In this document: positions 1 to 64,000 of the stretch, piece after piece
How the letters are laid out: every line of letters begins with the position of its first letter
How positions within the stretch are numbered: position 1 is the stretch's first letter
Source: Picocystis sp. L7
Lineage: Eukaryota > Chlorophyta > Picocystophyceae > Picocystales > Picocystaceae
Length of the DNA stretch: 64,000 bases
Assembly (NCBI GenBank): GCA_020975725.1
Contig: QXJR01000014.1
Location: 62,001 to 126,000, forward strand
Direction: 5' to 3'
The notes under the pieces: generated by a model
The model's input: the letters and a program-made list of their open reading frames with translations, nothing else
What the model was told of the DNA's origin: nothing
The model's database searches: none
Made by a program: the position numbers and the translations under genes

Positions 1-124
1 AACCTGCACCTTTCGTGCATGGAAGGAGCTCTCCAAAGAGGGGCTTGGATCAAAGCTCCTCAAAACCATGCCCAAGAGGCTTGAAGAGGTCATCCTCAAC
101 CGTGGGGAGTTCACCAAGTATTGA
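1..124 (+). CDS. Tc1/mariner-like transposase, 3' end only (cut by window edge)
   Basis: This is the last 40 codons and TGA stop (122-124) of a transposase copy identical to the C-terminal end of the four complete copies downstream. The rest of the gene lies to the left of the window. Nothing here suggests the gene itself is truncated. Confidence 0.9.
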   Translation, partial: TCTFRAWKELSKEGLGSKLLKTMPKRLEEVILNRGEFTKY

Positions 125-1703
125 TTGCCTCCCATGAGAAAATGGCTTGTCTTGTAATTTGACTTGACAGTTTCTGTCTGTTTTTCCTTCCGTTTCTCGC
201 TCAAAACCAGTCACCCCCATGGAGTCGTGTGTTGGGCTCCTACGGACTTGTAGCTGCTCCACGTAGCTCAAATCAACTAATGGAGCCCCTGTGAACGCTT
301 GCATGCAGCTGAAACGGCTTGAGAAGGCCAGCCTGGGGCTCGGCCCCGTTGATGGGACTCATGGGACCTCTCAAGACACACCCCCAGGCTTCCCTCCCCA
401 GGCTCTCGGGGATCCTTGCGAAAGCGGATCGTAACCAAACTCCGTGAGCACTACTCCTGACATGTGATTCAACTACCCTCCAGTTTTTGTGGCCAAAAAC
501 GTCGTGGTTCGTACGGTATGCCTAAAAGCCTCTCCCTGGAGGACAGGCCTGAATCACTGAGTTTCGGCCTGTTTTCAGCACCAAACTGTGGTCGTCCTTT
601 CTCAGCCACCACAGCGTTTCAGGAGCTACCCATCCGGTACAGTATTCCTCTAGCTCACTTCATAGGTCTCCCAGAGTTTCGTAGCCATCCAAGGCGCCAT
701 ACGTCCGCGGTGGCCTCGGCAGCAAGCCCTTACCCACCCCACCGCCACTTTTTCTTCATAGGGAGAGAGGGGGTGTCGCTGCGGGATCCGTGGAGCCTCG
801 GGAGGGCCTTTCCGGACGTTGCCGTTCCAATCGAAGTTGTAGAGCACTTTGTTTTGCACGGTTTTGATCGATGGATCCCGGCCTGGTTCGGCCCGTGCAA
901 GCGCCGGGAGGCCCGCGTACGTCCCAGGGTCTTTGGGTCCTGGATCCTGCCTCGTTTCCCCTGGCGGGTTCTCCTTTCTTTCGATGCGCGTATCTCTTCG
1001 AATATCGGTTGAAATCCAACAAACGATGGCTCGTTGGATAGATCTCGGCGCGATCTTTCGAACGGTGCTCTCGAAATGGCCAAATTCTGCCTGGAGCGAT
1101 TTCTAGAGGCGAAAAACCACCGGCAGGTGGTGGGGACCCCAAACGGCACCTCTGCTCAACACCTCCCCGAGGGCAGCCGAGCGCCCACGGGGAACCGGAA
1201 CGCCAAACCCGGGGAAAGGAAAGAGAGAAAGATAGGACACCTTCATGAGAAAAAGCACATCGAGAGTCGATGCTCCTGGTGCCATGAAGCGCATGTTCAA
1301 CCGCCTGGCCAAAACGCCCCAAAAAGGGTGAATTTTGGAACACCCCCGAGCCAGCCGCGCCGAGTTCACCGGAAAGACGAACGATCCAGGACCAACCAAG
1401 CTCAGATTCGGATTCTCCTCGTCGAATCACCCAGAAACACCACAAAAAAGAAGGGGGAACAGGCCTGATGTGAAGAAAAAGCCCGAGGACTCACGCTCCC
1501 CCCAAGTGGCGGTGGGGTGGGTACGTGGGGGGCGTTTCGGGATCTGCTGGATTGGGGGGGGCGTGGCGCCCGAAGTACGAGGTTTCTGGTCCTGAAATTC
1601 AAACCGTAGTTGATCCGGACGATGTACAATTCACCTGCCAAATCTCGTTGTCCTGCCGTCACTCAGCGAGTGGCAGTGCCCCCGAGAGTCACCGCTGGTA
1701 GGT
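125..1703. other. Spacer of the tandem unit, no convincing gene
   Basis: About 1.58 kb separates one transposase stop from the next transposase start, and the same spacer recurs at 2946-4524, 5767-7345, 8588-10166 and, cut short, 11409-12804. It contains open frames on both strands (for example 464-1012 plus and 756-1445 minus), but they overlap one another, are rich in Arg, Pro and Ser, and show no domain I recognise. The only structure I can support is a perfect 20-bp inverted repeat, annotated separately. For a Tc1 element the spacer is long. Confidence 0.6.
731..1523. repeat. 20-bp inverted-repeat pair inside the spacer; possible element ends
   Basis: Positions 731-750 (TACCCACCCCACC...) are the exact reverse complement of 1504-1523 (...GGTGGGGTGGGTA). 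Just inside, a TTTTTCTTCA stretch is also mirrored, offset by about 24 bases on the right side. The outermost bases are TA on both sides, which fits the TA target duplication of Tc1/mariner elements, so 731-1523 could be a short non-autonomous element inside the unit. The pair could instead be the terminal repeats of a 2.07-kb element running from 1504 through the transposase to 3571. The same pair recurs at 3552/4325, 6373/7146, 9194/9967 and 12015/12788. Confidence 0.6.
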
Positions 1704-2945
1704 ATGGCAGGTTTGGAGGGGGGGTGCTGTCAACTCCCCTCCCCCAGCACACAGGGTGAGCAAGGGAGGATTATGGGGTGGAATCGAAAGAGGAAAGACC
1801 AAATACAGCACCGACCGGAGTTCAAGGCAAAGCGCTTCGTGATGGGGAAGAAGCGCACAAAAAAGCCATCACCAGGCCTCATGGAGGAAGCGGCCATCCA
1901 GGCCACCAAAGCGGCGTACAAGGTGCTCAGTGGGAACCTCTCCGCCACGTCCAAGGTTATGAAGCGGAGTTGGGCGACAGTGAAGTCTTGGGTGAAGGAT
2001 CGTAAGCCCAAAGCTTCCCCCTCTTCGAAACGCCGTTCCCTCTCTTATGCCCGTGGTCATGGCAAGTGGCTGTGCAACTTGCTCAAGTCTCGTGCACTTG
2101 AAGGCCAGGCCATGGGAACAAGGGACGTCATGAGCGAGTGGGAAGCACGGTACGGACGTAGAGTACCCTTGAGGACCTTGCAACGGCTGTTGAAGGATTT
2201 GGGGGTGAAGACCAAGGTGCAAAAAAAAGTGATGAAGTTGCAGGCCTCGCACAAGGCCAATAGAGTGAAGTTTGCGGAACGGCACTTGGGGGATGATTTT
2301 GGGCGGGTTCTTTTCACGGATGCCCACCAAATTTACCTGGGAACCACCAAGCACAAAGGCTCCAAACGAACCCTGGTCCCTCCTGGTACCACACCCCTCG
2401 TGGAGTACAACAAGGCCCCCCCACGAATCAAAGTGTATGGTGGGGTGTGTGCCCGTGGACTCACAGGCCTGTTGACAGTCACGGGGACCACCGGGCAGCC
2501 CAGTGACTTCAAGGATGGACAAGGGAAGGTGTCCAAGGGTGTAGGACAGCAGGAGTACGCAGAAAAAGTCCTCCCTTGGCTGATGAAGGAGGGCACCAGG
2601 TTGTACAAGAAGGCCCCTTGGACCTTTCAACAGGATGGGGATGGGGCCCATCGATCGAAGGCCACCATTCTCAAGTTGGTGGAGCTCTCCACTCAAGCTC
2701 ACGTGGATCTCATGTTGGATTGGCCCTCTCTCAGCCCTGATCTTAGTCCCATTGAAAACGTGTGGTCTTGCTTGGACAGGAGGGTGGAAGCCATGGGACC
2801 CACCACCTTGGAAGAGCTCAAAACCTGCACCTTTCGTGCATGGAAGGAGCTCTCCAAAGAGGGGCTTGGATCAAAGCTCCTCAAAACCATGCCCAAGAGG
2901 CTTGAAGAGGTCATCCTCAACCGTGGGGAGTTCACCAAGTATTGA
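1704..2945 (+). CDS. Tc1/mariner-family (DDE) transposase, copy 1
   Basis: This 413-residue protein is a cut-and-paste DNA transposase. A basic N-terminal half (about residues 25-170) with helix-turn-helix character would bind the element ends. The catalytic RNase-H-like core follows: D206 in FTDAHQ, D311 in FQQDGDG and E351 in DWPSLSPDLSPIENVW, the hallmark Tc1 block. By count, 39 residues separate the second Asp and the Glu, where classic Tc1 has 34. The reading frame is open and all three acidic residues are present, so it looks potentially active. The start at 1704 is the first ATG; in-frame ATGs at residues 24 and 47 are alternatives. Family assignment is firm; activity is inference. Confidence 0.92.
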   Translation: MAGLEGGCCQLPSPSTQGEQGRIMGWNRKRKDQIQHRPEFKAKRFVMGKKRTKKPSPGLMEEAAIQATKAAYKVLSGNLSATSKVMKRSWATVKSWVKDRKPKASPSSKRRSLSYARGHGKWLCNLLKSRALEGQAMGTRDVMSEWEARYGRRVPLRTLQRLLKDLGVKTKVQKKVMKLQASHKANRVKFAERHLGDDFGRVLFTDAHQIYLGTTKHKGSKRTLVPPGTTPLVEYNKAPPRIKVYGGVCARGLTGLLTVTGTTGQPSDFKDGQGKVSKGVGQQEYAEKVLPWLMKEGTRLYKKAPWTFQQDGDGAHRSKATILKLVELSTQAHVDLMLDWPSLSPDLSPIENVWSCLDRRVEAMGPTTLEELKTCTFRAWKELSKEGLGSKLLKTMPKRLEEVILNRGEFTKY

Positions 2946-4524
2946 TTGCCTCCCATGAGAAAATGGCTTGTCTTGTAATTTGACTTGACAGTTTCTGTCT
3001 GTTTTTCCTTCCGTTTCTCGCTCAAAACCAGTCACCCCCATGGAGTCGTGTGTTGGGCTCCTACGGACTTGTAGCTGCTCCACGTAGCTCAAATCAACTA
3101 ATGGAGCCCCTGTGAACGCTTGCATGCAGCTGAAACGGCTTGAGAAGGCCAGCCTGGGGCTCGGCCCCGTTGATGGGACTCATGGGACCTCTCAAGACAC
3201 ACCCCCAGGCTTCCCTCCCCAGGCTCTCGGGGATCCTTGCGAAAGCGGATCGTAACCAAACTCCGTGAGCACTACTCCTGACATGTGATTCAACTACCCT
3301 CCAGTTTTTGTGGCCAAAAACGTCGTGGTTCGTACGGTATGCCTAAAAGCCTCTCCCTGGAGGACAGGCCTGAATCACTGAGTTTCGGCCTGTTTTCAGC
3401 ACCAAACTGTGGTCGTCCTTTCTCAGCCACCACAGCGTTTCAGGAGCTACCCATCCGGTACAGTATTCCTCTAGCTCACTTCATAGGTCTCCCAGAGTTT
3501 CGTAGCCATCCAAGGCGCCATACGTCCGCGGTGGCCTCGGCAGCAAGCCCTTACCCACCCCACCGCCACTTTTTCTTCATAGGGAGAGAGGGGGTGTCGC
3601 TGCGGGATCCGTGGAGCCTCGGGAGGGCCTTTCCGGACGTTGCCGTTCCAATCGAAGTTGTAGAGCACTTTGTTTTGCACGGTTTTGATCGATGGATCCC
3701 GGCCTGGTTCGGCCCGTGCAAGCGCCGGGAGGCCCGCGTACGTCCCAGGGTCTTTGGGTCCTGGATCCTGCCTCGTTTCCCCTGGCGGGTTCTCCTTTCT
3801 TTCGATGCGCGTATCTCTTCGAATATCGGTTGAAATCCAACAAACGATGGCTCGTTGGATAGATCTCGGCGCGATCTTTCGAACGGTGCTCTCGAAATGG
3901 CCAAATTCTGCCTGGAGCGATTTCTAGAGGCGAAAAACCACCGGCAGGTGGTGGGGACCCCAAACGGCACCTCTGCTCAACACCTCCCCGAGGGCAGCCG
4001 AGCGCCCACGGGGAACCGGAACGCCAAACCCGGGGAAAGGAAAGAGAGAAAGATAGGACACCTTCATGAGAAAAAGCACATCGAGAGTCGATGCTCCTGG
4101 TGCCATGAAGCGCATGTTCAACCGCCTGGCCAAAACGCCCCAAAAAGGGTGAATTTTGGAACACCCCCGAGCCAGCCGCGCCGAGTTCACCGGAAAGACG
4201 AACGATCCAGGACCAACCAAGCTCAGATTCGGATTCTCCTCGTCGAATCACCCAGAAACACCACAAAAAAGAAGGGGGAACAGGCCTGATGTGAAGAAAA
4301 AGCCCGAGGACTCACGCTCCCCCCAAGTGGCGGTGGGGTGGGTACGTGGGGGGCGTTTCGGGATCTGCTGGATTGGGGGGGGCGTGGCGCCCGAAGTACG
4401 AGGTTTCTGGTCCTGAAATTCAAACCGTAGTTGATCCGGACGATGTACAATTCACCTGCCAAATCTCGTTGTCCTGCCGTCACTCAGCGAGTGGCAGTGC
4501 CCCCGAGAGTCACCGCTGGTAGGT

Positions 4525-5766
4525 ATGGCAGGTTTGGAGGGGGGGTGCTGTCAACTCCCCTCCCCCAGCACACAGGGTGAGCAAGGGAGGATTATGGGGT
4601 GGAATCGAAAGAGGAAAGACCAAATACAGCACCGACCGGAGTTCAAGGCAAAGCGCTTCGTGATGGGGAAGAAGCGCACAAAAAAGCCATCACCAGGCCT
4701 CATGGAGGAAGCGGCCATCCAGGCCACCAAAGCGGCGTACAAGGTGCTCAGTGGGAACCTCTCCGCCACGTCCAAGGTTATGAAGCGGAGTTGGGCGACA
4801 GTGAAGTCTTGGGTGAAGGATCGTAAGCCCAAAGCTTCCCCCTCTTCGAAACGCCGTTCCCTCTCTTATGCCCGTGGTCATGGCAAGTGGCTGTGCAACT
4901 TGCTCAAGTCTCGTGCACTTGAAGGCCAGGCCATGGGAACAAGGGACGTCATGAGCGAGTGGGAAGCACGGTACGGACGTAGAGTACCCTTGAGGACCTT
5001 GCAACGGCTGTTGAAGGATTTGGGGGTGAAGACCAAGGTGCAAAAAAAAGTGATGAAGTTGCAGGCCTCGCACAAGGCCAATAGAGTGAAGTTTGCGGAA
5101 CGGCACTTGGGGGATGATTTTGGGCGGGTTCTTTTCACGGATGCCCACCAAATTTACCTGGGAACCACCAAGCACAAAGGCTCCAAACGAACCCTGGTCC
5201 CTCCTGGTACCACACCCCTCGTGGAGTACAACAAGGCCCCCCCACGAATCAAAGTGTATGGTGGGGTGTGTGCCCGTGGACTCACAGGCCTGTTGACAGT
5301 CACGGGGACCACCGGGCAGCCCAGTGACTTCAAGGATGGACAAGGGAAGGTGTCCAAGGGTGTAGGACAGCAGGAGTACGCAGAAAAAGTCCTCCCTTGG
5401 CTGATGAAGGAGGGCACCAGGTTGTACAAGAAGGCCCCTTGGACCTTTCAACAGGATGGGGATGGGGCCCATCGATCGAAGGCCACCATTCTCAAGTTGG
5501 TGGAGCTCTCCACTCAAGCTCACGTGGATCTCATGTTGGATTGGCCCTCTCTCAGCCCTGATCTTAGTCCCATTGAAAACGTGTGGTCTTGCTTGGACAG
5601 GAGGGTGGAAGCCATGGGACCCACCACCTTGGAAGAGCTCAAAACCTGCACCTTTCGTGCATGGAAGGAGCTCTCCAAAGAGGGGCTTGGATCAAAGCTC
5701 CTCAAAACCATGCCCAAGAGGCTTGAAGAGGTCATCCTCAACCGTGGGGAGTTCACCAAGTATTGA
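4525..5766 (+). CDS. Tc1/mariner-family (DDE) transposase, copy 2
   Basis: Second complete copy of the 413-residue transposase, 2821 bases from the first and identical to it in every stretch I compared. The D-D-E residues (206, 311, 351) and the DLSPIENVW block are kept. Lack of drift between copies argues for recent amplification or gene conversion, or for an assembly effect. Confidence 0.92.
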   Translation: MAGLEGGCCQLPSPSTQGEQGRIMGWNRKRKDQIQHRPEFKAKRFVMGKKRTKKPSPGLMEEAAIQATKAAYKVLSGNLSATSKVMKRSWATVKSWVKDRKPKASPSSKRRSLSYARGHGKWLCNLLKSRALEGQAMGTRDVMSEWEARYGRRVPLRTLQRLLKDLGVKTKVQKKVMKLQASHKANRVKFAERHLGDDFGRVLFTDAHQIYLGTTKHKGSKRTLVPPGTTPLVEYNKAPPRIKVYGGVCARGLTGLLTVTGTTGQPSDFKDGQGKVSKGVGQQEYAEKVLPWLMKEGTRLYKKAPWTFQQDGDGAHRSKATILKLVELSTQAHVDLMLDWPSLSPDLSPIENVWSCLDRRVEAMGPTTLEELKTCTFRAWKELSKEGLGSKLLKTMPKRLEEVILNRGEFTKY

Positions 5767-7345
5767 TTGCCTCCCATGAGAAAATGGCTTGTCTTGTAAT
5801 TTGACTTGACAGTTTCTGTCTGTTTTTCCTTCCGTTTCTCGCTCAAAACCAGTCACCCCCATGGAGTCGTGTGTTGGGCTCCTACGGACTTGTAGCTGCT
5901 CCACGTAGCTCAAATCAACTAATGGAGCCCCTGTGAACGCTTGCATGCAGCTGAAACGGCTTGAGAAGGCCAGCCTGGGGCTCGGCCCCGTTGATGGGAC
6001 TCATGGGACCTCTCAAGACACACCCCCAGGCTTCCCTCCCCAGGCTCTCGGGGATCCTTGCGAAAGCGGATCGTAACCAAACTCCGTGAGCACTACTCCT
6101 GACATGTGATTCAACTACCCTCCAGTTTTTGTGGCCAAAAACGTCGTGGTTCGTACGGTATGCCTAAAAGCCTCTCCCTGGAGGACAGGCCTGAATCACT
6201 GAGTTTCGGCCTGTTTTCAGCACCAAACTGTGGTCGTCCTTTCTCAGCCACCACAGCGTTTCAGGAGCTACCCATCCGGTACAGTATTCCTCTAGCTCAC
6301 TTCATAGGTCTCCCAGAGTTTCGTAGCCATCCAAGGCGCCATACGTCCGCGGTGGCCTCGGCAGCAAGCCCTTACCCACCCCACCGCCACTTTTTCTTCA
6401 TAGGGAGAGAGGGGGTGTCGCTGCGGGATCCGTGGAGCCTCGGGAGGGCCTTTCCGGACGTTGCCGTTCCAATCGAAGTTGTAGAGCACTTTGTTTTGCA
6501 CGGTTTTGATCGATGGATCCCGGCCTGGTTCGGCCCGTGCAAGCGCCGGGAGGCCCGCGTACGTCCCAGGGTCTTTGGGTCCTGGATCCTGCCTCGTTTC
6601 CCCTGGCGGGTTCTCCTTTCTTTCGATGCGCGTATCTCTTCGAATATCGGTTGAAATCCAACAAACGATGGCTCGTTGGATAGATCTCGGCGCGATCTTT
6701 CGAACGGTGCTCTCGAAATGGCCAAATTCTGCCTGGAGCGATTTCTAGAGGCGAAAAACCACCGGCAGGTGGTGGGGACCCCAAACGGCACCTCTGCTCA
6801 ACACCTCCCCGAGGGCAGCCGAGCGCCCACGGGGAACCGGAACGCCAAACCCGGGGAAAGGAAAGAGAGAAAGATAGGACACCTTCATGAGAAAAAGCAC
6901 ATCGAGAGTCGATGCTCCTGGTGCCATGAAGCGCATGTTCAACCGCCTGGCCAAAACGCCCCAAAAAGGGTGAATTTTGGAACACCCCCGAGCCAGCCGC
7001 GCCGAGTTCACCGGAAAGACGAACGATCCAGGACCAACCAAGCTCAGATTCGGATTCTCCTCGTCGAATCACCCAGAAACACCACAAAAAAGAAGGGGGA
7101 ACAGGCCTGATGTGAAGAAAAAGCCCGAGGACTCACGCTCCCCCCAAGTGGCGGTGGGGTGGGTACGTGGGGGGCGTTTCGGGATCTGCTGGATTGGGGG
7201 GGGCGTGGCGCCCGAAGTACGAGGTTTCTGGTCCTGAAATTCAAACCGTAGTTGATCCGGACGATGTACAATTCACCTGCCAAATCTCGTTGTCCTGCCG
7301 TCACTCAGCGAGTGGCAGTGCCCCCGAGAGTCACCGCTGGTAGGT

Positions 7346-8587
7346 ATGGCAGGTTTGGAGGGGGGGTGCTGTCAACTCCCCTCCCCCAGCACACAGGGTG
7401 AGCAAGGGAGGATTATGGGGTGGAATCGAAAGAGGAAAGACCAAATACAGCACCGACCGGAGTTCAAGGCAAAGCGCTTCGTGATGGGGAAGAAGCGCAC
7501 AAAAAAGCCATCACCAGGCCTCATGGAGGAAGCGGCCATCCAGGCCACCAAAGCGGCGTACAAGGTGCTCAGTGGGAACCTCTCCGCCACGTCCAAGGTT
7601 ATGAAGCGGAGTTGGGCGACAGTGAAGTCTTGGGTGAAGGATCGTAAGCCCAAAGCTTCCCCCTCTTCGAAACGCCGTTCCCTCTCTTATGCCCGTGGTC
7701 ATGGCAAGTGGCTGTGCAACTTGCTCAAGTCTCGTGCACTTGAAGGCCAGGCCATGGGAACAAGGGACGTCATGAGCGAGTGGGAAGCACGGTACGGACG
7801 TAGAGTACCCTTGAGGACCTTGCAACGGCTGTTGAAGGATTTGGGGGTGAAGACCAAGGTGCAAAAAAAAGTGATGAAGTTGCAGGCCTCGCACAAGGCC
7901 AATAGAGTGAAGTTTGCGGAACGGCACTTGGGGGATGATTTTGGGCGGGTTCTTTTCACGGATGCCCACCAAATTTACCTGGGAACCACCAAGCACAAAG
8001 GCTCCAAACGAACCCTGGTCCCTCCTGGTACCACACCCCTCGTGGAGTACAACAAGGCCCCCCCACGAATCAAAGTGTATGGTGGGGTGTGTGCCCGTGG
8101 ACTCACAGGCCTGTTGACAGTCACGGGGACCACCGGGCAGCCCAGTGACTTCAAGGATGGACAAGGGAAGGTGTCCAAGGGTGTAGGACAGCAGGAGTAC
8201 GCAGAAAAAGTCCTCCCTTGGCTGATGAAGGAGGGCACCAGGTTGTACAAGAAGGCCCCTTGGACCTTTCAACAGGATGGGGATGGGGCCCATCGATCGA
8301 AGGCCACCATTCTCAAGTTGGTGGAGCTCTCCACTCAAGCTCACGTGGATCTCATGTTGGATTGGCCCTCTCTCAGCCCTGATCTTAGTCCCATTGAAAA
8401 CGTGTGGTCTTGCTTGGACAGGAGGGTGGAAGCCATGGGACCCACCACCTTGGAAGAGCTCAAAACCTGCACCTTTCGTGCATGGAAGGAGCTCTCCAAA
8501 GAGGGGCTTGGATCAAAGCTCCTCAAAACCATGCCCAAGAGGCTTGAAGAGGTCATCCTCAACCGTGGGGAGTTCACCAAGTATTGA
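7346..8587 (+). CDS. Tc1/mariner-family (DDE) transposase, copy 3
   Basis: Third complete copy of the same 413-residue transposase, in the same orientation and with the same flanking spacer as the others. The catalytic triad is intact and no in-frame stop is seen. Confidence 0.92.
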   Translation: MAGLEGGCCQLPSPSTQGEQGRIMGWNRKRKDQIQHRPEFKAKRFVMGKKRTKKPSPGLMEEAAIQATKAAYKVLSGNLSATSKVMKRSWATVKSWVKDRKPKASPSSKRRSLSYARGHGKWLCNLLKSRALEGQAMGTRDVMSEWEARYGRRVPLRTLQRLLKDLGVKTKVQKKVMKLQASHKANRVKFAERHLGDDFGRVLFTDAHQIYLGTTKHKGSKRTLVPPGTTPLVEYNKAPPRIKVYGGVCARGLTGLLTVTGTTGQPSDFKDGQGKVSKGVGQQEYAEKVLPWLMKEGTRLYKKAPWTFQQDGDGAHRSKATILKLVELSTQAHVDLMLDWPSLSPDLSPIENVWSCLDRRVEAMGPTTLEELKTCTFRAWKELSKEGLGSKLLKTMPKRLEEVILNRGEFTKY

Positions 8588-10166
8588 TTGCCTCCCATGA
8601 GAAAATGGCTTGTCTTGTAATTTGACTTGACAGTTTCTGTCTGTTTTTCCTTCCGTTTCTCGCTCAAAACCAGTCACCCCCATGGAGTCGTGTGTTGGGC
8701 TCCTACGGACTTGTAGCTGCTCCACGTAGCTCAAATCAACTAATGGAGCCCCTGTGAACGCTTGCATGCAGCTGAAACGGCTTGAGAAGGCCAGCCTGGG
8801 GCTCGGCCCCGTTGATGGGACTCATGGGACCTCTCAAGACACACCCCCAGGCTTCCCTCCCCAGGCTCTCGGGGATCCTTGCGAAAGCGGATCGTAACCA
8901 AACTCCGTGAGCACTACTCCTGACATGTGATTCAACTACCCTCCAGTTTTTGTGGCCAAAAACGTCGTGGTTCGTACGGTATGCCTAAAAGCCTCTCCCT
9001 GGAGGACAGGCCTGAATCACTGAGTTTCGGCCTGTTTTCAGCACCAAACTGTGGTCGTCCTTTCTCAGCCACCACAGCGTTTCAGGAGCTACCCATCCGG
9101 TACAGTATTCCTCTAGCTCACTTCATAGGTCTCCCAGAGTTTCGTAGCCATCCAAGGCGCCATACGTCCGCGGTGGCCTCGGCAGCAAGCCCTTACCCAC
9201 CCCACCGCCACTTTTTCTTCATAGGGAGAGAGGGGGTGTCGCTGCGGGATCCGTGGAGCCTCGGGAGGGCCTTTCCGGACGTTGCCGTTCCAATCGAAGT
9301 TGTAGAGCACTTTGTTTTGCACGGTTTTGATCGATGGATCCCGGCCTGGTTCGGCCCGTGCAAGCGCCGGGAGGCCCGCGTACGTCCCAGGGTCTTTGGG
9401 TCCTGGATCCTGCCTCGTTTCCCCTGGCGGGTTCTCCTTTCTTTCGATGCGCGTATCTCTTCGAATATCGGTTGAAATCCAACAAACGATGGCTCGTTGG
9501 ATAGATCTCGGCGCGATCTTTCGAACGGTGCTCTCGAAATGGCCAAATTCTGCCTGGAGCGATTTCTAGAGGCGAAAAACCACCGGCAGGTGGTGGGGAC
9601 CCCAAACGGCACCTCTGCTCAACACCTCCCCGAGGGCAGCCGAGCGCCCACGGGGAACCGGAACGCCAAACCCGGGGAAAGGAAAGAGAGAAAGATAGGA
9701 CACCTTCATGAGAAAAAGCACATCGAGAGTCGATGCTCCTGGTGCCATGAAGCGCATGTTCAACCGCCTGGCCAAAACGCCCCAAAAAGGGTGAATTTTG
9801 GAACACCCCCGAGCCAGCCGCGCCGAGTTCACCGGAAAGACGAACGATCCAGGACCAACCAAGCTCAGATTCGGATTCTCCTCGTCGAATCACCCAGAAA
9901 CACCACAAAAAAGAAGGGGGAACAGGCCTGATGTGAAGAAAAAGCCCGAGGACTCACGCTCCCCCCAAGTGGCGGTGGGGTGGGTACGTGGGGGGCGTTT
10001 CGGGATCTGCTGGATTGGGGGGGGCGTGGCGCCCGAAGTACGAGGTTTCTGGTCCTGAAATTCAAACCGTAGTTGATCCGGACGATGTACAATTCACCTG
10101 CCAAATCTCGTTGTCCTGCCGTCACTCAGCGAGTGGCAGTGCCCCCGAGAGTCACCGCTGGTAGGT

Positions 10167-11408
10167 ATGGCAGGTTTGGAGGGGGGGTGCTGTCAACTCC
10201 CCTCCCCCAGCACACAGGGTGAGCAAGGGAGGATTATGGGGTGGAATCGAAAGAGGAAAGACCAAATACAGCACCGACCGGAGTTCAAGGCAAAGCGCTT
10301 CGTGATGGGGAAGAAGCGCACAAAAAAGCCATCACCAGGCCTCATGGAGGAAGCGGCCATCCAGGCCACCAAAGCGGCGTACAAGGTGCTCAGTGGGAAC
10401 CTCTCCGCCACGTCCAAGGTTATGAAGCGGAGTTGGGCGACAGTGAAGTCTTGGGTGAAGGATCGTAAGCCCAAAGCTTCCCCCTCTTCGAAACGCCGTT
10501 CCCTCTCTTATGCCCGTGGTCATGGCAAGTGGCTGTGCAACTTGCTCAAGTCTCGTGCACTTGAAGGCCAGGCCATGGGAACAAGGGACGTCATGAGCGA
10601 GTGGGAAGCACGGTACGGACGTAGAGTACCCTTGAGGACCTTGCAACGGCTGTTGAAGGATTTGGGGGTGAAGACCAAGGTGCAAAAAAAAGTGATGAAG
10701 TTGCAGGCCTCGCACAAGGCCAATAGAGTGAAGTTTGCGGAACGGCACTTGGGGGATGATTTTGGGCGGGTTCTTTTCACGGATGCCCACCAAATTTACC
10801 TGGGAACCACCAAGCACAAAGGCTCCAAACGAACCCTGGTCCCTCCTGGTACCACACCCCTCGTGGAGTACAACAAGGCCCCCCCACGAATCAAAGTGTA
10901 TGGTGGGGTGTGTGCCCGTGGACTCACAGGCCTGTTGACAGTCACGGGGACCACCGGGCAGCCCAGTGACTTCAAGGATGGACAAGGGAAGGTGTCCAAG
11001 GGTGTAGGACAGCAGGAGTACGCAGAAAAAGTCCTCCCTTGGCTGATGAAGGAGGGCACCAGGTTGTACAAGAAGGCCCCTTGGACCTTTCAACAGGATG
11101 GGGATGGGGCCCATCGATCGAAGGCCACCATTCTCAAGTTGGTGGAGCTCTCCACTCAAGCTCACGTGGATCTCATGTTGGATTGGCCCTCTCTCAGCCC
11201 TGATCTTAGTCCCATTGAAAACGTGTGGTCTTGCTTGGACAGGAGGGTGGAAGCCATGGGACCCACCACCTTGGAAGAGCTCAAAACCTGCACCTTTCGT
11301 GCATGGAAGGAGCTCTCCAAAGAGGGGCTTGGATCAAAGCTCCTCAAAACCATGCCCAAGAGGCTTGAAGAGGTCATCCTCAACCGTGGGGAGTTCACCA
11401 AGTATTGA
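10167..11408 (+). CDS. Tc1/mariner-family (DDE) transposase, copy 4
   Basis: Fourth and last complete copy. The unit that follows ends at 12804 before the next transposase would begin. The protein is the same 413 residues with D206, D311 and E351 present. Confidence 0.92.
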   Translation: MAGLEGGCCQLPSPSTQGEQGRIMGWNRKRKDQIQHRPEFKAKRFVMGKKRTKKPSPGLMEEAAIQATKAAYKVLSGNLSATSKVMKRSWATVKSWVKDRKPKASPSSKRRSLSYARGHGKWLCNLLKSRALEGQAMGTRDVMSEWEARYGRRVPLRTLQRLLKDLGVKTKVQKKVMKLQASHKANRVKFAERHLGDDFGRVLFTDAHQIYLGTTKHKGSKRTLVPPGTTPLVEYNKAPPRIKVYGGVCARGLTGLLTVTGTTGQPSDFKDGQGKVSKGVGQQEYAEKVLPWLMKEGTRLYKKAPWTFQQDGDGAHRSKATILKLVELSTQAHVDLMLDWPSLSPDLSPIENVWSCLDRRVEAMGPTTLEELKTCTFRAWKELSKEGLGSKLLKTMPKRLEEVILNRGEFTKY

Positions 11409-12014
11409 TTGCCTCCCATGAGAAAATGGCTTGTCTTGTAATTTGACTTGACAGTTTCTGTCTGTTTTTCCTTCCGTTTCTCGCTCAAAACCAGTCACCC
11501 CCATGGAGTCGTGTGTTGGGCTCCTACGGACTTGTAGCTGCTCCACGTAGCTCAAATCAACTAATGGAGCCCCTGTGAACGCTTGCATGCAGCTGAAACG
11601 GCTTGAGAAGGCCAGCCTGGGGCTCGGCCCCGTTGATGGGACTCATGGGACCTCTCAAGACACACCCCCAGGCTTCCCTCCCCAGGCTCTCGGGGATCCT
11701 TGCGAAAGCGGATCGTAACCAAACTCCGTGAGCACTACTCCTGACATGTGATTCAACTACCCTCCAGTTTTTGTGGCCAAAAACGTCGTGGTTCGTACGG
11801 TATGCCTAAAAGCCTCTCCCTGGAGGACAGGCCTGAATCACTGAGTTTCGGCCTGTTTTCAGCACCAAACTGTGGTCGTCCTTTCTCAGCCACCACAGCG
11901 TTTCAGGAGCTACCCATCCGGTACAGTATTCCTCTAGCTCACTTCATAGGTCTCCCAGAGTTTCGTAGCCATCCAAGGCGCCATACGTCCGCGGTGGCCT
12001 CGGCAGCAAGCCCT

Positions 12015-12804
12015 TACCCACCCCACCGCCACTTTTTCTTCATAGGGAGAGAGGGGGTGTCGCTGCGGGATCCGTGGAGCCTCGGGAGGGCCTTTCCGGA
12101 CGTTGCCGTTCCAATCGAAGTTGTAGAGCACTTTGTTTTGCACGGTTTTGATCGATGGATCCCGGCCTGGTTCGGCCCGTGCAAGCGCCGGGAGGCCCGC
12201 GTACGTCCCAGGGTCTTTGGGTCCTGGATCCTGCCTCGTTTCCCCTGGCGGGTTCTCCTTTCTTTCGATGCGCGTATCTCTTCGAATATCGGTTGAAATC
12301 CAACAAACGATGGCTCGTTGGATAGATCTCGGCGCGATCTTTCGAACGGTGCTCTCGAAATGGCCAAATTCTGCCTGGAGCGATTTCTAGAGGCGAAAAA
12401 CCACCGGCAGGTGGTGGGGACCCCAAACGGCACCTCTGCTCAACACCTCCCCGAGGGCAGCCGAGCGCCCACGGGGAACCGGAACGCCAAACCCGGGGAA
12501 AGGAAAGAGAGAAAGATAGGACACCTTCATGAGAAAAAGCACATCGAGAGTCGATGCTCCTGGTGCCATGAAGCGCATGTTCAACCGCCTGGCCAAAACG
12601 CCCCAAAAAGGGTGAATTTTGGAACACCCCCGAGCCAGCCGCGCCGAGTTCACCGGAAAGACGAACGATCCAGGACCAACCAAGCTCAGATTCGGATTCT
12701 CCTCGTCGAATCACCCAGAAACACCACAAAAAAGAAGGGGGAACAGGCCTGATGTGAAGAAAAAGCCCGAGGACTCACGCTCCCCCCAAGTGGCGGTGGG
12801 GTGG
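12015..12804. repeat. Last copy of the spacer inverted repeat; array ends inside it
   Basis: The left arm (12015-12034) is complete. The right arm starts at 12788 but only 17 of its 20 bases are kept: after 12804 the sequence changes from unit sequence to unrelated DNA (TCCCCCAGG). The array boundary thus falls one base short of the G that precedes the terminal TA. This makes it likely that the inverted repeat is a real recombination or transposition end. Confidence 0.55.
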
Positions 12805-13640
12805 TCCCCCAGGATGGCGGGAAGCCCGATCCCGGGGGGAACGTAGGTGGGTTGTCCATCCAGGCCCTTGTTAGTCAATTGGCTGTACCTCGGTACAATC
12901 ATGATGGTTCACTCGAGTCACCCCAGTTCGGAGAAGATACTCCCACCCCCGGTGGTTTCGAGTCTCGGAAGGGATCGAAGGGACTGGGTCACCCCGTCAC
13001 AGAAGACTGCAGGGGTAGGTAGCTTGTAATGCATGGGACTGTAGCACTGCCCCCCACGTGATACACTCCAGTGGAGTGTCAGAAGGGACGGGTAGAGAGA
13101 AGTGTGGACGCTTGCTGCTGTGTTGGACTCGTGAGCCTACGAGAAGACCTGAAGAGCACGGCAACTGGAACCGTTGGAACACACGTACAGTCAAACTTGG
13201 AACCTGGTGTTTGGTGATTCGCACGCTCGTGGGTTGAACTGTAATACTAGGTCGTGAATGACTGGTGACAATCATCGATTGCTCCCACCCAAAACCCACT
13301 GAGAAAGACGATTCGGACAACAGCCCTCCCCTTCCACCGTGGCATGGATCCGATCCCCCTCTCCCTCTCCTCTCCTTCGGGGAGGAGGTGCGGGGAAGGG
13401 TCCCCCTTCCCCTCCACGAGTCCCATCGGTTCTGGACCACGTGGAATGCGCACGCACGGTGGGGGTTGCGAGGAAGACATCGTACGATACCGACTGATCC
13501 CACTCCTCGAAGACCAGGGAAGGAACCATGCGATGCAGGACGAGGGGTGGGGGTCCAACCGATCGAAAGAGAGAGAGGCGAGGTGGAACGGACGTCGACG
13601 GTGGAGGCGGCGCGGGTCCTCCCAAACGCACACGCGCGAC
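12805..13640. other. Unique DNA between the array and RPB10, no gene seen
   Basis: About 840 bases with no convincing open frame. The first 500 bases look like ordinary flanking DNA; the last 300 are CpG-rich like other promoter regions here and probably hold the RPB10 promoter and 5' leader. Confidence 0.5.
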
Positions 13641-14279
13641 ATGATCATCCCCGTGCGATGCTTCACGTGTGGGAAGGTGAGAGGCGAGGAAGACACGGAC
13701 GAGATGGGAAGAGATGAAACCCGAGGAACGAAAGACGAAAGAACGCACCGCCCAACCCAAGGGAAAAGAAGCACACACACACAGACGCCAGAAAGGAAGA
13801 ACCGAACGCGAAGGAAGGCCTTCCGAACAAACGAATGGGATTCCAAACGCCAAGAGACGCGCTCTCTGGGACAGGAACGGGGGTCGAAGCCAAACGGACT
13901 GCCTTTGACCTGCGTCGACCACGCGCGACGCCCCTTCTCGGCGAGACCTGGAGGAGGAGGAACGACGCGTGCGACACCAACACGAACGCACACGCGTGGG
14001 TCAGGAAGGATGCCCAAGGACCTTGCGAAACTACGCGTGGGAAACCAAGGGAGAAAACCTTCGAGGATGGGAATCTGTTCGCTGACCCGTGCGTGCCTGG
14101 TGCAGGTCATTGGGAACAAATGGGACACCTACCTGGACCTGTTGCAGGCAGACTACAGCGAAGCGGAAGCGCTGGATGCTCTGCATTTGACGCGGTACTG
14201 CTGCCGTCGCATGCTCATGACTCACGTGGACCTGATCGAGAAACTCCTCAAGTACAGCTCGCTAGAAAAGAGGGATTGA
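13641..14279 (+). CDS. RNA polymerases I/II/III subunit RPABC5 (Rpb10), one intron
   Basis: Exon 1 is 13641-13676 and exon 2 is 14106-14279, joined in phase 0 to give 69 residues, close to the 67-70 usual for the family. The intron (13677-14105) begins GTGAGA, ends GTGCAG and has CTGAC at 14082-14086, about 20 bases before the acceptor. The protein begins [12 protein letters not shown] and later has RYCCRRML; C7, C10, C44 and C45 are the four zinc ligands typical of Rpb10. The subunit is shared by the three nuclear RNA polymerases, where it sits under Rpb2/Rpb3. AATAAA follows 23 bases after the stop. The gene runs tail-to-tail with the next gene, 79 bases apart. Confidence 0.95.
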
Positions 14280-14302
14280 ACGAAACCTCCTAGGGAGGCA
14301 CC

Positions 14303-14308
14303 AATAAA
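14303..14308 (+). terminator. AATAAA poly(A)-type hexamer of RPB10
   Basis: AATAAA lies 23 bases after the RPB10 stop codon, in the same place as hexamers after other genes of this window. Confidence 0.55.
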
Positions 14309-14357
14309 TACGCACGACGACCTTCCTTGTATGGATGGTGAAAGAGTTTCCTTCGCA

Positions 14358-14363
14358 TTTATT
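14358..14363 (-). terminator. AATAAA hexamer overlapping the stop of the 14359-15324 gene
   Basis: On the minus strand the stop TAA (14359-14361) lies inside the hexamer AATAAA. Two other gene ends here show the same packing. Confidence 0.5.
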
Positions 14364-15324
14364 TCTCTCTCTTGGGCTTTCTGGAGGCCTTTGTGCGACG
14401 CTTTGTCTTTTTCGGTGCTTTGGAATTCCCTCCGCTGTAGGCTTTGTAGGCGGCGCTGCCGCTCAACCTCTTCCCACCCGACATGACAAACACCTTCTTG
14501 CCGCTCCCGTCGGTGATCCACCGTCCGGACGGACGGTTCCCTCCCGATCCTCTTCCTCTCCCCCTGCCCCTTCCTCCTCTTCTGGAAGAGACGGGACACA
14601 GCTCGCCCAGGTGGTTCACTTGCATGTTCTCGTCCGGTTCCTCGTCGTCGTCCACATCGCTGGCGAGGCTGGAGATCTCTTCGATGTTGTCTTCCAAAGG
14701 GGTGTGCGGGGTGCTGTTTTCTTTGCACGGATGCATCGAATTTATTGTCGAAGTTTGGTGGTCGGGTTCATCGTCCTCGACCCACAATCGCCTCATCTTG
14801 GGTGTTTTGCGAGGCGCAGGTGACTGGGTGGAGAAGTAGGTGCGGAGGGTGGGCCGGACGGGCGGTGCCCCTTCCGATCCTTCGGACGTGCTGGAGATTT
14901 CGATGGCTTGTTGCCAGGACGAAGGCACGGTTTGTGCGCCTTGTCCATCGTGCGTGTTTCCTTTGGCTTCGAAGGTCGTTGGTTCGGTTTTGATGCCTCC
15001 GCGTGGTGCTTCGACGTCCGGTTCGCTGTCGGAGCTCAACCATCGATTCCTTCCACGTCTCTTCCCGTTCACGTCCAGGACCGTTGCTTTCGCGCGTGGC
15101 GTGCCTTGCGTTTCGATCCCATCTTCGGTAGGCACGGTTTCCAACGAGACCTTGCGTATTTGGAACGACGGTTCCGCATCTTTCGCCGTCTCGCCAGCCG
15201 AGGCGGATCCTCGCCGCACCGATCGGATCCCTTCGCCTTCCTTCTCCTTCCAGATCGACGTCCTTCCGAAATCGGACACGTCTCCCGGATCGCGCAGGTA
15301 CGCCTCGGCGTCCACGTCGTCCAT
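14359..15324 (-). CDS. Unknown acidic and RG-rich, probably nuclear protein
   Basis: 321 residues; I do not recognise the family. The N-terminal two thirds are low in complexity and rich in Ser, Asp, Glu and Thr. A run DVDDDEEPDEN precedes an RG-rich stretch (RRGGRGRGRGRG), which is typical of nucleic-acid-binding nuclear proteins. A compact block follows, GRWITDGSGKKVFVMSGG then KRLSGSAAYKAYSGG, which looks conserved rather than disordered. The protein ends in a Lys/Arg-rich tail (KKTKRRTKASRKPKREK) that could be a nuclear localisation signal. The start is the first ATG, and no intron signal is obvious. It ends tail-to-tail with RPB10. Function is not assigned. Confidence 0.7.
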   Translation of the reverse strand: MDDVDAEAYLRDPGDVSDFGRTSIWKEKEGEGIRSVRRGSASAGETAKDAEPSFQIRKVSLETVPTEDGIETQGTPRAKATVLDVNGKRRGRNRWLSSDSEPDVEAPRGGIKTEPTTFEAKGNTHDGQGAQTVPSSWQQAIEISSTSEGSEGAPPVRPTLRTYFSTQSPAPRKTPKMRRLWVEDDEPDHQTSTINSMHPCKENSTPHTPLEDNIEEISSLASDVDDDEEPDENMQVNHLGELCPVSSRRGGRGRGRGRGSGGNRPSGRWITDGSGKKVFVMSGGKRLSGSAAYKAYSGGNSKAPKKTKRRTKASRKPKREK

Positions 15325-16059
15325 CGCTTCGACTGCGCTTCGGTTCGGTTCGGTCCGAAATTAGATCCCCCCTTTCCCGCGGTTTCTTGAAACGGGAACC
15401 CCTACGATCCATCGGACAACAGACGGTGGAGGTTCCTATGGGGAAAGGAAAGGCAAAAGGGGAAGGGGAAGGAGGGATGGGACACGAGGGTCCCATTCCG
15501 ATCCAACCGCAAGGATCCAAGAGGGAAGGAAAGACGTGCTTCCCTTCTGCACATGGAAACGAAAAGCGGACCTGTCCCGGTCCACCCAAAAAGAAGGTGA
15601 AAACGCATGGCAGGACCAAGAGGAACGCATCCGAAAGTAGAAAAGGAGGGGGAACCAACATACCGAAGGACACGTGTGGGATACAGTGCCTATCACAATG
15701 GCAACGGTGGAGGGATGAAGCCGCCCATGCCTCCAGGATCTGCAGCGCTCCGTGCCCGACCGATGCTCTCCGGGGCAGGAACCGTTGCGACTTCGAATGC
15801 GCACCGTCCAAGGCTTCTTCCACGCGACCGGACGTTTGGATCGGATCGTTTCCCAGGGTCTCGGTGCAACAATAGGTCGAAGAATCCTGCGCGTTCCGGA
15901 TCGGAACGCGCCCTGCGGGACGAGCTGGCGGTAAAACTGCATCGCCCCTGGCCAAGACGGCCTTTGGGCTCGCCCTGGAGGCTCGGGTCATCGAGGGGCG
16001 CATGTTTTTTCGGCGTGGGCGATGTTTGGGTCCCATTTCGTGGTCCACGGGTCAACCGT
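15325..16059. other. Intergenic stretch with competing open frames, nothing assigned
   Basis: About 735 bases between the start of the unknown minus-strand gene and the end of the ribosome recycling factor gene. Open frames exist on both strands (15387-15875 plus, 15607-16326 plus, 15436-15942 minus), but each is Arg/Pro-rich without a recognisable domain, and they contradict one another. It may be a promoter plus leader, or hold a small lineage-specific gene. Confidence 0.4.
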
Positions 16060-16725
16060 CTACGTGGCGGATTTGATTTCCGTGGCTTTTGCCTTGACGG
16101 ATTGTTCGACGACGTGGATGTGTTCGTCGGTGAGCTTCTGCACTTGTTTTTCGTATCGTTTCAGCACGTCTTCTGGCTGTCCTCCTTCCTTTGCTTTTCG
16201 AAAGGCATCCATGGCTTCTTTCCTGGCGTGTCGCACGGATATCTTGGCTTGCTCTCCGTTTTTTCCCACGAGTTTGGCCAGTTCTCCTTTGGTCTCTTCG
16301 CTGAGCTTTGGCACGTTGACGAGTAGGGTGTCCGCTTCTCGTACGGGTGTCATCCCGAGGGGTGATTTTCGGATGGCTTTTTCCACGGCATCCAGGGTGT
16401 TCGGATCGAACACGGACACTCCCAGCGTTTGTTGTCCTTTGGCGACGACGGCTGCGATTTCTTTGAGTTTGCTGTTTTCACCGTAGGCTTCCACTTGTAT
16501 CCCTTCGAGCATGGCGGGTGCGGCTCTACCTGTCCTCAGTGCGGCCAGTTCCTGTTGCAGTGCTTGGATGGCTTGATCCATGTCGTTTTTGGCGTGTTCC
16601 ACCACCCTCGTTCCATCCCATGTTTGGTGGGTTGGGTCTTGGATCCCTTCTCCTCCTTTCCTCTTCCCTCGCTTGGCCATCCCCCTCGCGATGACGTGCG
16701 TCCAACCCAAGATGCGCCTCGCCAT
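16060..16725 (-). CDS. Ribosome recycling factor, organellar
   Basis: This 221-residue protein has the full bacterial-type RRF fold: an N-terminal part of the three-helix bundle (MDQAIQALQQELAALRTGRA), the hinge and beta domain (VEAYGENSKLKEIAAVV, then VFDPNTLDAVEKAIRKSPLG), and the long C-terminal helices (EETKGELAKLVGKNGEQAK, VRHARKEAMDAF). RRF splits post-termination 70S ribosomes together with EF-G, so in a eukaryote it works in mitochondria or plastids. About 40 residues precede the RRF domain; they are basic and free of acidic residues for the first 24 or so, as expected for a transit peptide. Which organelle it serves cannot be told from sequence alone. Confidence 0.93.
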   Translation of the reverse strand: MARRILGWTHVIARGMAKRGKRKGGEGIQDPTHQTWDGTRVVEHAKNDMDQAIQALQQELAALRTGRAAPAMLEGIQVEAYGENSKLKEIAAVVAKGQQTLGVSVFDPNTLDAVEKAIRKSPLGMTPVREADTLLVNVPKLSEETKGELAKLVGKNGEQAKISVRHARKEAMDAFRKAKEGGQPEDVLKRYEKQVQKLTDEHIHVVEQSVKAKATEIKSAT

Positions 16726-16807
16726 CCTCCACCACCCCCACCGGTTCCGGTGTCGGTGTGGAAATGGCTGATTCCGCCTCCACCCTGGTCCGAAGGGAGG
16801 ATGGACC

Positions 16808-16818
16808 AGGCCCCCCTC
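16808..16818. repeat. Left copy of the 11-bp target-site duplication
   Basis: AGGCCCCCCTC lies immediately outside the left inverted-repeat arm; the same 11 bases occur at 17520-17530 outside the right arm. Confidence 0.85.
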
Positions 16819-17519
16819 GGAAGCGACTGAAAAATGACCCCACCGAGGGCTGAAAGTCGACCCCCCCTGGTTTCACACCCCATTCGGAAGATACACCCGG
16901 GTTCGAATGGGGGGGAGAGTTTGTTAACCACAGGGACCACCCCCAAGGCCAAGGCAACGAAAGAGGGTGGAAGGAGACGAACCTCGTTTTTCTTTTCAAA
17001 TCTCGCATCGGGTGGGGAAAAGTTGGAAGACCGGAGATCCTTCGATCCGGAAGCGGAAGAAGGATGGGGAGAAGCACGGGCCACGGGAGCTTGTCGTGCA
17101 TGGTACGCTTTTCCTCGCTGGAGTGAAGGGAAGAAGATTTGGATTTGCACACCAGCCGTTGCATCACCTTCCAACTCATCCTACATTGGCATACCAAATC
17201 ATGGACCATGTGGGATTGTCCTTTAGGCCACGCAAGCAATGTGAAAATGGCAAGGTATGTACCGAGTGAGGTGCCTCGTGGGGTGGAGAGTCGTGTCTCG
17301 AGGTACAATCCCATTCCATCGCCCATCGATCCAAAGTATCCGAGTGGGCGTGGAAGGTTCGTCTCCTTCCACCGTCTTTCGTTGCCTTGGCCTTGGGGGT
17401 GGTCCCTGTGGTTAACAAACTCCCCCCCCATTCGAACCCGGGTGTATCTTCCGAATGGGGTGTGAAACCAGGGGGGGTCGACTTTCAGCCCTCGGTGGGG
17501 TCATTTTTCAGTCGCTTCC
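16819..17519. mobile_element. 701-bp element with ~166-bp terminal inverted repeats and an 11-bp target duplication
   Basis: Left arm 16819-16984 and right arm 17355-17519 are reverse complements, apart from one substitution and a one-base length change in a G run. The outermost bases are GGAAGCGACTG. Directly outside, AGGCCCCCCTC occurs on both sides (16808-16818 and 17520-17530), a perfect 11-bp direct repeat consistent with a target-site duplication. Long arms and a 9-11-bp duplication are the signature of Mutator-like (MULE) MITEs or foldback elements. The 370-bp core has no open frame of note, so it is non-autonomous. It sits between the divergent ribosome recycling factor and membrin genes, within about 100 bases of the former's start codon. 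Confidence 0.88.
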
Positions 17520-17530
17520 AGGCCCCCCTC
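17520..17530. repeat. Right copy of the 11-bp target-site duplication
   Basis: AGGCCCCCCTC lies immediately outside the right inverted-repeat arm and exactly matches 16808-16818. Confidence 0.85.
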
Positions 17531-17531
17531 C

Positions 17532-17551
17532 CTCTCTCTCTCTCTCTCTCT
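17532..17551. repeat. (CT)n microsatellite
   Basis: About ten CT dinucleotides in a row, 240 bases upstream of the membrin start and right beside the target duplication of the inserted element. Confidence 0.9.
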
Positions 17552-17664
17552 GTCGGGCAAGGCCTCCCTCCCAGTCCGGATGTTCCATCGACCCAGGGGA
17601 CGGGAATGGTTTCCAAAAGGGTGTGTCCCCCGGGTTCCTTCCCTCGATCCACCCCGATTCCTGT

Positions 17665-17677
17665 CCCCTTTCGATCC
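17665..17677 (+). promoter_or_regulatory. CCCTTTCGA-type promoter motif upstream of membrin
   Basis: CCCCTTTCGATCC lies about 112 bases before the membrin ATG. It resembles motifs found at similar distances upstream of several other genes in this window. Confidence 0.4.
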
Positions 17678-17788
17678 GATCCGATCCGTCTTCCAACCCC
17701 CATGTCCCCCCCCCACGTCTTCGGTTCGGTGTCGGAGGGAGGGACCAGATCGAACCCGGTGGAGGGGGGGCGGGGGGGACCGACCGCC

Positions 17789-18487
17789 ATGACCGAGACC
17801 TTGGCGGAAGAGAAGCGAGGATTGGAACGATTGGTGCTGGAGATGCAGCAGGGATTGGAGAGGTACGAAAGGAGAGGGAATCGAGACCCAGAAGAAGAGG
17901 AAAAACTGATGGAAAGGATGACACACATGGAATGCAAGTGTCAAGCCATGGAAAGAGCCCTCCGGATGGCCCTGGTGAACGATCCAAACGCTGTCGCAAG
18001 AGGGGGATGGAAGTGGAAGTTCGAAAACGCACAACAGAGGTGTCGAAGCATGAGAGAAGACATGCAGAAGATGCTGGACAGGCAAGACGCCAGGAACCGA
18101 GAAGCCCAAGAAAGAGAAGAACTCTTCCAACGGGCACGAGGCAACCGTGGAAGAGGTATCGATCCAGAGAGCGGGGAACCGTCCACCTCGGAACAAATCA
18201 GGATCGAAGAGTACGACAAGAACGCGAAAATGTCCGTGATGAGATCCAGCAGGACGCTAGAAGAAACCTTCGCCGTCGGAGCGGCCGTCCTCGCGTCCAT
18301 GAGCGATCAAAGGGACAGGATCAAACACGCGCAGAGGAAGGCGTTGGACGTGCTGCACAGCGTAGGGCTCTCGGACTCGCTACTCAGACTCATCGAAAGG
18401 AAACAAACGATGGACAAAATCATCGTCTACGGAGGAATGGCCCTCCTGCTGTTCGTCATCGCCATCTTGTGGTACTGGACGCGGTGA
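17789..18487 (+). CDS. Membrin / GOSR2-type Qb-SNARE (Golgi)
   Basis: This 232-residue protein is a tail-anchored SNARE of ER-Golgi and intra-Golgi fusion. The N-terminal half is helical (LEEL-like stretches from residue 1 to about 110), as in the membrin Habc bundle. A SNARE helix spans about residues 135-200 (SSRTLEETFAVGAAVLAS, then QRDRIKHAQRKALDVLHS). The family signature VGLSDSLLRLIERK follows, and a single C-terminal anchor (GGMALLLFVIAILWYW) ends the chain. Animal GOSR2 is about 212 residues. I chose the ATG at 17789 because the upstream in-frame stretch is low-complexity leader and includes the inserted element. Assignment rests mainly on the GLS.S..RLIE block before the anchor. Confidence 0.85.
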   Translation: MTETLAEEKRGLERLVLEMQQGLERYERRGNRDPEEEEKLMERMTHMECKCQAMERALRMALVNDPNAVARGGWKWKFENAQQRCRSMREDMQKMLDRQDARNREAQEREELFQRARGNRGRGIDPESGEPSTSEQIRIEEYDKNAKMSVMRSSRTLEETFAVGAAVLASMSDQRDRIKHAQRKALDVLHSVGLSDSLLRLIERKQTMDKIIVYGGMALLLFVIAILWYWTR

Positions 18488-19020
18488 GTGAACACGAGAC
18501 GGTGAACAGAACCAACCCTTCCATAGAACGCGATAACATCGTCATGGCCGTTCGATGCTTGCAACAGAAAAAAAAAACGGCGCAGGAAATAGGGAAGCGC
18601 ACCGATCGAGGTTGACAAGGACCTATGGACCGTCAAGATGGCACACTTGCTCATTGAAGCTCCGCCCCACCGCCGCAAGGCCACGGTCTACTCTCTGTAG
18701 CAACCAGGCGGTTCGGGAAAGGGTCGAACGATCACTCTGGGCCCCTTTGCAAGCAAAACCGTCGGTGCTCCTGCAACCCTGCCTTTTCCCGCCGCCTACC
18801 ACGACTGGTTTTGAATGTCCACGCCACATCTAGTGGGGTTGCACGGTCCACCAAGTGGATGAATAAATACAGAATGGTACGGTCAGGAGGACTGCGAGGT
18901 TACCGGCCTCAATGGAGAGGCATCCCTGCTGTGGAATGCGTCGCTTCGTTCTTCAAACCTGGTGGGTTGAAACCTTCGGCCGGACGCCCCTCCGCCTCGC
19001 TAGGTAGCGAGATGCAGCTT
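18488..19020. other. Intergenic tail-to-tail gap, no gene seen
   Basis: 533 bases between membrin and the glycosyltransferase, both of which end here. An AATAAA at 18862-18867 on the plus strand could serve membrin. No open frame stands out. Confidence 0.5.
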
Positions 19021-19851
19021 TCACCGCATGTCGTCTGTGTACAGGCTCCGGTACAAGCTGCATAGTTCCTCGGACGAGGCGCCCGCGTACCATCTCAGGG
19101 CGATGGTGAAATGAATCTGGGTGGCACGCAGGTTCCCCCAAGCAGCGATCCGTCGTGCACTGGTTTCCGCCACGCGGTTGACCATCTTGATGCGTCCCTT
19201 TGGTGCGTTCCATTGGTTTCCCCATCGGTTGTGTAACCGCAGGCACAAGTCTGCATCTTCCATGATCGGCAGCTTCTCGTTGAATCCCCCCACGGCTTCG
19301 AAGTCTGCTTTCCTGCAGAAGAGCGCTTGATCTCCAAAGAGCAGCCTCATCCCACGAGCGAATGCGAAGGGTCTTGCGACCATGGGCGCGTAGTACGTCT
19401 TCACGAGGTTGTGGAAGGAGAGGAGCCAGTAGGTGCGATGGTTGTGCATCAGCCTCGGCAAGAATCCACCCAGTACGGTTTGTGGATGTCGCAACGTCCG
19501 TCTCACGTGTCGGACGCCGTCCTTCGGTGGGAGGGTGTCGGCATGGACGAACCAGAGCACTTCTCCGGTCGCTTCTTTCGCACCCGCGTTCATCTGTGCT
19601 GCTCTTCCTCTCTTGCTGCTCGACACGACGTGCACGCCTTCTTCCCTCGCGCGTGCGACGGTGTCGTCGACACTGCCGCCGTCCACCACCACCACCTCGT
19701 GCAGCTTCGGTTCGGATTGCTTCAGATGTCGCAGGGTGTGGACGATGCATGCCGATTCGTTCAGGGTCGGAACGACCGCAGAGACGGTCGAATCTCGTCC
19801 ATGGATCGTTCGTGTTGCACGCGAGGTCGGTGGTGGTGCGGACCTGTCCAT
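19021..19851 (-). CDS. Family-2 glycosyltransferase, TIGR04283-like (bacterial type)
   Basis: GT-A fold glycosyltransferase. VSAVVPTLNES opens the nucleotide-sugar fold, followed by EVVVVDGGSVDDT (DGGS in place of DGSS), GRAAQMNAGAKEATGEVLWFVHADTLPP (the HAD Asp-containing metal motif), GGF, and later IMEDADLCLRL, the ED motif of the acceptor or base site. Order and spacing match small bacterial and cyanobacterial enzymes of the rSAM/selenodomain-associated transferase 2 group, whose substrate is unknown. The ATG at 19851 gives 276 residues starting just before the domain. An ATG at 20010 would add 53 residues with no clear signal. Transfer from bacteria or inheritance through the plastid are both possible. 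Confidence 0.82.
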   Translation of the reverse strand: MDRSAPPPTSRATRTIHGRDSTVSAVVPTLNESACIVHTLRHLKQSEPKLHEVVVVDGGSVDDTVARAREEGVHVVSSSKRGRAAQMNAGAKEATGEVLWFVHADTLPPKDGVRHVRRTLRHPQTVLGGFLPRLMHNHRTYWLLSFHNLVKTYYAPMVARPFAFARGMRLLFGDQALFCRKADFEAVGGFNEKLPIMEDADLCLRLHNRWGNQWNAPKGRIKMVNRVAETSARRIAAWGNLRATQIHFTIALRWYAGASSEELCSLYRSLYTDDMR

Positions 19852-20072
19852 CCCCAAGACTGGAACCGAGGACGAATCGGACGTACTGAGGATGGAGAGA
19901 TGGAAGGAACGATCCACGCCCAAACCCTTCCCACGGCAAAAGAAGACACCAGCATCACGCAGGCATCCCCACATGAAGGAAGGCTGTCCATGGGCATGGA
20001 CGAGGAACATAAAAGGACAGCCATTCAACCAAAAAAAATCGTAGATTAGAAAGAAAAGGGGAACACACCCAA

Positions 20073-23000
20073 CTACTTGCGTGCAGGGCGGCGCGCTTTT
20101 ACGATGCGGCGACGCTGACCAGGCTGCGGCTGCCCGGCCGAACCCATGCTGAAACCACCCCCACCAGCAGGGAAGGATCCAGGGTTATTGGATGGAAAGG
20201 AGGCACCCCCGCCAAAGCTGGGGGCGCCACCTGGCGCGCCGAATCCAGGTGTACTCCCCGACGCACCAAACGAAGGCGCACCAAATGCGGGTGCACTGCC
20301 GGATGCCCCGAACGCGGGTGCACTGCCGGATGCCCCGAACGCGGGTGCACTGCCGGATGCCCCGAACGCGGGTGCACTGCCGGATGCCCCGAATGCGGGT
20401 GCACTGCCAGATGTACCAAAACCAGGAGCGCTTCCAGCGCCGCCTCCGAAAGCGGGAGCCCCTCCACCGAAGGACGGAGTGCTTGATCCTGCCCCGAATC
20501 CAGTGGCGGGAGATGCAGGGGCGGGAGCATTGGCATTCGCAAAAGGAGCCCCCGCACCACCAAAGGAGGGAGCATGCTGGGCGCCACCAAAAGAGCCTGC
20601 GGATGCACTTCCACCAAACGCCGAAACGCTTGCACCTGCACCAAAACCAGGAGCAGTGCTGGCGCCTCCAAAACCGGATGTGCCAGGTACAGAACCAAAA
20701 GCGGGAGCGGCGCCCGACGAACCAAACACAGGTGCGCCGGAGATACCCTTGTCTCCGCCAAATATTGGCGTTGCCGCACCTCCACCAAAAGTAGAAGCGG
20801 CGGATGCAGCACCGAATGCAGGCCCCGCTGAAACGCCTCCAAATGCTGGAGTACCCGTTCCTGCCCCAAAAGCCCCGGAACCAACACTACCACCAAGGGC
20901 AGAGGTGCTGCTGGTGCCATCAAACGCACCTGGGGCTGCTGCAGCGCCGAAGGACGGAGGAATCCCACCCTTTTCATGGGCTGGCGCAGTGCCACCATGT
21001 CCACTGGATGGGTGACCAGCTGAGGCTCCAAAGGTGAAGCCACCACTCCTCGTGGTAGCATTTGCCTCGGCCTGATCAGAAACTGTGCCGCTTGGCTGGG
21101 TGGACACGCGGCTCCCTGGTTCAGGACCGCTTGCAGGTGGCGCAGGAGTGCTCCCACTCGCAGGGGAGGCCGTTGCAGTGGGGGATGCTCCAAAAACGAA
21201 TGGATTTGCGGCCTTTCCAGCCGTGCTGGCATTGACGGGAGATGCTCCAAACGTGAAGGTGGCACTTGGCTTAGGGATGTCGCTCTCTGTGCTTGACCTT
21301 TGCTTATCTTCCCCACCTTGTGTTCCAAACTTGAACATTGCTGGTTGATGCCCCACTCCGACCGTTGGGGAGGGGGGCTCCTCATCTGTTGGTTGAGTGC
21401 TTGCATCCACCGCCAAACTGACCGGGGCCTTGGGAGTCGGGAAGGTTGGTGCTGTCGATGGCGCCGCTGATATGGGCTGGGCTTCGCTGTCCTGCTGATT
21501 CTCGGTCACCCCAGCTGCGGCGTTGGTAGATGGGGCGCTGCCGAAGACGAATCCTCCAGGTGCCGAGGCTGCAAACTTGAAAGCAGGAAAACCGCTCGAA
21601 GCAGGCTTGGCATCCTCTTGTTTATTCCCAGCCGTCCCGCCTGGGAACCCGCTGAGAGGTGCTTTCGCCACCCCCTGTCCGCCATCCTGCTTCAGTCCCT
21701 TCTGATCACCTGCTCGGCCTTGGCCGAAGACGAATATAGGCGCAGGCGTCGCTCCTGCATCGGCATCGTCCTTCGGTGGAGCCAAAGAGAACAGGGGTGC
21801 CGCACCGCTGGTCCCAGGAGGAGACCCGGATGCTTTATTGATCTCTTCTTTGGCCGCATTGACTGCCGCCTGGCTGGCTTCCTCGTTCTTCTTCAGGAAA
21901 CTCGCGTCCCATCCACCCGACACCTCGGGGACGGGTGCATCCTCCTTTTGTCGGACCTCCTTCTCTTCTGCTGTCCCGTCCCCTGTTGCTTTCTCTGCTG
22001 GATCCTTCTTCTGGCCAATGTTGGGAAAGCTCGTTTCAGTCTTGCCGAACACGAATCCCACCGTGGGGGCCTGCGCGGGGCTTGCGCCGAACTGAAAGAA
22101 CGAGCCTGCCTTCGTGGGGGTCTCTCCGCCTTTCTTGGCTTGCGCTCCTGCCTCTCCTTCTCGCCCCTTTTGCTCGTCCACATCGACCGTAGGCGCGCCC
22201 CACTTGAACGAGATGGGAGCTCCCTCGCCACCATTTGCCTTTGCTGCATCGGTGCCCAATCCTTTGCCCCCACTCGCGGGTCCTGTTGGTTTGGTTCCGG
22301 CTTTGGCCGACACGTCTGCCGCGGCCTTGGCATCCTCCGCGGTCTTTTTGAGGAAGTCCAGGCCGGTGGACAGTCGGGGGGGCGTGGGCGTACGAATGCC
22401 GGTTGAGAATCCTTTCTGGGGCACTTCCTCTTCGTGCCCTTCCTCTTCTCCTTCGTCATCTGCGTCTGCCATGGGAAGCGGAGATGCTGCTGCTGCAGCC
22501 GCTTGTGCATTCGCCCTCGCTATGTCTGTGGGGGACCCAGGAACGGACTGGTCGGTCCCTGCCGGGGTCGCGGCAGGGGTGCCGTTGGTTCCGAAGGCAA
22601 ACACCGGAGCGGGAATGCCATCCGATGCGCCTACATCGGCCAGGCGTTCCAATTCCGGCTCCGGGACGGGGGAACGGAAGGTGAACACGGGAAACGCATC
22701 GTCCGATGGCTTCGCTTCCACCGATCGGTCCATGGGGACGGTCCTCTCGGCCTCCCCTGGAGCGCGTTTCTCCCCTTCTGTCACCTTTCCTCCTCGAAGG
22801 GAAATCTGGTCCTCTGCTGCGAGCCTCTCCCTCGATGCCCGGACCTCCCCCCCTTCCTGTTCTGTTCCCGGCCCGTCCTGCGCCAGCGTTCCCAGCGTGT
22901 CCACCGGAGGCGGTCGTTCCTTCATCGTGGTCTTTGACAACGGGGTGGACAGCTTCTGGAACGTCTTGGAAAAGTCCACGGGGGTGGGTCGTCCAGCGTC

Positions 23001-24023
23001 GGTTTCCGGCGCCAACGTGCCGGACGCCGTCTTCCCCAAAGAATCCAGAGTCATGAGGATCCTTCGCGCCGTGTCGGTGCTGATGTCTCCAAACCCCGCA
23101 CGTTTGGTGCTCGGAGTGGAGGCGGGTCCTTGCAAATCGATCGGCGTGCCTGCCGTTTCCATCCTGCGCGGGGTGGCGTGCGTGTCGATCGCGCTCACCC
23201 CCAGGCGGAGCCTGGAGGCGGGCGGACGATGGGCATCGTTCCCTCCATCCTCCACGCGTCGCCGTTTGCCCGTGGTGACCGCGATGGGGGTGGCCGTCCC
23301 GGCGCGTGGACTGGCCAGGTTGGTCCTGCCCAGGGTGGCCTGTCTCCAGGACGCGTATCCGGGGCTCGTCGGTGCGCGCGTTTCCATCGAAGGGGTCGGA
23401 CGCAGCCTGCGATAGGGCGAGAACATCGCCTCCGACCCCTTCCTCTCCCTTCGCATGGGCGACGCCGCTGGCGAGCTGGGAAACGCGAAGGACGACGTCG
23501 GATCGGCCTTCGGCTTCCAGGTGGGCGCGGTGTCTCGGCTCGACGGATCGATGGCAAGCGATGGCCCGTCCCCTCCTTTCCTTCCGTTCGCCATGGTTGT
23601 GTTCTTCCGGAAGGGGACGGGCGTGCGGCGCGTCGTTTGGGTATCCCTTCTCGGCGTCGGTTCCGCTGGTTTCCAGGCCACGGGGACGTGTCCTGCACCT
23701 GTCCCTTCGCCGCGCGTGCTGCGCCATTCTCTGGGAAAGTAGGAGACGCTGGGTTGTCCTTCTGCACCTCCGCCGTCCACGTACTTGGCTTCGGAGGAGC
23801 TCTTGGCGCGTTTGGGTTGGTTTCCTTCGTCTTCGCCTGTTCCTTGGTTTGCGGCTGCGGCTTCCAGCCTCGCTGCGAAGCTCGTCTCACCACCGATTCG
23901 CTCTTCCACTTGGTTCGTATCTGCTTGGTTCCATTCGTCCGTTCCATCTTCTCCGTCCGGCGTCATGCCCAGCAGCAATCCGCTCATCTGTCCATCGTTT
24001 CGTTTCGTTTCGTTTCGCGTCAT
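20073..24023 (-). CDS. FG-repeat nucleoporin of the nuclear basket (Nup1/Nup136/Nup153 type)
   Basis: 1316 residues on one exon. The C-terminal 500 residues are an FG domain made almost only of FG, FGA, PAFG and GFG repeats, the phase-forming meshwork that binds transport receptors. FKFG/FVFG-type repeats (for example FVFGQ, FKFGT, FTFGA) occupy the middle third. The N-terminal third is basic and Ser/Pro-rich and includes a short conserved-looking block, DTARRILMTLDSLGKT, which matches the TARRIL motif of basket nucleoporins. The extreme C-terminus (GQRRRIVKARRPARK) resembles the importin-binding tail of yeast Nup1 and plant Nup136. An ATG at residue 13 is an alternative start. It diverges from the coiled-coil gene across an 824-bp shared upstream region. 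Confidence 0.85.
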   Translation of the reverse strand: MTRNETKRNDGQMSGLLLGMTPDGEDGTDEWNQADTNQVEERIGGETSFAARLEAAAANQGTGEDEGNQPKRAKSSSEAKYVDGGGAEGQPSVSYFPREWRSTRGEGTGAGHVPVAWKPAEPTPRRDTQTTRRTPVPFRKNTTMANGRKGGDGPSLAIDPSSRDTAPTWKPKADPTSSFAFPSSPAASPMRRERKGSEAMFSPYRRLRPTPSMETRAPTSPGYASWRQATLGRTNLASPRAGTATPIAVTTGKRRRVEDGGNDAHRPPASRLRLGVSAIDTHATPRRMETAGTPIDLQGPASTPSTKRAGFGDISTDTARRILMTLDSLGKTASGTLAPETDAGRPTPVDFSKTFQKLSTPLSKTTMKERPPPVDTLGTLAQDGPGTEQEGGEVRASRERLAAEDQISLRGGKVTEGEKRAPGEAERTVPMDRSVEAKPSDDAFPVFTFRSPVPEPELERLADVGASDGIPAPVFAFGTNGTPAATPAGTDQSVPGSPTDIARANAQAAAAAASPLPMADADDEGEEEGHEEEVPQKGFSTGIRTPTPPRLSTGLDFLKKTAEDAKAAADVSAKAGTKPTGPASGGKGLGTDAAKANGGEGAPISFKWGAPTVDVDEQKGREGEAGAQAKKGGETPTKAGSFFQFGASPAQAPTVGFVFGKTETSFPNIGQKKDPAEKATGDGTAEEKEVRQKEDAPVPEVSGGWDASFLKKNEEASQAAVNAAKEEINKASGSPPGTSGAAPLFSLAPPKDDADAGATPAPIFVFGQGRAGDQKGLKQDGGQGVAKAPLSGFPGGTAGNKQEDAKPASSGFPAFKFAASAPGGFVFGSAPSTNAAAGVTENQQDSEAQPISAAPSTAPTFPTPKAPVSLAVDASTQPTDEEPPSPTVGVGHQPAMFKFGTQGGEDKQRSSTESDIPKPSATFTFGASPVNASTAGKAANPFVFGASPTATASPASGSTPAPPASGPEPGSRVSTQPSGTVSDQAEANATTRSGGFTFGASAGHPSSGHGGTAPAHEKGGIPPSFGAAAAPGAFDGTSSTSALGGSVGSGAFGAGTGTPAFGGVSAGPAFGAASAASTFGGGAATPIFGGDKGISGAPVFGSSGAAPAFGSVPGTSGFGGASTAPGFGAGASVSAFGGSASAGSFGGAQHAPSFGGAGAPFANANAPAPASPATGFGAGSSTPSFGGGAPAFGGGAGSAPGFGTSGSAPAFGASGSAPAFGASGSAPAFGASGSAPAFGASGSAPAFGAPSFGASGSTPGFGAPGGAPSFGGGASFPSNNPGSFPAGGGGFSMGSAGQPQPGQRRRIVKARRPARK
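20287..20415. repeat. 27-bp coding minisatellite in the nucleoporin FG domain
   Basis: The 27-base unit beginning GCGGGTGCACTGCC is repeated in tandem four times with a single change, then a fifth diverged time. On the coding (minus) strand it encodes repeats of FGASGSAPA. The length is a multiple of three, so copy-number change keeps the frame. It is a likely site of length polymorphism. Confidence 0.9.
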
Positions 24024-24847
24024 CCGTCGAAATCGGATGGACGGATCCGGTCAGCCTTCTCGTCTCTCCTTCTCCTTGGTGGATCCTCGAACGCGCACGT
24101 GGTCCGCGATCGCGTGCGGTTGCGTTTCCCCGGGTCGATTCGGCGTCTTCCTTTCGCAGACGCTTCTTTCTCCCTTTCGGAACCGATCTCTTGTTCGTTC
24201 TGCTCTCGTTTCGTATCGTCTTGGTCGGTCGTCGTTGTTATTGTTCTTTTCTTCTTCTTCTTCTCTCTTTCCTTCCTTTCGTGGTGGTTTCGGGTTTTCG
24301 TGCTTCCATACCTTGTGCACCGCCCATCTTCGCACGGATCTCGCGGCTTGTTTGGCCGATCCCACCAGTCCCTGTCCTCCCACTCCCCTCCCGTGCGGCG
24401 TCCCTTGCGCTTCTGCGATCCACGTGCGCGGTGCGTCCGCCATCGCACAAAACCCAAACCACACGCGCCTCTCCTCTCTCTCCCTCTGCTCTCCCTCTCT
24501 CTCCTCTGCTCTGCTCTGCTCTCCCTCTCTTGTGTCTGTGTGTGTGTCCCTTGGGTCTGTCCCAGGATCCCCCCCCCCCTCCATCCTTGTGGCTGGGATG
24601 GGTCCCGGTCTCGGTCTCGGTCTCGAAGGGAGGGGGAGGGGGGGGATTCCCCTGGGGGAGCACCGGTCCCCCTTTCCCCTTTTTCCCTTTCGGACCACGG
24701 TGGGTCGGTCGGATTGTCCCTGTTCCTCCAAGGGAAGAGAGGGGGGGGGGGAAAGGGACGAGATCCTTCCCCCCTCGTCCCCCCCCCACACACACACGCT
24801 CGGGGGAGGGAGGGAGGGAGAGCAGAGCAGAGGGCGGTACCGACGGG
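24024..24847. other. Shared upstream region of nucleoporin and coiled-coil genes
   Basis: No gene recognised. It opens with four copies of TTTCG next to the nucleoporin start. It later has a CT-rich tract with several CTCTG repeats (24470-24535), a short GT run, and G-run and GGGA repeats (24610-24830) that could form G-quadruplex or triplex structures. Very long minus-strand open frames cross this region but have no domain and repeat-like composition. Confidence 0.5.
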
Positions 24848-25456
24848 ATGGAGGTGGACCTGAGCTACCTGGACCAAGGGGAACCCACGAGGAGGAAGAG
24901 GTCGTTGGAACGAGGATGGAACGCACTGAAGAAAGGAGAAGAGACGTGGACCAAACACATGAGAGACACACTCGAGAGATTGAACGGTGAGACGCACATC
25001 CAACCCAACCCAACACGTCCACGTCCACGTCCACGTGCGAAGGGGAACGGTGGTGGTGGAAACGCAAAAACGGGATCCACGTCCGGATCGAACGGATGCC
25101 CGTCCGAAGCAAGGAACGAACGCGAAGCAAGCTGACACCCAAGGGGATCGGAAAAAGGACAACTGGACGGACTGAAAGAAAGGATGGAACGGACCCGTGA
25201 GAAGATGAAGACGCTGGAAACCCAACCCAGGAAAAAAGGAAGGATCCACGTGACGGAAGTGTATCCGACCGAACGGTCCCAAAAAAGATCCGTCCCCTCG
25301 CGATGCGAATGCCAAGGAAAAGAACCACGAAAGAAGGAAGGAATGCAAGACACGAACGACGACGCAGATCCGGATTTGAAACGCCAAGACGACGAAGGAC
25401 AAGACACCCTCGCCCTCTATCATTTCTTCGACCAAGTGGCCGAAGCGAAAAAATGA
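24848..25456 (+). CDS. Small coiled-coil protein of unknown function, one intron
   Basis: Exon 1 is 24848-24986, intron 24987-25157 (GTGAGA...AAAAAG, CTGAC at 25132-25136, 21 bases before the acceptor), exon 2 25158-25456. The joined protein has 145 residues. Splicing makes one continuous amphipathic helix: exon 1 ends MRDTLERLN and exon 2 continues with QLDGLKERMERTREKMKTLE, which supports the intron. After it comes IHVTEVYP, then an acidic and basic low-complexity linker and a final helix DTLALYHFFDQVAEAKK. The pattern helix, then K-rich turn, then V...YP, faintly recalls the N-terminal helical region of WASH/WAVE complex proteins, but I would not assign it. The gene is head-to-head with the nucleoporin. 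Confidence 0.65.
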
Positions 25457-26581
25457 AACCGACCCACCCAAACAGGACGTGCACGAGAACGAAAGTGAAA
25501 GACCCACGGACCACAACGTGCCCGAAAGTCGAACGATGGACAGGAACGGAACCTTGGACCGGCTCCGGTCCCTCCAACCCACCTGCAGACGTGAACAGCA
25601 AGAATACGATCCGCTGGAAAGGAAACCCCGTGCCAATGCAACCCGTCCCCACCCTTGGCACACGCAGGCGAGAAATGGCTTCGTGAGCCGATCCACGCAT
25701 GAACGGCCGGTATGTGACCCCAATCCCCTGGGTGCAGCCGCATTCTTCAACCAACGCGTGTCTCTGCATCAACGCCTTTCGAGGAGCTCGAACAAACGAG
25801 ATCCAACGTTGAATCTGGTAGGCATGACCGGCGGGAAACCGTCCATGGCGCATGGAGGAACCCCCCTCCCACTTTGCAAGGTTGTTGCTTGTGCTTCCTT
25901 CCACGCGGGACACCGATAAAAACTGGGCGGTCAAGAGCGTCGTCCCTGCACATGCTGCGAGGTGCGGCTTCTGAAACGTTGACCGTCGATGGACGTGATT
26001 CAGGAGACAGCACAGCACGTGGTCCTTGTCAACGGGCCCCAGGCTGCTTGAACTCGCCCCCTCCAATCAGGAGCTCGTTACGCCGGGGGCGATACTGAGT
26101 GGCCGGTGGATGGGTCCTGCATCTACAATTCACGCCAGGATCGGGTCGCTGCTTGCTGCCTCCCTTTCCTGGGAAGGTACTTCCAAGGCTTTGGGGGGAG
26201 CACAATGCTACGCCGACCATGGGTGTGGCCGGGAGTCAACCGTGCGATGCTGGCGGTGCGAAAGAGGCAAACGATTCCCTGCGTGTGTGATGGATCCTCC
26301 CGTGCGGAGGCGCAAAGGGACGAGACGGCGAATCGGATGGATGGCCGCGCATGGCAGCACGGCGCTCGAACGGGTGGAAGGTGAATGGCACGCTTCCCAA
26401 AGGTCGAGCCCTTTGGATTTGGTGATAAGCCCATATTGTCTTTATTCACAGCCGCAGGGCTGAAGGAGAGGAACGCTTTCCTTCTCCGAGAGCAACGTGA
26501 TCGAGGCCACCTTGGGATGGGCCAGACCCAAGAGCCACCGACCGACCTGAGAGTGATTTGTAACATGCAATGTACGATAGC
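25457..26581. other. 1.1-kb gap between convergent genes, no gene seen
   Basis: Lies between the coiled-coil gene (plus) and an unknown minus-strand gene. Short open frames only, none with recognisable sequence. The last 140 bases are the 3' region of the minus-strand gene with an AATAAA at 26441-26446. No tRNA-like or snRNA-like block was found. Confidence 0.5.
26441..26446 (-). terminator. AATAAA hexamer downstream of the 26582-28114 gene
   Basis: On the minus strand AATAAA lies about 136 bases after the stop, in the context TTTATTCACAG on the plus strand. The same 11 bases occur at 45111-45121 after ALG6. Confidence 0.45.
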
Positions 26582-28114
26582 TTAGAAGTAGAGCTGCTGT
26601 CGAGATTGTTCCTCTTCCCAACGGACCGTCACATCGTACGGTAAGTTCTGCTTCAACAGAATGACAGAAAATCGCGCGAACTCGCAAAGTTCCCAAACCT
26701 GCGTGCCCGGCCTGGTTTCCCCGCCCTCGATGAAATCCAGCTTCCAGGTCTTCACTGGGATTTTCACCACCAGTACCCTTCCCGTGTCCATCTTCCACGT
26801 CACGACGCCCCCCCCGATGATGTGTGCTTGCCCCCCTTTCTTCTTGATTTCTGCCCTCGCCTCTGCCACGACCCCTCCGAAGATGTTCGGCAAGGACGCG
26901 TTGAGCAATCCGTTCTCGCACGGCTTGGAACGGACGATGTAGGCCCGCTTTCCAGTCGCATCGAATGCTTGCATCAGAACGAACGCGTTGGATGTGCTGC
27001 GGCTTATAGCCACGGGCAGGAGGGTGTCCAGTGCGGACGTGTTTCCTCCCTTTGCAGTAGCCCATTTCTTGGCCGCCCTGGTTTCCAACTCGGCTTGGTG
27101 TTCGATGAGCTGTTTGGCCGTCCTCAGCTTGGTGGCAAACTTCTGCCTGGAGGCATCCATTTTCAGCCACTGCGGTTCCGTTTCCGGCGGGCTTTCGCCT
27201 TGGGAGGACAGGGCCCCCACGACGGGATCTTCCAGGAGCAGCTGTCCAAGCGAAGCCCTCCGCAGCATGGCCGCATCCGGTCTGAAACCGTTGGTTTGGA
27301 CGGCTTCTCCGCTGGCTTCGCTGCCATCCCTCGCAGCCTCGGATCCGTCCCTGCCGGATTGGCTGTCCAGGGACATGCTGACGAAGTTGTTGGCGGCGTC
27401 TTGGGTGCACGCGCGTAGGAATTCGATCCCTTCGAGGTCGTCTCCTTCTTCTTCTTCTTCTTCTCCTTGGGTGGTTGGGACGACGTTCCTTCCCGTTTCG
27501 TTCCTCCACTTTCGATAGAACCTCCATCTCCACACGTCCAAGGTCCCGAACAGGTCTTCTTCTTCCTCCTCGGATTCGACGGATGCTTGGTGCAGCGGTG
27601 GATCTTCCCGTGGTTTGGATGATGGTTGTGTCTCGGCGTTTTCCTCGGGTTGAATCCGACGATCGGCGTGTTGGACCATCCGGAACGAGGTGAACGGATG
27701 GAGCTCGTTGCACGGTTTCGTTCGGTTTTCGCGCTCGTCACCATCCGGTTCCGACGGCGGCGGATCTGCGCTTGCGCCTTCGCTTGCGGCTCGGTGGGTC
27801 TGGATGTCTTTCCCGTTTCCCTTCTCGTGCGTCGCACGATCTTTCCTTCGGTTCTCTTCCGCTCTACCTTTCTTCTGCACGTCTTTCCTTTCTTCCACGC
27901 GTCCGGGACACGTGCTTCGATCCGGGACGTTTCCTCTCTTGGCATCCGCGGGTCCTTTGGTTTGGGCTGGATCCTTCCTCCCTTCCTTCCTCGCCCTTGG
28001 GTCTCGTTTCCTTTCTTCCGTTCCCTCTGCGGCCGAGGTTCCGTCCGCGCCCTCTCCACGCACGTGTTTTCCCATCCCGCTGAACCTGGCCAATCGATGC
28101 ATGGAAAGCGCCAT
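26582..28114 (-). CDS. Unknown protein with a conserved-looking C-terminal domain
   Basis: 510 residues from the ATG at 28114; I do not recognise the family. Residues 1-20 (MALSMHRLARFSGMGKHVRG) are basic and free of acids and could be an organelle-targeting sequence. About residues 25-200 are highly charged, Lys/Arg/Glu-rich and probably disordered. The C-terminal 300 residues look folded: an acidic stretch, a helical part (KFATKLRTAKQLIEHQAEL), and a beta-rich end with GGQAHIIGGGVVTWKMDT, VLVVKIPVKTWKLDF and PYDVTVRWEEEQ. The open frame extends 5' to 29122, but that part is Arg/Pro/Ser-rich like non-coding frames nearby, so I did not include it. The start is therefore uncertain. Confidence 0.65.
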   Translation of the reverse strand: MALSMHRLARFSGMGKHVRGEGADGTSAAEGTEERKRDPRARKEGRKDPAQTKGPADAKRGNVPDRSTCPGRVEERKDVQKKGRAEENRRKDRATHEKGNGKDIQTHRAASEGASADPPPSEPDGDERENRTKPCNELHPFTSFRMVQHADRRIQPEENAETQPSSKPREDPPLHQASVESEEEEEDLFGTLDVWRWRFYRKWRNETGRNVVPTTQGEEEEEEGDDLEGIEFLRACTQDAANNFVSMSLDSQSGRDGSEAARDGSEASGEAVQTNGFRPDAAMLRRASLGQLLLEDPVVGALSSQGESPPETEPQWLKMDASRQKFATKLRTAKQLIEHQAELETRAAKKWATAKGGNTSALDTLLPVAISRSTSNAFVLMQAFDATGKRAYIVRSKPCENGLLNASLPNIFGGVVAEARAEIKKKGGQAHIIGGGVVTWKMDTGRVLVVKIPVKTWKLDFIEGGETRPGTQVWELCEFARFSVILLKQNLPYDVTVRWEEEQSRQQLYF

Positions 28115-29796
28115 CTTCCCACTTCCCAATCGATCCCTCCCCTTCGAGGCGACCCAGAATGGCGATGGACGGGAATGATGGACCTTCGTGGGCGAAGGGC
28201 ATCGATCGATCGTCTCCATGGCCCCCTCGGGGGGGCACGTGATGCGGACCCACGCGAGGGACGGAAGGCGCGGTGGGAAAGGGTGGAGGAGGGATGGGGG
28301 AGGATGGGGAGGGGTGGGACGTGGCGCGCAGAGGAGGGTCTTTCCCCCCGGGGGGAGGACGTCCTCGAACGGACGTGTGGGAAGGACCCCAGGATCCGAG
28401 GGGGAAAGCGGGGGATTCGAGGCATCCCCTGCGATGGACCGACGAGGAGAACGGTGCGTGGGGATCCGAGGCCTCGGTCCCCCTTCGCCTCGATCCGCAG
28501 GACCGGTACGGATCTGTACACAACCCCACCGTTGGGGTTCTGGTTTTGGGGCGTGGGACGGGGTGGGGTCGACGACCCCGTCCCAGAGTCGCATCCACCC
28601 CCCCCCGTTCCCACAGGGCCACGCCCCATACACGTGGATGGGATGGCCCTCGAAGCAGGGGAGGGGCGTGCTGGATGCGACGGCGTGGATCCATCGATGG
28701 GGTCGATGGACGAGAAACGCGAGCCACACCGCGGTGGAAGGAAGGACGGCCATCCGTCCACCCTGCCATGAAAACCAACGCAACGAAACAACGTGCAACG
28801 TCGATGCAGGAACCACGCCAGTGCTGCCAACCACGCACCTCGCCTTGAAACGCACCGAAGGACGAGGGGAAGGAGACGACGGATGGACACAGACGCGGAA
28901 CCACAGGGCTGCGCAACAGGGACGAGACGCGAAAGTGGAGACGTTGCACGCGATCTGAAAGGAAAAGGGCAGGAAACAGATCGAACGTGAAGGTCGCACC
29001 CCAACAAAGCATCCGCCTTGCGGAAAGGAAAGGAAAGGAAAGGCGAGTGTCCCGTCCACCTCAAGAGGCCAACAAAGTAGCTCGATCGTGCTGAGAATAC
29101 GAGGCCGGTGCCGATGTGCCATTCACGATGCCTGTGCATGTAGGGAGAAGATTGGCCCGCGTTCATCCTTTCGCCTCCCATACAATCCGTACTTCCCCTG
29201 ATCGATCACAAGGAAGCCGGGACGACGCAGTGACTCCCAAGGGCTGTTCTACAGGATCTACGTTGCAGAAACCTGGTTCCACATAGCTGCATCCTATGGC
29301 TCAAGAAGGATTGCATAGCAAAGCTGCTTTCCTGGTTTTGCAAAGGGCACTGATTCATTGCCAAGCAACACAGAGCCATCATTGCTGATCTGATGTGCTT
29401 GTTTATGTGGGAAGCAGAAAGGACCTTCCGATTACTGACCAAGTTCTCGGCGCGGTATACAAACGCCGCACCAGCTCGTGCTTTCGGTTGGGCCTTGCCT
29501 CATTCTCATCAAAACATTGGTGGGCCAGAGGATGACTCCGTGCATCAAATACAAGTAGGCAGCTCATCCAATGAGCAAGCCATGCACCTAAATTACAGGT
29601 TCTACGAAAAACGAGTGTCGCTGCACAAGATTACTAGCAGGCAAACACTGGCACGAGAAAAAATCGCTTTCTTGGTGCCTGGAGAAAGCGAATCATCATG
29701 GCAGTAGAATGCGCAATAGCGGTAAGCATGGAAGGTATCCAAGCTTCTGAAATCGGCATTGAATTCAAGAGCCAGAGGCTACTGCATTGCATCCTC
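28115..29796. other. 1.7-kb gap, promoter-like DNA and unassigned sequence
   Basis: From 28115 to about 29000 the DNA is CpG- and G-rich, with several C/G runs and a short (GGAAA)n tract near 29018-29042. It probably holds the promoter and leader of the minus-strand gene at 28114. From 29050 to 29796 composition turns clearly more AT-rich and no gene is recognisable; the open frame 29393-29707 shows no domain. Confidence 0.45.
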
Positions 29797-30711
29797 CTAT
29801 TGTACATTCAGGCAAGCCCTCTGCTGTGCCTGTTTGAATTTGTATCCATGCTTGAAGAGTTCTTGCCGAAGTCGCCGAAGCTCTGGGTCGAATCCTATCG
29901 ATGGCTTCTGAATCATTGCCTCCTTCTGCGAACGCAAGATCGTTTGAAGCTCTTGGAATCTCTCTTTAGAGTCGACCGCTTTGTGGCAGTACTTTTCTAA
30001 GTTGCTAGATACATTGTCCAGACTTTTCAACTTCCGGTAGGGCCATCTGGGTATGCCAAGCCTGCGACATCGTTTCTTGAGCACTGTCGCACCTACCCCT
30101 AGATGCTTTGCAGCTTCTGATATTGGTAAATGAAAAAGAGTTGCAATGACCTTTAGATCCAGATCATTCAAATCCGTTTGAGGGTGAGGGTGAGGATCAG
30201 TCGATGCTCTGGCGTTTTCTTTTGTTTTATCAGCCTTATTCAATCTGGCTGGGCATCCTTCAGCATCCCCGGAGACTGTTTTGACCTCGTCGCAGCTAAT
30301 CGTGGTGGGATCCTTTAAGAAAGCTTCGTCACCGAAATTTTCAATCCAGCCCGTACGAAAAGTGCTGGACGGGACCGGGTAGGTGTAGCTGGATGCATCC
30401 GCCGTCCTGTTGCTATACGGTATTGATAGAGGAGTCTGAATGTCGAGCTGATCTAGATTGGGGCAGTTGATGCTGTTTGCCAGTTCTGATATCATACTGT
30501 CAATGAAAGCGATTGGATCGTCATTGTAGGATTTATCTGCGGGTGGGTGCTCAATGGTTGGATGGAACGAGTCGACCGTAGCCTTGTTCACTTCTCCATC
30601 TGCATGAGAATACTGCCACTCCCCAACCGAGAAAATCGTGCTTTCTGTCAAGTTGGCGAGATCCTCCTCGCAGATGTCCCAGTTGTCGAATATATCTTCT
30701 TGACAGTTCAT
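29797..30711 (-). CDS. RWP-RK domain transcription factor
   Basis: 304 residues, intronless. The RWP-RK domain lies at about residues 184-240: LDLKVIATLFHLPISEAAKH, LGVGATVLKKRCRRLGIPRW, then PYRKLKSLD, with the signature RWPYRK at 222-227. A helix rich in Lys, Gln and Arg follows (about 234-300). The N-terminal 180 residues are acidic and Ser/Asp/Thr-rich, plausibly an activation region. There is no PB1 or GAF-like part, so it is of the short RKD/MID-like type rather than NIN-like. In plants and green algae such factors control nitrogen responses, gamete fate and mating type. The gene and its flanks are more AT-rich than neighbouring genes. Confidence 0.92.
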   Translation of the reverse strand: MNCQEDIFDNWDICEEDLANLTESTIFSVGEWQYSHADGEVNKATVDSFHPTIEHPPADKSYNDDPIAFIDSMISELANSINCPNLDQLDIQTPLSIPYSNRTADASSYTYPVPSSTFRTGWIENFGDEAFLKDPTTISCDEVKTVSGDAEGCPARLNKADKTKENARASTDPHPHPQTDLNDLDLKVIATLFHLPISEAAKHLGVGATVLKKRCRRLGIPRWPYRKLKSLDNVSSNLEKYCHKAVDSKERFQELQTILRSQKEAMIQKPSIGFDPELRRLRQELFKHGYKFKQAQQRACLNVQ

Positions 30712-32533
30712 GTTTTCTTCTTACTCTGGAAGTGGGCACTTTCTTGATGCACGGGTCTGCCCAACGTTCAACTCGTTCCTGGAATAGAGCACTGCAATCG
30801 CAAGTCTCCACCGCAACCGTTCCCAGCGCTGCTCTTGTCTATCCGAAGCAATATGCTTCTTAGAAGTAGGAGATTCGGCGCCAGGTGCGAGGCTCCTGAA
30901 CACTTCCGGCGTCAGGTTTGAAAGGAAGTCGCTGGGACCTTGGGTGGCCTCTTCGAACGACCACGAGCCAGATGCTCGATGCGTCTGTTCCGCCGTTGCT
31001 TCCTTCCTCGCCTTTCACACGCACGTGCAGTGTTCGTGCTGCTTCGGCACGAAGAGTTCGGATATCTGTTAGATCCGGACGTCGATGCCCGGGCTTGGTT
31101 GCGGATAGTATCCTGCTTGTCGTGCTGTATCTGTGTCATGTGATATCCATGGGCAATCTACACCATCCGCCTGTGCTCTCGTTCCCCCCAGCCGTGCGTC
31201 GTCTCCGAGACATGACCACAAACGGTCGAGGAACGGATGGTGTAGATGCCAGGTTCTGCGGTCCAGATCCCAGGGGAACGATCGGGGCGACCCTTCGTTG
31301 TCAACCAGGGTCAGACACGTGGTGAAGAACGGTGGACCCGTCCACTCTGGCACCGTCCCTGTCCTCCCACGTGGGCGTCCGACAAGGGCGTGGGTCGACG
31401 TGTCGAGGCATCTCCAGCTCACGAACGATGATCTCGTCTCAGGAACAGCTTATCCGATCGCGGAAAAACGAGAGAGTGACACTTGGAATGGGGCAGTCCA
31501 GGGTCACGAACACGTGCGCCTGGGTGGCTCGCAGACGGGATCTCGTACGAACGGGGACGGACGGTTCCCAGCCTCAAACGCACCGGCGAACGGTCGGATC
31601 CTCCTGTCCGTCTCGTGGCAGCCTCGATTCATGCCCCGATGTGGAACCGAGGCGGGCTGATTCGACAAGACGATCGAAGATGAAGGGAGATCCGAACCAT
31701 CGAGGGACGTACCAGTCGGACGCACGAAACTGGGCTGCTACGGGCGACGTCGATGCTCAAGGCAAAGATGGATCCTTTCGATGAATCGAGGATCGGAACC
31801 TTCCAGACCGCGTCGTTCCCACGCCCGCTGTGCCATTCGTGGACGCCTGATCGTTGTTCCGGCCCATATGGTCGATGGCTTCCTTCTCGAGGCAAACATT
31901 CACATGCCGTGGATTTCCACCCCGACTGGTGGGACTCCATTTCGATGGGAGACGTGGGATCGTCTCCGATGCCCCCGTGCCTTTTCGTTTCCCGTGGCAC
32001 CCGTTCCTTCGGTGGCATGACGTCTTTCGCTTGATTCTACCACCACGGGCGCACGTGCAGATCTCGAGATCGAATCGTGGTCGTGCTTGCTTTCTATCTC
32101 GTTCAGGATGGACGTGCTATTGCTGCTCTCCCGCTCCGGTTCGACCACCGTTCCGACCCCAGACCGTCTCGAGACGGGGTCGCTCAAGCCCATCCCAACA
32201 CGACCAGGAACACCGGCCATAACTCCTCGGCAGGAATCGATCCCTACGCCCTTCGCGTGTCGGCATTGTCCTCTGCTCCGTTCGATCCGGGAAGCGTTGC
32301 CCGTCGAGGCATCCTCTTCGGGTCACGCTTTCTCCTCCCGTCTGAACAAAGCAATACCCCCGTGCCGATCGCCCCTCGCTCTTGCCTTCCGCGTGGAGGA
32401 CGTCCTCCCCCCAACCCCTCCCCCCATCCGTCTCCCTCCGTTTGGCGGGAAGGACTGACGGGACAAGAAGAGGATCGACCTTTCCATTCGATTTCATTTT
32501 TCGAAATCCAAGCGACAGGCGCACGTGGTGGAA
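30712..32533. other. 1.8-kb gap between RWP-RK and Treslin-like genes, no gene assigned
   Basis: The region is CpG-rich with many short overlapping open frames on both strands (for example 31629-32018 minus and 31753-32034 plus). None carries recognisable sequence or joins into one through plausible introns. It is probably the divergent promoter region of the two flanking genes, or may hold a non-coding or fast-evolving gene. Confidence 0.4.
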
Positions 32534-35185
32534 ATGGCGCGCCTGGCCTTCCTTTGCGATGGAGAGGCCTGCCAAAGGACCGAAGACGTGGTGGGAACGG
32601 CCACGCACCTGATGGAACGGGCGAAAGGAGATGGTGGAACGGCCTGGACCTATCGCTTCGTGAGTGCAACCACGTGTCCCACTGCACACGAGCAGAGTGT
32701 GAGACAAGCCAGGAGAGCAGCAAGCGCAGGCAGAGCGAGCCGAGCCTTCTCGCCCGTGGACAGGAATCTGGTGGAAGAAATGGGGGGACTTTGTCGAACC
32801 ATGGCGAGACTCCTACACGGAGGAGAATACACCGCTGACAGCACCCCTTCCCACCTCTTGCATGGAATCGTCCGAGCACTGGCCGACGTAGCGGCCAACG
32901 GAGAACAAGCCAACGCGACGGCAGAGAGAAGCAAGATTAGAAGTGGAAGAGAAACGGCCCAAGACATCGATAGCAATCCTGAGAAAAGAACGGACGTGTA
33001 TATCTTTACGGACGTCGAAAAACTTGAAAGGGCAGAACCTGCCCATGAAGAACAGTTTTGCAAGATCGTGGAAGCTTCAAACCTGCATTGCTACTTCGTA
33101 AATGTGAGAAAGATACCTGCAGATTCCGGAATTCCACCAAAGGTTCGGGACCTCATCGGTAAGGTGGGTGGAAGGCTGATTGAGTTGCCAACATACACCA
33201 GGGATAGGGTGATGTTCTTTCGAATGTTTGCTCCCAAAGCCTGCGCAAGAGATGGAAGCACAGGTAGCAGGGATTTTACTAGGATCAACCTTGTGGTGCA
33301 GCATGCTTCCTGCTCAGTGCAATGGTTACCGTCACGCTCGGATCCACTGTTGCCCTGTGCTTCAGATATCAGCAAGGCCATCGTGGCTGGATTGCTTCCA
33401 TTTCCAGCGGTCCCAAGTTCTTTGAGCGAAGGTGCGGCCTTTATGGTATGCGAATGCAAAGGTGACAGCTTGCTTCTATCGCTCATGCTGCACCTTTGTG
33501 TAGCAAACTCCATGGCACTTCTTCATCTCAAGGGGAAAGATGGCAAAGGCATGTGCTATGGTTTCCTAGAGGCACAGTCCGAACAGGTAGGAATCGTCCA
33601 TCTCGCTCCATCAGATGCCAGCCCACCGGCCGGTGTGCTCCCGGTCCAGATTGCCTCTAATATCTCCTCCATGGCGCTTCCTTGTACCTTGAATGACCTA
33701 CTGGAAGTCCCCTTTCAACGGGATGCAAGGCGGCTTGGACAATGGAAAAGCTCGCCGCAGTTGGAAGGCAAGCTGAAACAGGTTTTACCGGACCTCCCAT
33801 CGGCCATTCAGCAGGACAACAATATTTTGAAAGAGGACAGGGATCTTGGCGTTTCTTCAGCCCTCCATCATGAGCAGGGCCCTTGTGTTCAGATTTCTAA
33901 AGGACCCAGCAAGCAGAGAACAGCAGCAAAAGCGGAGCCAAGTAGACACAATGGAGAATCAGAGAGAGACAGCAAAGGTGCAGTCAAGCGGGAAGCCTTA
34001 TCAACAGAAGAGCCACGTGAACCCAAGAGGCTCAGACTACCCCTTGCCTCTGAGATCTCCGGTCACGGATCTGCAGAAGAGGTGGTTGCCTGGGTTAAAA
34101 CTTCCATCCAAAATGTTGTGGACAATCTCTCGGAGGAAATTCAATCTGTGGAAACAACTGGTGATTGGGTCAGCAAATCCATGAAGATCGCTGAATCGGC
34201 AGAGCACATTGTCAGTGTTGCTGTGCACTCTGGAAGAGAACTGGGAGAAATTGAGTCTGGGAACAGCCCAGGCCAAGCCAGGACAGTATCATCAATATCT
34301 GCATGCATTCCAGAGAAGCTTGCCGACTTAGATTCATACTTGAAGGGGAAAGAACGCAGCACAAATCTGAAAATAGCATGGACCCTCTTTCAAGTGTTTC
34401 TTCGCTTTGAATTGTCCACCATGCCTTCGGTGCAAGATCCCATACCGAAATCCACGAGGAAGCAGGTGGTTTCTTTACTATCTTCGGTTGTGTTCGAGCT
34501 GCCCAACATGGAGGAGGGGTTGAAAGAGCTATGTGATCATGTCTTGATTCCAAGGTATGGATTGATTCTTCCGACCACCCTGGACATCCTGTACGATAGA
34601 CTTGGCTTTGCAGACGCAGAGGAAGAGGAGGAATCATGGGCCGTCCCAGCAGAATTACCTGTGCATAGTGCACGTAGGGCATATCCGGCGCCCAACCAGC
34701 ATGCAACCGAGGAGTTCGGACGGGCCGCTGCGAAGCCAGACGTTCCCGTGAAAGAAAGGGGTCAGTTTTCACGTGGCAGGGCCAATTTACAACGTACGGC
34801 CATTGTGAAGGTTCGGCGAAAGGCAGTGGAGGCAGAATTGAAGGTGCGCAGACCACCTGTCGTCACGCGGAAGCCTCATGTCCAGGCTCCACGCAAGCCT
34901 TCGTTTCCCACCATGTGCGGGACACCGAGGACAGAGTATGCGGATTGCCTTCCTCCTCCGGCACCCAAGCTGGTGCGCAACGGTCGATTGGCCAAATCCG
35001 TCTTGCAGAGTCCTGGGGTGGGTTGTTCTCAGCCCTCCGTGCTGGAGACTCCCCTCCACGCCCGTCCGCGTGCGTTGGAATTCGTGTTGGAACCCACGCC
35101 TTGTCGCATGGATCCGTTGCGTGGTCCACGTATACACGAAGACCCTCCTTTCGTGTGTCAGAGGGTGTTGTTTGGTTCTCCATGA
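32534..35185 (+). CDS. Probable Treslin/TICRR (Sld3-type) DNA replication initiation protein
   Basis: 883 residues. The N-terminus (RLAFLCDG..., then AWTYRFVSATTC and later DVYIFTDVEKLE) follows the order of the Treslin N-terminal von-Willebrand-like domain: hydrophobic first strand, W.Y.F block, then a second strand. The mid part has IAWTLFQVFLRFELSTMP followed by RKQVVSLLSSVVFEL, closely like the Sld3-Treslin domain helix that binds Cdc45. The C-terminal 200 residues are basic with several SP/TP sites (LQSPGVGCS, LETPLHARP), as expected for CDK-regulated TopBP1/Dpb11 binding. Treslin loads Cdc45 at licensed origins. The first true ATG is 32534, since the upstream in-frame codons are GTG. 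Sequence drift in this family keeps confidence moderate. Confidence 0.62.
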   Translation: MARLAFLCDGEACQRTEDVVGTATHLMERAKGDGGTAWTYRFVSATTCPTAHEQSVRQARRAASAGRASRAFSPVDRNLVEEMGGLCRTMARLLHGGEYTADSTPSHLLHGIVRALADVAANGEQANATAERSKIRSGRETAQDIDSNPEKRTDVYIFTDVEKLERAEPAHEEQFCKIVEASNLHCYFVNVRKIPADSGIPPKVRDLIGKVGGRLIELPTYTRDRVMFFRMFAPKACARDGSTGSRDFTRINLVVQHASCSVQWLPSRSDPLLPCASDISKAIVAGLLPFPAVPSSLSEGAAFMVCECKGDSLLLSLMLHLCVANSMALLHLKGKDGKGMCYGFLEAQSEQVGIVHLAPSDASPPAGVLPVQIASNISSMALPCTLNDLLEVPFQRDARRLGQWKSSPQLEGKLKQVLPDLPSAIQQDNNILKEDRDLGVSSALHHEQGPCVQISKGPSKQRTAAKAEPSRHNGESERDSKGAVKREALSTEEPREPKRLRLPLASEISGHGSAEEVVAWVKTSIQNVVDNLSEEIQSVETTGDWVSKSMKIAESAEHIVSVAVHSGRELGEIESGNSPGQARTVSSISACIPEKLADLDSYLKGKERSTNLKIAWTLFQVFLRFELSTMPSVQDPIPKSTRKQVVSLLSSVVFELPNMEEGLKELCDHVLIPRYGLILPTTLDILYDRLGFADAEEEEESWAVPAELPVHSARRAYPAPNQHATEEFGRAAAKPDVPVKERGQFSRGRANLQRTAIVKVRRKAVEAELKVRRPPVVTRKPHVQAPRKPSFPTMCGTPRTEYADCLPPPAPKLVRNGRLAKSVLQSPGVGCSQPSVLETPLHARPRALEFVLEPTPCRMDPLRGPRIHEDPPFVCQRVLFGSP

Positions 35186-35317
35186 ACCTCTTGCATCGTG
35201 GTAATCCATCTTTGTGATGGAACCTTTCCCATCCCTCCCCCGATCCCATCCGACCGAATGTCCCGTACCCGTACGTCCCACGTGGCACGTCCTGGACGGC
35301 TCCAGGGGAGCGTCCTT

Positions 35318-35354
35318 CCCTTTCGAGACCGACCGTTCCCTCCTTTCGAACCCA
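35318..35354 (+). promoter_or_regulatory. Paired CCCTTTCGA motifs upstream of the helicase
   Basis: CCCTTTCGAGACC (35318-35330) and CCTTTCGAACCC (35342-35353) lie 40-75 bases before the helicase ATG. They match the recurring motif seen upstream of other genes. Confidence 0.45.
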
Positions 35355-35390
35355 TCCGATCCCCCTTCTACGCCTCCCTTTCGTGTCCGG

Positions 35391-38183
35391 ATGACCTCCC
35401 GACACACCCACGCTCTCGTGGCCCAAATCCGACGCGCATTGGTGCGCATCAACATGCGCGTCGGACGGAGAATGGCGCATGCAGGACGTGCCACGCCGCT
35501 GGGGAAGAAGGACGTGGGACCCAAAGCCATGAAATGGCTGCAGGAAGGATGCAAGGAGTACGCAAAACACCTGAAGGACGTGGAGGTGGAACTGGGACCA
35601 GACTACGTGCTGGTGGACGAAGCCAAGCCGTTTCTAGAACGACATCCGACGCCCAAAGGATGCAAAGATCAGTGCAGGATGATAGCCGAACACCACGACA
35701 GCGTGTGGGAGAACGTGCAGAAGGAACTCAGAACAATGCTTGCGCAGGAAGTGGGACAGCAATGGAAGGAACACCAGGCCTGGAGGAGGATCAAACAGGT
35801 GCCCAAATTGCACCGACTCAGGAACCAGAAGACAGGGATCACGGCGAGAGAAGGAAATCACCGGCAATTGGATGTCGGAACGGATGATCCGACCGTGGAA
35901 GAGAAAATGGAGTCGTGGAGGAGATGTCTTCAACAAGTAGAAGATCTGGCGGACAACGCAGAGAGAGCACTCCAAGCGGAACGAATGGCAGAAGTGTACG
36001 CTCTCACCACCACTGCCCAGAAATCGTTGCTGAACACCCTGGAGCCCATTGCTCAGGAAGAAGTAGCCGCCAAAGTCCTCGGACCCTTGCAGCTTGTCAC
36101 CTCCTCGACTGGATTCGGTGGGGCACACGAAGTGCTGCTTCGCCCAGCCCATGGTACGAGGCTAACTTCCACCTTGCTTGAGCCAGGAGATGCCGTGTTA
36201 CTTTGTTCCTGTAGAGCCTGTGTCCTTCCAGCAGTAAGGGAGCAGATGAGTGCAGGGAAGGCTGCGGCGCACCTGGAGCAAGAAGCAGGGCAGGTGTCTA
36301 AACATGCTGGATGGGAAAGGGCAACGGGGTCAGGTCACGCTGTTGGGGCTATGGACCTGGCCAGTGCTCTGGATGTCACCGAGGTTCCATCTTCTGGAGA
36401 ACTGAGACGGATAACCAATGATTCAATCACCGTTTCGCTGAGTCGTAGGGCCGACGATAGCATCTTTCTGGATCTGTACGGAGAGCCTCTCATGATCCTT
36501 GGGGTTCCTGATCAGGTAACGTTCACTCGTCAGCAAGATGCGCTCGTAAAATTGAAGCTTGTTTGCCGACAGGCAATGAGATGCATTCAGCGCAATCAAC
36601 CTCTTCCTCCTGCTTGTTCTATTGTTGCTGCCGCCTTTGAAGATGACCAGCGTGTTCCCACCACCGCTGTCAGGAACAACCAAGAAGCAGAGAATGTGGT
36701 GAAGGGAGTAGGAGTATCTGCTTCTCCAATGGTTGGAGAGGGAGGGATGGATGAAGCGCAACTGACAGCGGTAAACTTTGCGCTGGACCTGTCAGAGCCA
36801 CTTTGCCTCATCAAGGGCCCTCCGGGTACGGGAAAAACGCAGGTGATTGCTCAGATAGTGGCCAGAGCTGTGGCATCTGGCCAAAAGGTGCTTGCCTGTG
36901 CCCCTTCCAACATGGCTGTCGACAATATGCTGGAGAAGTTTGTGGCGTGCGGATTAAGCGTGGTACGTATTGGGAATCCGCAGAGGGTGAGCACAGTAGC
37001 ACTTGATGTTTCTCTTGGTCATGTGGTTGACAAGAAGTTGGAATCATGGAGAGAAAGCATGAGGATGCAAAGAAGGGACCTGAGAGCAGATTTGATTGCT
37101 GCAGGCAATGGGGTAGATGCTAGGAATATTCGTGCGAACCTTCGCAGGCTTGCAAGGCTGAACCGTCAGAAAGAGAGGAGTGTGACCTTAGAAGTCTTGA
37201 GAGCAGCAAGCATCATTCTATGCACAACAATCGGTGCCGGTGATCCTGTGTTTGAGCTACTTCATGGGGAGGAGAGTACCTTTGATTTAGCGATCGTTGA
37301 TGAAGCAGCTCAGGCAACTGAACCAGCCACCTGGATACCACTTCTTAAAGCTAGGCGTGCCGTGTTGGTGGGAGACTCGTGCCAATTGCCTCCCACCATC
37401 ATCTCCAGGGATGCCATTGAAATGGGTCTTGGTCGGAGCATGTTGGAAAGAGCAGAGGGTTTGAGGGGAGGTGCACTCTTGAGGCAATTGGACATTCAGT
37501 ACAGAATGCATCAATTGATTTGCAGTTGGAGTTCTAATGCAATGTATGCAGGATCCGTGCGTTCTGCAAAGTTTGTTGCCAAGAGAACTCTAGCAGATAT
37601 GCCAGGTGTGCAGAGTACTGATGAGACGTCGTCAACCCTGATGGTGCTGGATACACGATCTCCGACTGGGGTCCTGCAAGCAGGTGCAGTCGAGAGATCA
37701 GCAATTGCATTTGGGTCCGGCGTTGCATCACTGTACAATGAAGCGGAAGCAGATCTTGTGAAACTTCATGTCATACGCTTGCTCCAGGCAGGGGTGGCAG
37801 GTAACAAGATGGTTGTGCAATCTCCTTACAATGCACAGGTCGAATTGCTGCGGGAAACTCTGGAATGCACTCCTGGGGCCGAGGAAATTGAAGTCGCATC
37901 AGTCGATTCATTCCAAGGTAGAGAGGCAGACGCAGTCATCATCTCCATGGTTCGTTGCAATCAGTCCGGTGCAGTCGGCTTTTTGGCAGATGCACGTAGG
38001 CTCAACGTAGCTGTCACTCGGGCCCGTAGACACGTGACGATTGTCTGCGATTCCCAAACTGTCACGTGTGATTCATTCCTGCGGCAGTTGCTGCAGTATG
38101 TCAAGGCTCATGGAAGACTTTTGCATGGACCAGAGGCTTCCGGCACCGTTTCTATTAAGCAGAATGTTGGCAATATTGTGTAG
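35391..38183 (+). CDS. IGHMBP2/SMUBP2-like superfamily 1B helicase
   Basis: 930 residues. The helicase core carries all expected motifs: Q-type AQLTAVNFALD, Walker A GPPGTGKT (about 476-483), Ia CAPSNMAVDNMLEK, Walker B VDEAAQATEPA (DE at about 637), III VGDSCQLPPT, IV LDIQYRMHQLICSW, V VDSFQGREADAVIISMVRCN and VI LNVAVTRARRHVTIV. The motif set is that of Upf1-like helicases, and the closest pattern is IGHMBP2, a 5'-3' RNA/DNA helicase linked to translation and tRNA/rRNA metabolism. The N-terminal 60 residues are Arg/His/Ala-rich and lack acids, so an organelle-targeted form is possible. The R3H and AN1 zinc finger domains of animal IGHMBP2 are absent. ATG 35391 was chosen; the upstream in-frame stretch carries promoter motifs. 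Confidence 0.88.
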   Translation: MTSRHTHALVAQIRRALVRINMRVGRRMAHAGRATPLGKKDVGPKAMKWLQEGCKEYAKHLKDVEVELGPDYVLVDEAKPFLERHPTPKGCKDQCRMIAEHHDSVWENVQKELRTMLAQEVGQQWKEHQAWRRIKQVPKLHRLRNQKTGITAREGNHRQLDVGTDDPTVEEKMESWRRCLQQVEDLADNAERALQAERMAEVYALTTTAQKSLLNTLEPIAQEEVAAKVLGPLQLVTSSTGFGGAHEVLLRPAHGTRLTSTLLEPGDAVLLCSCRACVLPAVREQMSAGKAAAHLEQEAGQVSKHAGWERATGSGHAVGAMDLASALDVTEVPSSGELRRITNDSITVSLSRRADDSIFLDLYGEPLMILGVPDQVTFTRQQDALVKLKLVCRQAMRCIQRNQPLPPACSIVAAAFEDDQRVPTTAVRNNQEAENVVKGVGVSASPMVGEGGMDEAQLTAVNFALDLSEPLCLIKGPPGTGKTQVIAQIVARAVASGQKVLACAPSNMAVDNMLEKFVACGLSVVRIGNPQRVSTVALDVSLGHVVDKKLESWRESMRMQRRDLRADLIAAGNGVDARNIRANLRRLARLNRQKERSVTLEVLRAASIILCTTIGAGDPVFELLHGEESTFDLAIVDEAAQATEPATWIPLLKARRAVLVGDSCQLPPTIISRDAIEMGLGRSMLERAEGLRGGALLRQLDIQYRMHQLICSWSSNAMYAGSVRSAKFVAKRTLADMPGVQSTDETSSTLMVLDTRSPTGVLQAGAVERSAIAFGSGVASLYNEAEADLVKLHVIRLLQAGVAGNKMVVQSPYNAQVELLRETLECTPGAEEIEVASVDSFQGREADAVIISMVRCNQSGAVGFLADARRLNVAVTRARRHVTIVCDSQTVTCDSFLRQLLQYVKAHGRLLHGPEASGTVSIKQNVGNIV

Positions 38184-38200
38184 GCAAGGACACGATGGGA

Positions 38201-38206
38201 AATAAA
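38201..38206 (+). terminator. AATAAA hexamer of the helicase gene
   Basis: AATAAA 17 bases after the helicase stop. Confidence 0.5.
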
Positions 38207-38231
38207 AGTTGATCATGGCCTCCAGAAGGCC

Positions 38232-38241
38232 TTTATTTATT
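38232..38241 (-). terminator. Double AATAAA downstream of the FN3 gene
   Basis: AATAAATAAA on the minus strand, about 150 bases after the stop of the secreted FN3 protein. It faces the helicase hexamer 25 bases away, so the two transcripts probably overlap at their 3' ends. Confidence 0.5.
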
Positions 38242-38391
38242 TTTCGTCCTAGCTAAAAACTCTGTGCATGGTAAGCAACGGCATCCCATCAAATGCATTC
38301 CTTCGTGATCACGCAACGCAATACTGCTTCCACCAGGCATATCAATTCTAGCATTCTCCCATGTACACCCTCCTCAGCACTGCTGATAGTC

Positions 38392-39462
38392 CTACACTGG
38401 AATGGGAGGACGGCGGTCCCTGCCATCCTGGTTCAGCTCGCCCATATTTATTTGTTGCCCCCCAAAGGAGCAGAATTGCCTCGCCAAATCAAGTAGAACA
38501 CTTGTTTCTTCTGTATCCATGTCGTCATCGTTACCCGAGACTTGCATATCCACGGGTAGAGAGGGGGGAGAAGTTCCGTCCTCGCTGCCGTTGTCTGCTA
38601 CGACTGTAAACGAATAAGCCACTCCATCCTGCAAATTCCTCATCAAGAAAAAGGTCTGCGGGGGTATCCACACGTTGCTGTTGGAAAATGGGTCGAACGT
38701 GAGAACTCCAGCTAGGACCTTCGCCTCGTTCCACGAGTACCCGCCCACCTCCATGGAAATATTAACCACATAGTTGAGCACATGTGCTCCCCCCGAAGCC
38801 AGTGGTGGTTTCCAGGTGAGGCAAGCTGTACGGTTTGCTCGAATACCTTGCAAGTCCCGTGGCCGCATGGGCGGGCCGACTGGGGTAATGGTCTGCATTC
38901 GAGATACAGACGTTCCATCTTCCTGGTATGCTGTAACATTGAAAGTGTAGACTTGCTGATTGACAAGGCAATTCCCCAAGTCTTCCTGGTCAAATTGAGC
39001 TCCGTTGGGACTCAGTCTCTGGGGAAAGAAGCGAAGCCCGCAGTCTGCACAGTCGCTCCCCAGTGGACAAATGGCAGTTGCAGAACCTTGTGTGTCGTCG
39101 CACAGTCCGTCCAGGCTGTAGGTGCAGGAATCGTCGCACACTGCAGCACATGCTTGGCTTGGAAAGACCACCCCTCCATCTTTCCCGGGGACCGCCATCG
39201 TTCCACAGCTTTCGACGTCGCATCCTGAGCGGGCACCCTCACGGCTGCTGGTGCTGTCACTCTCTTGTGTGCTGGAGTCGCACACTTGTCTGGAGCAGTG
39301 TATTTCCACCGTTTCGGGTTGTAGAGATCTACCTTCCTCGTAGCTCCAACGGAAATGAACCCTTCTGCCCCTTGCGGACGCCGTGAGGTCGTCCAACATC
39401 TCCGTCTGCACCCCCACCAAGCACATCACCAGCCACACCAGGCACATCCAACGCATCGCCAT
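38392..39462 (-). CDS. Secreted or lumenal Cys-rich protein with a fibronectin type III domain
   Basis: 356 residues from the ATG at 39462. Residues 1-20 (MAMRWMCLVWLVMCLVGVQT) are a clear signal peptide. Residues 55-165 are Cys-rich and include DGLCDD...CPLGSDCADCG (118-142), a small cysteine motif found in many algal and protist secreted proteins, where it reads roughly DG.CDDGG......C..GTDC.DCG. A fibronectin type III domain spans about 198-310 (PRDLQGIRANRTACLTWKPP, then YVVNISMEV and LQDGVAYSFTVVADN). The C-terminal 45 residues are polar with no membrane anchor, so the protein is probably secreted or wall-associated. No enzyme motif is seen. Confidence 0.75.
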   Translation of the reverse strand: MAMRWMCLVWLVMCLVGVQTEMLDDLTASARGRRVHFRWSYEEGRSLQPETVEIHCSRQVCDSSTQESDSTSSREGARSGCDVESCGTMAVPGKDGGVVFPSQACAAVCDDSCTYSLDGLCDDTQGSATAICPLGSDCADCGLRFFPQRLSPNGAQFDQEDLGNCLVNQQVYTFNVTAYQEDGTSVSRMQTITPVGPPMRPRDLQGIRANRTACLTWKPPLASGGAHVLNYVVNISMEVGGYSWNEAKVLAGVLTFDPFSNSNVWIPPQTFFLMRNLQDGVAYSFTVVADNGSEDGTSPPSLPVDMQVSGNDDDMDTEETSVLLDLARQFCSFGGQQINMGELNQDGRDRRPPIPV

Positions 39463-41212
39463 GGCCAAGGGGAGACGTTCTTCAAGCGATGGTGCGCACT
39501 TGTAGCTGCAGCTATGCACGGTTGCGCCTGTCCTTCGCTTCTCATGTCCACGCCTTCGTCAACCTTTTCCCCCCTCCCTTTCGAACCGGAACCGTTGAAC
39601 CCGGGCGAAGGTCGAACAGTCGGGGACGTGCCCGGGTTCGTCCGGGATCGAGGGTTCGAGAGACCCGAACCGACACCGCGTTCCCCGAGGGAGGACGTCC
39701 TCTGCGACGGATCCGCATTGGGAGGGGAAAACGTCTGAGACGGTCGGAGCGGTGCCTTGGGAAGGGGGCGTTTGTCGAAGAGGAGGGGGCGGGTCTCGAA
39801 CCGATGGAAGGGCAAGGCACGCCTCCAGATGCCTGGAGAGCTCGCCACGTGGCGAACAGGGAGGGGTGCTGTTTCGGACACCCTCCCTTGCAGGCAAGGA
39901 GAACGTGCCACGTGGAGAACTGGGGCGTTCGGAAAGGTTGCAGACCACCATTGTCGGAAGGATCGACATTCGTACCCATCCAAGGGTTGTGAAGGGACTT
40001 TCCCATACAACCACCCACTCGCTGTGGTAAAACACCCCTGCTCGTTCAGTCCCTGCCCCGGGGCGCATTGTCGCATGGTGTGCCATGGGGAAGCCACAAG
40101 AACGGAATGGAGGTGGAGGGTGTACGTCTGAAAGCGGCTGCAATGGATCGACGCCTGAAGTTGAAGAAGGGATGAACCTACGTGCAACCAATGCTTAGGG
40201 TGGTGAAGGCTATGTCACATTGGTTTTCTTGTCCACAGTGCGCTGTGACACAACTTGGAGAGCTTGCCCAGCCCCCCAATGCTGCCCATGGATTGCATGG
40301 AGCATCATGGCTGCTGGACCTCTGACATGACAGGAAGTAGACATATTGCTCCTTCTTCCACTCATGGTGGGAAGTTCCGTTGTAGAATAGAGGGATGCAC
40401 CACACATTGTTGAAAGCAAGAGGCAAGGATGATGAGCGGAAACCGAAACTCTTTAGATGATCGAAAAAGAGCTTCTGTGTATTCCGCACGCAGGAGCTTG
40501 TACCCGAAAACAGGAAAGATGCTGAGACACCACCGCTGTTCACTGTTCTCCTGAAACTAAAGGATTTTCATTGGCTATTTTCATTCGGTCAACGTTATTC
40601 TTGAGAAGGAGCGTTTCGAGTTGCTCGTGGAGCGGAAAGGTGCAGCAGATTCAAGCCTTCTGCTGCAAATTCGAGCGTCAACAAGGTAATTATCAGTAGA
40701 GGCTGCATTTCAGGTTCCCATCAACGTGGTACGCAAGTCCCGAGTTTGTCCAGGTGGCTTACGAGCGAATTCGTGTAAAGATGGTTTGCTTTTCCCCCGG
40801 CCACCTTTAAGTTTGAACTGGCATGTGAAACCAAGGCACATGACCCTCCAGATTACTCGTGCGATCAAGTACCTGGTATCCTCGAGCTGCATTGGACTGA
40901 CTGCATCTCTTCTCTTGGAAAGACCTTGGATGGAACATCAACTACCGACAAAAAAATGAATGTTCAGGCTCAAGGCAGACGCATTCGCCGTTGCCAGTTT
41001 TCAACAAGCACCAGGTGTGGAGTCCACGTTCTGGTTCGAAACGCAACGGACCTTTTCATTATACCTGGGACACATTAGCCTGGATGGTCAACATATTCGC
41101 ATGTGCTGGTGTTTGCAAACAAGTACGTGCTGGCAAAATACGACCCAGCGGAATCCGTGCAGTGCTGGAGGAAAGGCTCCTTGGGCTTCCATCCAATCAA
41201 TCGAATGCATCC
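39463..41212. other. 1.75-kb gap, promoter side then AT-richer unassigned DNA
   Basis: The first 600 bases are CpG-rich promoter-type DNA of the FN3 gene. From about 40150 to 41212 composition is more AT-rich, with many short open frames and no recognisable protein, tRNA or repeat. The last part is the 3' flank of Beclin. I see no supported gene. Confidence 0.45.
39576..39587. promoter_or_regulatory. CCCTTTCGAACC motif upstream of the FN3 gene
   Basis: Lies 114 bases before the ATG at 39462, in reverse orientation relative to the gene. The 100 bases around it also hold GGGTTCG and CGAGGGTTCGAG variants. Confidence 0.4.
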
Positions 41213-42529
41213 TTAACTTCGGAGCAAGTTGTCGCCTGTTGGTTCAAGCTCTCCAAAGTTCTTGATAAACCAAGCAAGTCCCACCTTCAGATTCGCAAGA
41301 AGAAGCTTCAATGCTGCTGTCCACTTTTCTTCGCGGTTGAAAGAGTAACGTATCGATTTCCCGCCAATCTTCTCCCCCTCAATGCAAAATGGGAGTCTGA
41401 AGGGGCTGCGTTCGCCAGCCGCCTTATCTTTGGCGTACGCATAATCGGCAAACTCCTGCAGGCAAGACAGGAAGGCTACAGCACCCTTGTCGTACTTGCT
41501 TGCTCCGCCAAACGGATTGAGCAGATTGACAGGACCAAACAGCTCATAAGTGACCTTGCCGTCGGCGATCCGGGGGAAGCTCCCCATAGGGAGCAATTTG
41601 TACGTGGAAAATCCCAGCTGGCTCGTCTTTGCCATGGTGTGAAGGAGGAAGACACACTGACCCCATCCTGCGTTGATTTCTTCCCATTCCACAGGAATGT
41701 TTGGCATGCTGCCCATGCGATATCCATTGATAGTCCCAAAAGCCCCTTCGTGCCAGATGTTGAAGACGTCGTTGTACACGTTCGACCGTTGGAGCAGTTT
41801 CAACTGCGCGTTGGCGATCTCTATCCTGTGCATGAGTGCGTCCTTGTCCTCCAGGTGGAAGTGCAGCTTCATTTTGTAATCGTTGTACTCTTGCCAGTAG
41901 CATTCTTCTGCCGTTTCCAGTTCCTGCACCCGAGCGTTCAGTTCCTCCATGCAGGAAGTGGCCTCGGCTAGTTCAGCTTCGATTTTCGCCAGCTTGGATC
42001 GACTGTGCTCTTCTTGCTCCTGGCTCTTGTCCAGCTCCTCTTCGAGCTCTCGTACCGGCCTCCCTCGTGCGATCTCCTCTTCGTGTTGCAGGATTTGGAT
42101 GGATTCTCGGTACATATCCGCCTCCAATTGGGCATCTGCGATGCGTTGATCGAGCTCTTGTTCCATCTTGCTTGCACAGGAGGTGCAGATGGGAAAGTCC
42201 AGGTTTGCCTCGTCGGATGCGCGTTGGAACACGTCTTCCAATGCCTTTCGCTTCGCGTCGCCGTCCTCCTCCGCCACGTCCAACATCCGCACGAGGCATG
42301 CTTCGAGGGTTCCTTCGTCTCCATCTCTATCCGGGAAGGCGTTCCTGTCGTCCAACGACACGTGGAGCTGGCGTGCTTCTTCTTCCGTGCGTGGCCAGTT
42401 GCCTCCTGCTTCGCCTGGCGCCGAGGCTTCGTCCCTGCACTCGTCTTCCCTTTCCTCTAGCCACAGCTGCGTCCTGCACGTCCCGCACCGCATGTTTTCC
42501 TTCGTTCTTTCCTCGCGCATCCGCGCCAT
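41213..42529 (-). CDS. Beclin 1 / ATG6 / Vps30
   Basis: 438 residues, close to the 450 of animal Beclin 1. The N-terminus has a CXXC pair (MRCGTC, with a second pair FPICTSC near residue 120), as in ATG6 proteins. A coiled coil spans about 125-235 (MEQELDQRIADAQLEADMY, EELDKSQEQEEHSRSKLAKI). The C-terminal BARA domain fills the rest: LQRSNVYNDVFNIWHEGAFG, TINGYRMGSMP, VEWEEINAGWGQCVFLLHTM, YKLLPMGSFPRI and KVGLAWFIKNF. Beclin is a scaffold of the class III PI3-kinase complexes (Vps34, Vps15) in autophagy and endosomal sorting. I chose the ATG at 42529; the extra 48 codons of open frame upstream are unlike the family. Confidence 0.95.
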   Translation of the reverse strand: MARMREERTKENMRCGTCRTQLWLEEREDECRDEASAPGEAGGNWPRTEEEARQLHVSLDDRNAFPDRDGDEGTLEACLVRMLDVAEEDGDAKRKALEDVFQRASDEANLDFPICTSCASKMEQELDQRIADAQLEADMYRESIQILQHEEEIARGRPVRELEEELDKSQEQEEHSRSKLAKIEAELAEATSCMEELNARVQELETAEECYWQEYNDYKMKLHFHLEDKDALMHRIEIANAQLKLLQRSNVYNDVFNIWHEGAFGTINGYRMGSMPNIPVEWEEINAGWGQCVFLLHTMAKTSQLGFSTYKLLPMGSFPRIADGKVTYELFGPVNLLNPFGGASKYDKGAVAFLSCLQEFADYAYAKDKAAGERSPFRLPFCIEGEKIGGKSIRYSFNREEKWTAALKLLLANLKVGLAWFIKNFGELEPTGDNLLRS

Positions 42530-43224
42530 CCCGTGTGCGTTGTCGTCCGACAGACGGGCGTGAAGACGATGGATCCACCCCCCTGGGGCGAACCCAACAC
42601 AGTTGTACACAACCGGGGCGAGGTTGTGCTGGACCCACACCACCCAACACAATCCTTGGATCGTGGGATGCAAGGGGACGTTGTGGGGGTGAGACGAGTG
42701 CGGGATGGATGGGGAGGGAGTGGATCCGGGTGAAAAGGAGCCTCCTCATGGATCTCCACACACGTCCGAGCGCAGGCAACGGACCAGGACGAGGAAAGGA
42801 ACCTCGCCGCTACATGCGCTTGGACGAGGCAGCATCGATCCAGCATCGACGATGCACAAGCAGAAACGCGCATGCGTCCCTTGGGATGGGATGGAGCTTA
42901 TGCTCCTGGAAACCTGGTCCGATGTGCTACACCGCCGTGGCCAGATGCTTCTTCGAGTGTTGGCTGAAAAATCCAGGGCGCCAAATGCCCACGAGGAAAG
43001 GAAAAAGGTACCGGTGGTGTACCGATCTCCTTTGAATGGTACGCAGGATCCTTGTTTGAGTGCGTGTGAACCAATGCTCGCTTCTTGACTTCAGACACGG
43101 GGCACAATTCCACTGCATGGATAGAGCGAGGCGCAAGGATAAAATATTGACTTACTGAAGGATACAAAGTACAGAGAGACTCTCGTCTTATCTATTCTGG
43201 AAGGAAGAAAGGATCATTGCAGGA
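42530..43224. other. Intergenic, Beclin promoter side and FAS1 gene 3' flank
   Basis: 695 bases without a supported gene. Open frames on the plus strand here (for example part of 41836-43035) are Arg/Pro-rich and run antisense to Beclin. Confidence 0.45.
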
Positions 43225-44625
43225 TCAAGGTGTGGTCAAGACCGTCAAGGGCTCTTCGTTTGCTCCGTCATCTGAGCCGGGTGCGCTTGAGTCCTCCGAC
43301 GGAACAATCACAAGACGCCCTGGCGGCAGCAAAACATCAGCGACAGGATGAATGATGCCGTTGAATGCTCTAATAGGCTTCAATGTGTCCACAAGCCTGG
43401 CGCTGTTCTGAGCCCCTTCGACAGTCACCACCTGCCTCGAGAGGCACAGCTGCGGGATGAAACATCCATAAGTCTCCTGGGTTAGGCTGGATGTGAGCGG
43501 TTCAGCATCTGTCAGCAAGACTTCGATCTCTGCACCCGCCCTCAACTCCGTAAGGCTGAGCGGATCTTCCACTGCATCCGGATCGCTAACATGGTAGAGC
43601 AGAACATCGCGCAGCCCTTCTAAGTCCAAGATGTTCTCCACAGTTGTGTTGTATTCCGATGCAAGCTTAGCAAAGGCTGCATTGGTTGGAGCAAACACGG
43701 TGAATGGGGAAGGGGAGCATGTGCCTTCGCTAGTCGGGCAGGACAATCCCAAATCTTCATCGAGGCCGGAGTTCTCCAGCGCCCTCACGAAAGTGGTGAG
43801 CTCTCGATAGTCGCGCGCGACATTGGGAATGGATGGAAGGTACGCCAGCACCGCATCCACCACATGTAGAACTCCATTTTCAGCCAGCAAGTCCCCGCTC
43901 ACAACTTTCGATCCTACCTCGATGGGTGCATAGACTCTCTCCGCAATTATGGCCAGGGTCTGGGTTGAGAACCCCCTCTCGGGATGAAAGTGGGGCGCGC
44001 GAACGGCCTGCACAAGGATGTCTGGAAACTCCGATTGCGACAGGGTTTCGATCCGTTGCGATCCACCTAAACGAGACAGCGTGAACTCTCCAAAGGCGAC
44101 GTGCCCCAACAGGATTGCATTGAGCTTGTCGGATTCCTTCAGCTCTTGCAGCGTCAAACCCAGGTAATCGGCGGCATCCTGAAGGGCTCGATTGTTGGGG
44201 GCAAAGAAGGTCACCTTCTGCTCCGTTTCCGTGTTGTCCAGTCCAGCTTCGAAGTCTGGGAGCGCTTCAAGTACGTCGGCCAGCAGGCTGAGATCTTCCC
44301 TTTGTTGCACGATTTCCAACAACGAGGAAGCCACCGGAGCTTGCGCTCCATCTTGTCCACGTGGCATGCATTCCCTCCAAGCAGCCCCGGGGAAGGCTTC
44401 GCTCATGGTGGATGTTTCGCACGTTTCGGGATCGACGACGTAGCAGTAGTACTTCACGTCTCCTGGTGAGTGCTGTGCACAGCTCATCCGTCCGGTGTCC
44501 GCGTTTCCACTGATGCCGTCCAAGCTGCAGGCGCAGCCGTCTTCTTGCAACATCCGCGTGGCCGTGGATCCTACCGCCAGCAGTGCCAGGAAACCGGTGA
44601 AGATCATCATGCTGGTTGCGCGCAT
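43225..44625 (-). CDS. Secreted protein with two fasciclin (FAS1) domains
   Basis: 466 residues. Residues 1-23 are a signal peptide (MMIFTGFLALLAVGSTATR core). A short Cys-rich part follows (30-90, six or more Cys). FAS1 domain 1 is about 100-255: SLLEIVQQREDLSLLADVLE, KVTFFAPNNRAL (the F.PTN.A-type H1 box) and GVLHVVDAVLAYLPS (the H2 box). FAS1 domain 2 is about 260-440: FTVFAPTNAAFAKL, LRDVLLYHV and GIIHPVADVLLPPG. FAS1 proteins mediate cell adhesion and extracellular-matrix contacts; in algae they are often wall or surface proteins. The C-terminus is acidic and no GPI-type tail is obvious. It has no membrane anchor, so it is probably secreted. Confidence 0.92.
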   Translation of the reverse strand: MRATSMMIFTGFLALLAVGSTATRMLQEDGCACSLDGISGNADTGRMSCAQHSPGDVKYYCYVVDPETCETSTMSEAFPGAAWRECMPRGQDGAQAPVASSLLEIVQQREDLSLLADVLEALPDFEAGLDNTETEQKVTFFAPNNRALQDAADYLGLTLQELKESDKLNAILLGHVAFGEFTLSRLGGSQRIETLSQSEFPDILVQAVRAPHFHPERGFSTQTLAIIAERVYAPIEVGSKVVSGDLLAENGVLHVVDAVLAYLPSIPNVARDYRELTTFVRALENSGLDEDLGLSCPTSEGTCSPSPFTVFAPTNAAFAKLASEYNTTVENILDLEGLRDVLLYHVSDPDAVEDPLSLTELRAGAEIEVLLTDAEPLTSSLTQETYGCFIPQLCLSRQVVTVEGAQNSARLVDTLKPIRAFNGIIHPVADVLLPPGRLVIVPSEDSSAPGSDDGANEEPLTVLTTP

Positions 44626-45350
44626 GCTTCAAAGGCGCACTTGATTTATGACCGTCTTCACTTGCCAATCCGAAACGACACCTGGATCCGAACGGCCAGC
44701 ACCCGTGCGAGGCGACATTCGCCGCCGAGGAATCCCTCCGCATGAGGTAGGAAGTACGCCCCCGTCCTCGGCGGGCATGGTGCGGTGTCGGTTCGGGGTC
44801 CTCCGAGCTGGGGGGATCGAGCGTTTGGGGCTTCGTCAGCCAGCCTGTCCTTGCGACACGTGTCGTCCAACTGGAGGTCCAAGCCACGTATAGGGGTCTT
44901 CCAAGGATCCATCCCCAGACGTTGTAGTGATGATAGGGGGTGGAAAGACCACAACGGACGAGTTCCGGGGCGGGGGGCACGTGACATGGAGACAAAACAG
45001 CCGCATGTATGCTACAGCCACCCCAGGGGACGGTGGAGGGGATGGATGCAGCCCCGTGGAGAGCTACAGCACTCCTCAACAACGCAATGGGTGGAAGATT
45101 CCAGCATTTCTTTATTCACAGGGTAGCTTTCCGCGGTATCCATCGGGTCATGCTTCCCGGTGCAGACGGGAAAGATCTGCCACCAGAAATGGACGGGCTC
45201 TACCCCAGATCAAAACCTATGGTTGAGATCGCCAAAGGATCGCTCTTGGTTGACAATACCATGTAGCAAAGGATATTGCACCAAAGAGTGCGGCACTGCT
45301 CGGCCGACCTTGATTGCCACCACTCTTTTCTGTGCAGGCCGGCAGAAAGA
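44626..45350. other. Intergenic stretch between FAS1 and ALG6 genes, no gene seen
   Basis: 725 bases: promoter side of the FAS1 gene, then the 3' flank of ALG6 with an AATAAA (minus strand) at 45111-45116. Overlapping short open frames only. Confidence 0.45.
45111..45116 (-). terminator. AATAAA hexamer downstream of ALG6
   Basis: Minus-strand AATAAA about 235 bases after the ALG6 stop, within TTTATTCACAG as at 26441. Confidence 0.4.
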
Positions 45351-46920
45351 TTAAATACCCTTGTCCTTCGATGAAGTTCCAGCACGTGGGTCGTGTAGCC
45401 GCAACTGTGACGCTGTTAAATCCACCCAGATTCCCAGCAAATGTACGAAGGAACAGGCTGTGATCAGGGCCTGGTACAGGAAGGGGTATCTTGGCAGCGT
45501 GGGTGCGAATGCGTACGCCGCATGCAGTCCCAGAGCAATGCAGATGCTCAGTGCAGAGAAAGAACGGGTGTGCAAACCCAAGCGGGCCCATATGGGCCCA
45601 GTCTTTTTCTTATTGTGCTTCTCCCCCATCCGCATCAGGCACCAGTAGACAACCATCAAGGCAATATAAGCTGCTCCCAGCTTGTCCCGAGCAAGCAGCG
45701 GATAAATGCTGAATGTAGAGGCATATGCAAGCCACTCAGCAGACACTCTCTCTTCCAGCACAAGGAGGGCCACGGGGAGAAGCGGCAGCAAAATCGACTT
45801 CTCGTGCACTTGAAAGGAAAACATGTAGAAGCTGAAGGAAGTATTTGCCATCGCGTATAGCAAGCCCTTCTTTGAGGGTCTCCACAGCTGATGCAAACAT
45901 GACGGAAGCATGGCAAGAAAGGTTGCCAGAAAGCAGAAAGAGCGCAGTTCTCGACCAGTGAAGAGCTTCTTCCACTTGATCGACAGGGAAGTTGTGCACC
46001 AAAAGTTGGCAACGTGGTCTTCGTAGAGCCCACGCTCGAAGGGAAAGATCCTCTTCAGCATGTGCACGAATGAATACTCGGCCGTGATCCATGGGAACCA
46101 GCACACAAGAAAGGTGTAAAACACGGTGATCGCCAATCCACTGATGTGCAGGAGCGGTTTTTTTTTTCTGAAGGCAGCGCCCGACCAAGTGGAAGAAGAA
46201 AGCAGGGGCATAGTACAAGCTCATTTGCTTGTGATTCAAAGACAGGCTAAAGAGCAGCGCACCCACAAGGGAATGCCCGTTCATGATCGCTGCAGCTGCC
46301 CCTGCTGCCAGCCCCAGGCTGATACCGTTGTATTGGAAGTGACCGTGGTCGATGAGAAGCAGTGCTGGTTGCAGCAAGACAGAAGCCAAGGCCCACAACC
46401 TCTGTTCCGGTCTCTTTCGTTTGTAGATGGTTCCGATGCAAGCCAGAGCTCCCGGGAAAAGGAACAAGACGTCGAAGAGCACCACCGACCAACGCATGTA
46501 CACTTTGCTAGATTGGCTTTCGTATCCTCTCGAGGTATTGAGCTCCACCGCTTCTGGTTCGATGGCTTGGATAGCTTTTCCACACAACCAGCTTTGGTAG
46601 GCGGACAGAGGCGGATAATCCATCCCCCAATGTTGCATGGGATTGTCTTCTGTTTCTCTGTACCAATCTTCCGTCGGCGTGTGTACGGTGATTTCCATCC
46701 AGTGCCGCTGTGCTTCGTAGTCTCCGAACTGCGGCGGTGTTCCTTGTCCCGAGTGTGGATGGAGTCCTACCAACAACCGGATCAGCAAGGCGGCTCCCAG
46801 GATCCAAAGCGTCCAACTCCATCCGTCCCACCTCGTCTTCGAAGCCGACGGTCCTTCCACGCCTCCCTCCTTCGCCTGAAACGTTTTCCTTCGCGCGGCC
46901 GACGCGACGGTTGTCGGCAT
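45351..46920 (-). CDS. ALG6, dolichyl-P-Glc:Man9GlcNAc2-PP-dolichol glucosyltransferase, split by a frame shift
   Basis: The enzyme adds the first glucose to the lipid-linked oligosaccharide in the ER lumen (N-glycosylation). The N-terminal part, read to about 46150, has TPPQFGDYEAQRHWMEITVH, WGMDYPPLSAYQSWLCG, NTSRGYESQSSKVYMR and LIDHGHFQYNGISLGLA, the classic ALG6/ALG8 lumenal loop and membrane core. The C-terminal part (FPFERGLYEDHVANFWC, FSFQVHEKSILLPLLPVALL) lies in another frame. The two meet at a run of ten T on the plus strand (46148-46157, AAAAAAAAAA in the gene), where one base changes the frame. Both halves are well conserved, so a homopolymer sequencing error or slippage is more likely than a dead gene. 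Start ATG 46920. ALG8 is less likely because of the GYESQ and HFQYN context. Confidence 0.88.
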
Positions 46921-47887
46921 GCTCGTTTCGAAAATGGCGACGAGTGGAACCCAGACGAGTGGGACCGACACAGGACCGTAACCAGTGGAATGGTTTGGTG
47001 ACGGATTCCGAGATGAATCCACCTCGCAAGTGGATGCACGTGGAGGGTGGAATTGGTACAAGGGCACCTCGCAGGAGCCTGGGACATGGCTCATGTGCAC
47101 GGGTTCCAGGACCTACAAAGCTTCCATCCCACCGCGAAACCACTTTGTCATGTTGGATACCATGTGGGAGATCGACTTGTCCCACCTCCTCCATCATGGG
47201 CCGAGCCAGGGAACCATCCATTCGTCCAGCTGGGTTTCTCTCCTTGTTCTCGTTACCACGTTGAAGATTTCGATCCTCGTCCATGTGTTGTACACGAATA
47301 TGAACGTGACATTGCTTCTAAGGAGGGAGGTCCATTCGGTTGGTCCGGTGCGTTTGGCACGCTCTCATAGGCGTATCCGGAGTCCGTGCCATGTCGGGAA
47401 GCAAGATGTGAGGTGGCTATCGTGGACGGATGGCCAAAACCTTAAAATTAAGAGCGAGTGTGCATTGTTTCTCATGCCCCGGAGTGGCGAAACACGGCGC
47501 TTCCTCTGATATGAACATCGACAGTCGAGCTTGGGGCGGTTCTGCGAGGGTCTTCCGACACGGGACAACGTTGCTCCTTTTCGTGCATCGTCGTTGCAAT
47601 TCGTAGCCTTGTGGTTGGCATTGTGCGGATGATGTTGTCCATACTTCCCATTGGATGGGGTGGAAGCGAGAATGTCCTACGAGCGATGTGAGATATTTCG
47701 TCTCCATCCACCGTTCCTCCCCTCTCCTTATCCAGGCCTTTTGCTTCCCTTTCGAAAGGGCGAGTGGTTCCTTTCAGACCGGGCGGTGAACCCGGTGGGG
47801 ACCCCACGGGAACCCGTGGTGGTGGTGGGTGTAGAAGACACGTGGTTTCCGACACCGACGAGCGGCGCCACGGACTCCGGCAGAGGG
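46921..47887. other. Divergent promoter region of ALG6 and MCTP
   Basis: Nearly 1 kb between two genes transcribed away from each other. No gene supported. It contains the perfect palindrome CCCTTTCGAAAGGG at 47747-47760. Confidence 0.5.
47747..47760. promoter_or_regulatory. Perfect palindrome CCCTTTCGAAAGGG upstream of MCTP
   Basis: A 14-bp perfect palindrome 128 bases before the MCTP ATG. It is the most symmetric form of the motif that recurs upstream of genes here and would suit a homodimeric factor. Confidence 0.5.
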
Positions 47888-50800
47888 ATGGCGTCGAACG
47901 CTGCAGAAGAGGAGCACAAGCAAGTGACTCGCATGGGAATGAAAGGAGACGTGCTGGTGGTGGCCGTGAAAAGGGCGGAATTGGACGCGGAGAGGGGAGA
48001 CTGCGACGTGTACGCCAAAGTCAAGGCTGGAACCGAGCTTAAAGCGAGGACAGAAGGATGCAGAGACAGCGCCCAAAGCCCCACGTGGAACACCACCTTC
48101 GCCTTTCCAGTCGAGTACCTGGAACAGAACGACGTCCTCCAAGTGTCCCTGTGGGATGCCAACCACTTCTGGAAGCACAAGCACCTAGGCACGGTCGACG
48201 TGCCCTTGAAGAATCTTGGGCTTAGAAACGCGTCGGGTCGAGACTTCCAAGCCCAAGAAGTGAGGACAACATCCATCCGGTCCAGCCCTTCAACATCCAA
48301 CAGAGATGAAACACCTACGCATACCACATATAGAGCAAGGAGGATCCTGCAAGAAGAGGCAAGAGAGTACACGCTCCTCAATCGCAAGCGGGGGAGGTGC
48401 GGTTGTTTTGCGATGGGGAAACAAGCCAGGGCCGTGTGTGGCAAAGTAAGCATCGTCGCTTGTTTCGTGCAAGAAGGATCATCTGTGCTCGATGGAACGG
48501 TGAATGCGGACGTGCGCAACTCCTCTGCAAGAAAGAAGATCGGGACCTCGGCTGCTACCCAGATCCACACACAACCATCTCTCTGCTTCCTACGGGTGAA
48601 GGTGTTGGAAGCCAGGGATCTGATTGCTGCAGACTTTGGGGGCACCAGTGATCCTTATGCAGTTGTTCGAGTGGAGGATCCGCGCTCGAAGAAGTATGAC
48701 TTCGACCTAGATAAAAATCATCGAACAAAGGTCAACCGACGCACCCTGAGGCCAACCTGGAACAAAGAGTTCTTGATGGCCGCCATGCTCCCCATCATTG
48801 ACAAGCAAGCACTCGTGATACAAGTTTTTGACCACGACAAGTACAGCATGGATGACTATCTTGGACAGATCTCCATCCCTTTGAAAACGTTGCAAGCCTA
48901 CCAGGAACAGCATCCCAAAGAAGCAGCCACAAGCCATCAGCATGGCCGGAAGTCTGGGGTTTGGTACGCGCTATCCAAGTCAGGGGACAACGGTGCAAAT
49001 TGTCATAGCAGCATGCTGGTAGATGTACCGGCACAGGCATCCATGCTCTATGTGAAGGTGATCAGCGGTAGGAGGTTGCCGCCCAAGGATTTTCTGACTG
49101 GAACCAGCGATCCGTATGTGATTGTGACAGCACCTCTGAAGAATGGTGGAGCTGCTTCGATCAGGTCGAAAATTGTAAGTAGCAACCTGAATCCTGAGTG
49201 GGGCGAAGTTTTTGCTTTCCCTCTGGCCACAATCGACCACACAGTGTGCAGCGCAGTAAACCTAGAAGTGTGGGACTACGACATGCTCTCTCCCGATGAA
49301 TTCATGGGACTTGCACAGGTTCCCTTTGATGATGTGGATTTTCATGCGACGGGGGAATCAAGGCCAAAAGAACGTTGGCTCACCCTGAGCCAAGATAGGA
49401 ATGGGACGTGCTCATACAGGCGTCGATCACAAGAGCAGGCTTGGGACCGAGCAGGCCATGCTGGGGCTCTCAAAGTGTCCATCTGGTATGGTACGAAGAG
49501 GGATCCGGCTCTTAGCCTGGCCTCAAGGGCTGTGACTTCGCAGGTTGGAAACCCGCTTGGGCAGATCCGCATCGATGCCAGCATCGAATATGGGTACTTT
49601 GAGCAGGTCCTTCCTAAGGTAGGCAAGCTCAAACTTGGTCTTTTGCAAGCACATAATCTGACCGCGGTGCACTGGAGCGGTACCCCAAGTGTGTATGCTG
49701 TTGTGAAGTATGAGAAAAATTGGGCCAGGATACGTACCATTTTGTCAACAACTGATCCTGTCTGGAATGAAGAACTGGAGTTTGATGTCCATGATCCAAG
49801 CAGTGTGCTGACCATTGGGCTGTTTGAAGACTTTCACTTGGAAAACAATATCCTGAAACGTGGCATAATGCGGCAGCGGAAGGACCACCCTATGGGTAAA
49901 TTTCGAATTCGTGTCTCAACGCTTGATGGAAATCGCTTGTATAGAGTTCGGTTTCCTCTTCTCCTGCCTCACAAGAAGGTGTTGCGCAAGGTTGGTGAAC
50001 TGGAAGTGGAGCTCAAGTTTGAGTTCGATAGCGTAGCCAAGGTGATTTGGAACAGCCTCAAACCCCCCTTGCCAGCGATCCATTACACGAATCCCATGGA
50101 AAAACCAGCGCTGGCAGAGAAGACAATGCGTGAAGCCATGATTGCTTACTTGGCGCAGGAGCGCCCTCCCGTGCATCAAGAATGCGTGGAAGAGTTGCTT
50201 GATGCACGAGGATCCATCTTCCGAATGCGCCGGGCCAAAGTCAATTATGCCAGGCTCCTGGGCACGGTGCAGTTTTTGATAGACATTGTCAAAGCAGCAT
50301 GCACGATCTGCGAATGGAAATATGCTTCCCTGAGTGTTCTAGCACACGTGGTGTTCATTTTCTTTGTCTACAACTCGCACCTGTTGGTACCAACGTTGTG
50401 TGCCTTGCTGCTGTTCAAGGTCTTGTGGCATTATAGGGGCCGCGGGGGGGAGTTCCATATACCACCAATGGTCACGCTTGATCGAGCCAAGCAGTTTGTG
50501 GGGCTTGACGTGCTCCATGAACCACGGGAAGTTCCACATGCTGATGCAGGCGCAGCTACAAATGGACATGAAGGACCCGTTTCAGATGCAGACACCTCGT
50601 TCAGTGATGCAGAGCTCAACGAAGATGAGCTGTTCGATGCAGGCTCGTCGGTCTCCAGAGAAGATGAAGGGGAAGAGATGAAGAGCGGGAATCCGGTCGT
50701 AGAATTGCAGAAAAAGCTCGAAGAGCTGCGCACACTGGCAGCAAGAGTGCAGAACTTGATGGGAACAATCGCAGAGCCAGGAGAGAGGGTTCACAACTTG

Positions 50801-51007
50801 CTGCGGTGGGAAGATCCCCGTTCCACTGCAGTTTTTACTGCATTTCTGCTTGTGTCCACAGTGCTTACCTGGACTGTTGACATGCGCCACATTCTGGTCA
50901 TTGTTGGGGTTGTGTTGATGAGGCATCCAATCTTGCGTAGCCCAACGCCCCCTCCTCCCGTATCGATGTTCTTGCGGCTTCCCACCAATCAAGATCTCTT
51001 GCTGTAA
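47888..51007 (+). CDS. MCTP/FTIP-type multiple C2 and transmembrane protein
   Basis: 1039 residues. Four C2 domains: about 19-115, 231-362 (FGGTSDPYAVVRVED, VFDHDKYSMDDYLGQ, so calcium-site Asp residues are present), 385-500 (TGTSDPYVIV, VWDYDMLSPDEFMG) and 578-715 (ligand-site Asp partly lost). The C-terminal 300 residues are the plant PRT_C membrane domain: a paired hairpin around 820-860 and a final one after LLRWEDPRSTAVFTAFLLVS, ending MFLRLPTNQDLLL, very like land-plant MCTPs. These tether the ER to the plasma membrane, in plants at plasmodesmata, and bind lipids in a calcium-dependent way. An acidic Ser-rich linker precedes the last hairpin. ATG 47888 is the first with good C2 context. 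Confidence 0.93.
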   Translation: MASNAAEEEHKQVTRMGMKGDVLVVAVKRAELDAERGDCDVYAKVKAGTELKARTEGCRDSAQSPTWNTTFAFPVEYLEQNDVLQVSLWDANHFWKHKHLGTVDVPLKNLGLRNASGRDFQAQEVRTTSIRSSPSTSNRDETPTHTTYRARRILQEEAREYTLLNRKRGRCGCFAMGKQARAVCGKVSIVACFVQEGSSVLDGTVNADVRNSSARKKIGTSAATQIHTQPSLCFLRVKVLEARDLIAADFGGTSDPYAVVRVEDPRSKKYDFDLDKNHRTKVNRRTLRPTWNKEFLMAAMLPIIDKQALVIQVFDHDKYSMDDYLGQISIPLKTLQAYQEQHPKEAATSHQHGRKSGVWYALSKSGDNGANCHSSMLVDVPAQASMLYVKVISGRRLPPKDFLTGTSDPYVIVTAPLKNGGAASIRSKIVSSNLNPEWGEVFAFPLATIDHTVCSAVNLEVWDYDMLSPDEFMGLAQVPFDDVDFHATGESRPKERWLTLSQDRNGTCSYRRRSQEQAWDRAGHAGALKVSIWYGTKRDPALSLASRAVTSQVGNPLGQIRIDASIEYGYFEQVLPKVGKLKLGLLQAHNLTAVHWSGTPSVYAVVKYEKNWARIRTILSTTDPVWNEELEFDVHDPSSVLTIGLFEDFHLENNILKRGIMRQRKDHPMGKFRIRVSTLDGNRLYRVRFPLLLPHKKVLRKVGELEVELKFEFDSVAKVIWNSLKPPLPAIHYTNPMEKPALAEKTMREAMIAYLAQERPPVHQECVEELLDARGSIFRMRRAKVNYARLLGTVQFLIDIVKAACTICEWKYASLSVLAHVVFIFFVYNSHLLVPTLCALLLFKVLWHYRGRGGEFHIPPMVTLDRAKQFVGLDVLHEPREVPHADAGAATNGHEGPVSDADTSFSDAELNEDELFDAGSSVSREDEGEEMKSGNPVVELQKKLEELRTLAARVQNLMGTIAEPGERVHNLLRWEDPRSTAVFTAFLLVSTVLTWTVDMRHILVIVGVVLMRHPILRSPTPPPPVSMFLRLPTNQDLLL

Positions 51008-51022
51008 TCGCGGCTAGCACTA

Positions 51023-51028
51023 TTTATT
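51023..51028 (-). terminator. AATAAA hexamer downstream of DDX41
   Basis: Minus-strand AATAAA about 135 bases after the DDX41 stop, only 16 bases beyond the MCTP stop, so the 3' end of DDX41 reaches the end of MCTP. Confidence 0.45.
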
Positions 51029-51162
51029 CAGCCAAAAATCAAAGGCGCTTGTGCAATCCTCCAAACCCCGCGTCTACCTTTCCCCTTTTTTGGTGCGATG
51101 TATAGAAAGGAAAAAAGCTTGGTGGTAGGATCGTGCAATGTATGGAATCTTCGACTTGTGCG

Positions 51163-52983
<1,821 letters not shown>

Positions 52984-53045
52984 CTAGGACGACGTCTTCG
53001 TCGCACGAGTCGAGCTGCCCTTGTCCGTTCCCTTCCTTCCCCTTC

Positions 53046-53105
53046 GGGTTCGAAAAGGGGAGTCCGTCCCCTTCGTGAAAGGGAGCTCGCATCCCTTTCG
53101 AACCC
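53046..53105. promoter_or_regulatory. Cluster of CCCTTTCGAA-type motifs upstream of DDX41
   Basis: GGGTTCGAAAAGGG (53046-53059), CCCCTTCGTGAAAGGG (53068-53083) and CCCTTTCGAACCC (53093-53105) lie within 130 bases of the DDX41 ATG. The first and last are inverted copies that could also form a hairpin. Confidence 0.5.
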
Positions 53106-53235
53106 GAAACCCACCCGGGGTGGGACCGGGGAGGTGGGAGGGACGGGTCTTTTCCCCCCCTGATGATACAGGGGCGGAAGCATGGTGGAGGGGCGAGGGT
53201 GGGTGTCGGAGGAAAGTGAAGGGTCGGAGGAGCTT

Positions 53236-54216
53236 TCAACGCAGCTTCACACCACAATGGAGGTAGAGCTCTTGCTCGGTGTCGCAGCCGTACCCGTCCT
53301 GGTAGGCACGTCCCAAACGACCCGTGATTGCACCCGCCTCGTCGCCGTGCTCGGCCTCGGCGTAGCGGAACGCACGATCGTGGTTCATGCGCTCCTCCTC
53401 CTCTTGGGACACCCATCGGTCAAAACAACGTCCTGATACCGAACACACCAAGAGCTCGCTGGTGGGATCCACGATGCGCTCGCGACAAGTCTCGTCGCAG
53501 ACGTGCACGCGTCCAGTCTGCTCGCACACGAAAGCGTCCCCTACCTTGTGAAATGTGCAGGTGTTTCCCGAACACACGTGATGCACGTGCTTCCCTTCGA
53601 CATCCAACAAGCCCTTCTCCTTCCGATACGTGTCCACCACTTCGGCCAACGTCGGATACACCAGTGCGAGTTCCGACACGTCGTCCCACGCACGGGAGGG
53701 AGCCACGCTCCTCTTCGCCACGTGCATGTCCACGTAGTACCCGCGAACCGCGTCCGATGCCCCCTCCATGGCGTGACGAGCCTCGGAGGCGTCCCTGGCA
53801 CGATAACGCTTCATCCAGCTCCCTTGGGAATGCATCGCACTCCTCTCTTCTCGCGTGAGTGCCTTCCAACGCAGACCATACAGACGTCGCCAAAGGGCGT
53901 CGTCGGTGGCCTTGTCGCGAAGGAGACGGCTGGACGAAGCGAGTTGCAGCAAATCTTCGGCCGAGAGGTACTTCAGGACGCACAGAATCGCGTCTGCAGG
54001 CAGGTTCAACAGACCACCTCCCACGTCGTCGTGCTTTCGGGGTCGACCCGACCGTGTGCTGCCCTCGCCTTCCTCCCGTGCGCGCTTCCTTCCCTGCCTC
54101 CGTTCCTCCGCTTGTTCTTCCCGTGCCTGTTCGGCAAACATGGCGTCGATTTCCGCCTCCAGCTCCGCACTGTAGCTCGGACCTGCGTCCGCCATCGTCC
54201 TCGTCGGCGCTTCCAT
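53236..54216 (-). CDS. F-box protein, SKIP31-like, with Cys/His-rich C-terminal domain
   Basis: 326 residues. After a Glu/Arg-rich N-terminus with a basic patch, an F-box lies at about 70-115: LLNLPADAILCVLKYLSAED, then LLQLASSSRLLRDKATDDAL and WRRLYGLRW. The C-terminal half has a Cys/His array: HHVCSGNTCTFHKVGDAF, VCEQTGRVHVCDETCRERIV, then LLVCSVSGRCFDR, resembling the domain of plant SKIP31-type F-box proteins and likely binding zinc. F-box proteins are substrate adaptors of SCF (SKP1-cullin) ubiquitin ligases. The substrate here is unknown. An alternative ATG at residue 8 exists. It lies upstream of DDX41 on the same strand; the intervening 261 bases hold the DDX41 promoter motifs. Confidence 0.8.
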   Translation of the reverse strand: MEAPTRTMADAGPSYSAELEAEIDAMFAEQAREEQAEERRQGRKRAREEGEGSTRSGRPRKHDDVGGGLLNLPADAILCVLKYLSAEDLLQLASSSRLLRDKATDDALWRRLYGLRWKALTREERSAMHSQGSWMKRYRARDASEARHAMEGASDAVRGYYVDMHVAKRSVAPSRAWDDVSELALVYPTLAEVVDTYRKEKGLLDVEGKHVHHVCSGNTCTFHKVGDAFVCEQTGRVHVCDETCRERIVDPTSELLVCSVSGRCFDRWVSQEEEERMNHDRAFRYAEAEHGDEAGAITGRLGRAYQDGYGCDTEQELYLHCGVKLR

Positions 54217-54659
54217 GGACCGCGGAAGTTCCCTTCGTGCCCTGGGTTCGCAACGGGATGCACCGGGTTCGAAAGGCGTACGCTTTCCCGATCAAAAAGG
54301 GCACGTTTCCTTTCTCGAAAGGGGATGCCGGAGCACCTTCGACGAGTGCATTTTGCTGGGCGTAGAAGAGCATTTGGGTAAGGAGAGCACCCCTGTTTTT
54401 GTCTTGTTTTACTCTCGGCCAATCGAATCGGGAAACACCTCGCGGCATTCGGTCAACTCAAGATGTAGGTTGTCGACCTACAAGTCTATAGGGTGTGTAG
54501 AGCAACCGTGAACACCCCAAGCGCTGCTCTAGAAGCAGACAATCCAACACGCACAACAATCCATGTAGCCGCCCAACAACCCTCATGTTAGTCTGCATGT
54601 AGTTCTCCTCGGCGATAGATGCGCTAGCTCGTCACTCTTCTCAACTTACCTCGCCACGA
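54217..54659. other. F-box gene upstream flank, then start of the gene-poor island
   Basis: The first 120 bases hold promoter motifs. From about 54400 the CpG-rich composition of neighbouring genes fades and no open frame is supported. Confidence 0.4.
54265..54324. promoter_or_regulatory. TTCGAAAGG motifs upstream of the F-box gene
   Basis: GGGTTCGAAAGG (54265-54276) and CCTTTCTCGAAAGGGG (54309-54324) lie 50-110 bases before the ATG at 54216, the same arrangement as for DDX41. Confidence 0.45.
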
Positions 54660-55110
54660 AATGGGGCACAACTTTGCAAGCATCATCGGCAAGGTCAAGC
54701 ATTGCTTGATATTCGAAGCAACGTTCGGGTCACAATTCACGATGTTGCCATTGTTGGTGGATCCACACCACATCAAGCCCTACCCACAACCACGTTTGCG
54801 CGTGCTCCAAACGTGCCTCGTCACTTTGGTATCTCTTGCATTCATGGTCGACCTAGACTCGTCCACATGGATGGTCCAGAAGCGTTGGGTACACTTATTA
54901 AACACTTGGGTTGTCCGCAGTGCCACTTCACCTCGTCCGGGAGATGCATACTTTGCCATGCCACAGACGACCACCAAAGGCTTGCCCTTCTTGGCTTGCG
55001 ATGCGGTGTTTGCGACACTGTCGAGGACGGTCGGAAAAATCCTCTTCTCATTGACATCAAACTCCAAATGTCGGTGCGCCCATTGCGGATTTAGTTTCTA
55101 TGCCCACAAC
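54660..55110 (-). pseudogene. Broken Fanzor (TnpB-like) nuclease, C-terminal part
   Basis: Reading the minus strand, KPLVVVCGMAKYASPGRGE is followed by VALRTTQVFNKC, then TIHVDESRSTMN and, in the 54695-54780 part, GLMWCGSTNNGNIVNCDPNV and ASNIKQC. That order matches the C-terminal RuvC half of eukaryotic TnpB-like Fanzor proteins: GRGE..VPT..V...C, VDEfRTSk, then RGLLWCGST....VdRDlNAAlNIrrC, with the third RuvC acidic residue in the last block. The frame is interrupted and the N-terminal half is not recognisable next to it, so this is a relic. It is the only trace of such a nuclease in the window. Assignment rests on motif order alone. Confidence 0.6.
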
Positions 55111-57383
55111 GCATCATGGCTGTCGATCACAAGACCCAAGAATCGTTGGTGCGCCTCGACACCCGAGCCCTAGGGGCAAGCATTTCACAACTGCTAGAGA
55201 GCATGCCATAGAGAACCTTGCCACGCTTCCGACTGCAAGCATGCTTCTTGGATTCCGCTCTCTATAAAGTGTCGCTTCCTTGTGAGCTTCTAGCTCTTGG
55301 TCATTCTGTCGAGCAGCTCCAATGCCACGTTAACTCTATTGGTGCGCCAAAAGTTGTTCCCAAGGACATTGTACTTGTCCGATGCGTCGGCCATCAAGTT
55401 CTTGGTCTTGGGCACCACCGCAACAAAAGGCTTATCATCCACGGGCTTCGTAATCCGCAACAAATGAACGCGGAAGTTGGTATAATCGCTATCCGCCGCT
55501 TGGGTGAACTCCCTCTCTTCGCCCAAAAACTTGTCGATCATGAAGGTCAATGCACATAACTCCGCTACCATGCCGACAAGGGTGGCCTCCTTGCAACCAA
55601 CCAAAATGAGGTTCTTTAGCATCTCGTACGGAACGCGGGTGTCTAATGTGGCGAAGTGTGCACCCCTCCTTGCGATCAACACGAGAATGGAGGCATGTGG
55701 CTCGCTTGCTCGTGGTGCTGATAGATGTGAACATCGTGCCGCACGTGCTGGTGGGGGTTGCCTTTCGTGTCCAACCACATATGTGCGATGTCTACACCTA
55801 CCGCAAACCCAAGGCCGCGGCGGTGGTGTGCCACGGTGTGCAACACGTTAATAAGCTGTAACACGCCTTTCGCGTGAGGTGAAAGAGCGCAACTGCCGAT
55901 CTCGAACAAAATCCACATGTGCTACTAGTCCGTCAAGTCCTTTAAATGTTGAAAGGCACGGTGGAACTTGCTCAAATGGGCCTTGAAGCCCACGACTTGA
56001 TGATTGCACAGGTTGGCCATATAGCAGGGCCTGCATTGTAAATGCTCCTATTTCCTTGATGGCGTTGTGCTTGTAGCTTGGCCGCGAGCTATGCATGGGC
56101 TCCGTAGTGTGTTGCGACAAAGGTGTTTGGCTTTTGGACGTCCAAGGCGCCCAACATCAGCTGCCTGAAGAATGACAGGTATGATAGATCGAACATAGTG
56201 TTTGCCGTCACGTCTTGAGCGCCATGGAATCACTCCTTTAGCATGGCGGACGACGTGATGCCCGCAAGATGGCAGCGCGGAGAGGAGACCACGACGTGCG
56301 CCTAGAAAGCATCACGCAAGGCACAACTGTGGTCGCCTTGGAGGTGCATCGGAAAGCACGCCTCGCCCGCGGTGTCCACTGCCACTACGCAACTTTTGAG
56401 CTTCTCTGTGCGATCAGCTCTGCCGTGCTTCGCATCGGAAGAGGGCGTTGCGAGATATTGAACGCCTGCATAGCTGCCAACCCTAGCATATTCAAGTGTG
56501 CACAATCCATTCACAAACAAGAATTCTATCACTTAAAACACCCCGTTTGTTTTTGCTTGCGTTAAAGACACCTAAGTTTCATAGTTGTCACGTGTTCGTT
56601 GCTCTCTTATTCCTCCGAGGTCTCGCCACCGTCTTGGTTTCGAATAGGCTCTTCGTTGCCACCGACCTCCTTCCTCGACCACGCACTTGGGGAAGTCGGT
56701 TCAAATGCACGTCTCGTGGCATGCCCATACACTGTGCTAAAGGTTTCGAACGTGATCTTGTTCTCCACTTGTTGTTGCAAGCCATCTTTCGTTGCCCTCG
56801 TTCGCTTGCTAGTGGACCTCTTGTTCCTCCCTTCTTCGCTTGATTCAACTAGCTCACTTGCCCCGTCTTTCCTGTGCGCATCCTTCCAACTCCTCCGGGA
56901 CGCTCCCACTTCCCTTCCACGTGCTTCCACCTCGTCTTCGGAATTAACCGTTCATGATCCCGTGTGCGCATGCACTTCAGAATCGGGGACATGTGACATG
57001 CAAAGTTGCGGGGGTGGATGGTATGCATCGCGGGTGGGTACTATCACGAAATGTTGATAAAAAACGTTTTGTAGTACGCTTGGTGTTTCAACAAGCGTGG
57101 AATGGGGGAACATCGGCACCGGCGTAGCAAATACCTGGCGAAAACCATTCAGTGGACCTTCCAACCAGAGCAAGGAAGCAGTGACGTGTGCAACGAGATG
57201 GATGATCGATTCTAAGGCTTGCAGCCCTTGTTTTGCCAAGGCATCCTACCGTTTGACCAGACAAGAAGAGGAATGTTTAGGAAGCTCTTGCTCCTAGGTG
57301 CGTTGTCGGGGCATTGCGGTGATCGGACCAGGCCTCGGGCTGGTGTTGGGTCCTTCACAATGCACCATTTCCAAAGGTTCGTT
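55111..57383. other. Gene-poor island with decayed, transposon-like coding traces
   Basis: No intact gene. Minus-strand fragments at 55290-55778, 55676-55918, 55848-56120 and 56607-56930 read like pieces of old proteins (for example the last has LQQQVENKITFETFSTVYGH), broken and in changing frames. They lie upstream of the Fanzor-like relic on the same strand and could be its decayed N-terminal part or another element. I find no terminal repeats. Confidence 0.4.
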
Positions 57384-58193
57384 CTAGAGAAACACGCCTT
57401 CTGCTTCAAGAACCCCAAATGCTTCAGGATTCCCTTTTCCCGCTCGCACCAGCAGGGGTTCGGACCCGGTCAGGTCAATTACCGTTGAAGGTTCCTTTGG
57501 TCTAGGTCCCACGTCCACCACAAAGTCCAGACCTCTAGGACCGAATGCATCGACCATGTGGGCCGGGTCCACCATCCACTCGTACTCTTCGTATTCTTCA
57601 TCGTCCTCCCCGTCATCCTCCATGGAAGATGGTGCTTTCATCCTGGTGACACTGCTGCTGAGCATCGGACCCCCTAGATCTCGGAGCAGGTGCTTGCAGA
57701 CCGGATCGTCTGGCATTCGCACGCCCACTGTCCTCCTTGGCTTCTTCAGCCTTCCTCTCTTGGCGTCTGCATCCCTCACGCACTCTTTGGGCAGGTTCTT
57801 GCTGGCGGGCAGGATGCAGGTGTACGGTCCAGGGAGCACCTGCCTGGCCGCACGGAAGGCATCGGCTTGTCCAGGACGCGTCGGCGCTGGGAAGCCGAGC
57901 GTGTATTTGTCGATTTCGGAGAACTTCCCACAGAGTATGGAGAGGGGTTTATTTCTCTTGATCTTCTTGATTCGACGCAGTTTTTCGACGGCTTTGGCGT
58001 TGTCGAGGTCGCAGGCGAACGCGTACAGCGTGTCGGTGGGCACGATCCCGACCCCTCCAGTCCGCAATTTTTCCCCGACTCCGGCAAGCCTCCATGCGTC
58101 GGATCCGTCTCCTTTCACCTTCACGTGCTCGCAATTCCCCGGGGAATCCGTCCCTCGCATCGCGAAGGCTCTTGTCGTCGTCCACGCCGCCAT
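57384..58193 (-). CDS. YrdC/Sua5/YciO family protein (threonylcarbamoyl-AMP synthase-like)
   Basis: 269 residues. The YrdC domain fills the protein: GGVGIVPTDTLYAFACDLDN (nucleotide-binding start), LRRIKKIKRNKPLSILC (the KxR..KPL signature), GPYTCILPAS, then TVGVRMPDDPVCKHLLRDLG and GGPMLSSSVTR. YrdC/Sua5 makes threonylcarbamoyl-AMP for the t6A37 modification of tRNA; the YciO branch lacks a proven role. Spacing around KIKRNKPLS and the short C-terminus lean to the YciO/plant plastid type, so substrate use is uncertain. An acidic insertion (MEDDGEDDEEYEEYEW) lies late in the domain and is unusual. The first 30 residues may be a transit peptide. Confidence 0.85.
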   Translation of the reverse strand: MAAWTTTRAFAMRGTDSPGNCEHVKVKGDGSDAWRLAGVGEKLRTGGVGIVPTDTLYAFACDLDNAKAVEKLRRIKKIKRNKPLSILCGKFSEIDKYTLGFPAPTRPGQADAFRAARQVLPGPYTCILPASKNLPKECVRDADAKRGRLKKPRRTVGVRMPDDPVCKHLLRDLGGPMLSSSVTRMKAPSSMEDDGEDDEEYEEYEWMVDPAHMVDAFGPRGLDFVVDVGPRPKEPSTVIDLTGSEPLLVRAGKGNPEAFGVLEAEGVFL

Positions 58194-58819
58194 CGTCGTT
58201 CGTACGTGTCGGAATTGGGAAGGTCCGATCCAGCCCGAGTCTGTCCTCTCCCCACCTCACGCTTCACCCACCCGAATTCTCCTCCTATGGGTTTCACCCC
58301 CCACTCACCGAGGGACCCCGGAATTGAAAGGGGGGGATAGACCGGGTGAAGGGGGTCCTCGAAAGGGGGGAAGCTCGGGTACGAACTCGACCACGGAACC
58401 GATTCGGAGGACGTCCGTGACGAGTTCAACCCGATGGGAGACCGGGGATCCACGTGGAACGTCGATGGGGATCTGGAGTGGGAACCGGAACCTGTGCCGA
58501 TGCGCCTTGCTCCTCTTCACGCACGGGATGGAACTCGTGCAGCCAAGCGGGATGTGTTGGTGTCCAACCAACGGTCTCAGCCGTCGTTTCCACCCCTCCT
58601 CCATCAGCTCCCCTGTCCCTCGTCTGTCCCCTCCCCTGTCCCGCGATCCTCCGCGCGGATCGATTCAAGCACCGACATCGTACCCGCAAGTCCTGGGACC
58701 CGGTCCCGCGATATCCTCCCTGCCCGTCGAGGACCCGTCCGAGGGGGGATGGGAGGGGAAGGGTCCAACATCCCAAAGGACAGCTCCGACGACGTTCGAG
58801 AGCGAATCGAGTGGACATC
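58194..58819. other. Divergent promoter region of YrdC-like and membrane-protein genes
   Basis: 626 bases, CpG-rich, with G runs and a TCCTCGAAAGGGG motif at about 58356-58368. Long overlapping open frames cross it on the plus strand but carry no domain. Confidence 0.45.
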
Positions 58820-60055
58820 ATGGCGTCGCCTTGTGCGAAAACGAAGGCGTTCCTGCGGAATCGCCGACCCCTGCGCAACTTGGACGCACCCTACTGCGTG
58901 GAACTGCTGCTGGTGTCGTCCGTGGCCAGCTTCCTCTCCATAAGGGCCTTCCTAGCGGCCACCAACTACCCGCAAATGGGCGGACCGAACGCACACATCG
59001 CACACTTGCTGTGGGGAGGACTCTTCATGCTCGTGGCCCTCCTACTCTGCTTCAACTACCACGGCAGACCGACCAGGAGGTTCTGCGCTTTCCTCGGAGG
59101 GCTGGCCTTCGGAGCCTTCATCGACGAAATCGGAAAGTACGTCACCAAAACCAACAACTACTTCTGGAAAGGGAGCATACCCGTCATCTACATCGTGTTT
59201 ATCACCATCCATTTCTTCCTGCTCTGGCTGAGGAGCAGCCTAGGTGGAGTGACGTCTCTCAATCAGGAAGAGGCTCTGGCCAACGCACTGGACCTGCTCA
59301 AAACCAACACAGGAGGACAGCTGGACAACGAAGTGACTAGGACACAAATCCTGGAACTCCTGGAACACGCAGACCCCGAAGAACCGCTCACCAACATGCT
59401 CAAAGCATACGTAGAGATACAGGCCCAAAAACCCGCCAGCAGATCTGTACCTGGGGTTTACCTGAGCCTCAGACAGTGGCTGCAGAAAAGATATTCGAGA
59501 CTCGTGCTGCACAAGTGGTTCTCTCCTCTCCTCGTCACCATGTTTGTCATGCAAATGATCACGCAAGTGATCACAATAGTTCTCTTCTTCCTGGGGAAAC
59601 AGGGAGCGATATGCCGTGTCATCCGGTGCGTATCGCAGGAGGAAACGTTGGTCGATGCAGCCCAGCTCACATTTGCGGCAATTTCAGCCATCTTGGTCTC
59701 GTGTGGAGTTTGGTTCATCAGAAAAGACAGGAAGCGCGGATACAGCCTCTTCTTGTGGTCCGTTCGTGTTCAGGTCTATGGAACACAAGTGTTTTTCTTC
59801 TTCACCTCCCAACTGGCTGCACTTTATGGGCTATTCTTCAACCTCGCCTTGGGGGTTGCATTGTCGATTTGTATAGAAGCAGAAGAAGATATCGAGAGAT
59901 TGCAGACGTTTGGAGAAGAGGAGGAGCCTGTTGTGGATGGATACGCCCGGGTGCCTTCTGATCCAGAGATAGGGACGTCCCAAAGTAGCAGCGAAGGTCC
60001 ATGGAGGCCCTACGACAAAAAATACTCGAATTTATTCTCTCAAATAAAGTTTTGA
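58820..60055 (+). CDS. Multi-pass membrane protein of unknown function
   Basis: 411 residues. Seven or eight hydrophobic spans: about 25-48 (VELLLVSSVASFLSIRAFLA), 60-80 (HLLWGGLFMLVALLLCF), 90-108, 118-137 (IPVIYIVFITIHFFLLWL), 220-247 (LLVTMFVMQMITQVITIVLF), 275-295, and two close spans at 315-355. Between spans 4 and 5 is a cytosolic-type helical loop of about 80 residues. The first half, with HIAHLLWGG and FGAFIDEIGKYV, recalls small bacterial membrane proteins with a H..H-type intramembrane motif, but I cannot name a family. The C-terminus is acidic. The hexamer AATAAA lies inside the last codons (60043-60048). Its stop is 32 bases from the stop of the convergent DENND6. Confidence 0.75.
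   Translation: MASPCAKTKAFLRNRRPLRNLDAPYCVELLLVSSVASFLSIRAFLAATNYPQMGGPNAHIAHLLWGGLFMLVALLLCFNYHGRPTRRFCAFLGGLAFGAFIDEIGKYVTKTNNYFWKGSIPVIYIVFITIHFFLLWLRSSLGGVTSLNQEEALANALDLLKTNTGGQLDNEVTRTQILELLEHADPEEPLTNMLKAYVEIQAQKPASRSVPGVYLSLRQWLQKRYSRLVLHKWFSPLLVTMFVMQMITQVITIVLFFLGKQGAICRVIRCVSQEETLVDAAQLTFAAISAILVSCGVWFIRKDRKRGYSLFLWSVRVQVYGTQVFFFFTSQLAALYGLFFNLALGVALSICIEAEEDIERLQTFGEEEEPVVDGYARVPSDPEIGTSQSSSEGPWRPYDKKYSNLFSQIKF
60043..60048 (+). terminator. AATAAA inside the last codons of the membrane-protein gene
   Basis: The hexamer begins 13 bases before the end of the coding sequence (CAA ATA AAG TTT TGA), so the poly(A)-type signal is part of the coding sequence. Confidence 0.5.
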
Positions 60056-60082
60056 GTGCAGGGATGTCTCCACCTTGCATTC

Positions 60083-60088
60083 TTTATT
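60083..60088 (-). terminator. AATAAA overlapping the DENND6 stop
   Basis: On the minus strand TGA ends the gene and its final A begins AATAAA (TGAATAAAG). Confidence 0.5.
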
Positions 60089-61974
60089 CATGATCTACGT
60101 TGTGGTGCAGCTCTGCGTGGTGACAGTATCTGCGTGGTGGCCACCCTCAAAGATTCCTGAAGGTCTCCAGGCAAAGCTTTGTGAACAATGTCAAGTGCAA
60201 GATGGATCCTTTCTCGTTCAACTTCGGGTAATTCTACGTCTTCTGCAGTCAGCTGTCTTTTGAGTTTGATGTGCAAATCAACCAACTCCACCTCGGACAT
60301 CTTGCATATGGAATCAAGAGCCGTGTGGCAACGACCGTGCCGCATATTCTCTAGCAGCTCAATCTCTGCTTGTCGACGAGTCAGCCATGGAAGAAAACTG
60401 GTTGACCTCATAAATCGTTTGTAAAGTTCCCGTAGGGATGCCCTGCTCTTCATACGTGATTCAAGTGTTGCGCTGTGCCGGGTTTTTCCCAATAGTTCAA
60501 AAAACTCGTGCTCGCTGAATCTCCTTACGGAGGGGCAGCTCGACCCACCGCTGGTGGATGCGCTCTCTGATGGCTTGAAAAAATCTGCAAAAGGCTCCAG
60601 GAACCGCCTTGTGAGCTCCCCAAAGTGCTGCCTGATCATGAGATTGGCGACAGATGCAGTCTTCGCGTTTTTGACCCGATTGAGCAAAGTGTTGCTCCTC
60701 TTGGAGCAAGGTTGGTACGAGGACCACAGCTTCTCCTGGTACGTTGAAATCAGCGACGTGGCATCCCGCTTCCTGGCCACCCAAGAATGGAGGAGCCCCG
60801 TCCTACTTGCAGCACTTCCACCTCCTGGTTTCTGGATAGCCACCCTATCACCAAACATATTGTTCTGGCTTTCAAAGTATTGCAGATCTACAGAGCTTTG
60901 GTAAGACATATTGTCCCCGATGGAAACCACATGCGGCCATGGCTGGAGGGACTTCAGGACAACCAGATTCGTGATTCCAAACACCCCACCCGGAACACAT
61001 CCTTTGCTGACCTGGTCTCGTACAGTGTGGAAGTAGGGATCGTGGATGGTGAAGTAGGGGCGTATCTCTCCAAAGTACGGCAGGGGCGAGATGAGACTCA
61101 GGAGGGAGGCCACGGCTTCGCTACAGAGGTAGGAGGAGGGCGCGACCACAATGAGTGGTTCGCCGAGCAAGGCCAGTTCCCAGATGGTCCAAAGGTGATC
61201 CATGATTCCTTTGAAGGATTCATGCACATTGGCCTCGTTGAATGCAGCGGCCGTCCCCCCGGATCCTCCAGGGGATTGCAGGAGCAGCTCCAGCTCTCCA
61301 TCCACATCCTCCGGGAAAGGAGGAGGCAGGGAGCTTGCGGGTGGTAGGGTGGACGTGATGGTGAATCCACTGACTGGCAGGCTGAGTTGCCTCCCACACT
61401 GCGGCGATTCCCATATCGTTGCGATCTCTCTCACCATCTGTTCGAGTGCTTCGGGTCCGTAGTCAAAGTAGAGCTGTCCTGCAATACAGGCGAGGTGTTT
61501 GAGCACGCTCCCCCTGGGCACTTCTGCGAGCACGACCACGGACTTTTGGTCTCCACCTCTGGGCAGGCTTGGATCTTGCCTTTGCCTGCAGAACACATAT
61601 CCATAGAGATACGCTGTCGTCGGTTGGGTTCTACGGGACCTTCCTTCCGTTTCGTTCGGACGCATGTCCTGTTGGCGGTCCGAGGCTTCCTTTCCGTCAT
61701 CGGCGACCTTTTCGTGCCTTAGCACTCCTCCATCCGCATCCCCTTCGCGTGCCACGCGAAAGAAGAAGACGGAATCGCGCACGGTGGCGTGGTTGTGCAG
61801 TTCGAGGGAGAGGTTATCCGGGAAGGCGTGGTAGGAGACCACCCTCGCTTCTTCTTCTCCGATCGCGCCTTCTGGCACGCATTGCAGCATGGTTTGACCG
61901 TCCACGAGGTGGAAATCGAAGGCGCAAACCGCCACCATCCATCGCTTCAAGCGCGCACGGGAAGACGCGTCCAT
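60088..61974 (-). CDS. DENND6 (FAM116) Rab guanine-nucleotide exchange factor
   Basis: 628 residues from the ATG at 61974. uDENN part: RWMVAVCAFDFHLVDGQTML, then VVSYHAFPDNLSLELHNHAT and FFFRVAREGD, and AYLYGYVFCRQRQD. cDENN/dDENN: SFKGIMDHLWTIWELALLGE, PLIVVAPSSYLCSEAVASLL, SLISPLPYFGEIRPYFTIHD, KGCVPGGVFGITNLVVLKSL. The C-terminal helical region includes GELTRRFLEPFADFF. These blocks match DENND6A/B, which activates Rab14 (endocytic recycling, ADAM/N-cadherin traffic in animals). The protein is complete. An upstream extension to 62265 is a Ser/Pro purine-tract frame and was left out. Confidence 0.93.
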   Translation of the reverse strand: MDASSRARLKRWMVAVCAFDFHLVDGQTMLQCVPEGAIGEEEARVVSYHAFPDNLSLELHNHATVRDSVFFFRVAREGDADGGVLRHEKVADDGKEASDRQQDMRPNETEGRSRRTQPTTAYLYGYVFCRQRQDPSLPRGGDQKSVVVLAEVPRGSVLKHLACIAGQLYFDYGPEALEQMVREIATIWESPQCGRQLSLPVSGFTITSTLPPASSLPPPFPEDVDGELELLLQSPGGSGGTAAAFNEANVHESFKGIMDHLWTIWELALLGEPLIVVAPSSYLCSEAVASLLSLISPLPYFGEIRPYFTIHDPYFHTVRDQVSKGCVPGGVFGITNLVVLKSLQPWPHVVSIGDNMSYQSSVDLQYFESQNNMFGDRVAIQKPGGGSAASRTGLLHSWVARKRDATSLISTYQEKLWSSYQPCSKRSNTLLNRVKNAKTASVANLMIRQHFGELTRRFLEPFADFFKPSESASTSGGSSCPSVRRFSEHEFFELLGKTRHSATLESRMKSRASLRELYKRFMRSTSFLPWLTRRQAEIELLENMRHGRCHTALDSICKMSEVELVDLHIKLKRQLTAEDVELPEVERERIHLALDIVHKALPGDLQESLRVATTQILSPRRAAPQRRS

Positions 61975-62354
61975 GCCGACCGTCGCACCTCCGACGGTCC
62001 ACGTACGGTCCACGTCCCTCTCCCCCTCCCTAGAAGGACCGCGATTCCCGTCGGTCCCTGGCATTCCTTCCCTCGCACCGGCCCCGATCCTTCCCCTTCG
62101 GTTAACTTCGACGAAAACATCCTCTCCTGCCACACGGGGGGGGGGGGAATGGCCAGCATGGCCATCCCCACGTGGGGGACTCGGGGGGGGGGGGAAGGCA
62201 CAGGGACCGAGAGGGGGAGAGAGGGGGAGAGAGAGGGAGAGAGAGGGAGAGAGAGGGGGACTCAAAGGACAGGGAAGGAGAGGGAGAGAGGGAGAGAGAG
62301 AAGGAGAGGGAGAGGGAAGGAGAGGGAGAAGGACGAAGGTGTTCCGTCGACGAG
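61975..62354. other. Divergent promoter between DENND6 and the BAH-PHD gene
   Basis: 380 bases with no gene. The right half is the purine tract annotated separately; the left half is CpG-rich leader of DENND6. Confidence 0.5.
62171..62342. repeat. Purine-rich GGGGGAGAGA tract
   Basis: About 170 bases almost purely G and A on the plus strand, made of GGGAGAGA-like repeats. It ends 13 bases before the BAH-PHD start codon, so it is probably transcribed or promoter-proximal. Such mirror-like polypurine tracts can form triplex DNA. Confidence 0.85.
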
Positions 62355-63095
62355 ATGGACAGCAAACGCCGGCGAAGCAACGCAGCAGGCGTGGCGGTGG
62401 GATTCGCCGTGCGTGGGGAGAAGTTTCGAGGTGGGTGAAGACGGAGCAAAGGAAAGAGGAGGGGAACGAACGGAGACGGAACCAGGAAAAACGGAGGAAG
62501 AAGGTCGAGTGGCTGACGGAAGGGAGAACGGACGACGATTTCGCGTGCGTGCACGAACGAACGGTGAATCTTTCTTTCGTGGCAAGTGGGAGACAACGTG
62601 GTGGTGCAAGGGGAAGACACCGTGCCGTTCGTAGCCAAGATCGACCAAATAAAACGGTTGGAAAACGACACCCAGGTGCGGTTGCTCTGGTACTATCGGC
62701 CGGAAGAAGCCATGGGAGGAAGGAGGCCCTTCCACGGGAAAAACGAGCTGTTCCTGTCGGATCATTTCGACTGGTGCTCGCATCGCTGCGTGGATTCCAA
62801 GTGCAACATACACACCCTTCGACAGTATCAGGAGCTTCCTCAGGTCACGGACCGAGATTACTTCTCCAGGTTCGTGTACAAAGCAAAGCAGAAGCGCTTC
62901 AAGCCGGATCGCGTTCCGGTGTATTGCCTGTGCGAGATGCCATACAATCCAGACCTGGACATGGTGGAGTGCGACACGTGTGCCGAGTGGTATCACATGG
63001 CTTGTTTGGGCATCACCGAACAGGAACTTCGTCGAAAGGAGACCTTCGTGTGTCCTTTGTGTCAGAAGCAGGACTCTCGATTGGACCAGCGGTAA
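62355..63095 (+). CDS. BAH-PHD chromatin reader, EBS/SHL-like, one intron
   Basis: Exon 1 62355-62430, intron 62431-62586 (GTGGGT...GGCAAG, CTGAC at 62513-62517), exon 2 62587-63095; the joined protein has 194 residues. An in-frame stop in the intron close to the acceptor supports the boundary. The BAH domain is about 25-135: [56 protein letters not shown]. The PHD finger is about 143-190 with the full C4HC3 set: [29 protein letters not shown] and FVCPLCQKQ, including the aromatic residue WY used for H3K4me3. Size and order match plant EBS and SHL, which read H3K27me3 and H3K4me3. Head-to-head with DENND6. Confidence 0.93.
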
Positions 63096-63471
63096 CCACG
63101 CTCTTGGATGGAAGCTTCGTGTGTTTGTTCCCCTTGGAACCCACCCGTCCTTCGTTGCCTTGTTCCCACGAATGGACGGCTCCGCACCCTGCGTTCCCGG
63201 TACGTGTCTCTATCGTGGATGTCTCCACCGTTGGCTCCTCTCGTTCCGCTCCGGACGCCATGGATACGGCCCCGTGGAATGTCCTTGTGCGTCCATCCAG
63301 CCAATCCATCCATCCATCCATCCTGGTTGTGTTCCCTGGCATCCATCCCAGCACCCGTCTCCCCCTCCACCCCCTCGATGGAGAAGAAACTCCCAGGAGG
63401 TGGGGTGGGCAGGGGAGACACGTCCAGGGGGACGAAGGGTGTGGTGCGCCACAACGACCGATTCGTGGACG
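63096..63471. other. Intergenic, XPD promoter side, with a (CCAT)n run
   Basis: 376 bases between BAH-PHD and XPD. A CATC/CCAT microsatellite lies near 63306-63322, and no gene is seen. Confidence 0.5.
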
Positions 63472-64000
63472 ATGAAGTTCAATTTGGAAGGGTTGGACGT
63501 GTACTTCCCGTACGAATACATCTATCCCGAACAGTACAGCTACATGCTGGAACTGAAACACGCGCTGGACGCCAAGGTGCGCCCGACAGAGGGGACGGAT
63601 CGACGAACCCACCCACACGAACGTCGGAAGTGTCGACTGACGTGCACGTGTCGGAACAACACCGGAACGAACAGGGACATGGACTGCTGGAAATGCCCAC
63701 CGGGACCGGCAAAACCATCTCCCTGCTCTCCCTCATCACGTCCTACCAGCTCGCACATCCTGAAGTGGGAAAACTGGTGTACTGCACAAGAACCGTGCCA
63801 GAAATGGAGAAGGTACTGACCGAGCTCAAGCTCCTGCAAGAGTACAGGATGGAAAGGATCGGAAAAAGGGCGCAGATGATCGCACTTGGACTCAGCTCGA
63901 GAAAGAACATGTGCATCCACCCGTCCGTGGCCGAAGAAAGGTCCAGGGAAAGCGTCGATGCGAAATGCAGGAAACTCACCTCGTCCTGGGTGCGCGTCAA
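63472..64000 (+). CDS. XPD/ERCC2 DNA helicase of TFIIH, 5' part (cut by window edge)
   Basis: Exon 1 63472-63576, intron 63577-63674 (GTGCGC...AACAG, CTGAC at 63637-63641), exon 2 from 63675 past the window end. The joined start, [20 protein letters not shown] followed by [15 protein letters not shown], then [20 protein letters not shown], is almost residue-for-residue that of animal and plant [11 protein letters not shown] is Walker [21 protein letters not shown] is motif Ia; [15 protein letters not shown] begins the iron-sulphur cluster domain, with its first Cys. XPD is the 5'-3' helicase of TFIIH in nucleotide-excision repair and transcription initiation. The rest of the gene is outside the window. 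Confidence 0.97.

What the first reader, a model, noticed from the sequence alone, without database searches (positions are those of the whole stretch)
1..12804. Tandem array of complete, identical Tc1/mariner units
Four full 2821-bp units and two partial ones run head to tail with no difference I could see by eye, each with an intact transposase. Single TA insertions cannot make such an array directly. Possible causes are rolling-circle or excision-circle amplification, unequal crossing-over with conversion, a subtelomeric or centromeric satellite made from a transposon, or a mis-assembly.
Basis: partly seen in the sequence, partly recalled or inferred. Interest (0 to 1): 0.75.

Follow-up and report, generated by a model that had tools for sequence, protein, structure and literature searches.

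The report
Composite-like DNA transposon in tandem array

Summary
The array is real in this assembly and larger than reported: C12:23240-74803, 51,564 bp, 18 units, identical except one extra A in a homopolymer. But the 2,821-bp period is not the element. It is a 785-bp repeat L (16-bp terminal inverted repeats, no coding signal found) plus a 2,036-bp part I encoding a DDE transposase of the IS630/Tc1/mariner group. Family 1 occurs as solo L, L-I-L and (L-I)n-L; C12 is (L-I)18-L. Insertions duplicate 3 bp, G/C-rich, not TA. Three related families share the plan; L is 785, 785, 785 and 780 bp although most L sequences are unrelated. The plan matches KolobokP (Kojima and Bao 2022), but the transposase group differs and no endonuclease was found. 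L and I have partly separate histories: within two I clades L differs by about 6% while non-coding I differs by 0.7-1.6%, yet Ls of one family-1 locus are usually identical. Arrays most likely grow by homologous recombination between Ls. The unit number cannot be verified without reads. New variant of a known kind.

The parts
1..12803 (+). Right end of the (L-I)18-L multimer; the array begins at C12:23240, left of the window
1..734 (+). 3' part of an I (internal region), cut by the window edge; transposase frame ends at 124
735..1519 (+). L, 785 bp, termini CACCCCACCGCCACTT and its complement
1520..3555 (+). I, 2,036 bp, ends GGTA...TACC
1704..2945 (+). DDE transposase, 413 aa (HTH_Tnp_Tc3_2, DDE_3); identical frames at 4525-5766, 7346-8587 and 10167-11408
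3556..4340 (+). L
4341..6376 (+). I
6377..7161 (+). L
7162..9197 (+). I
9198..9982 (+). L
9983..12018 (+). I
12019..12803 (+). Last L of the array
12804..12806 (.). Right copy of the 3-bp target duplication GTC; the left copy is C12:23237-23239, outside the window

Best explanation
The array is a multimer, (L-I)18-L, of a composite-like DNA transposon with long terminal direct repeats. Shown by sequence: L (785 bp, 16-bp inverted termini) occurs alone, as L-I-L and as multimers, precisely inserted with a 3-bp target duplication at most readable sites; I encodes the only recognised protein, a DDE transposase of the IS630/Tc1/mariner group under purifying selection; three more families share the plan. 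Inferred: the transposase acts at the tips of L and inserts solo L or whole (L-I)n-L blocks into G/C-rich targets; tandem copies then arise by homologous recombination between Ls (unequal crossing-over, or integration of an L-I circle into an L), which also yields solo Ls and keeps the Ls of one locus alike. The data do not decide between these two routes.
For: Fixed breakpoints of the genome matches define L and I. 37 family-1 loci besides C12 cut out: 10 L-I-L or L-I-L-I-L (two with an altered right end), 1 truncated L-I, 26 with L only. 3-bp target duplication at 24 of 35 loci with both ends readable, shuffled mean about 3.3 (which counts each locus on both strands); GTC on both sides of the C12 array. 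Three insertions (L-I-L-I-L, L-I-L, solo L) within about 45 bp in copies of one host repeat give mutual empty sites. Four families, 26 unbroken loci with 68 I, 11 of them multimers. Transposase dN/dS about 0.13-0.21 in six comparisons. Mosaic Ls: neighbouring sites less often incompatible than permuted sites, 0.49 against 0.68, 2000 permutations. Ls of one locus alike, Ls of different loci 2.3-12.4% apart.
Against: 11 of 35 loci showed no 3-bp duplication by the script (one of them, L049, does by eye). The 3-bp duplication was tested in family 1 only; one family-3 locus is consistent but lies in a run of C, families 2 and 4 were not testable on the letters held. Identity of 18 units could be partly an assembly effect. 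Ls within a locus are not always identical: C15 has 32 differences between its first and second L, and the family-4 array and one family-2 locus have Ls of unequal score. No circle, activity or reads were seen.
Confidence: 0.8

Rival explanations
1. L and I are separable modules: I, with the transposase, spreads by entering resident solo Ls, for example by repair of a break in a solo L copied from an L-I-L elsewhere, so that the resident L is doubled and an old insertion becomes autonomous.
For: Within I clades L differs by 6.1% and 5.7% but non-coding I by 0.71% and 1.55%, while between clades both differ about equally, 9.4% and 10.6%: L does not travel with I. Ls of 7 of 10 loci (besides C12) differ by 0-1 base.
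Against: Entry by a single crossover or break repair should leave the two Ls as different chimeras unless one is then converted. Conversion of L from other copies after insertion of whole elements explains the same numbers; C12 and C1 differ in L almost only in a tract at 301-500 (27 of 29 differences), which is conversion. Family 3 has nearly identical L and I everywhere, so it shows no decoupling.
Confidence: 0.3
2. Assembly artefact: the true locus has fewer or a different number of units.
For: 18 units without a substitution; the only difference is a homopolymer length. No reads were available.
Against: Multimers of 2, 3, 4, 7 and 9 units of four families lie at other loci with unique flanks and exact spacing; the family-4 array has Ls of unequal score; C15 has unlike Ls.
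Confidence: 0.2
3. LTR-retrotransposon-like element copied through RNA.
For: Direct repeats, solo forms and multimers that share a repeat resemble LTR elements.
Against: Pfam finds only the DDE transposase domains in the frames tested and no second protein is conserved between families except a weak 107-aa match; L has 16-bp inverted termini beginning CACC or CAGT.
Confidence: 0.03

Closest known systems
KolobokP (Kojima and Bao 2022, PMC9587614; abstract, background, results and the first part of the discussion read)
   Same: Internal region between two long terminal direct repeats that carry short inverted termini; solo repeats; (LTDR-INT)n-LTDR multimers bounded by one target duplication; repeat length restricted (about 450 or 660 bp there, 780-785 bp here); short symmetric internal ends (TATA..TATA in one family there, GGTA..TACC here).
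   Different: Transposase of the Kolobok group, termini 5'-RR..YY-3', animal hosts, and in most families a His-Me finger endonuclease. Here an IS630/Tc1/mariner-group transposase, termini CA..TG, no endonuclease found. The paper notes that some KolobokP families also seem to lack the endonuclease. It reports excision of single LTDRs; I saw no clear I with L on one side only except truncated copies.
IS630-Tc1-mariner group (PMC7386202 and PMC8533490, passages only)
   Same: HTH_Tnp_Tc3_2 and DDE_3 domains, sequence match to Sleeping Beauty.
   Different: These passages give TA as the duplication of the group, with TAA or TAAA in Fot-type pogo and TATA in Sailor; here it is 3 bp, G/C-rich, without TA. 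The triad spacing here is 39 residues.
Bacterial composite transposons and IS26-type pseudo-composites (as discussed in PMC9587614)
   Same: Mobile ends in direct orientation around a centre; circles joining an existing copy are one proposed route.
   Different: Here the transposase gene lies in the centre and the ends show no coding signal.
LTR retrotransposons and TRIMs (listing and KolobokP discussion only)
   Same: Direct terminal repeats, solo repeats, tandem arrays sharing a repeat.
   Different: No polymerase; inverted termini of 16 bp; DDE transposase of the IS630/Tc1/mariner group.

Membership tests
IS630/Tc1/mariner group | DDE transposase with the group's helix-turn-helix and catalytic domain | tested here: met
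   HTH_Tnp_Tc3_2 above its cut-off; DDE_3 28.0 bits, just under the cut-off 28.6; SB100X E = 2.7e-17; D206, D311, E351 invariant in nine aligned sequences. That these are the catalytic residues rests on the alignment to SB100X and recall.
Tc1/mariner superfamily | TA target duplication | tested here: not met
   3-bp non-TA duplication at 24 of 35 family-1 loci and at C12; empty sites
Tc1/mariner superfamily | Position inside the superfamily in a transposase tree | not tested
   No named reference set was used
Zator | Zator-type transposase | not tested
   No Zator reference was compared
KolobokP | Kolobok-group transposase | tested here: not met
   Pfam and PDB matches are of the IS630/Tc1/mariner group
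KolobokP | Long terminal direct repeats with own inverted termini, solo forms, (LTDR-INT)n-LTDR multimers | tested here: met
   other families
KolobokP | Termini 5'-RR and YY-3' | tested here: not met
   Termini CA..TG in families 1 to 4
KolobokP | His-Me finger endonuclease | tested here: not met
   No Pfam match in the other frames tested of family 1 and no convincing second conserved frame between families. A very diverged or spliced gene is not excluded.
LTR retrotransposon | Reverse transcriptase or polyprotein in the internal region | tested here: not met

The most novel reading that the evidence does not exclude
A separate lineage of the IS630/Tc1/mariner group has become, independently of KolobokP and without a recognisable homing endonuclease, a two-module element: a protein-less mobile end unit L of fixed length, and a transposase module I that can enter resident Ls, double them and multiply in register, so that old solo insertions become autonomous again and arrays of identical units arise.
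Probability: 0.3. Interest if true: 0.85.

Novelty: new variant of a known kind. Interest (0 to 1): 0.7.

Why it matters
KolobokP was described as unlike any other DNA transposon, and its multimers were tied to its homing endonuclease. The same plan in another transposase group, with four families in one 20.5-Mb genome and no endonuclease found, suggests convergent evolution and that such multimers do not need that enzyme. An L of fixed length without sequence conservation, and the split histories of L and I, make the open question of how such elements restore and multiply themselves testable by comparing strains of one species. It also adds a G/C-rich 3-bp target to a group for which the passages I read give TA-based targets.

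Tried and rejected
TA duplication: assumed at first because TA lies beside L inside the array; dropped when the outer ends were read. Coding function of L: a 229-codon minus-strand frame and a 182-codon frame across I and L looked possible; in the 12 family-1 Ls shown (of 50) the frames are not kept at full length, and polymorphic sites show no codon-position bias; the I part of the 182-codon frame is open in all ten loci shown but differs in many residues between clades. A 107-aa similarity between frames of families 1 and 2 (E = 6.8e-6) remains; I take it for leftover similarity of the DNA. Rfam (gathering threshold) and tRNA matches in the window: none. Relatives: viral contigs, 29 pattern matches, none a relative; prokaryote genomes, 24 weak transposase loci, not examined for the plan. 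The protein search gave 29 hits; P0001-P0007 (44-53% identity) have contigs of at most 2,620 bp, too short to show the plan. P0003 is nearly the family-2 protein in the alignment; P0005 resembles family 3 and P0004 family 4 by eye only. Host: not identified; one paper search returned nothing. Literature: searches of the held open-access library; I saw only the listed rows (6 of 6, 1 of 1, 20 of 797, 15 of 89, 12 of 34, 12 of 26, 12 of 5,511). Among these rows only the KolobokP paper describes this plan by its title and abstract. Repbase and most subscription papers are not covered.
Full report
Observation. Window 1-12804 repeats itself at 2,821 bp without a mismatch. The window is C12:62001-126000 of a 20.5-Mb genome in 30 contigs. 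In the contig the repeat runs from C12:23240 to C12:74803: 18 internal regions and 19 copies of a 785-bp sequence, identical by search score except one copy with one extra A in a run of A. I read the letters of C12:22301-24301, C12:42001-62000 and the window; the rest of the array is known to me from the search table only. The start of C12 carries TTTAGGG repeats, so the array lies about 23 to 75 kb from a chromosome end.

Anatomy. A search of the genome with one unit gave matches that break at two fixed points. They define L (window 735-1519, 785 bp, termini CACCCCACCGCCACTT and its complement) and I (window 1520-3555, 2,036 bp, GGTA...TACC). I cut out 37 further family-1 loci: 10 are L-I-L or L-I-L-I-L, one (C8) is a truncated L-I, 26 have L without I, two of these 26 without a readable left end. 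The genome search scores only its best candidates, so counts are lower bounds. I encodes a 413-aa transposase with HTH_Tnp_Tc3_2 and DDE_3 domains, DDE_3 just under its cut-off, and matches Sleeping Beauty SB100X. D206, D311 and E351 are invariant in nine aligned sequences, a spacing of 39 between the last two. Of the 30 family-1 transposases at unbroken loci, 28 have one open frame over the whole query; C16 has a stop and C24:697k is split.

Insertion sites. Of 35 loci with both ends readable, 24 have identical 3-bp flanks; the shuffled mean is about 3.3 and the largest of 10,000 shuffles 8 (its output counts each locus on both strands). Of the 11 others, L049 was misread by the script because of a neighbouring terminus and shows CAC on both sides by eye. 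The whole C12 array has GTC on both sides. At 25 sites with a duplication (C12 included) the outer bases of the duplication and the second bases beyond it are G or C in 47 and 48 of 50 readings, counted on both strands, and the centre is free. In copies of one host repeat an L-I-L-I-L (6,427 bp), an L-I-L (3,606 bp) and a solo L (783 bp) lie within about 45 bp; each copy supplies the uninterrupted sequence for the others, and only 3 bp are duplicated. This is not the TA duplication of Tc1/mariner.

Four families. The transposase search of the genome gave 75 matches. Families 2 (unit 2,810 bp), 3 (2,466 bp) and 4 (2,461 bp) have the same plan by sequence at one locus each (for family 4 only the left end was read) and by the coordinates of L and I or transposase matches. 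Unbroken loci: family 1, 11 loci with 30 I, three multimers (18, 2, 2); family 2, 6 loci with 8 I, two multimers (2, 2); family 3, 8 loci with 23 transposases, five multimers (9, 4, 3, 2, 2); family 4, one locus with 7 transposases. Together 68 at 26 loci, 11 of them multimers. At the C25 locus of family 3 the last L is not in the list, which stops at 40 rows. Left out: C8, C18, C3:1006-1018 kb and C20:180 kb, which are truncated, interrupted or degenerate. The two C4 loci at 468k and 954k are copies of one segment and are counted as two.

Length of L. L is 785, 785, 785 and 780 bp in families 1 to 4. Apart from their ends, L1 and L2 align in register without gaps at 41% identity, 7.5 standard deviations above shifted alignments; the other five pairs show nothing in register (z from -1.2 to 2.1). 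In family 1, 31 of 45 Ls are exactly 785 bp, range 778 to 788; two further pairs of 816 and 817 bp use a neighbouring terminus and were set aside. In the family-4 array L is 780 to 783 bp. So length is kept while sequence is not, and no coding signal was found. KolobokP repeats are also of restricted length.

History of L and I. At ten loci besides C12 with two or more Ls, seven have Ls with 0-1 internal differences; C4:468k and C4:954k differ only in the last ten bases of the right L; C15 has 32 differences between its first and second L, 26 of them at 375-491. Other families are not always uniform: the eight Ls of the family-4 array and the two Ls at C27:356k (family 2) have unequal scores. 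Between family-1 loci L differs by 2.3-12.4%, leaving out C8 and the duplicated C4 pair. I falls into two clades, with C5:489k apart. Using the first L and first I of each locus and leaving out C5:489k, C4:468k and C8, clade A (six pairs) has L 6.06%, coding I 1.06%, non-coding I 0.71%; clade B (ten pairs) has 5.72%, 0.61% and 1.55%; C12 against C24:378k, one pair between clades, has L 9.4% and non-coding I 10.6%. C12 and C1 differ at 2 of 2,016 positions of I but 29 of 768 of L, 27 of 29 in 301-500. Neighbouring L sites are less often incompatible than permuted ones (0.49 against 0.68; 34 Ls, 107 sites). L is thus exchanged among copies and usually homogenised within a locus. This shows recombination between Ls; it does not show whether I enters resident Ls or Ls are converted after whole elements insert. 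In family 3 L and I are both nearly identical everywhere, so the family is too young to tell.

How it most likely works. The transposase acts at the tips of L and inserts into G/C-rich sites with 3-bp duplication (inferred from junctions). Recombination between directly repeated Ls gives solo Ls, extra units and possibly L-I circles that join an existing L (inferred; similar models were proposed for KolobokP). The lack of divergence among the C12 units means recent expansion, continual homogenisation or partly an assembly effect. The inner ends of I, GGTA..TACC in families 1 and 2 and GGTC..GACC in family 3, are alike although the sequence beside them is not; their role is unknown.

Comparison. 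KolobokP has the same plan and the same life forms, but another transposase group, different termini, and in most families an endonuclease. In the rows that I saw of seven searches no other paper showed this plan. I file the plan as known, its occurrence with an IS630/Tc1/mariner-group transposase and a 3-bp non-TA duplication as a new variant, and its place inside a named family of that group as untested.

Noticed in passing
G000 C3:1006257-1018744: A family-2 copy is split by about 8.9 kb: L plus I 1-923 on the left, I 920-2025 plus L on the right, so four bases of I are repeated, as after a later insertion.
   Followed up: no
L029 and L030 (C4:954k and C4:468k): Two L-I-L copies with the same flanks on opposite strands and the same altered last ten bases of the right L: copies of one segment.
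   Followed up: partly
L040 and L041 (C4:1125k and C4:1078k): Two solo Ls only 1.0% apart, both 783 bp, with different flanks and duplications: solo L may move by itself.
   Followed up: no
L051 (C3:900k): A solo L without duplication whose right flank begins GGTAC, like the start of I; perhaps the remnant of a lost I.
   Followed up: no
L049 (C7:742k), L058 (C11:592k), L039 (C4:407k), L052 (C4:547k): Ls lying in or beside other L-type elements, for example L049 beside a family-2 L at C7:743194.
   Followed up: no
family-1 L, positions about 270-500: A stretch where two diverged versions of about 60 bp (around 420-480) recur in different combinations among copies: a hotspot of exchange.
   Followed up: partly
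G000 C20:180449-182466: A degenerate transposase relative (34-47% identity, several stops) next to an L 86% like family 3.
   Followed up: no
window 20287-20413: A 27-bp tandem repeat, 4.7 copies, inside a 1,316-codon frame without Pfam match.
   Followed up: no
window 35214-38183, 47651-51007, 51163-52977: Host-type genes without introns in these frames: an AAA_11/AAA_12 helicase, a multiple C2-domain protein with a plant-type C-terminal domain, a DEAD-box helicase.
   Followed up: no
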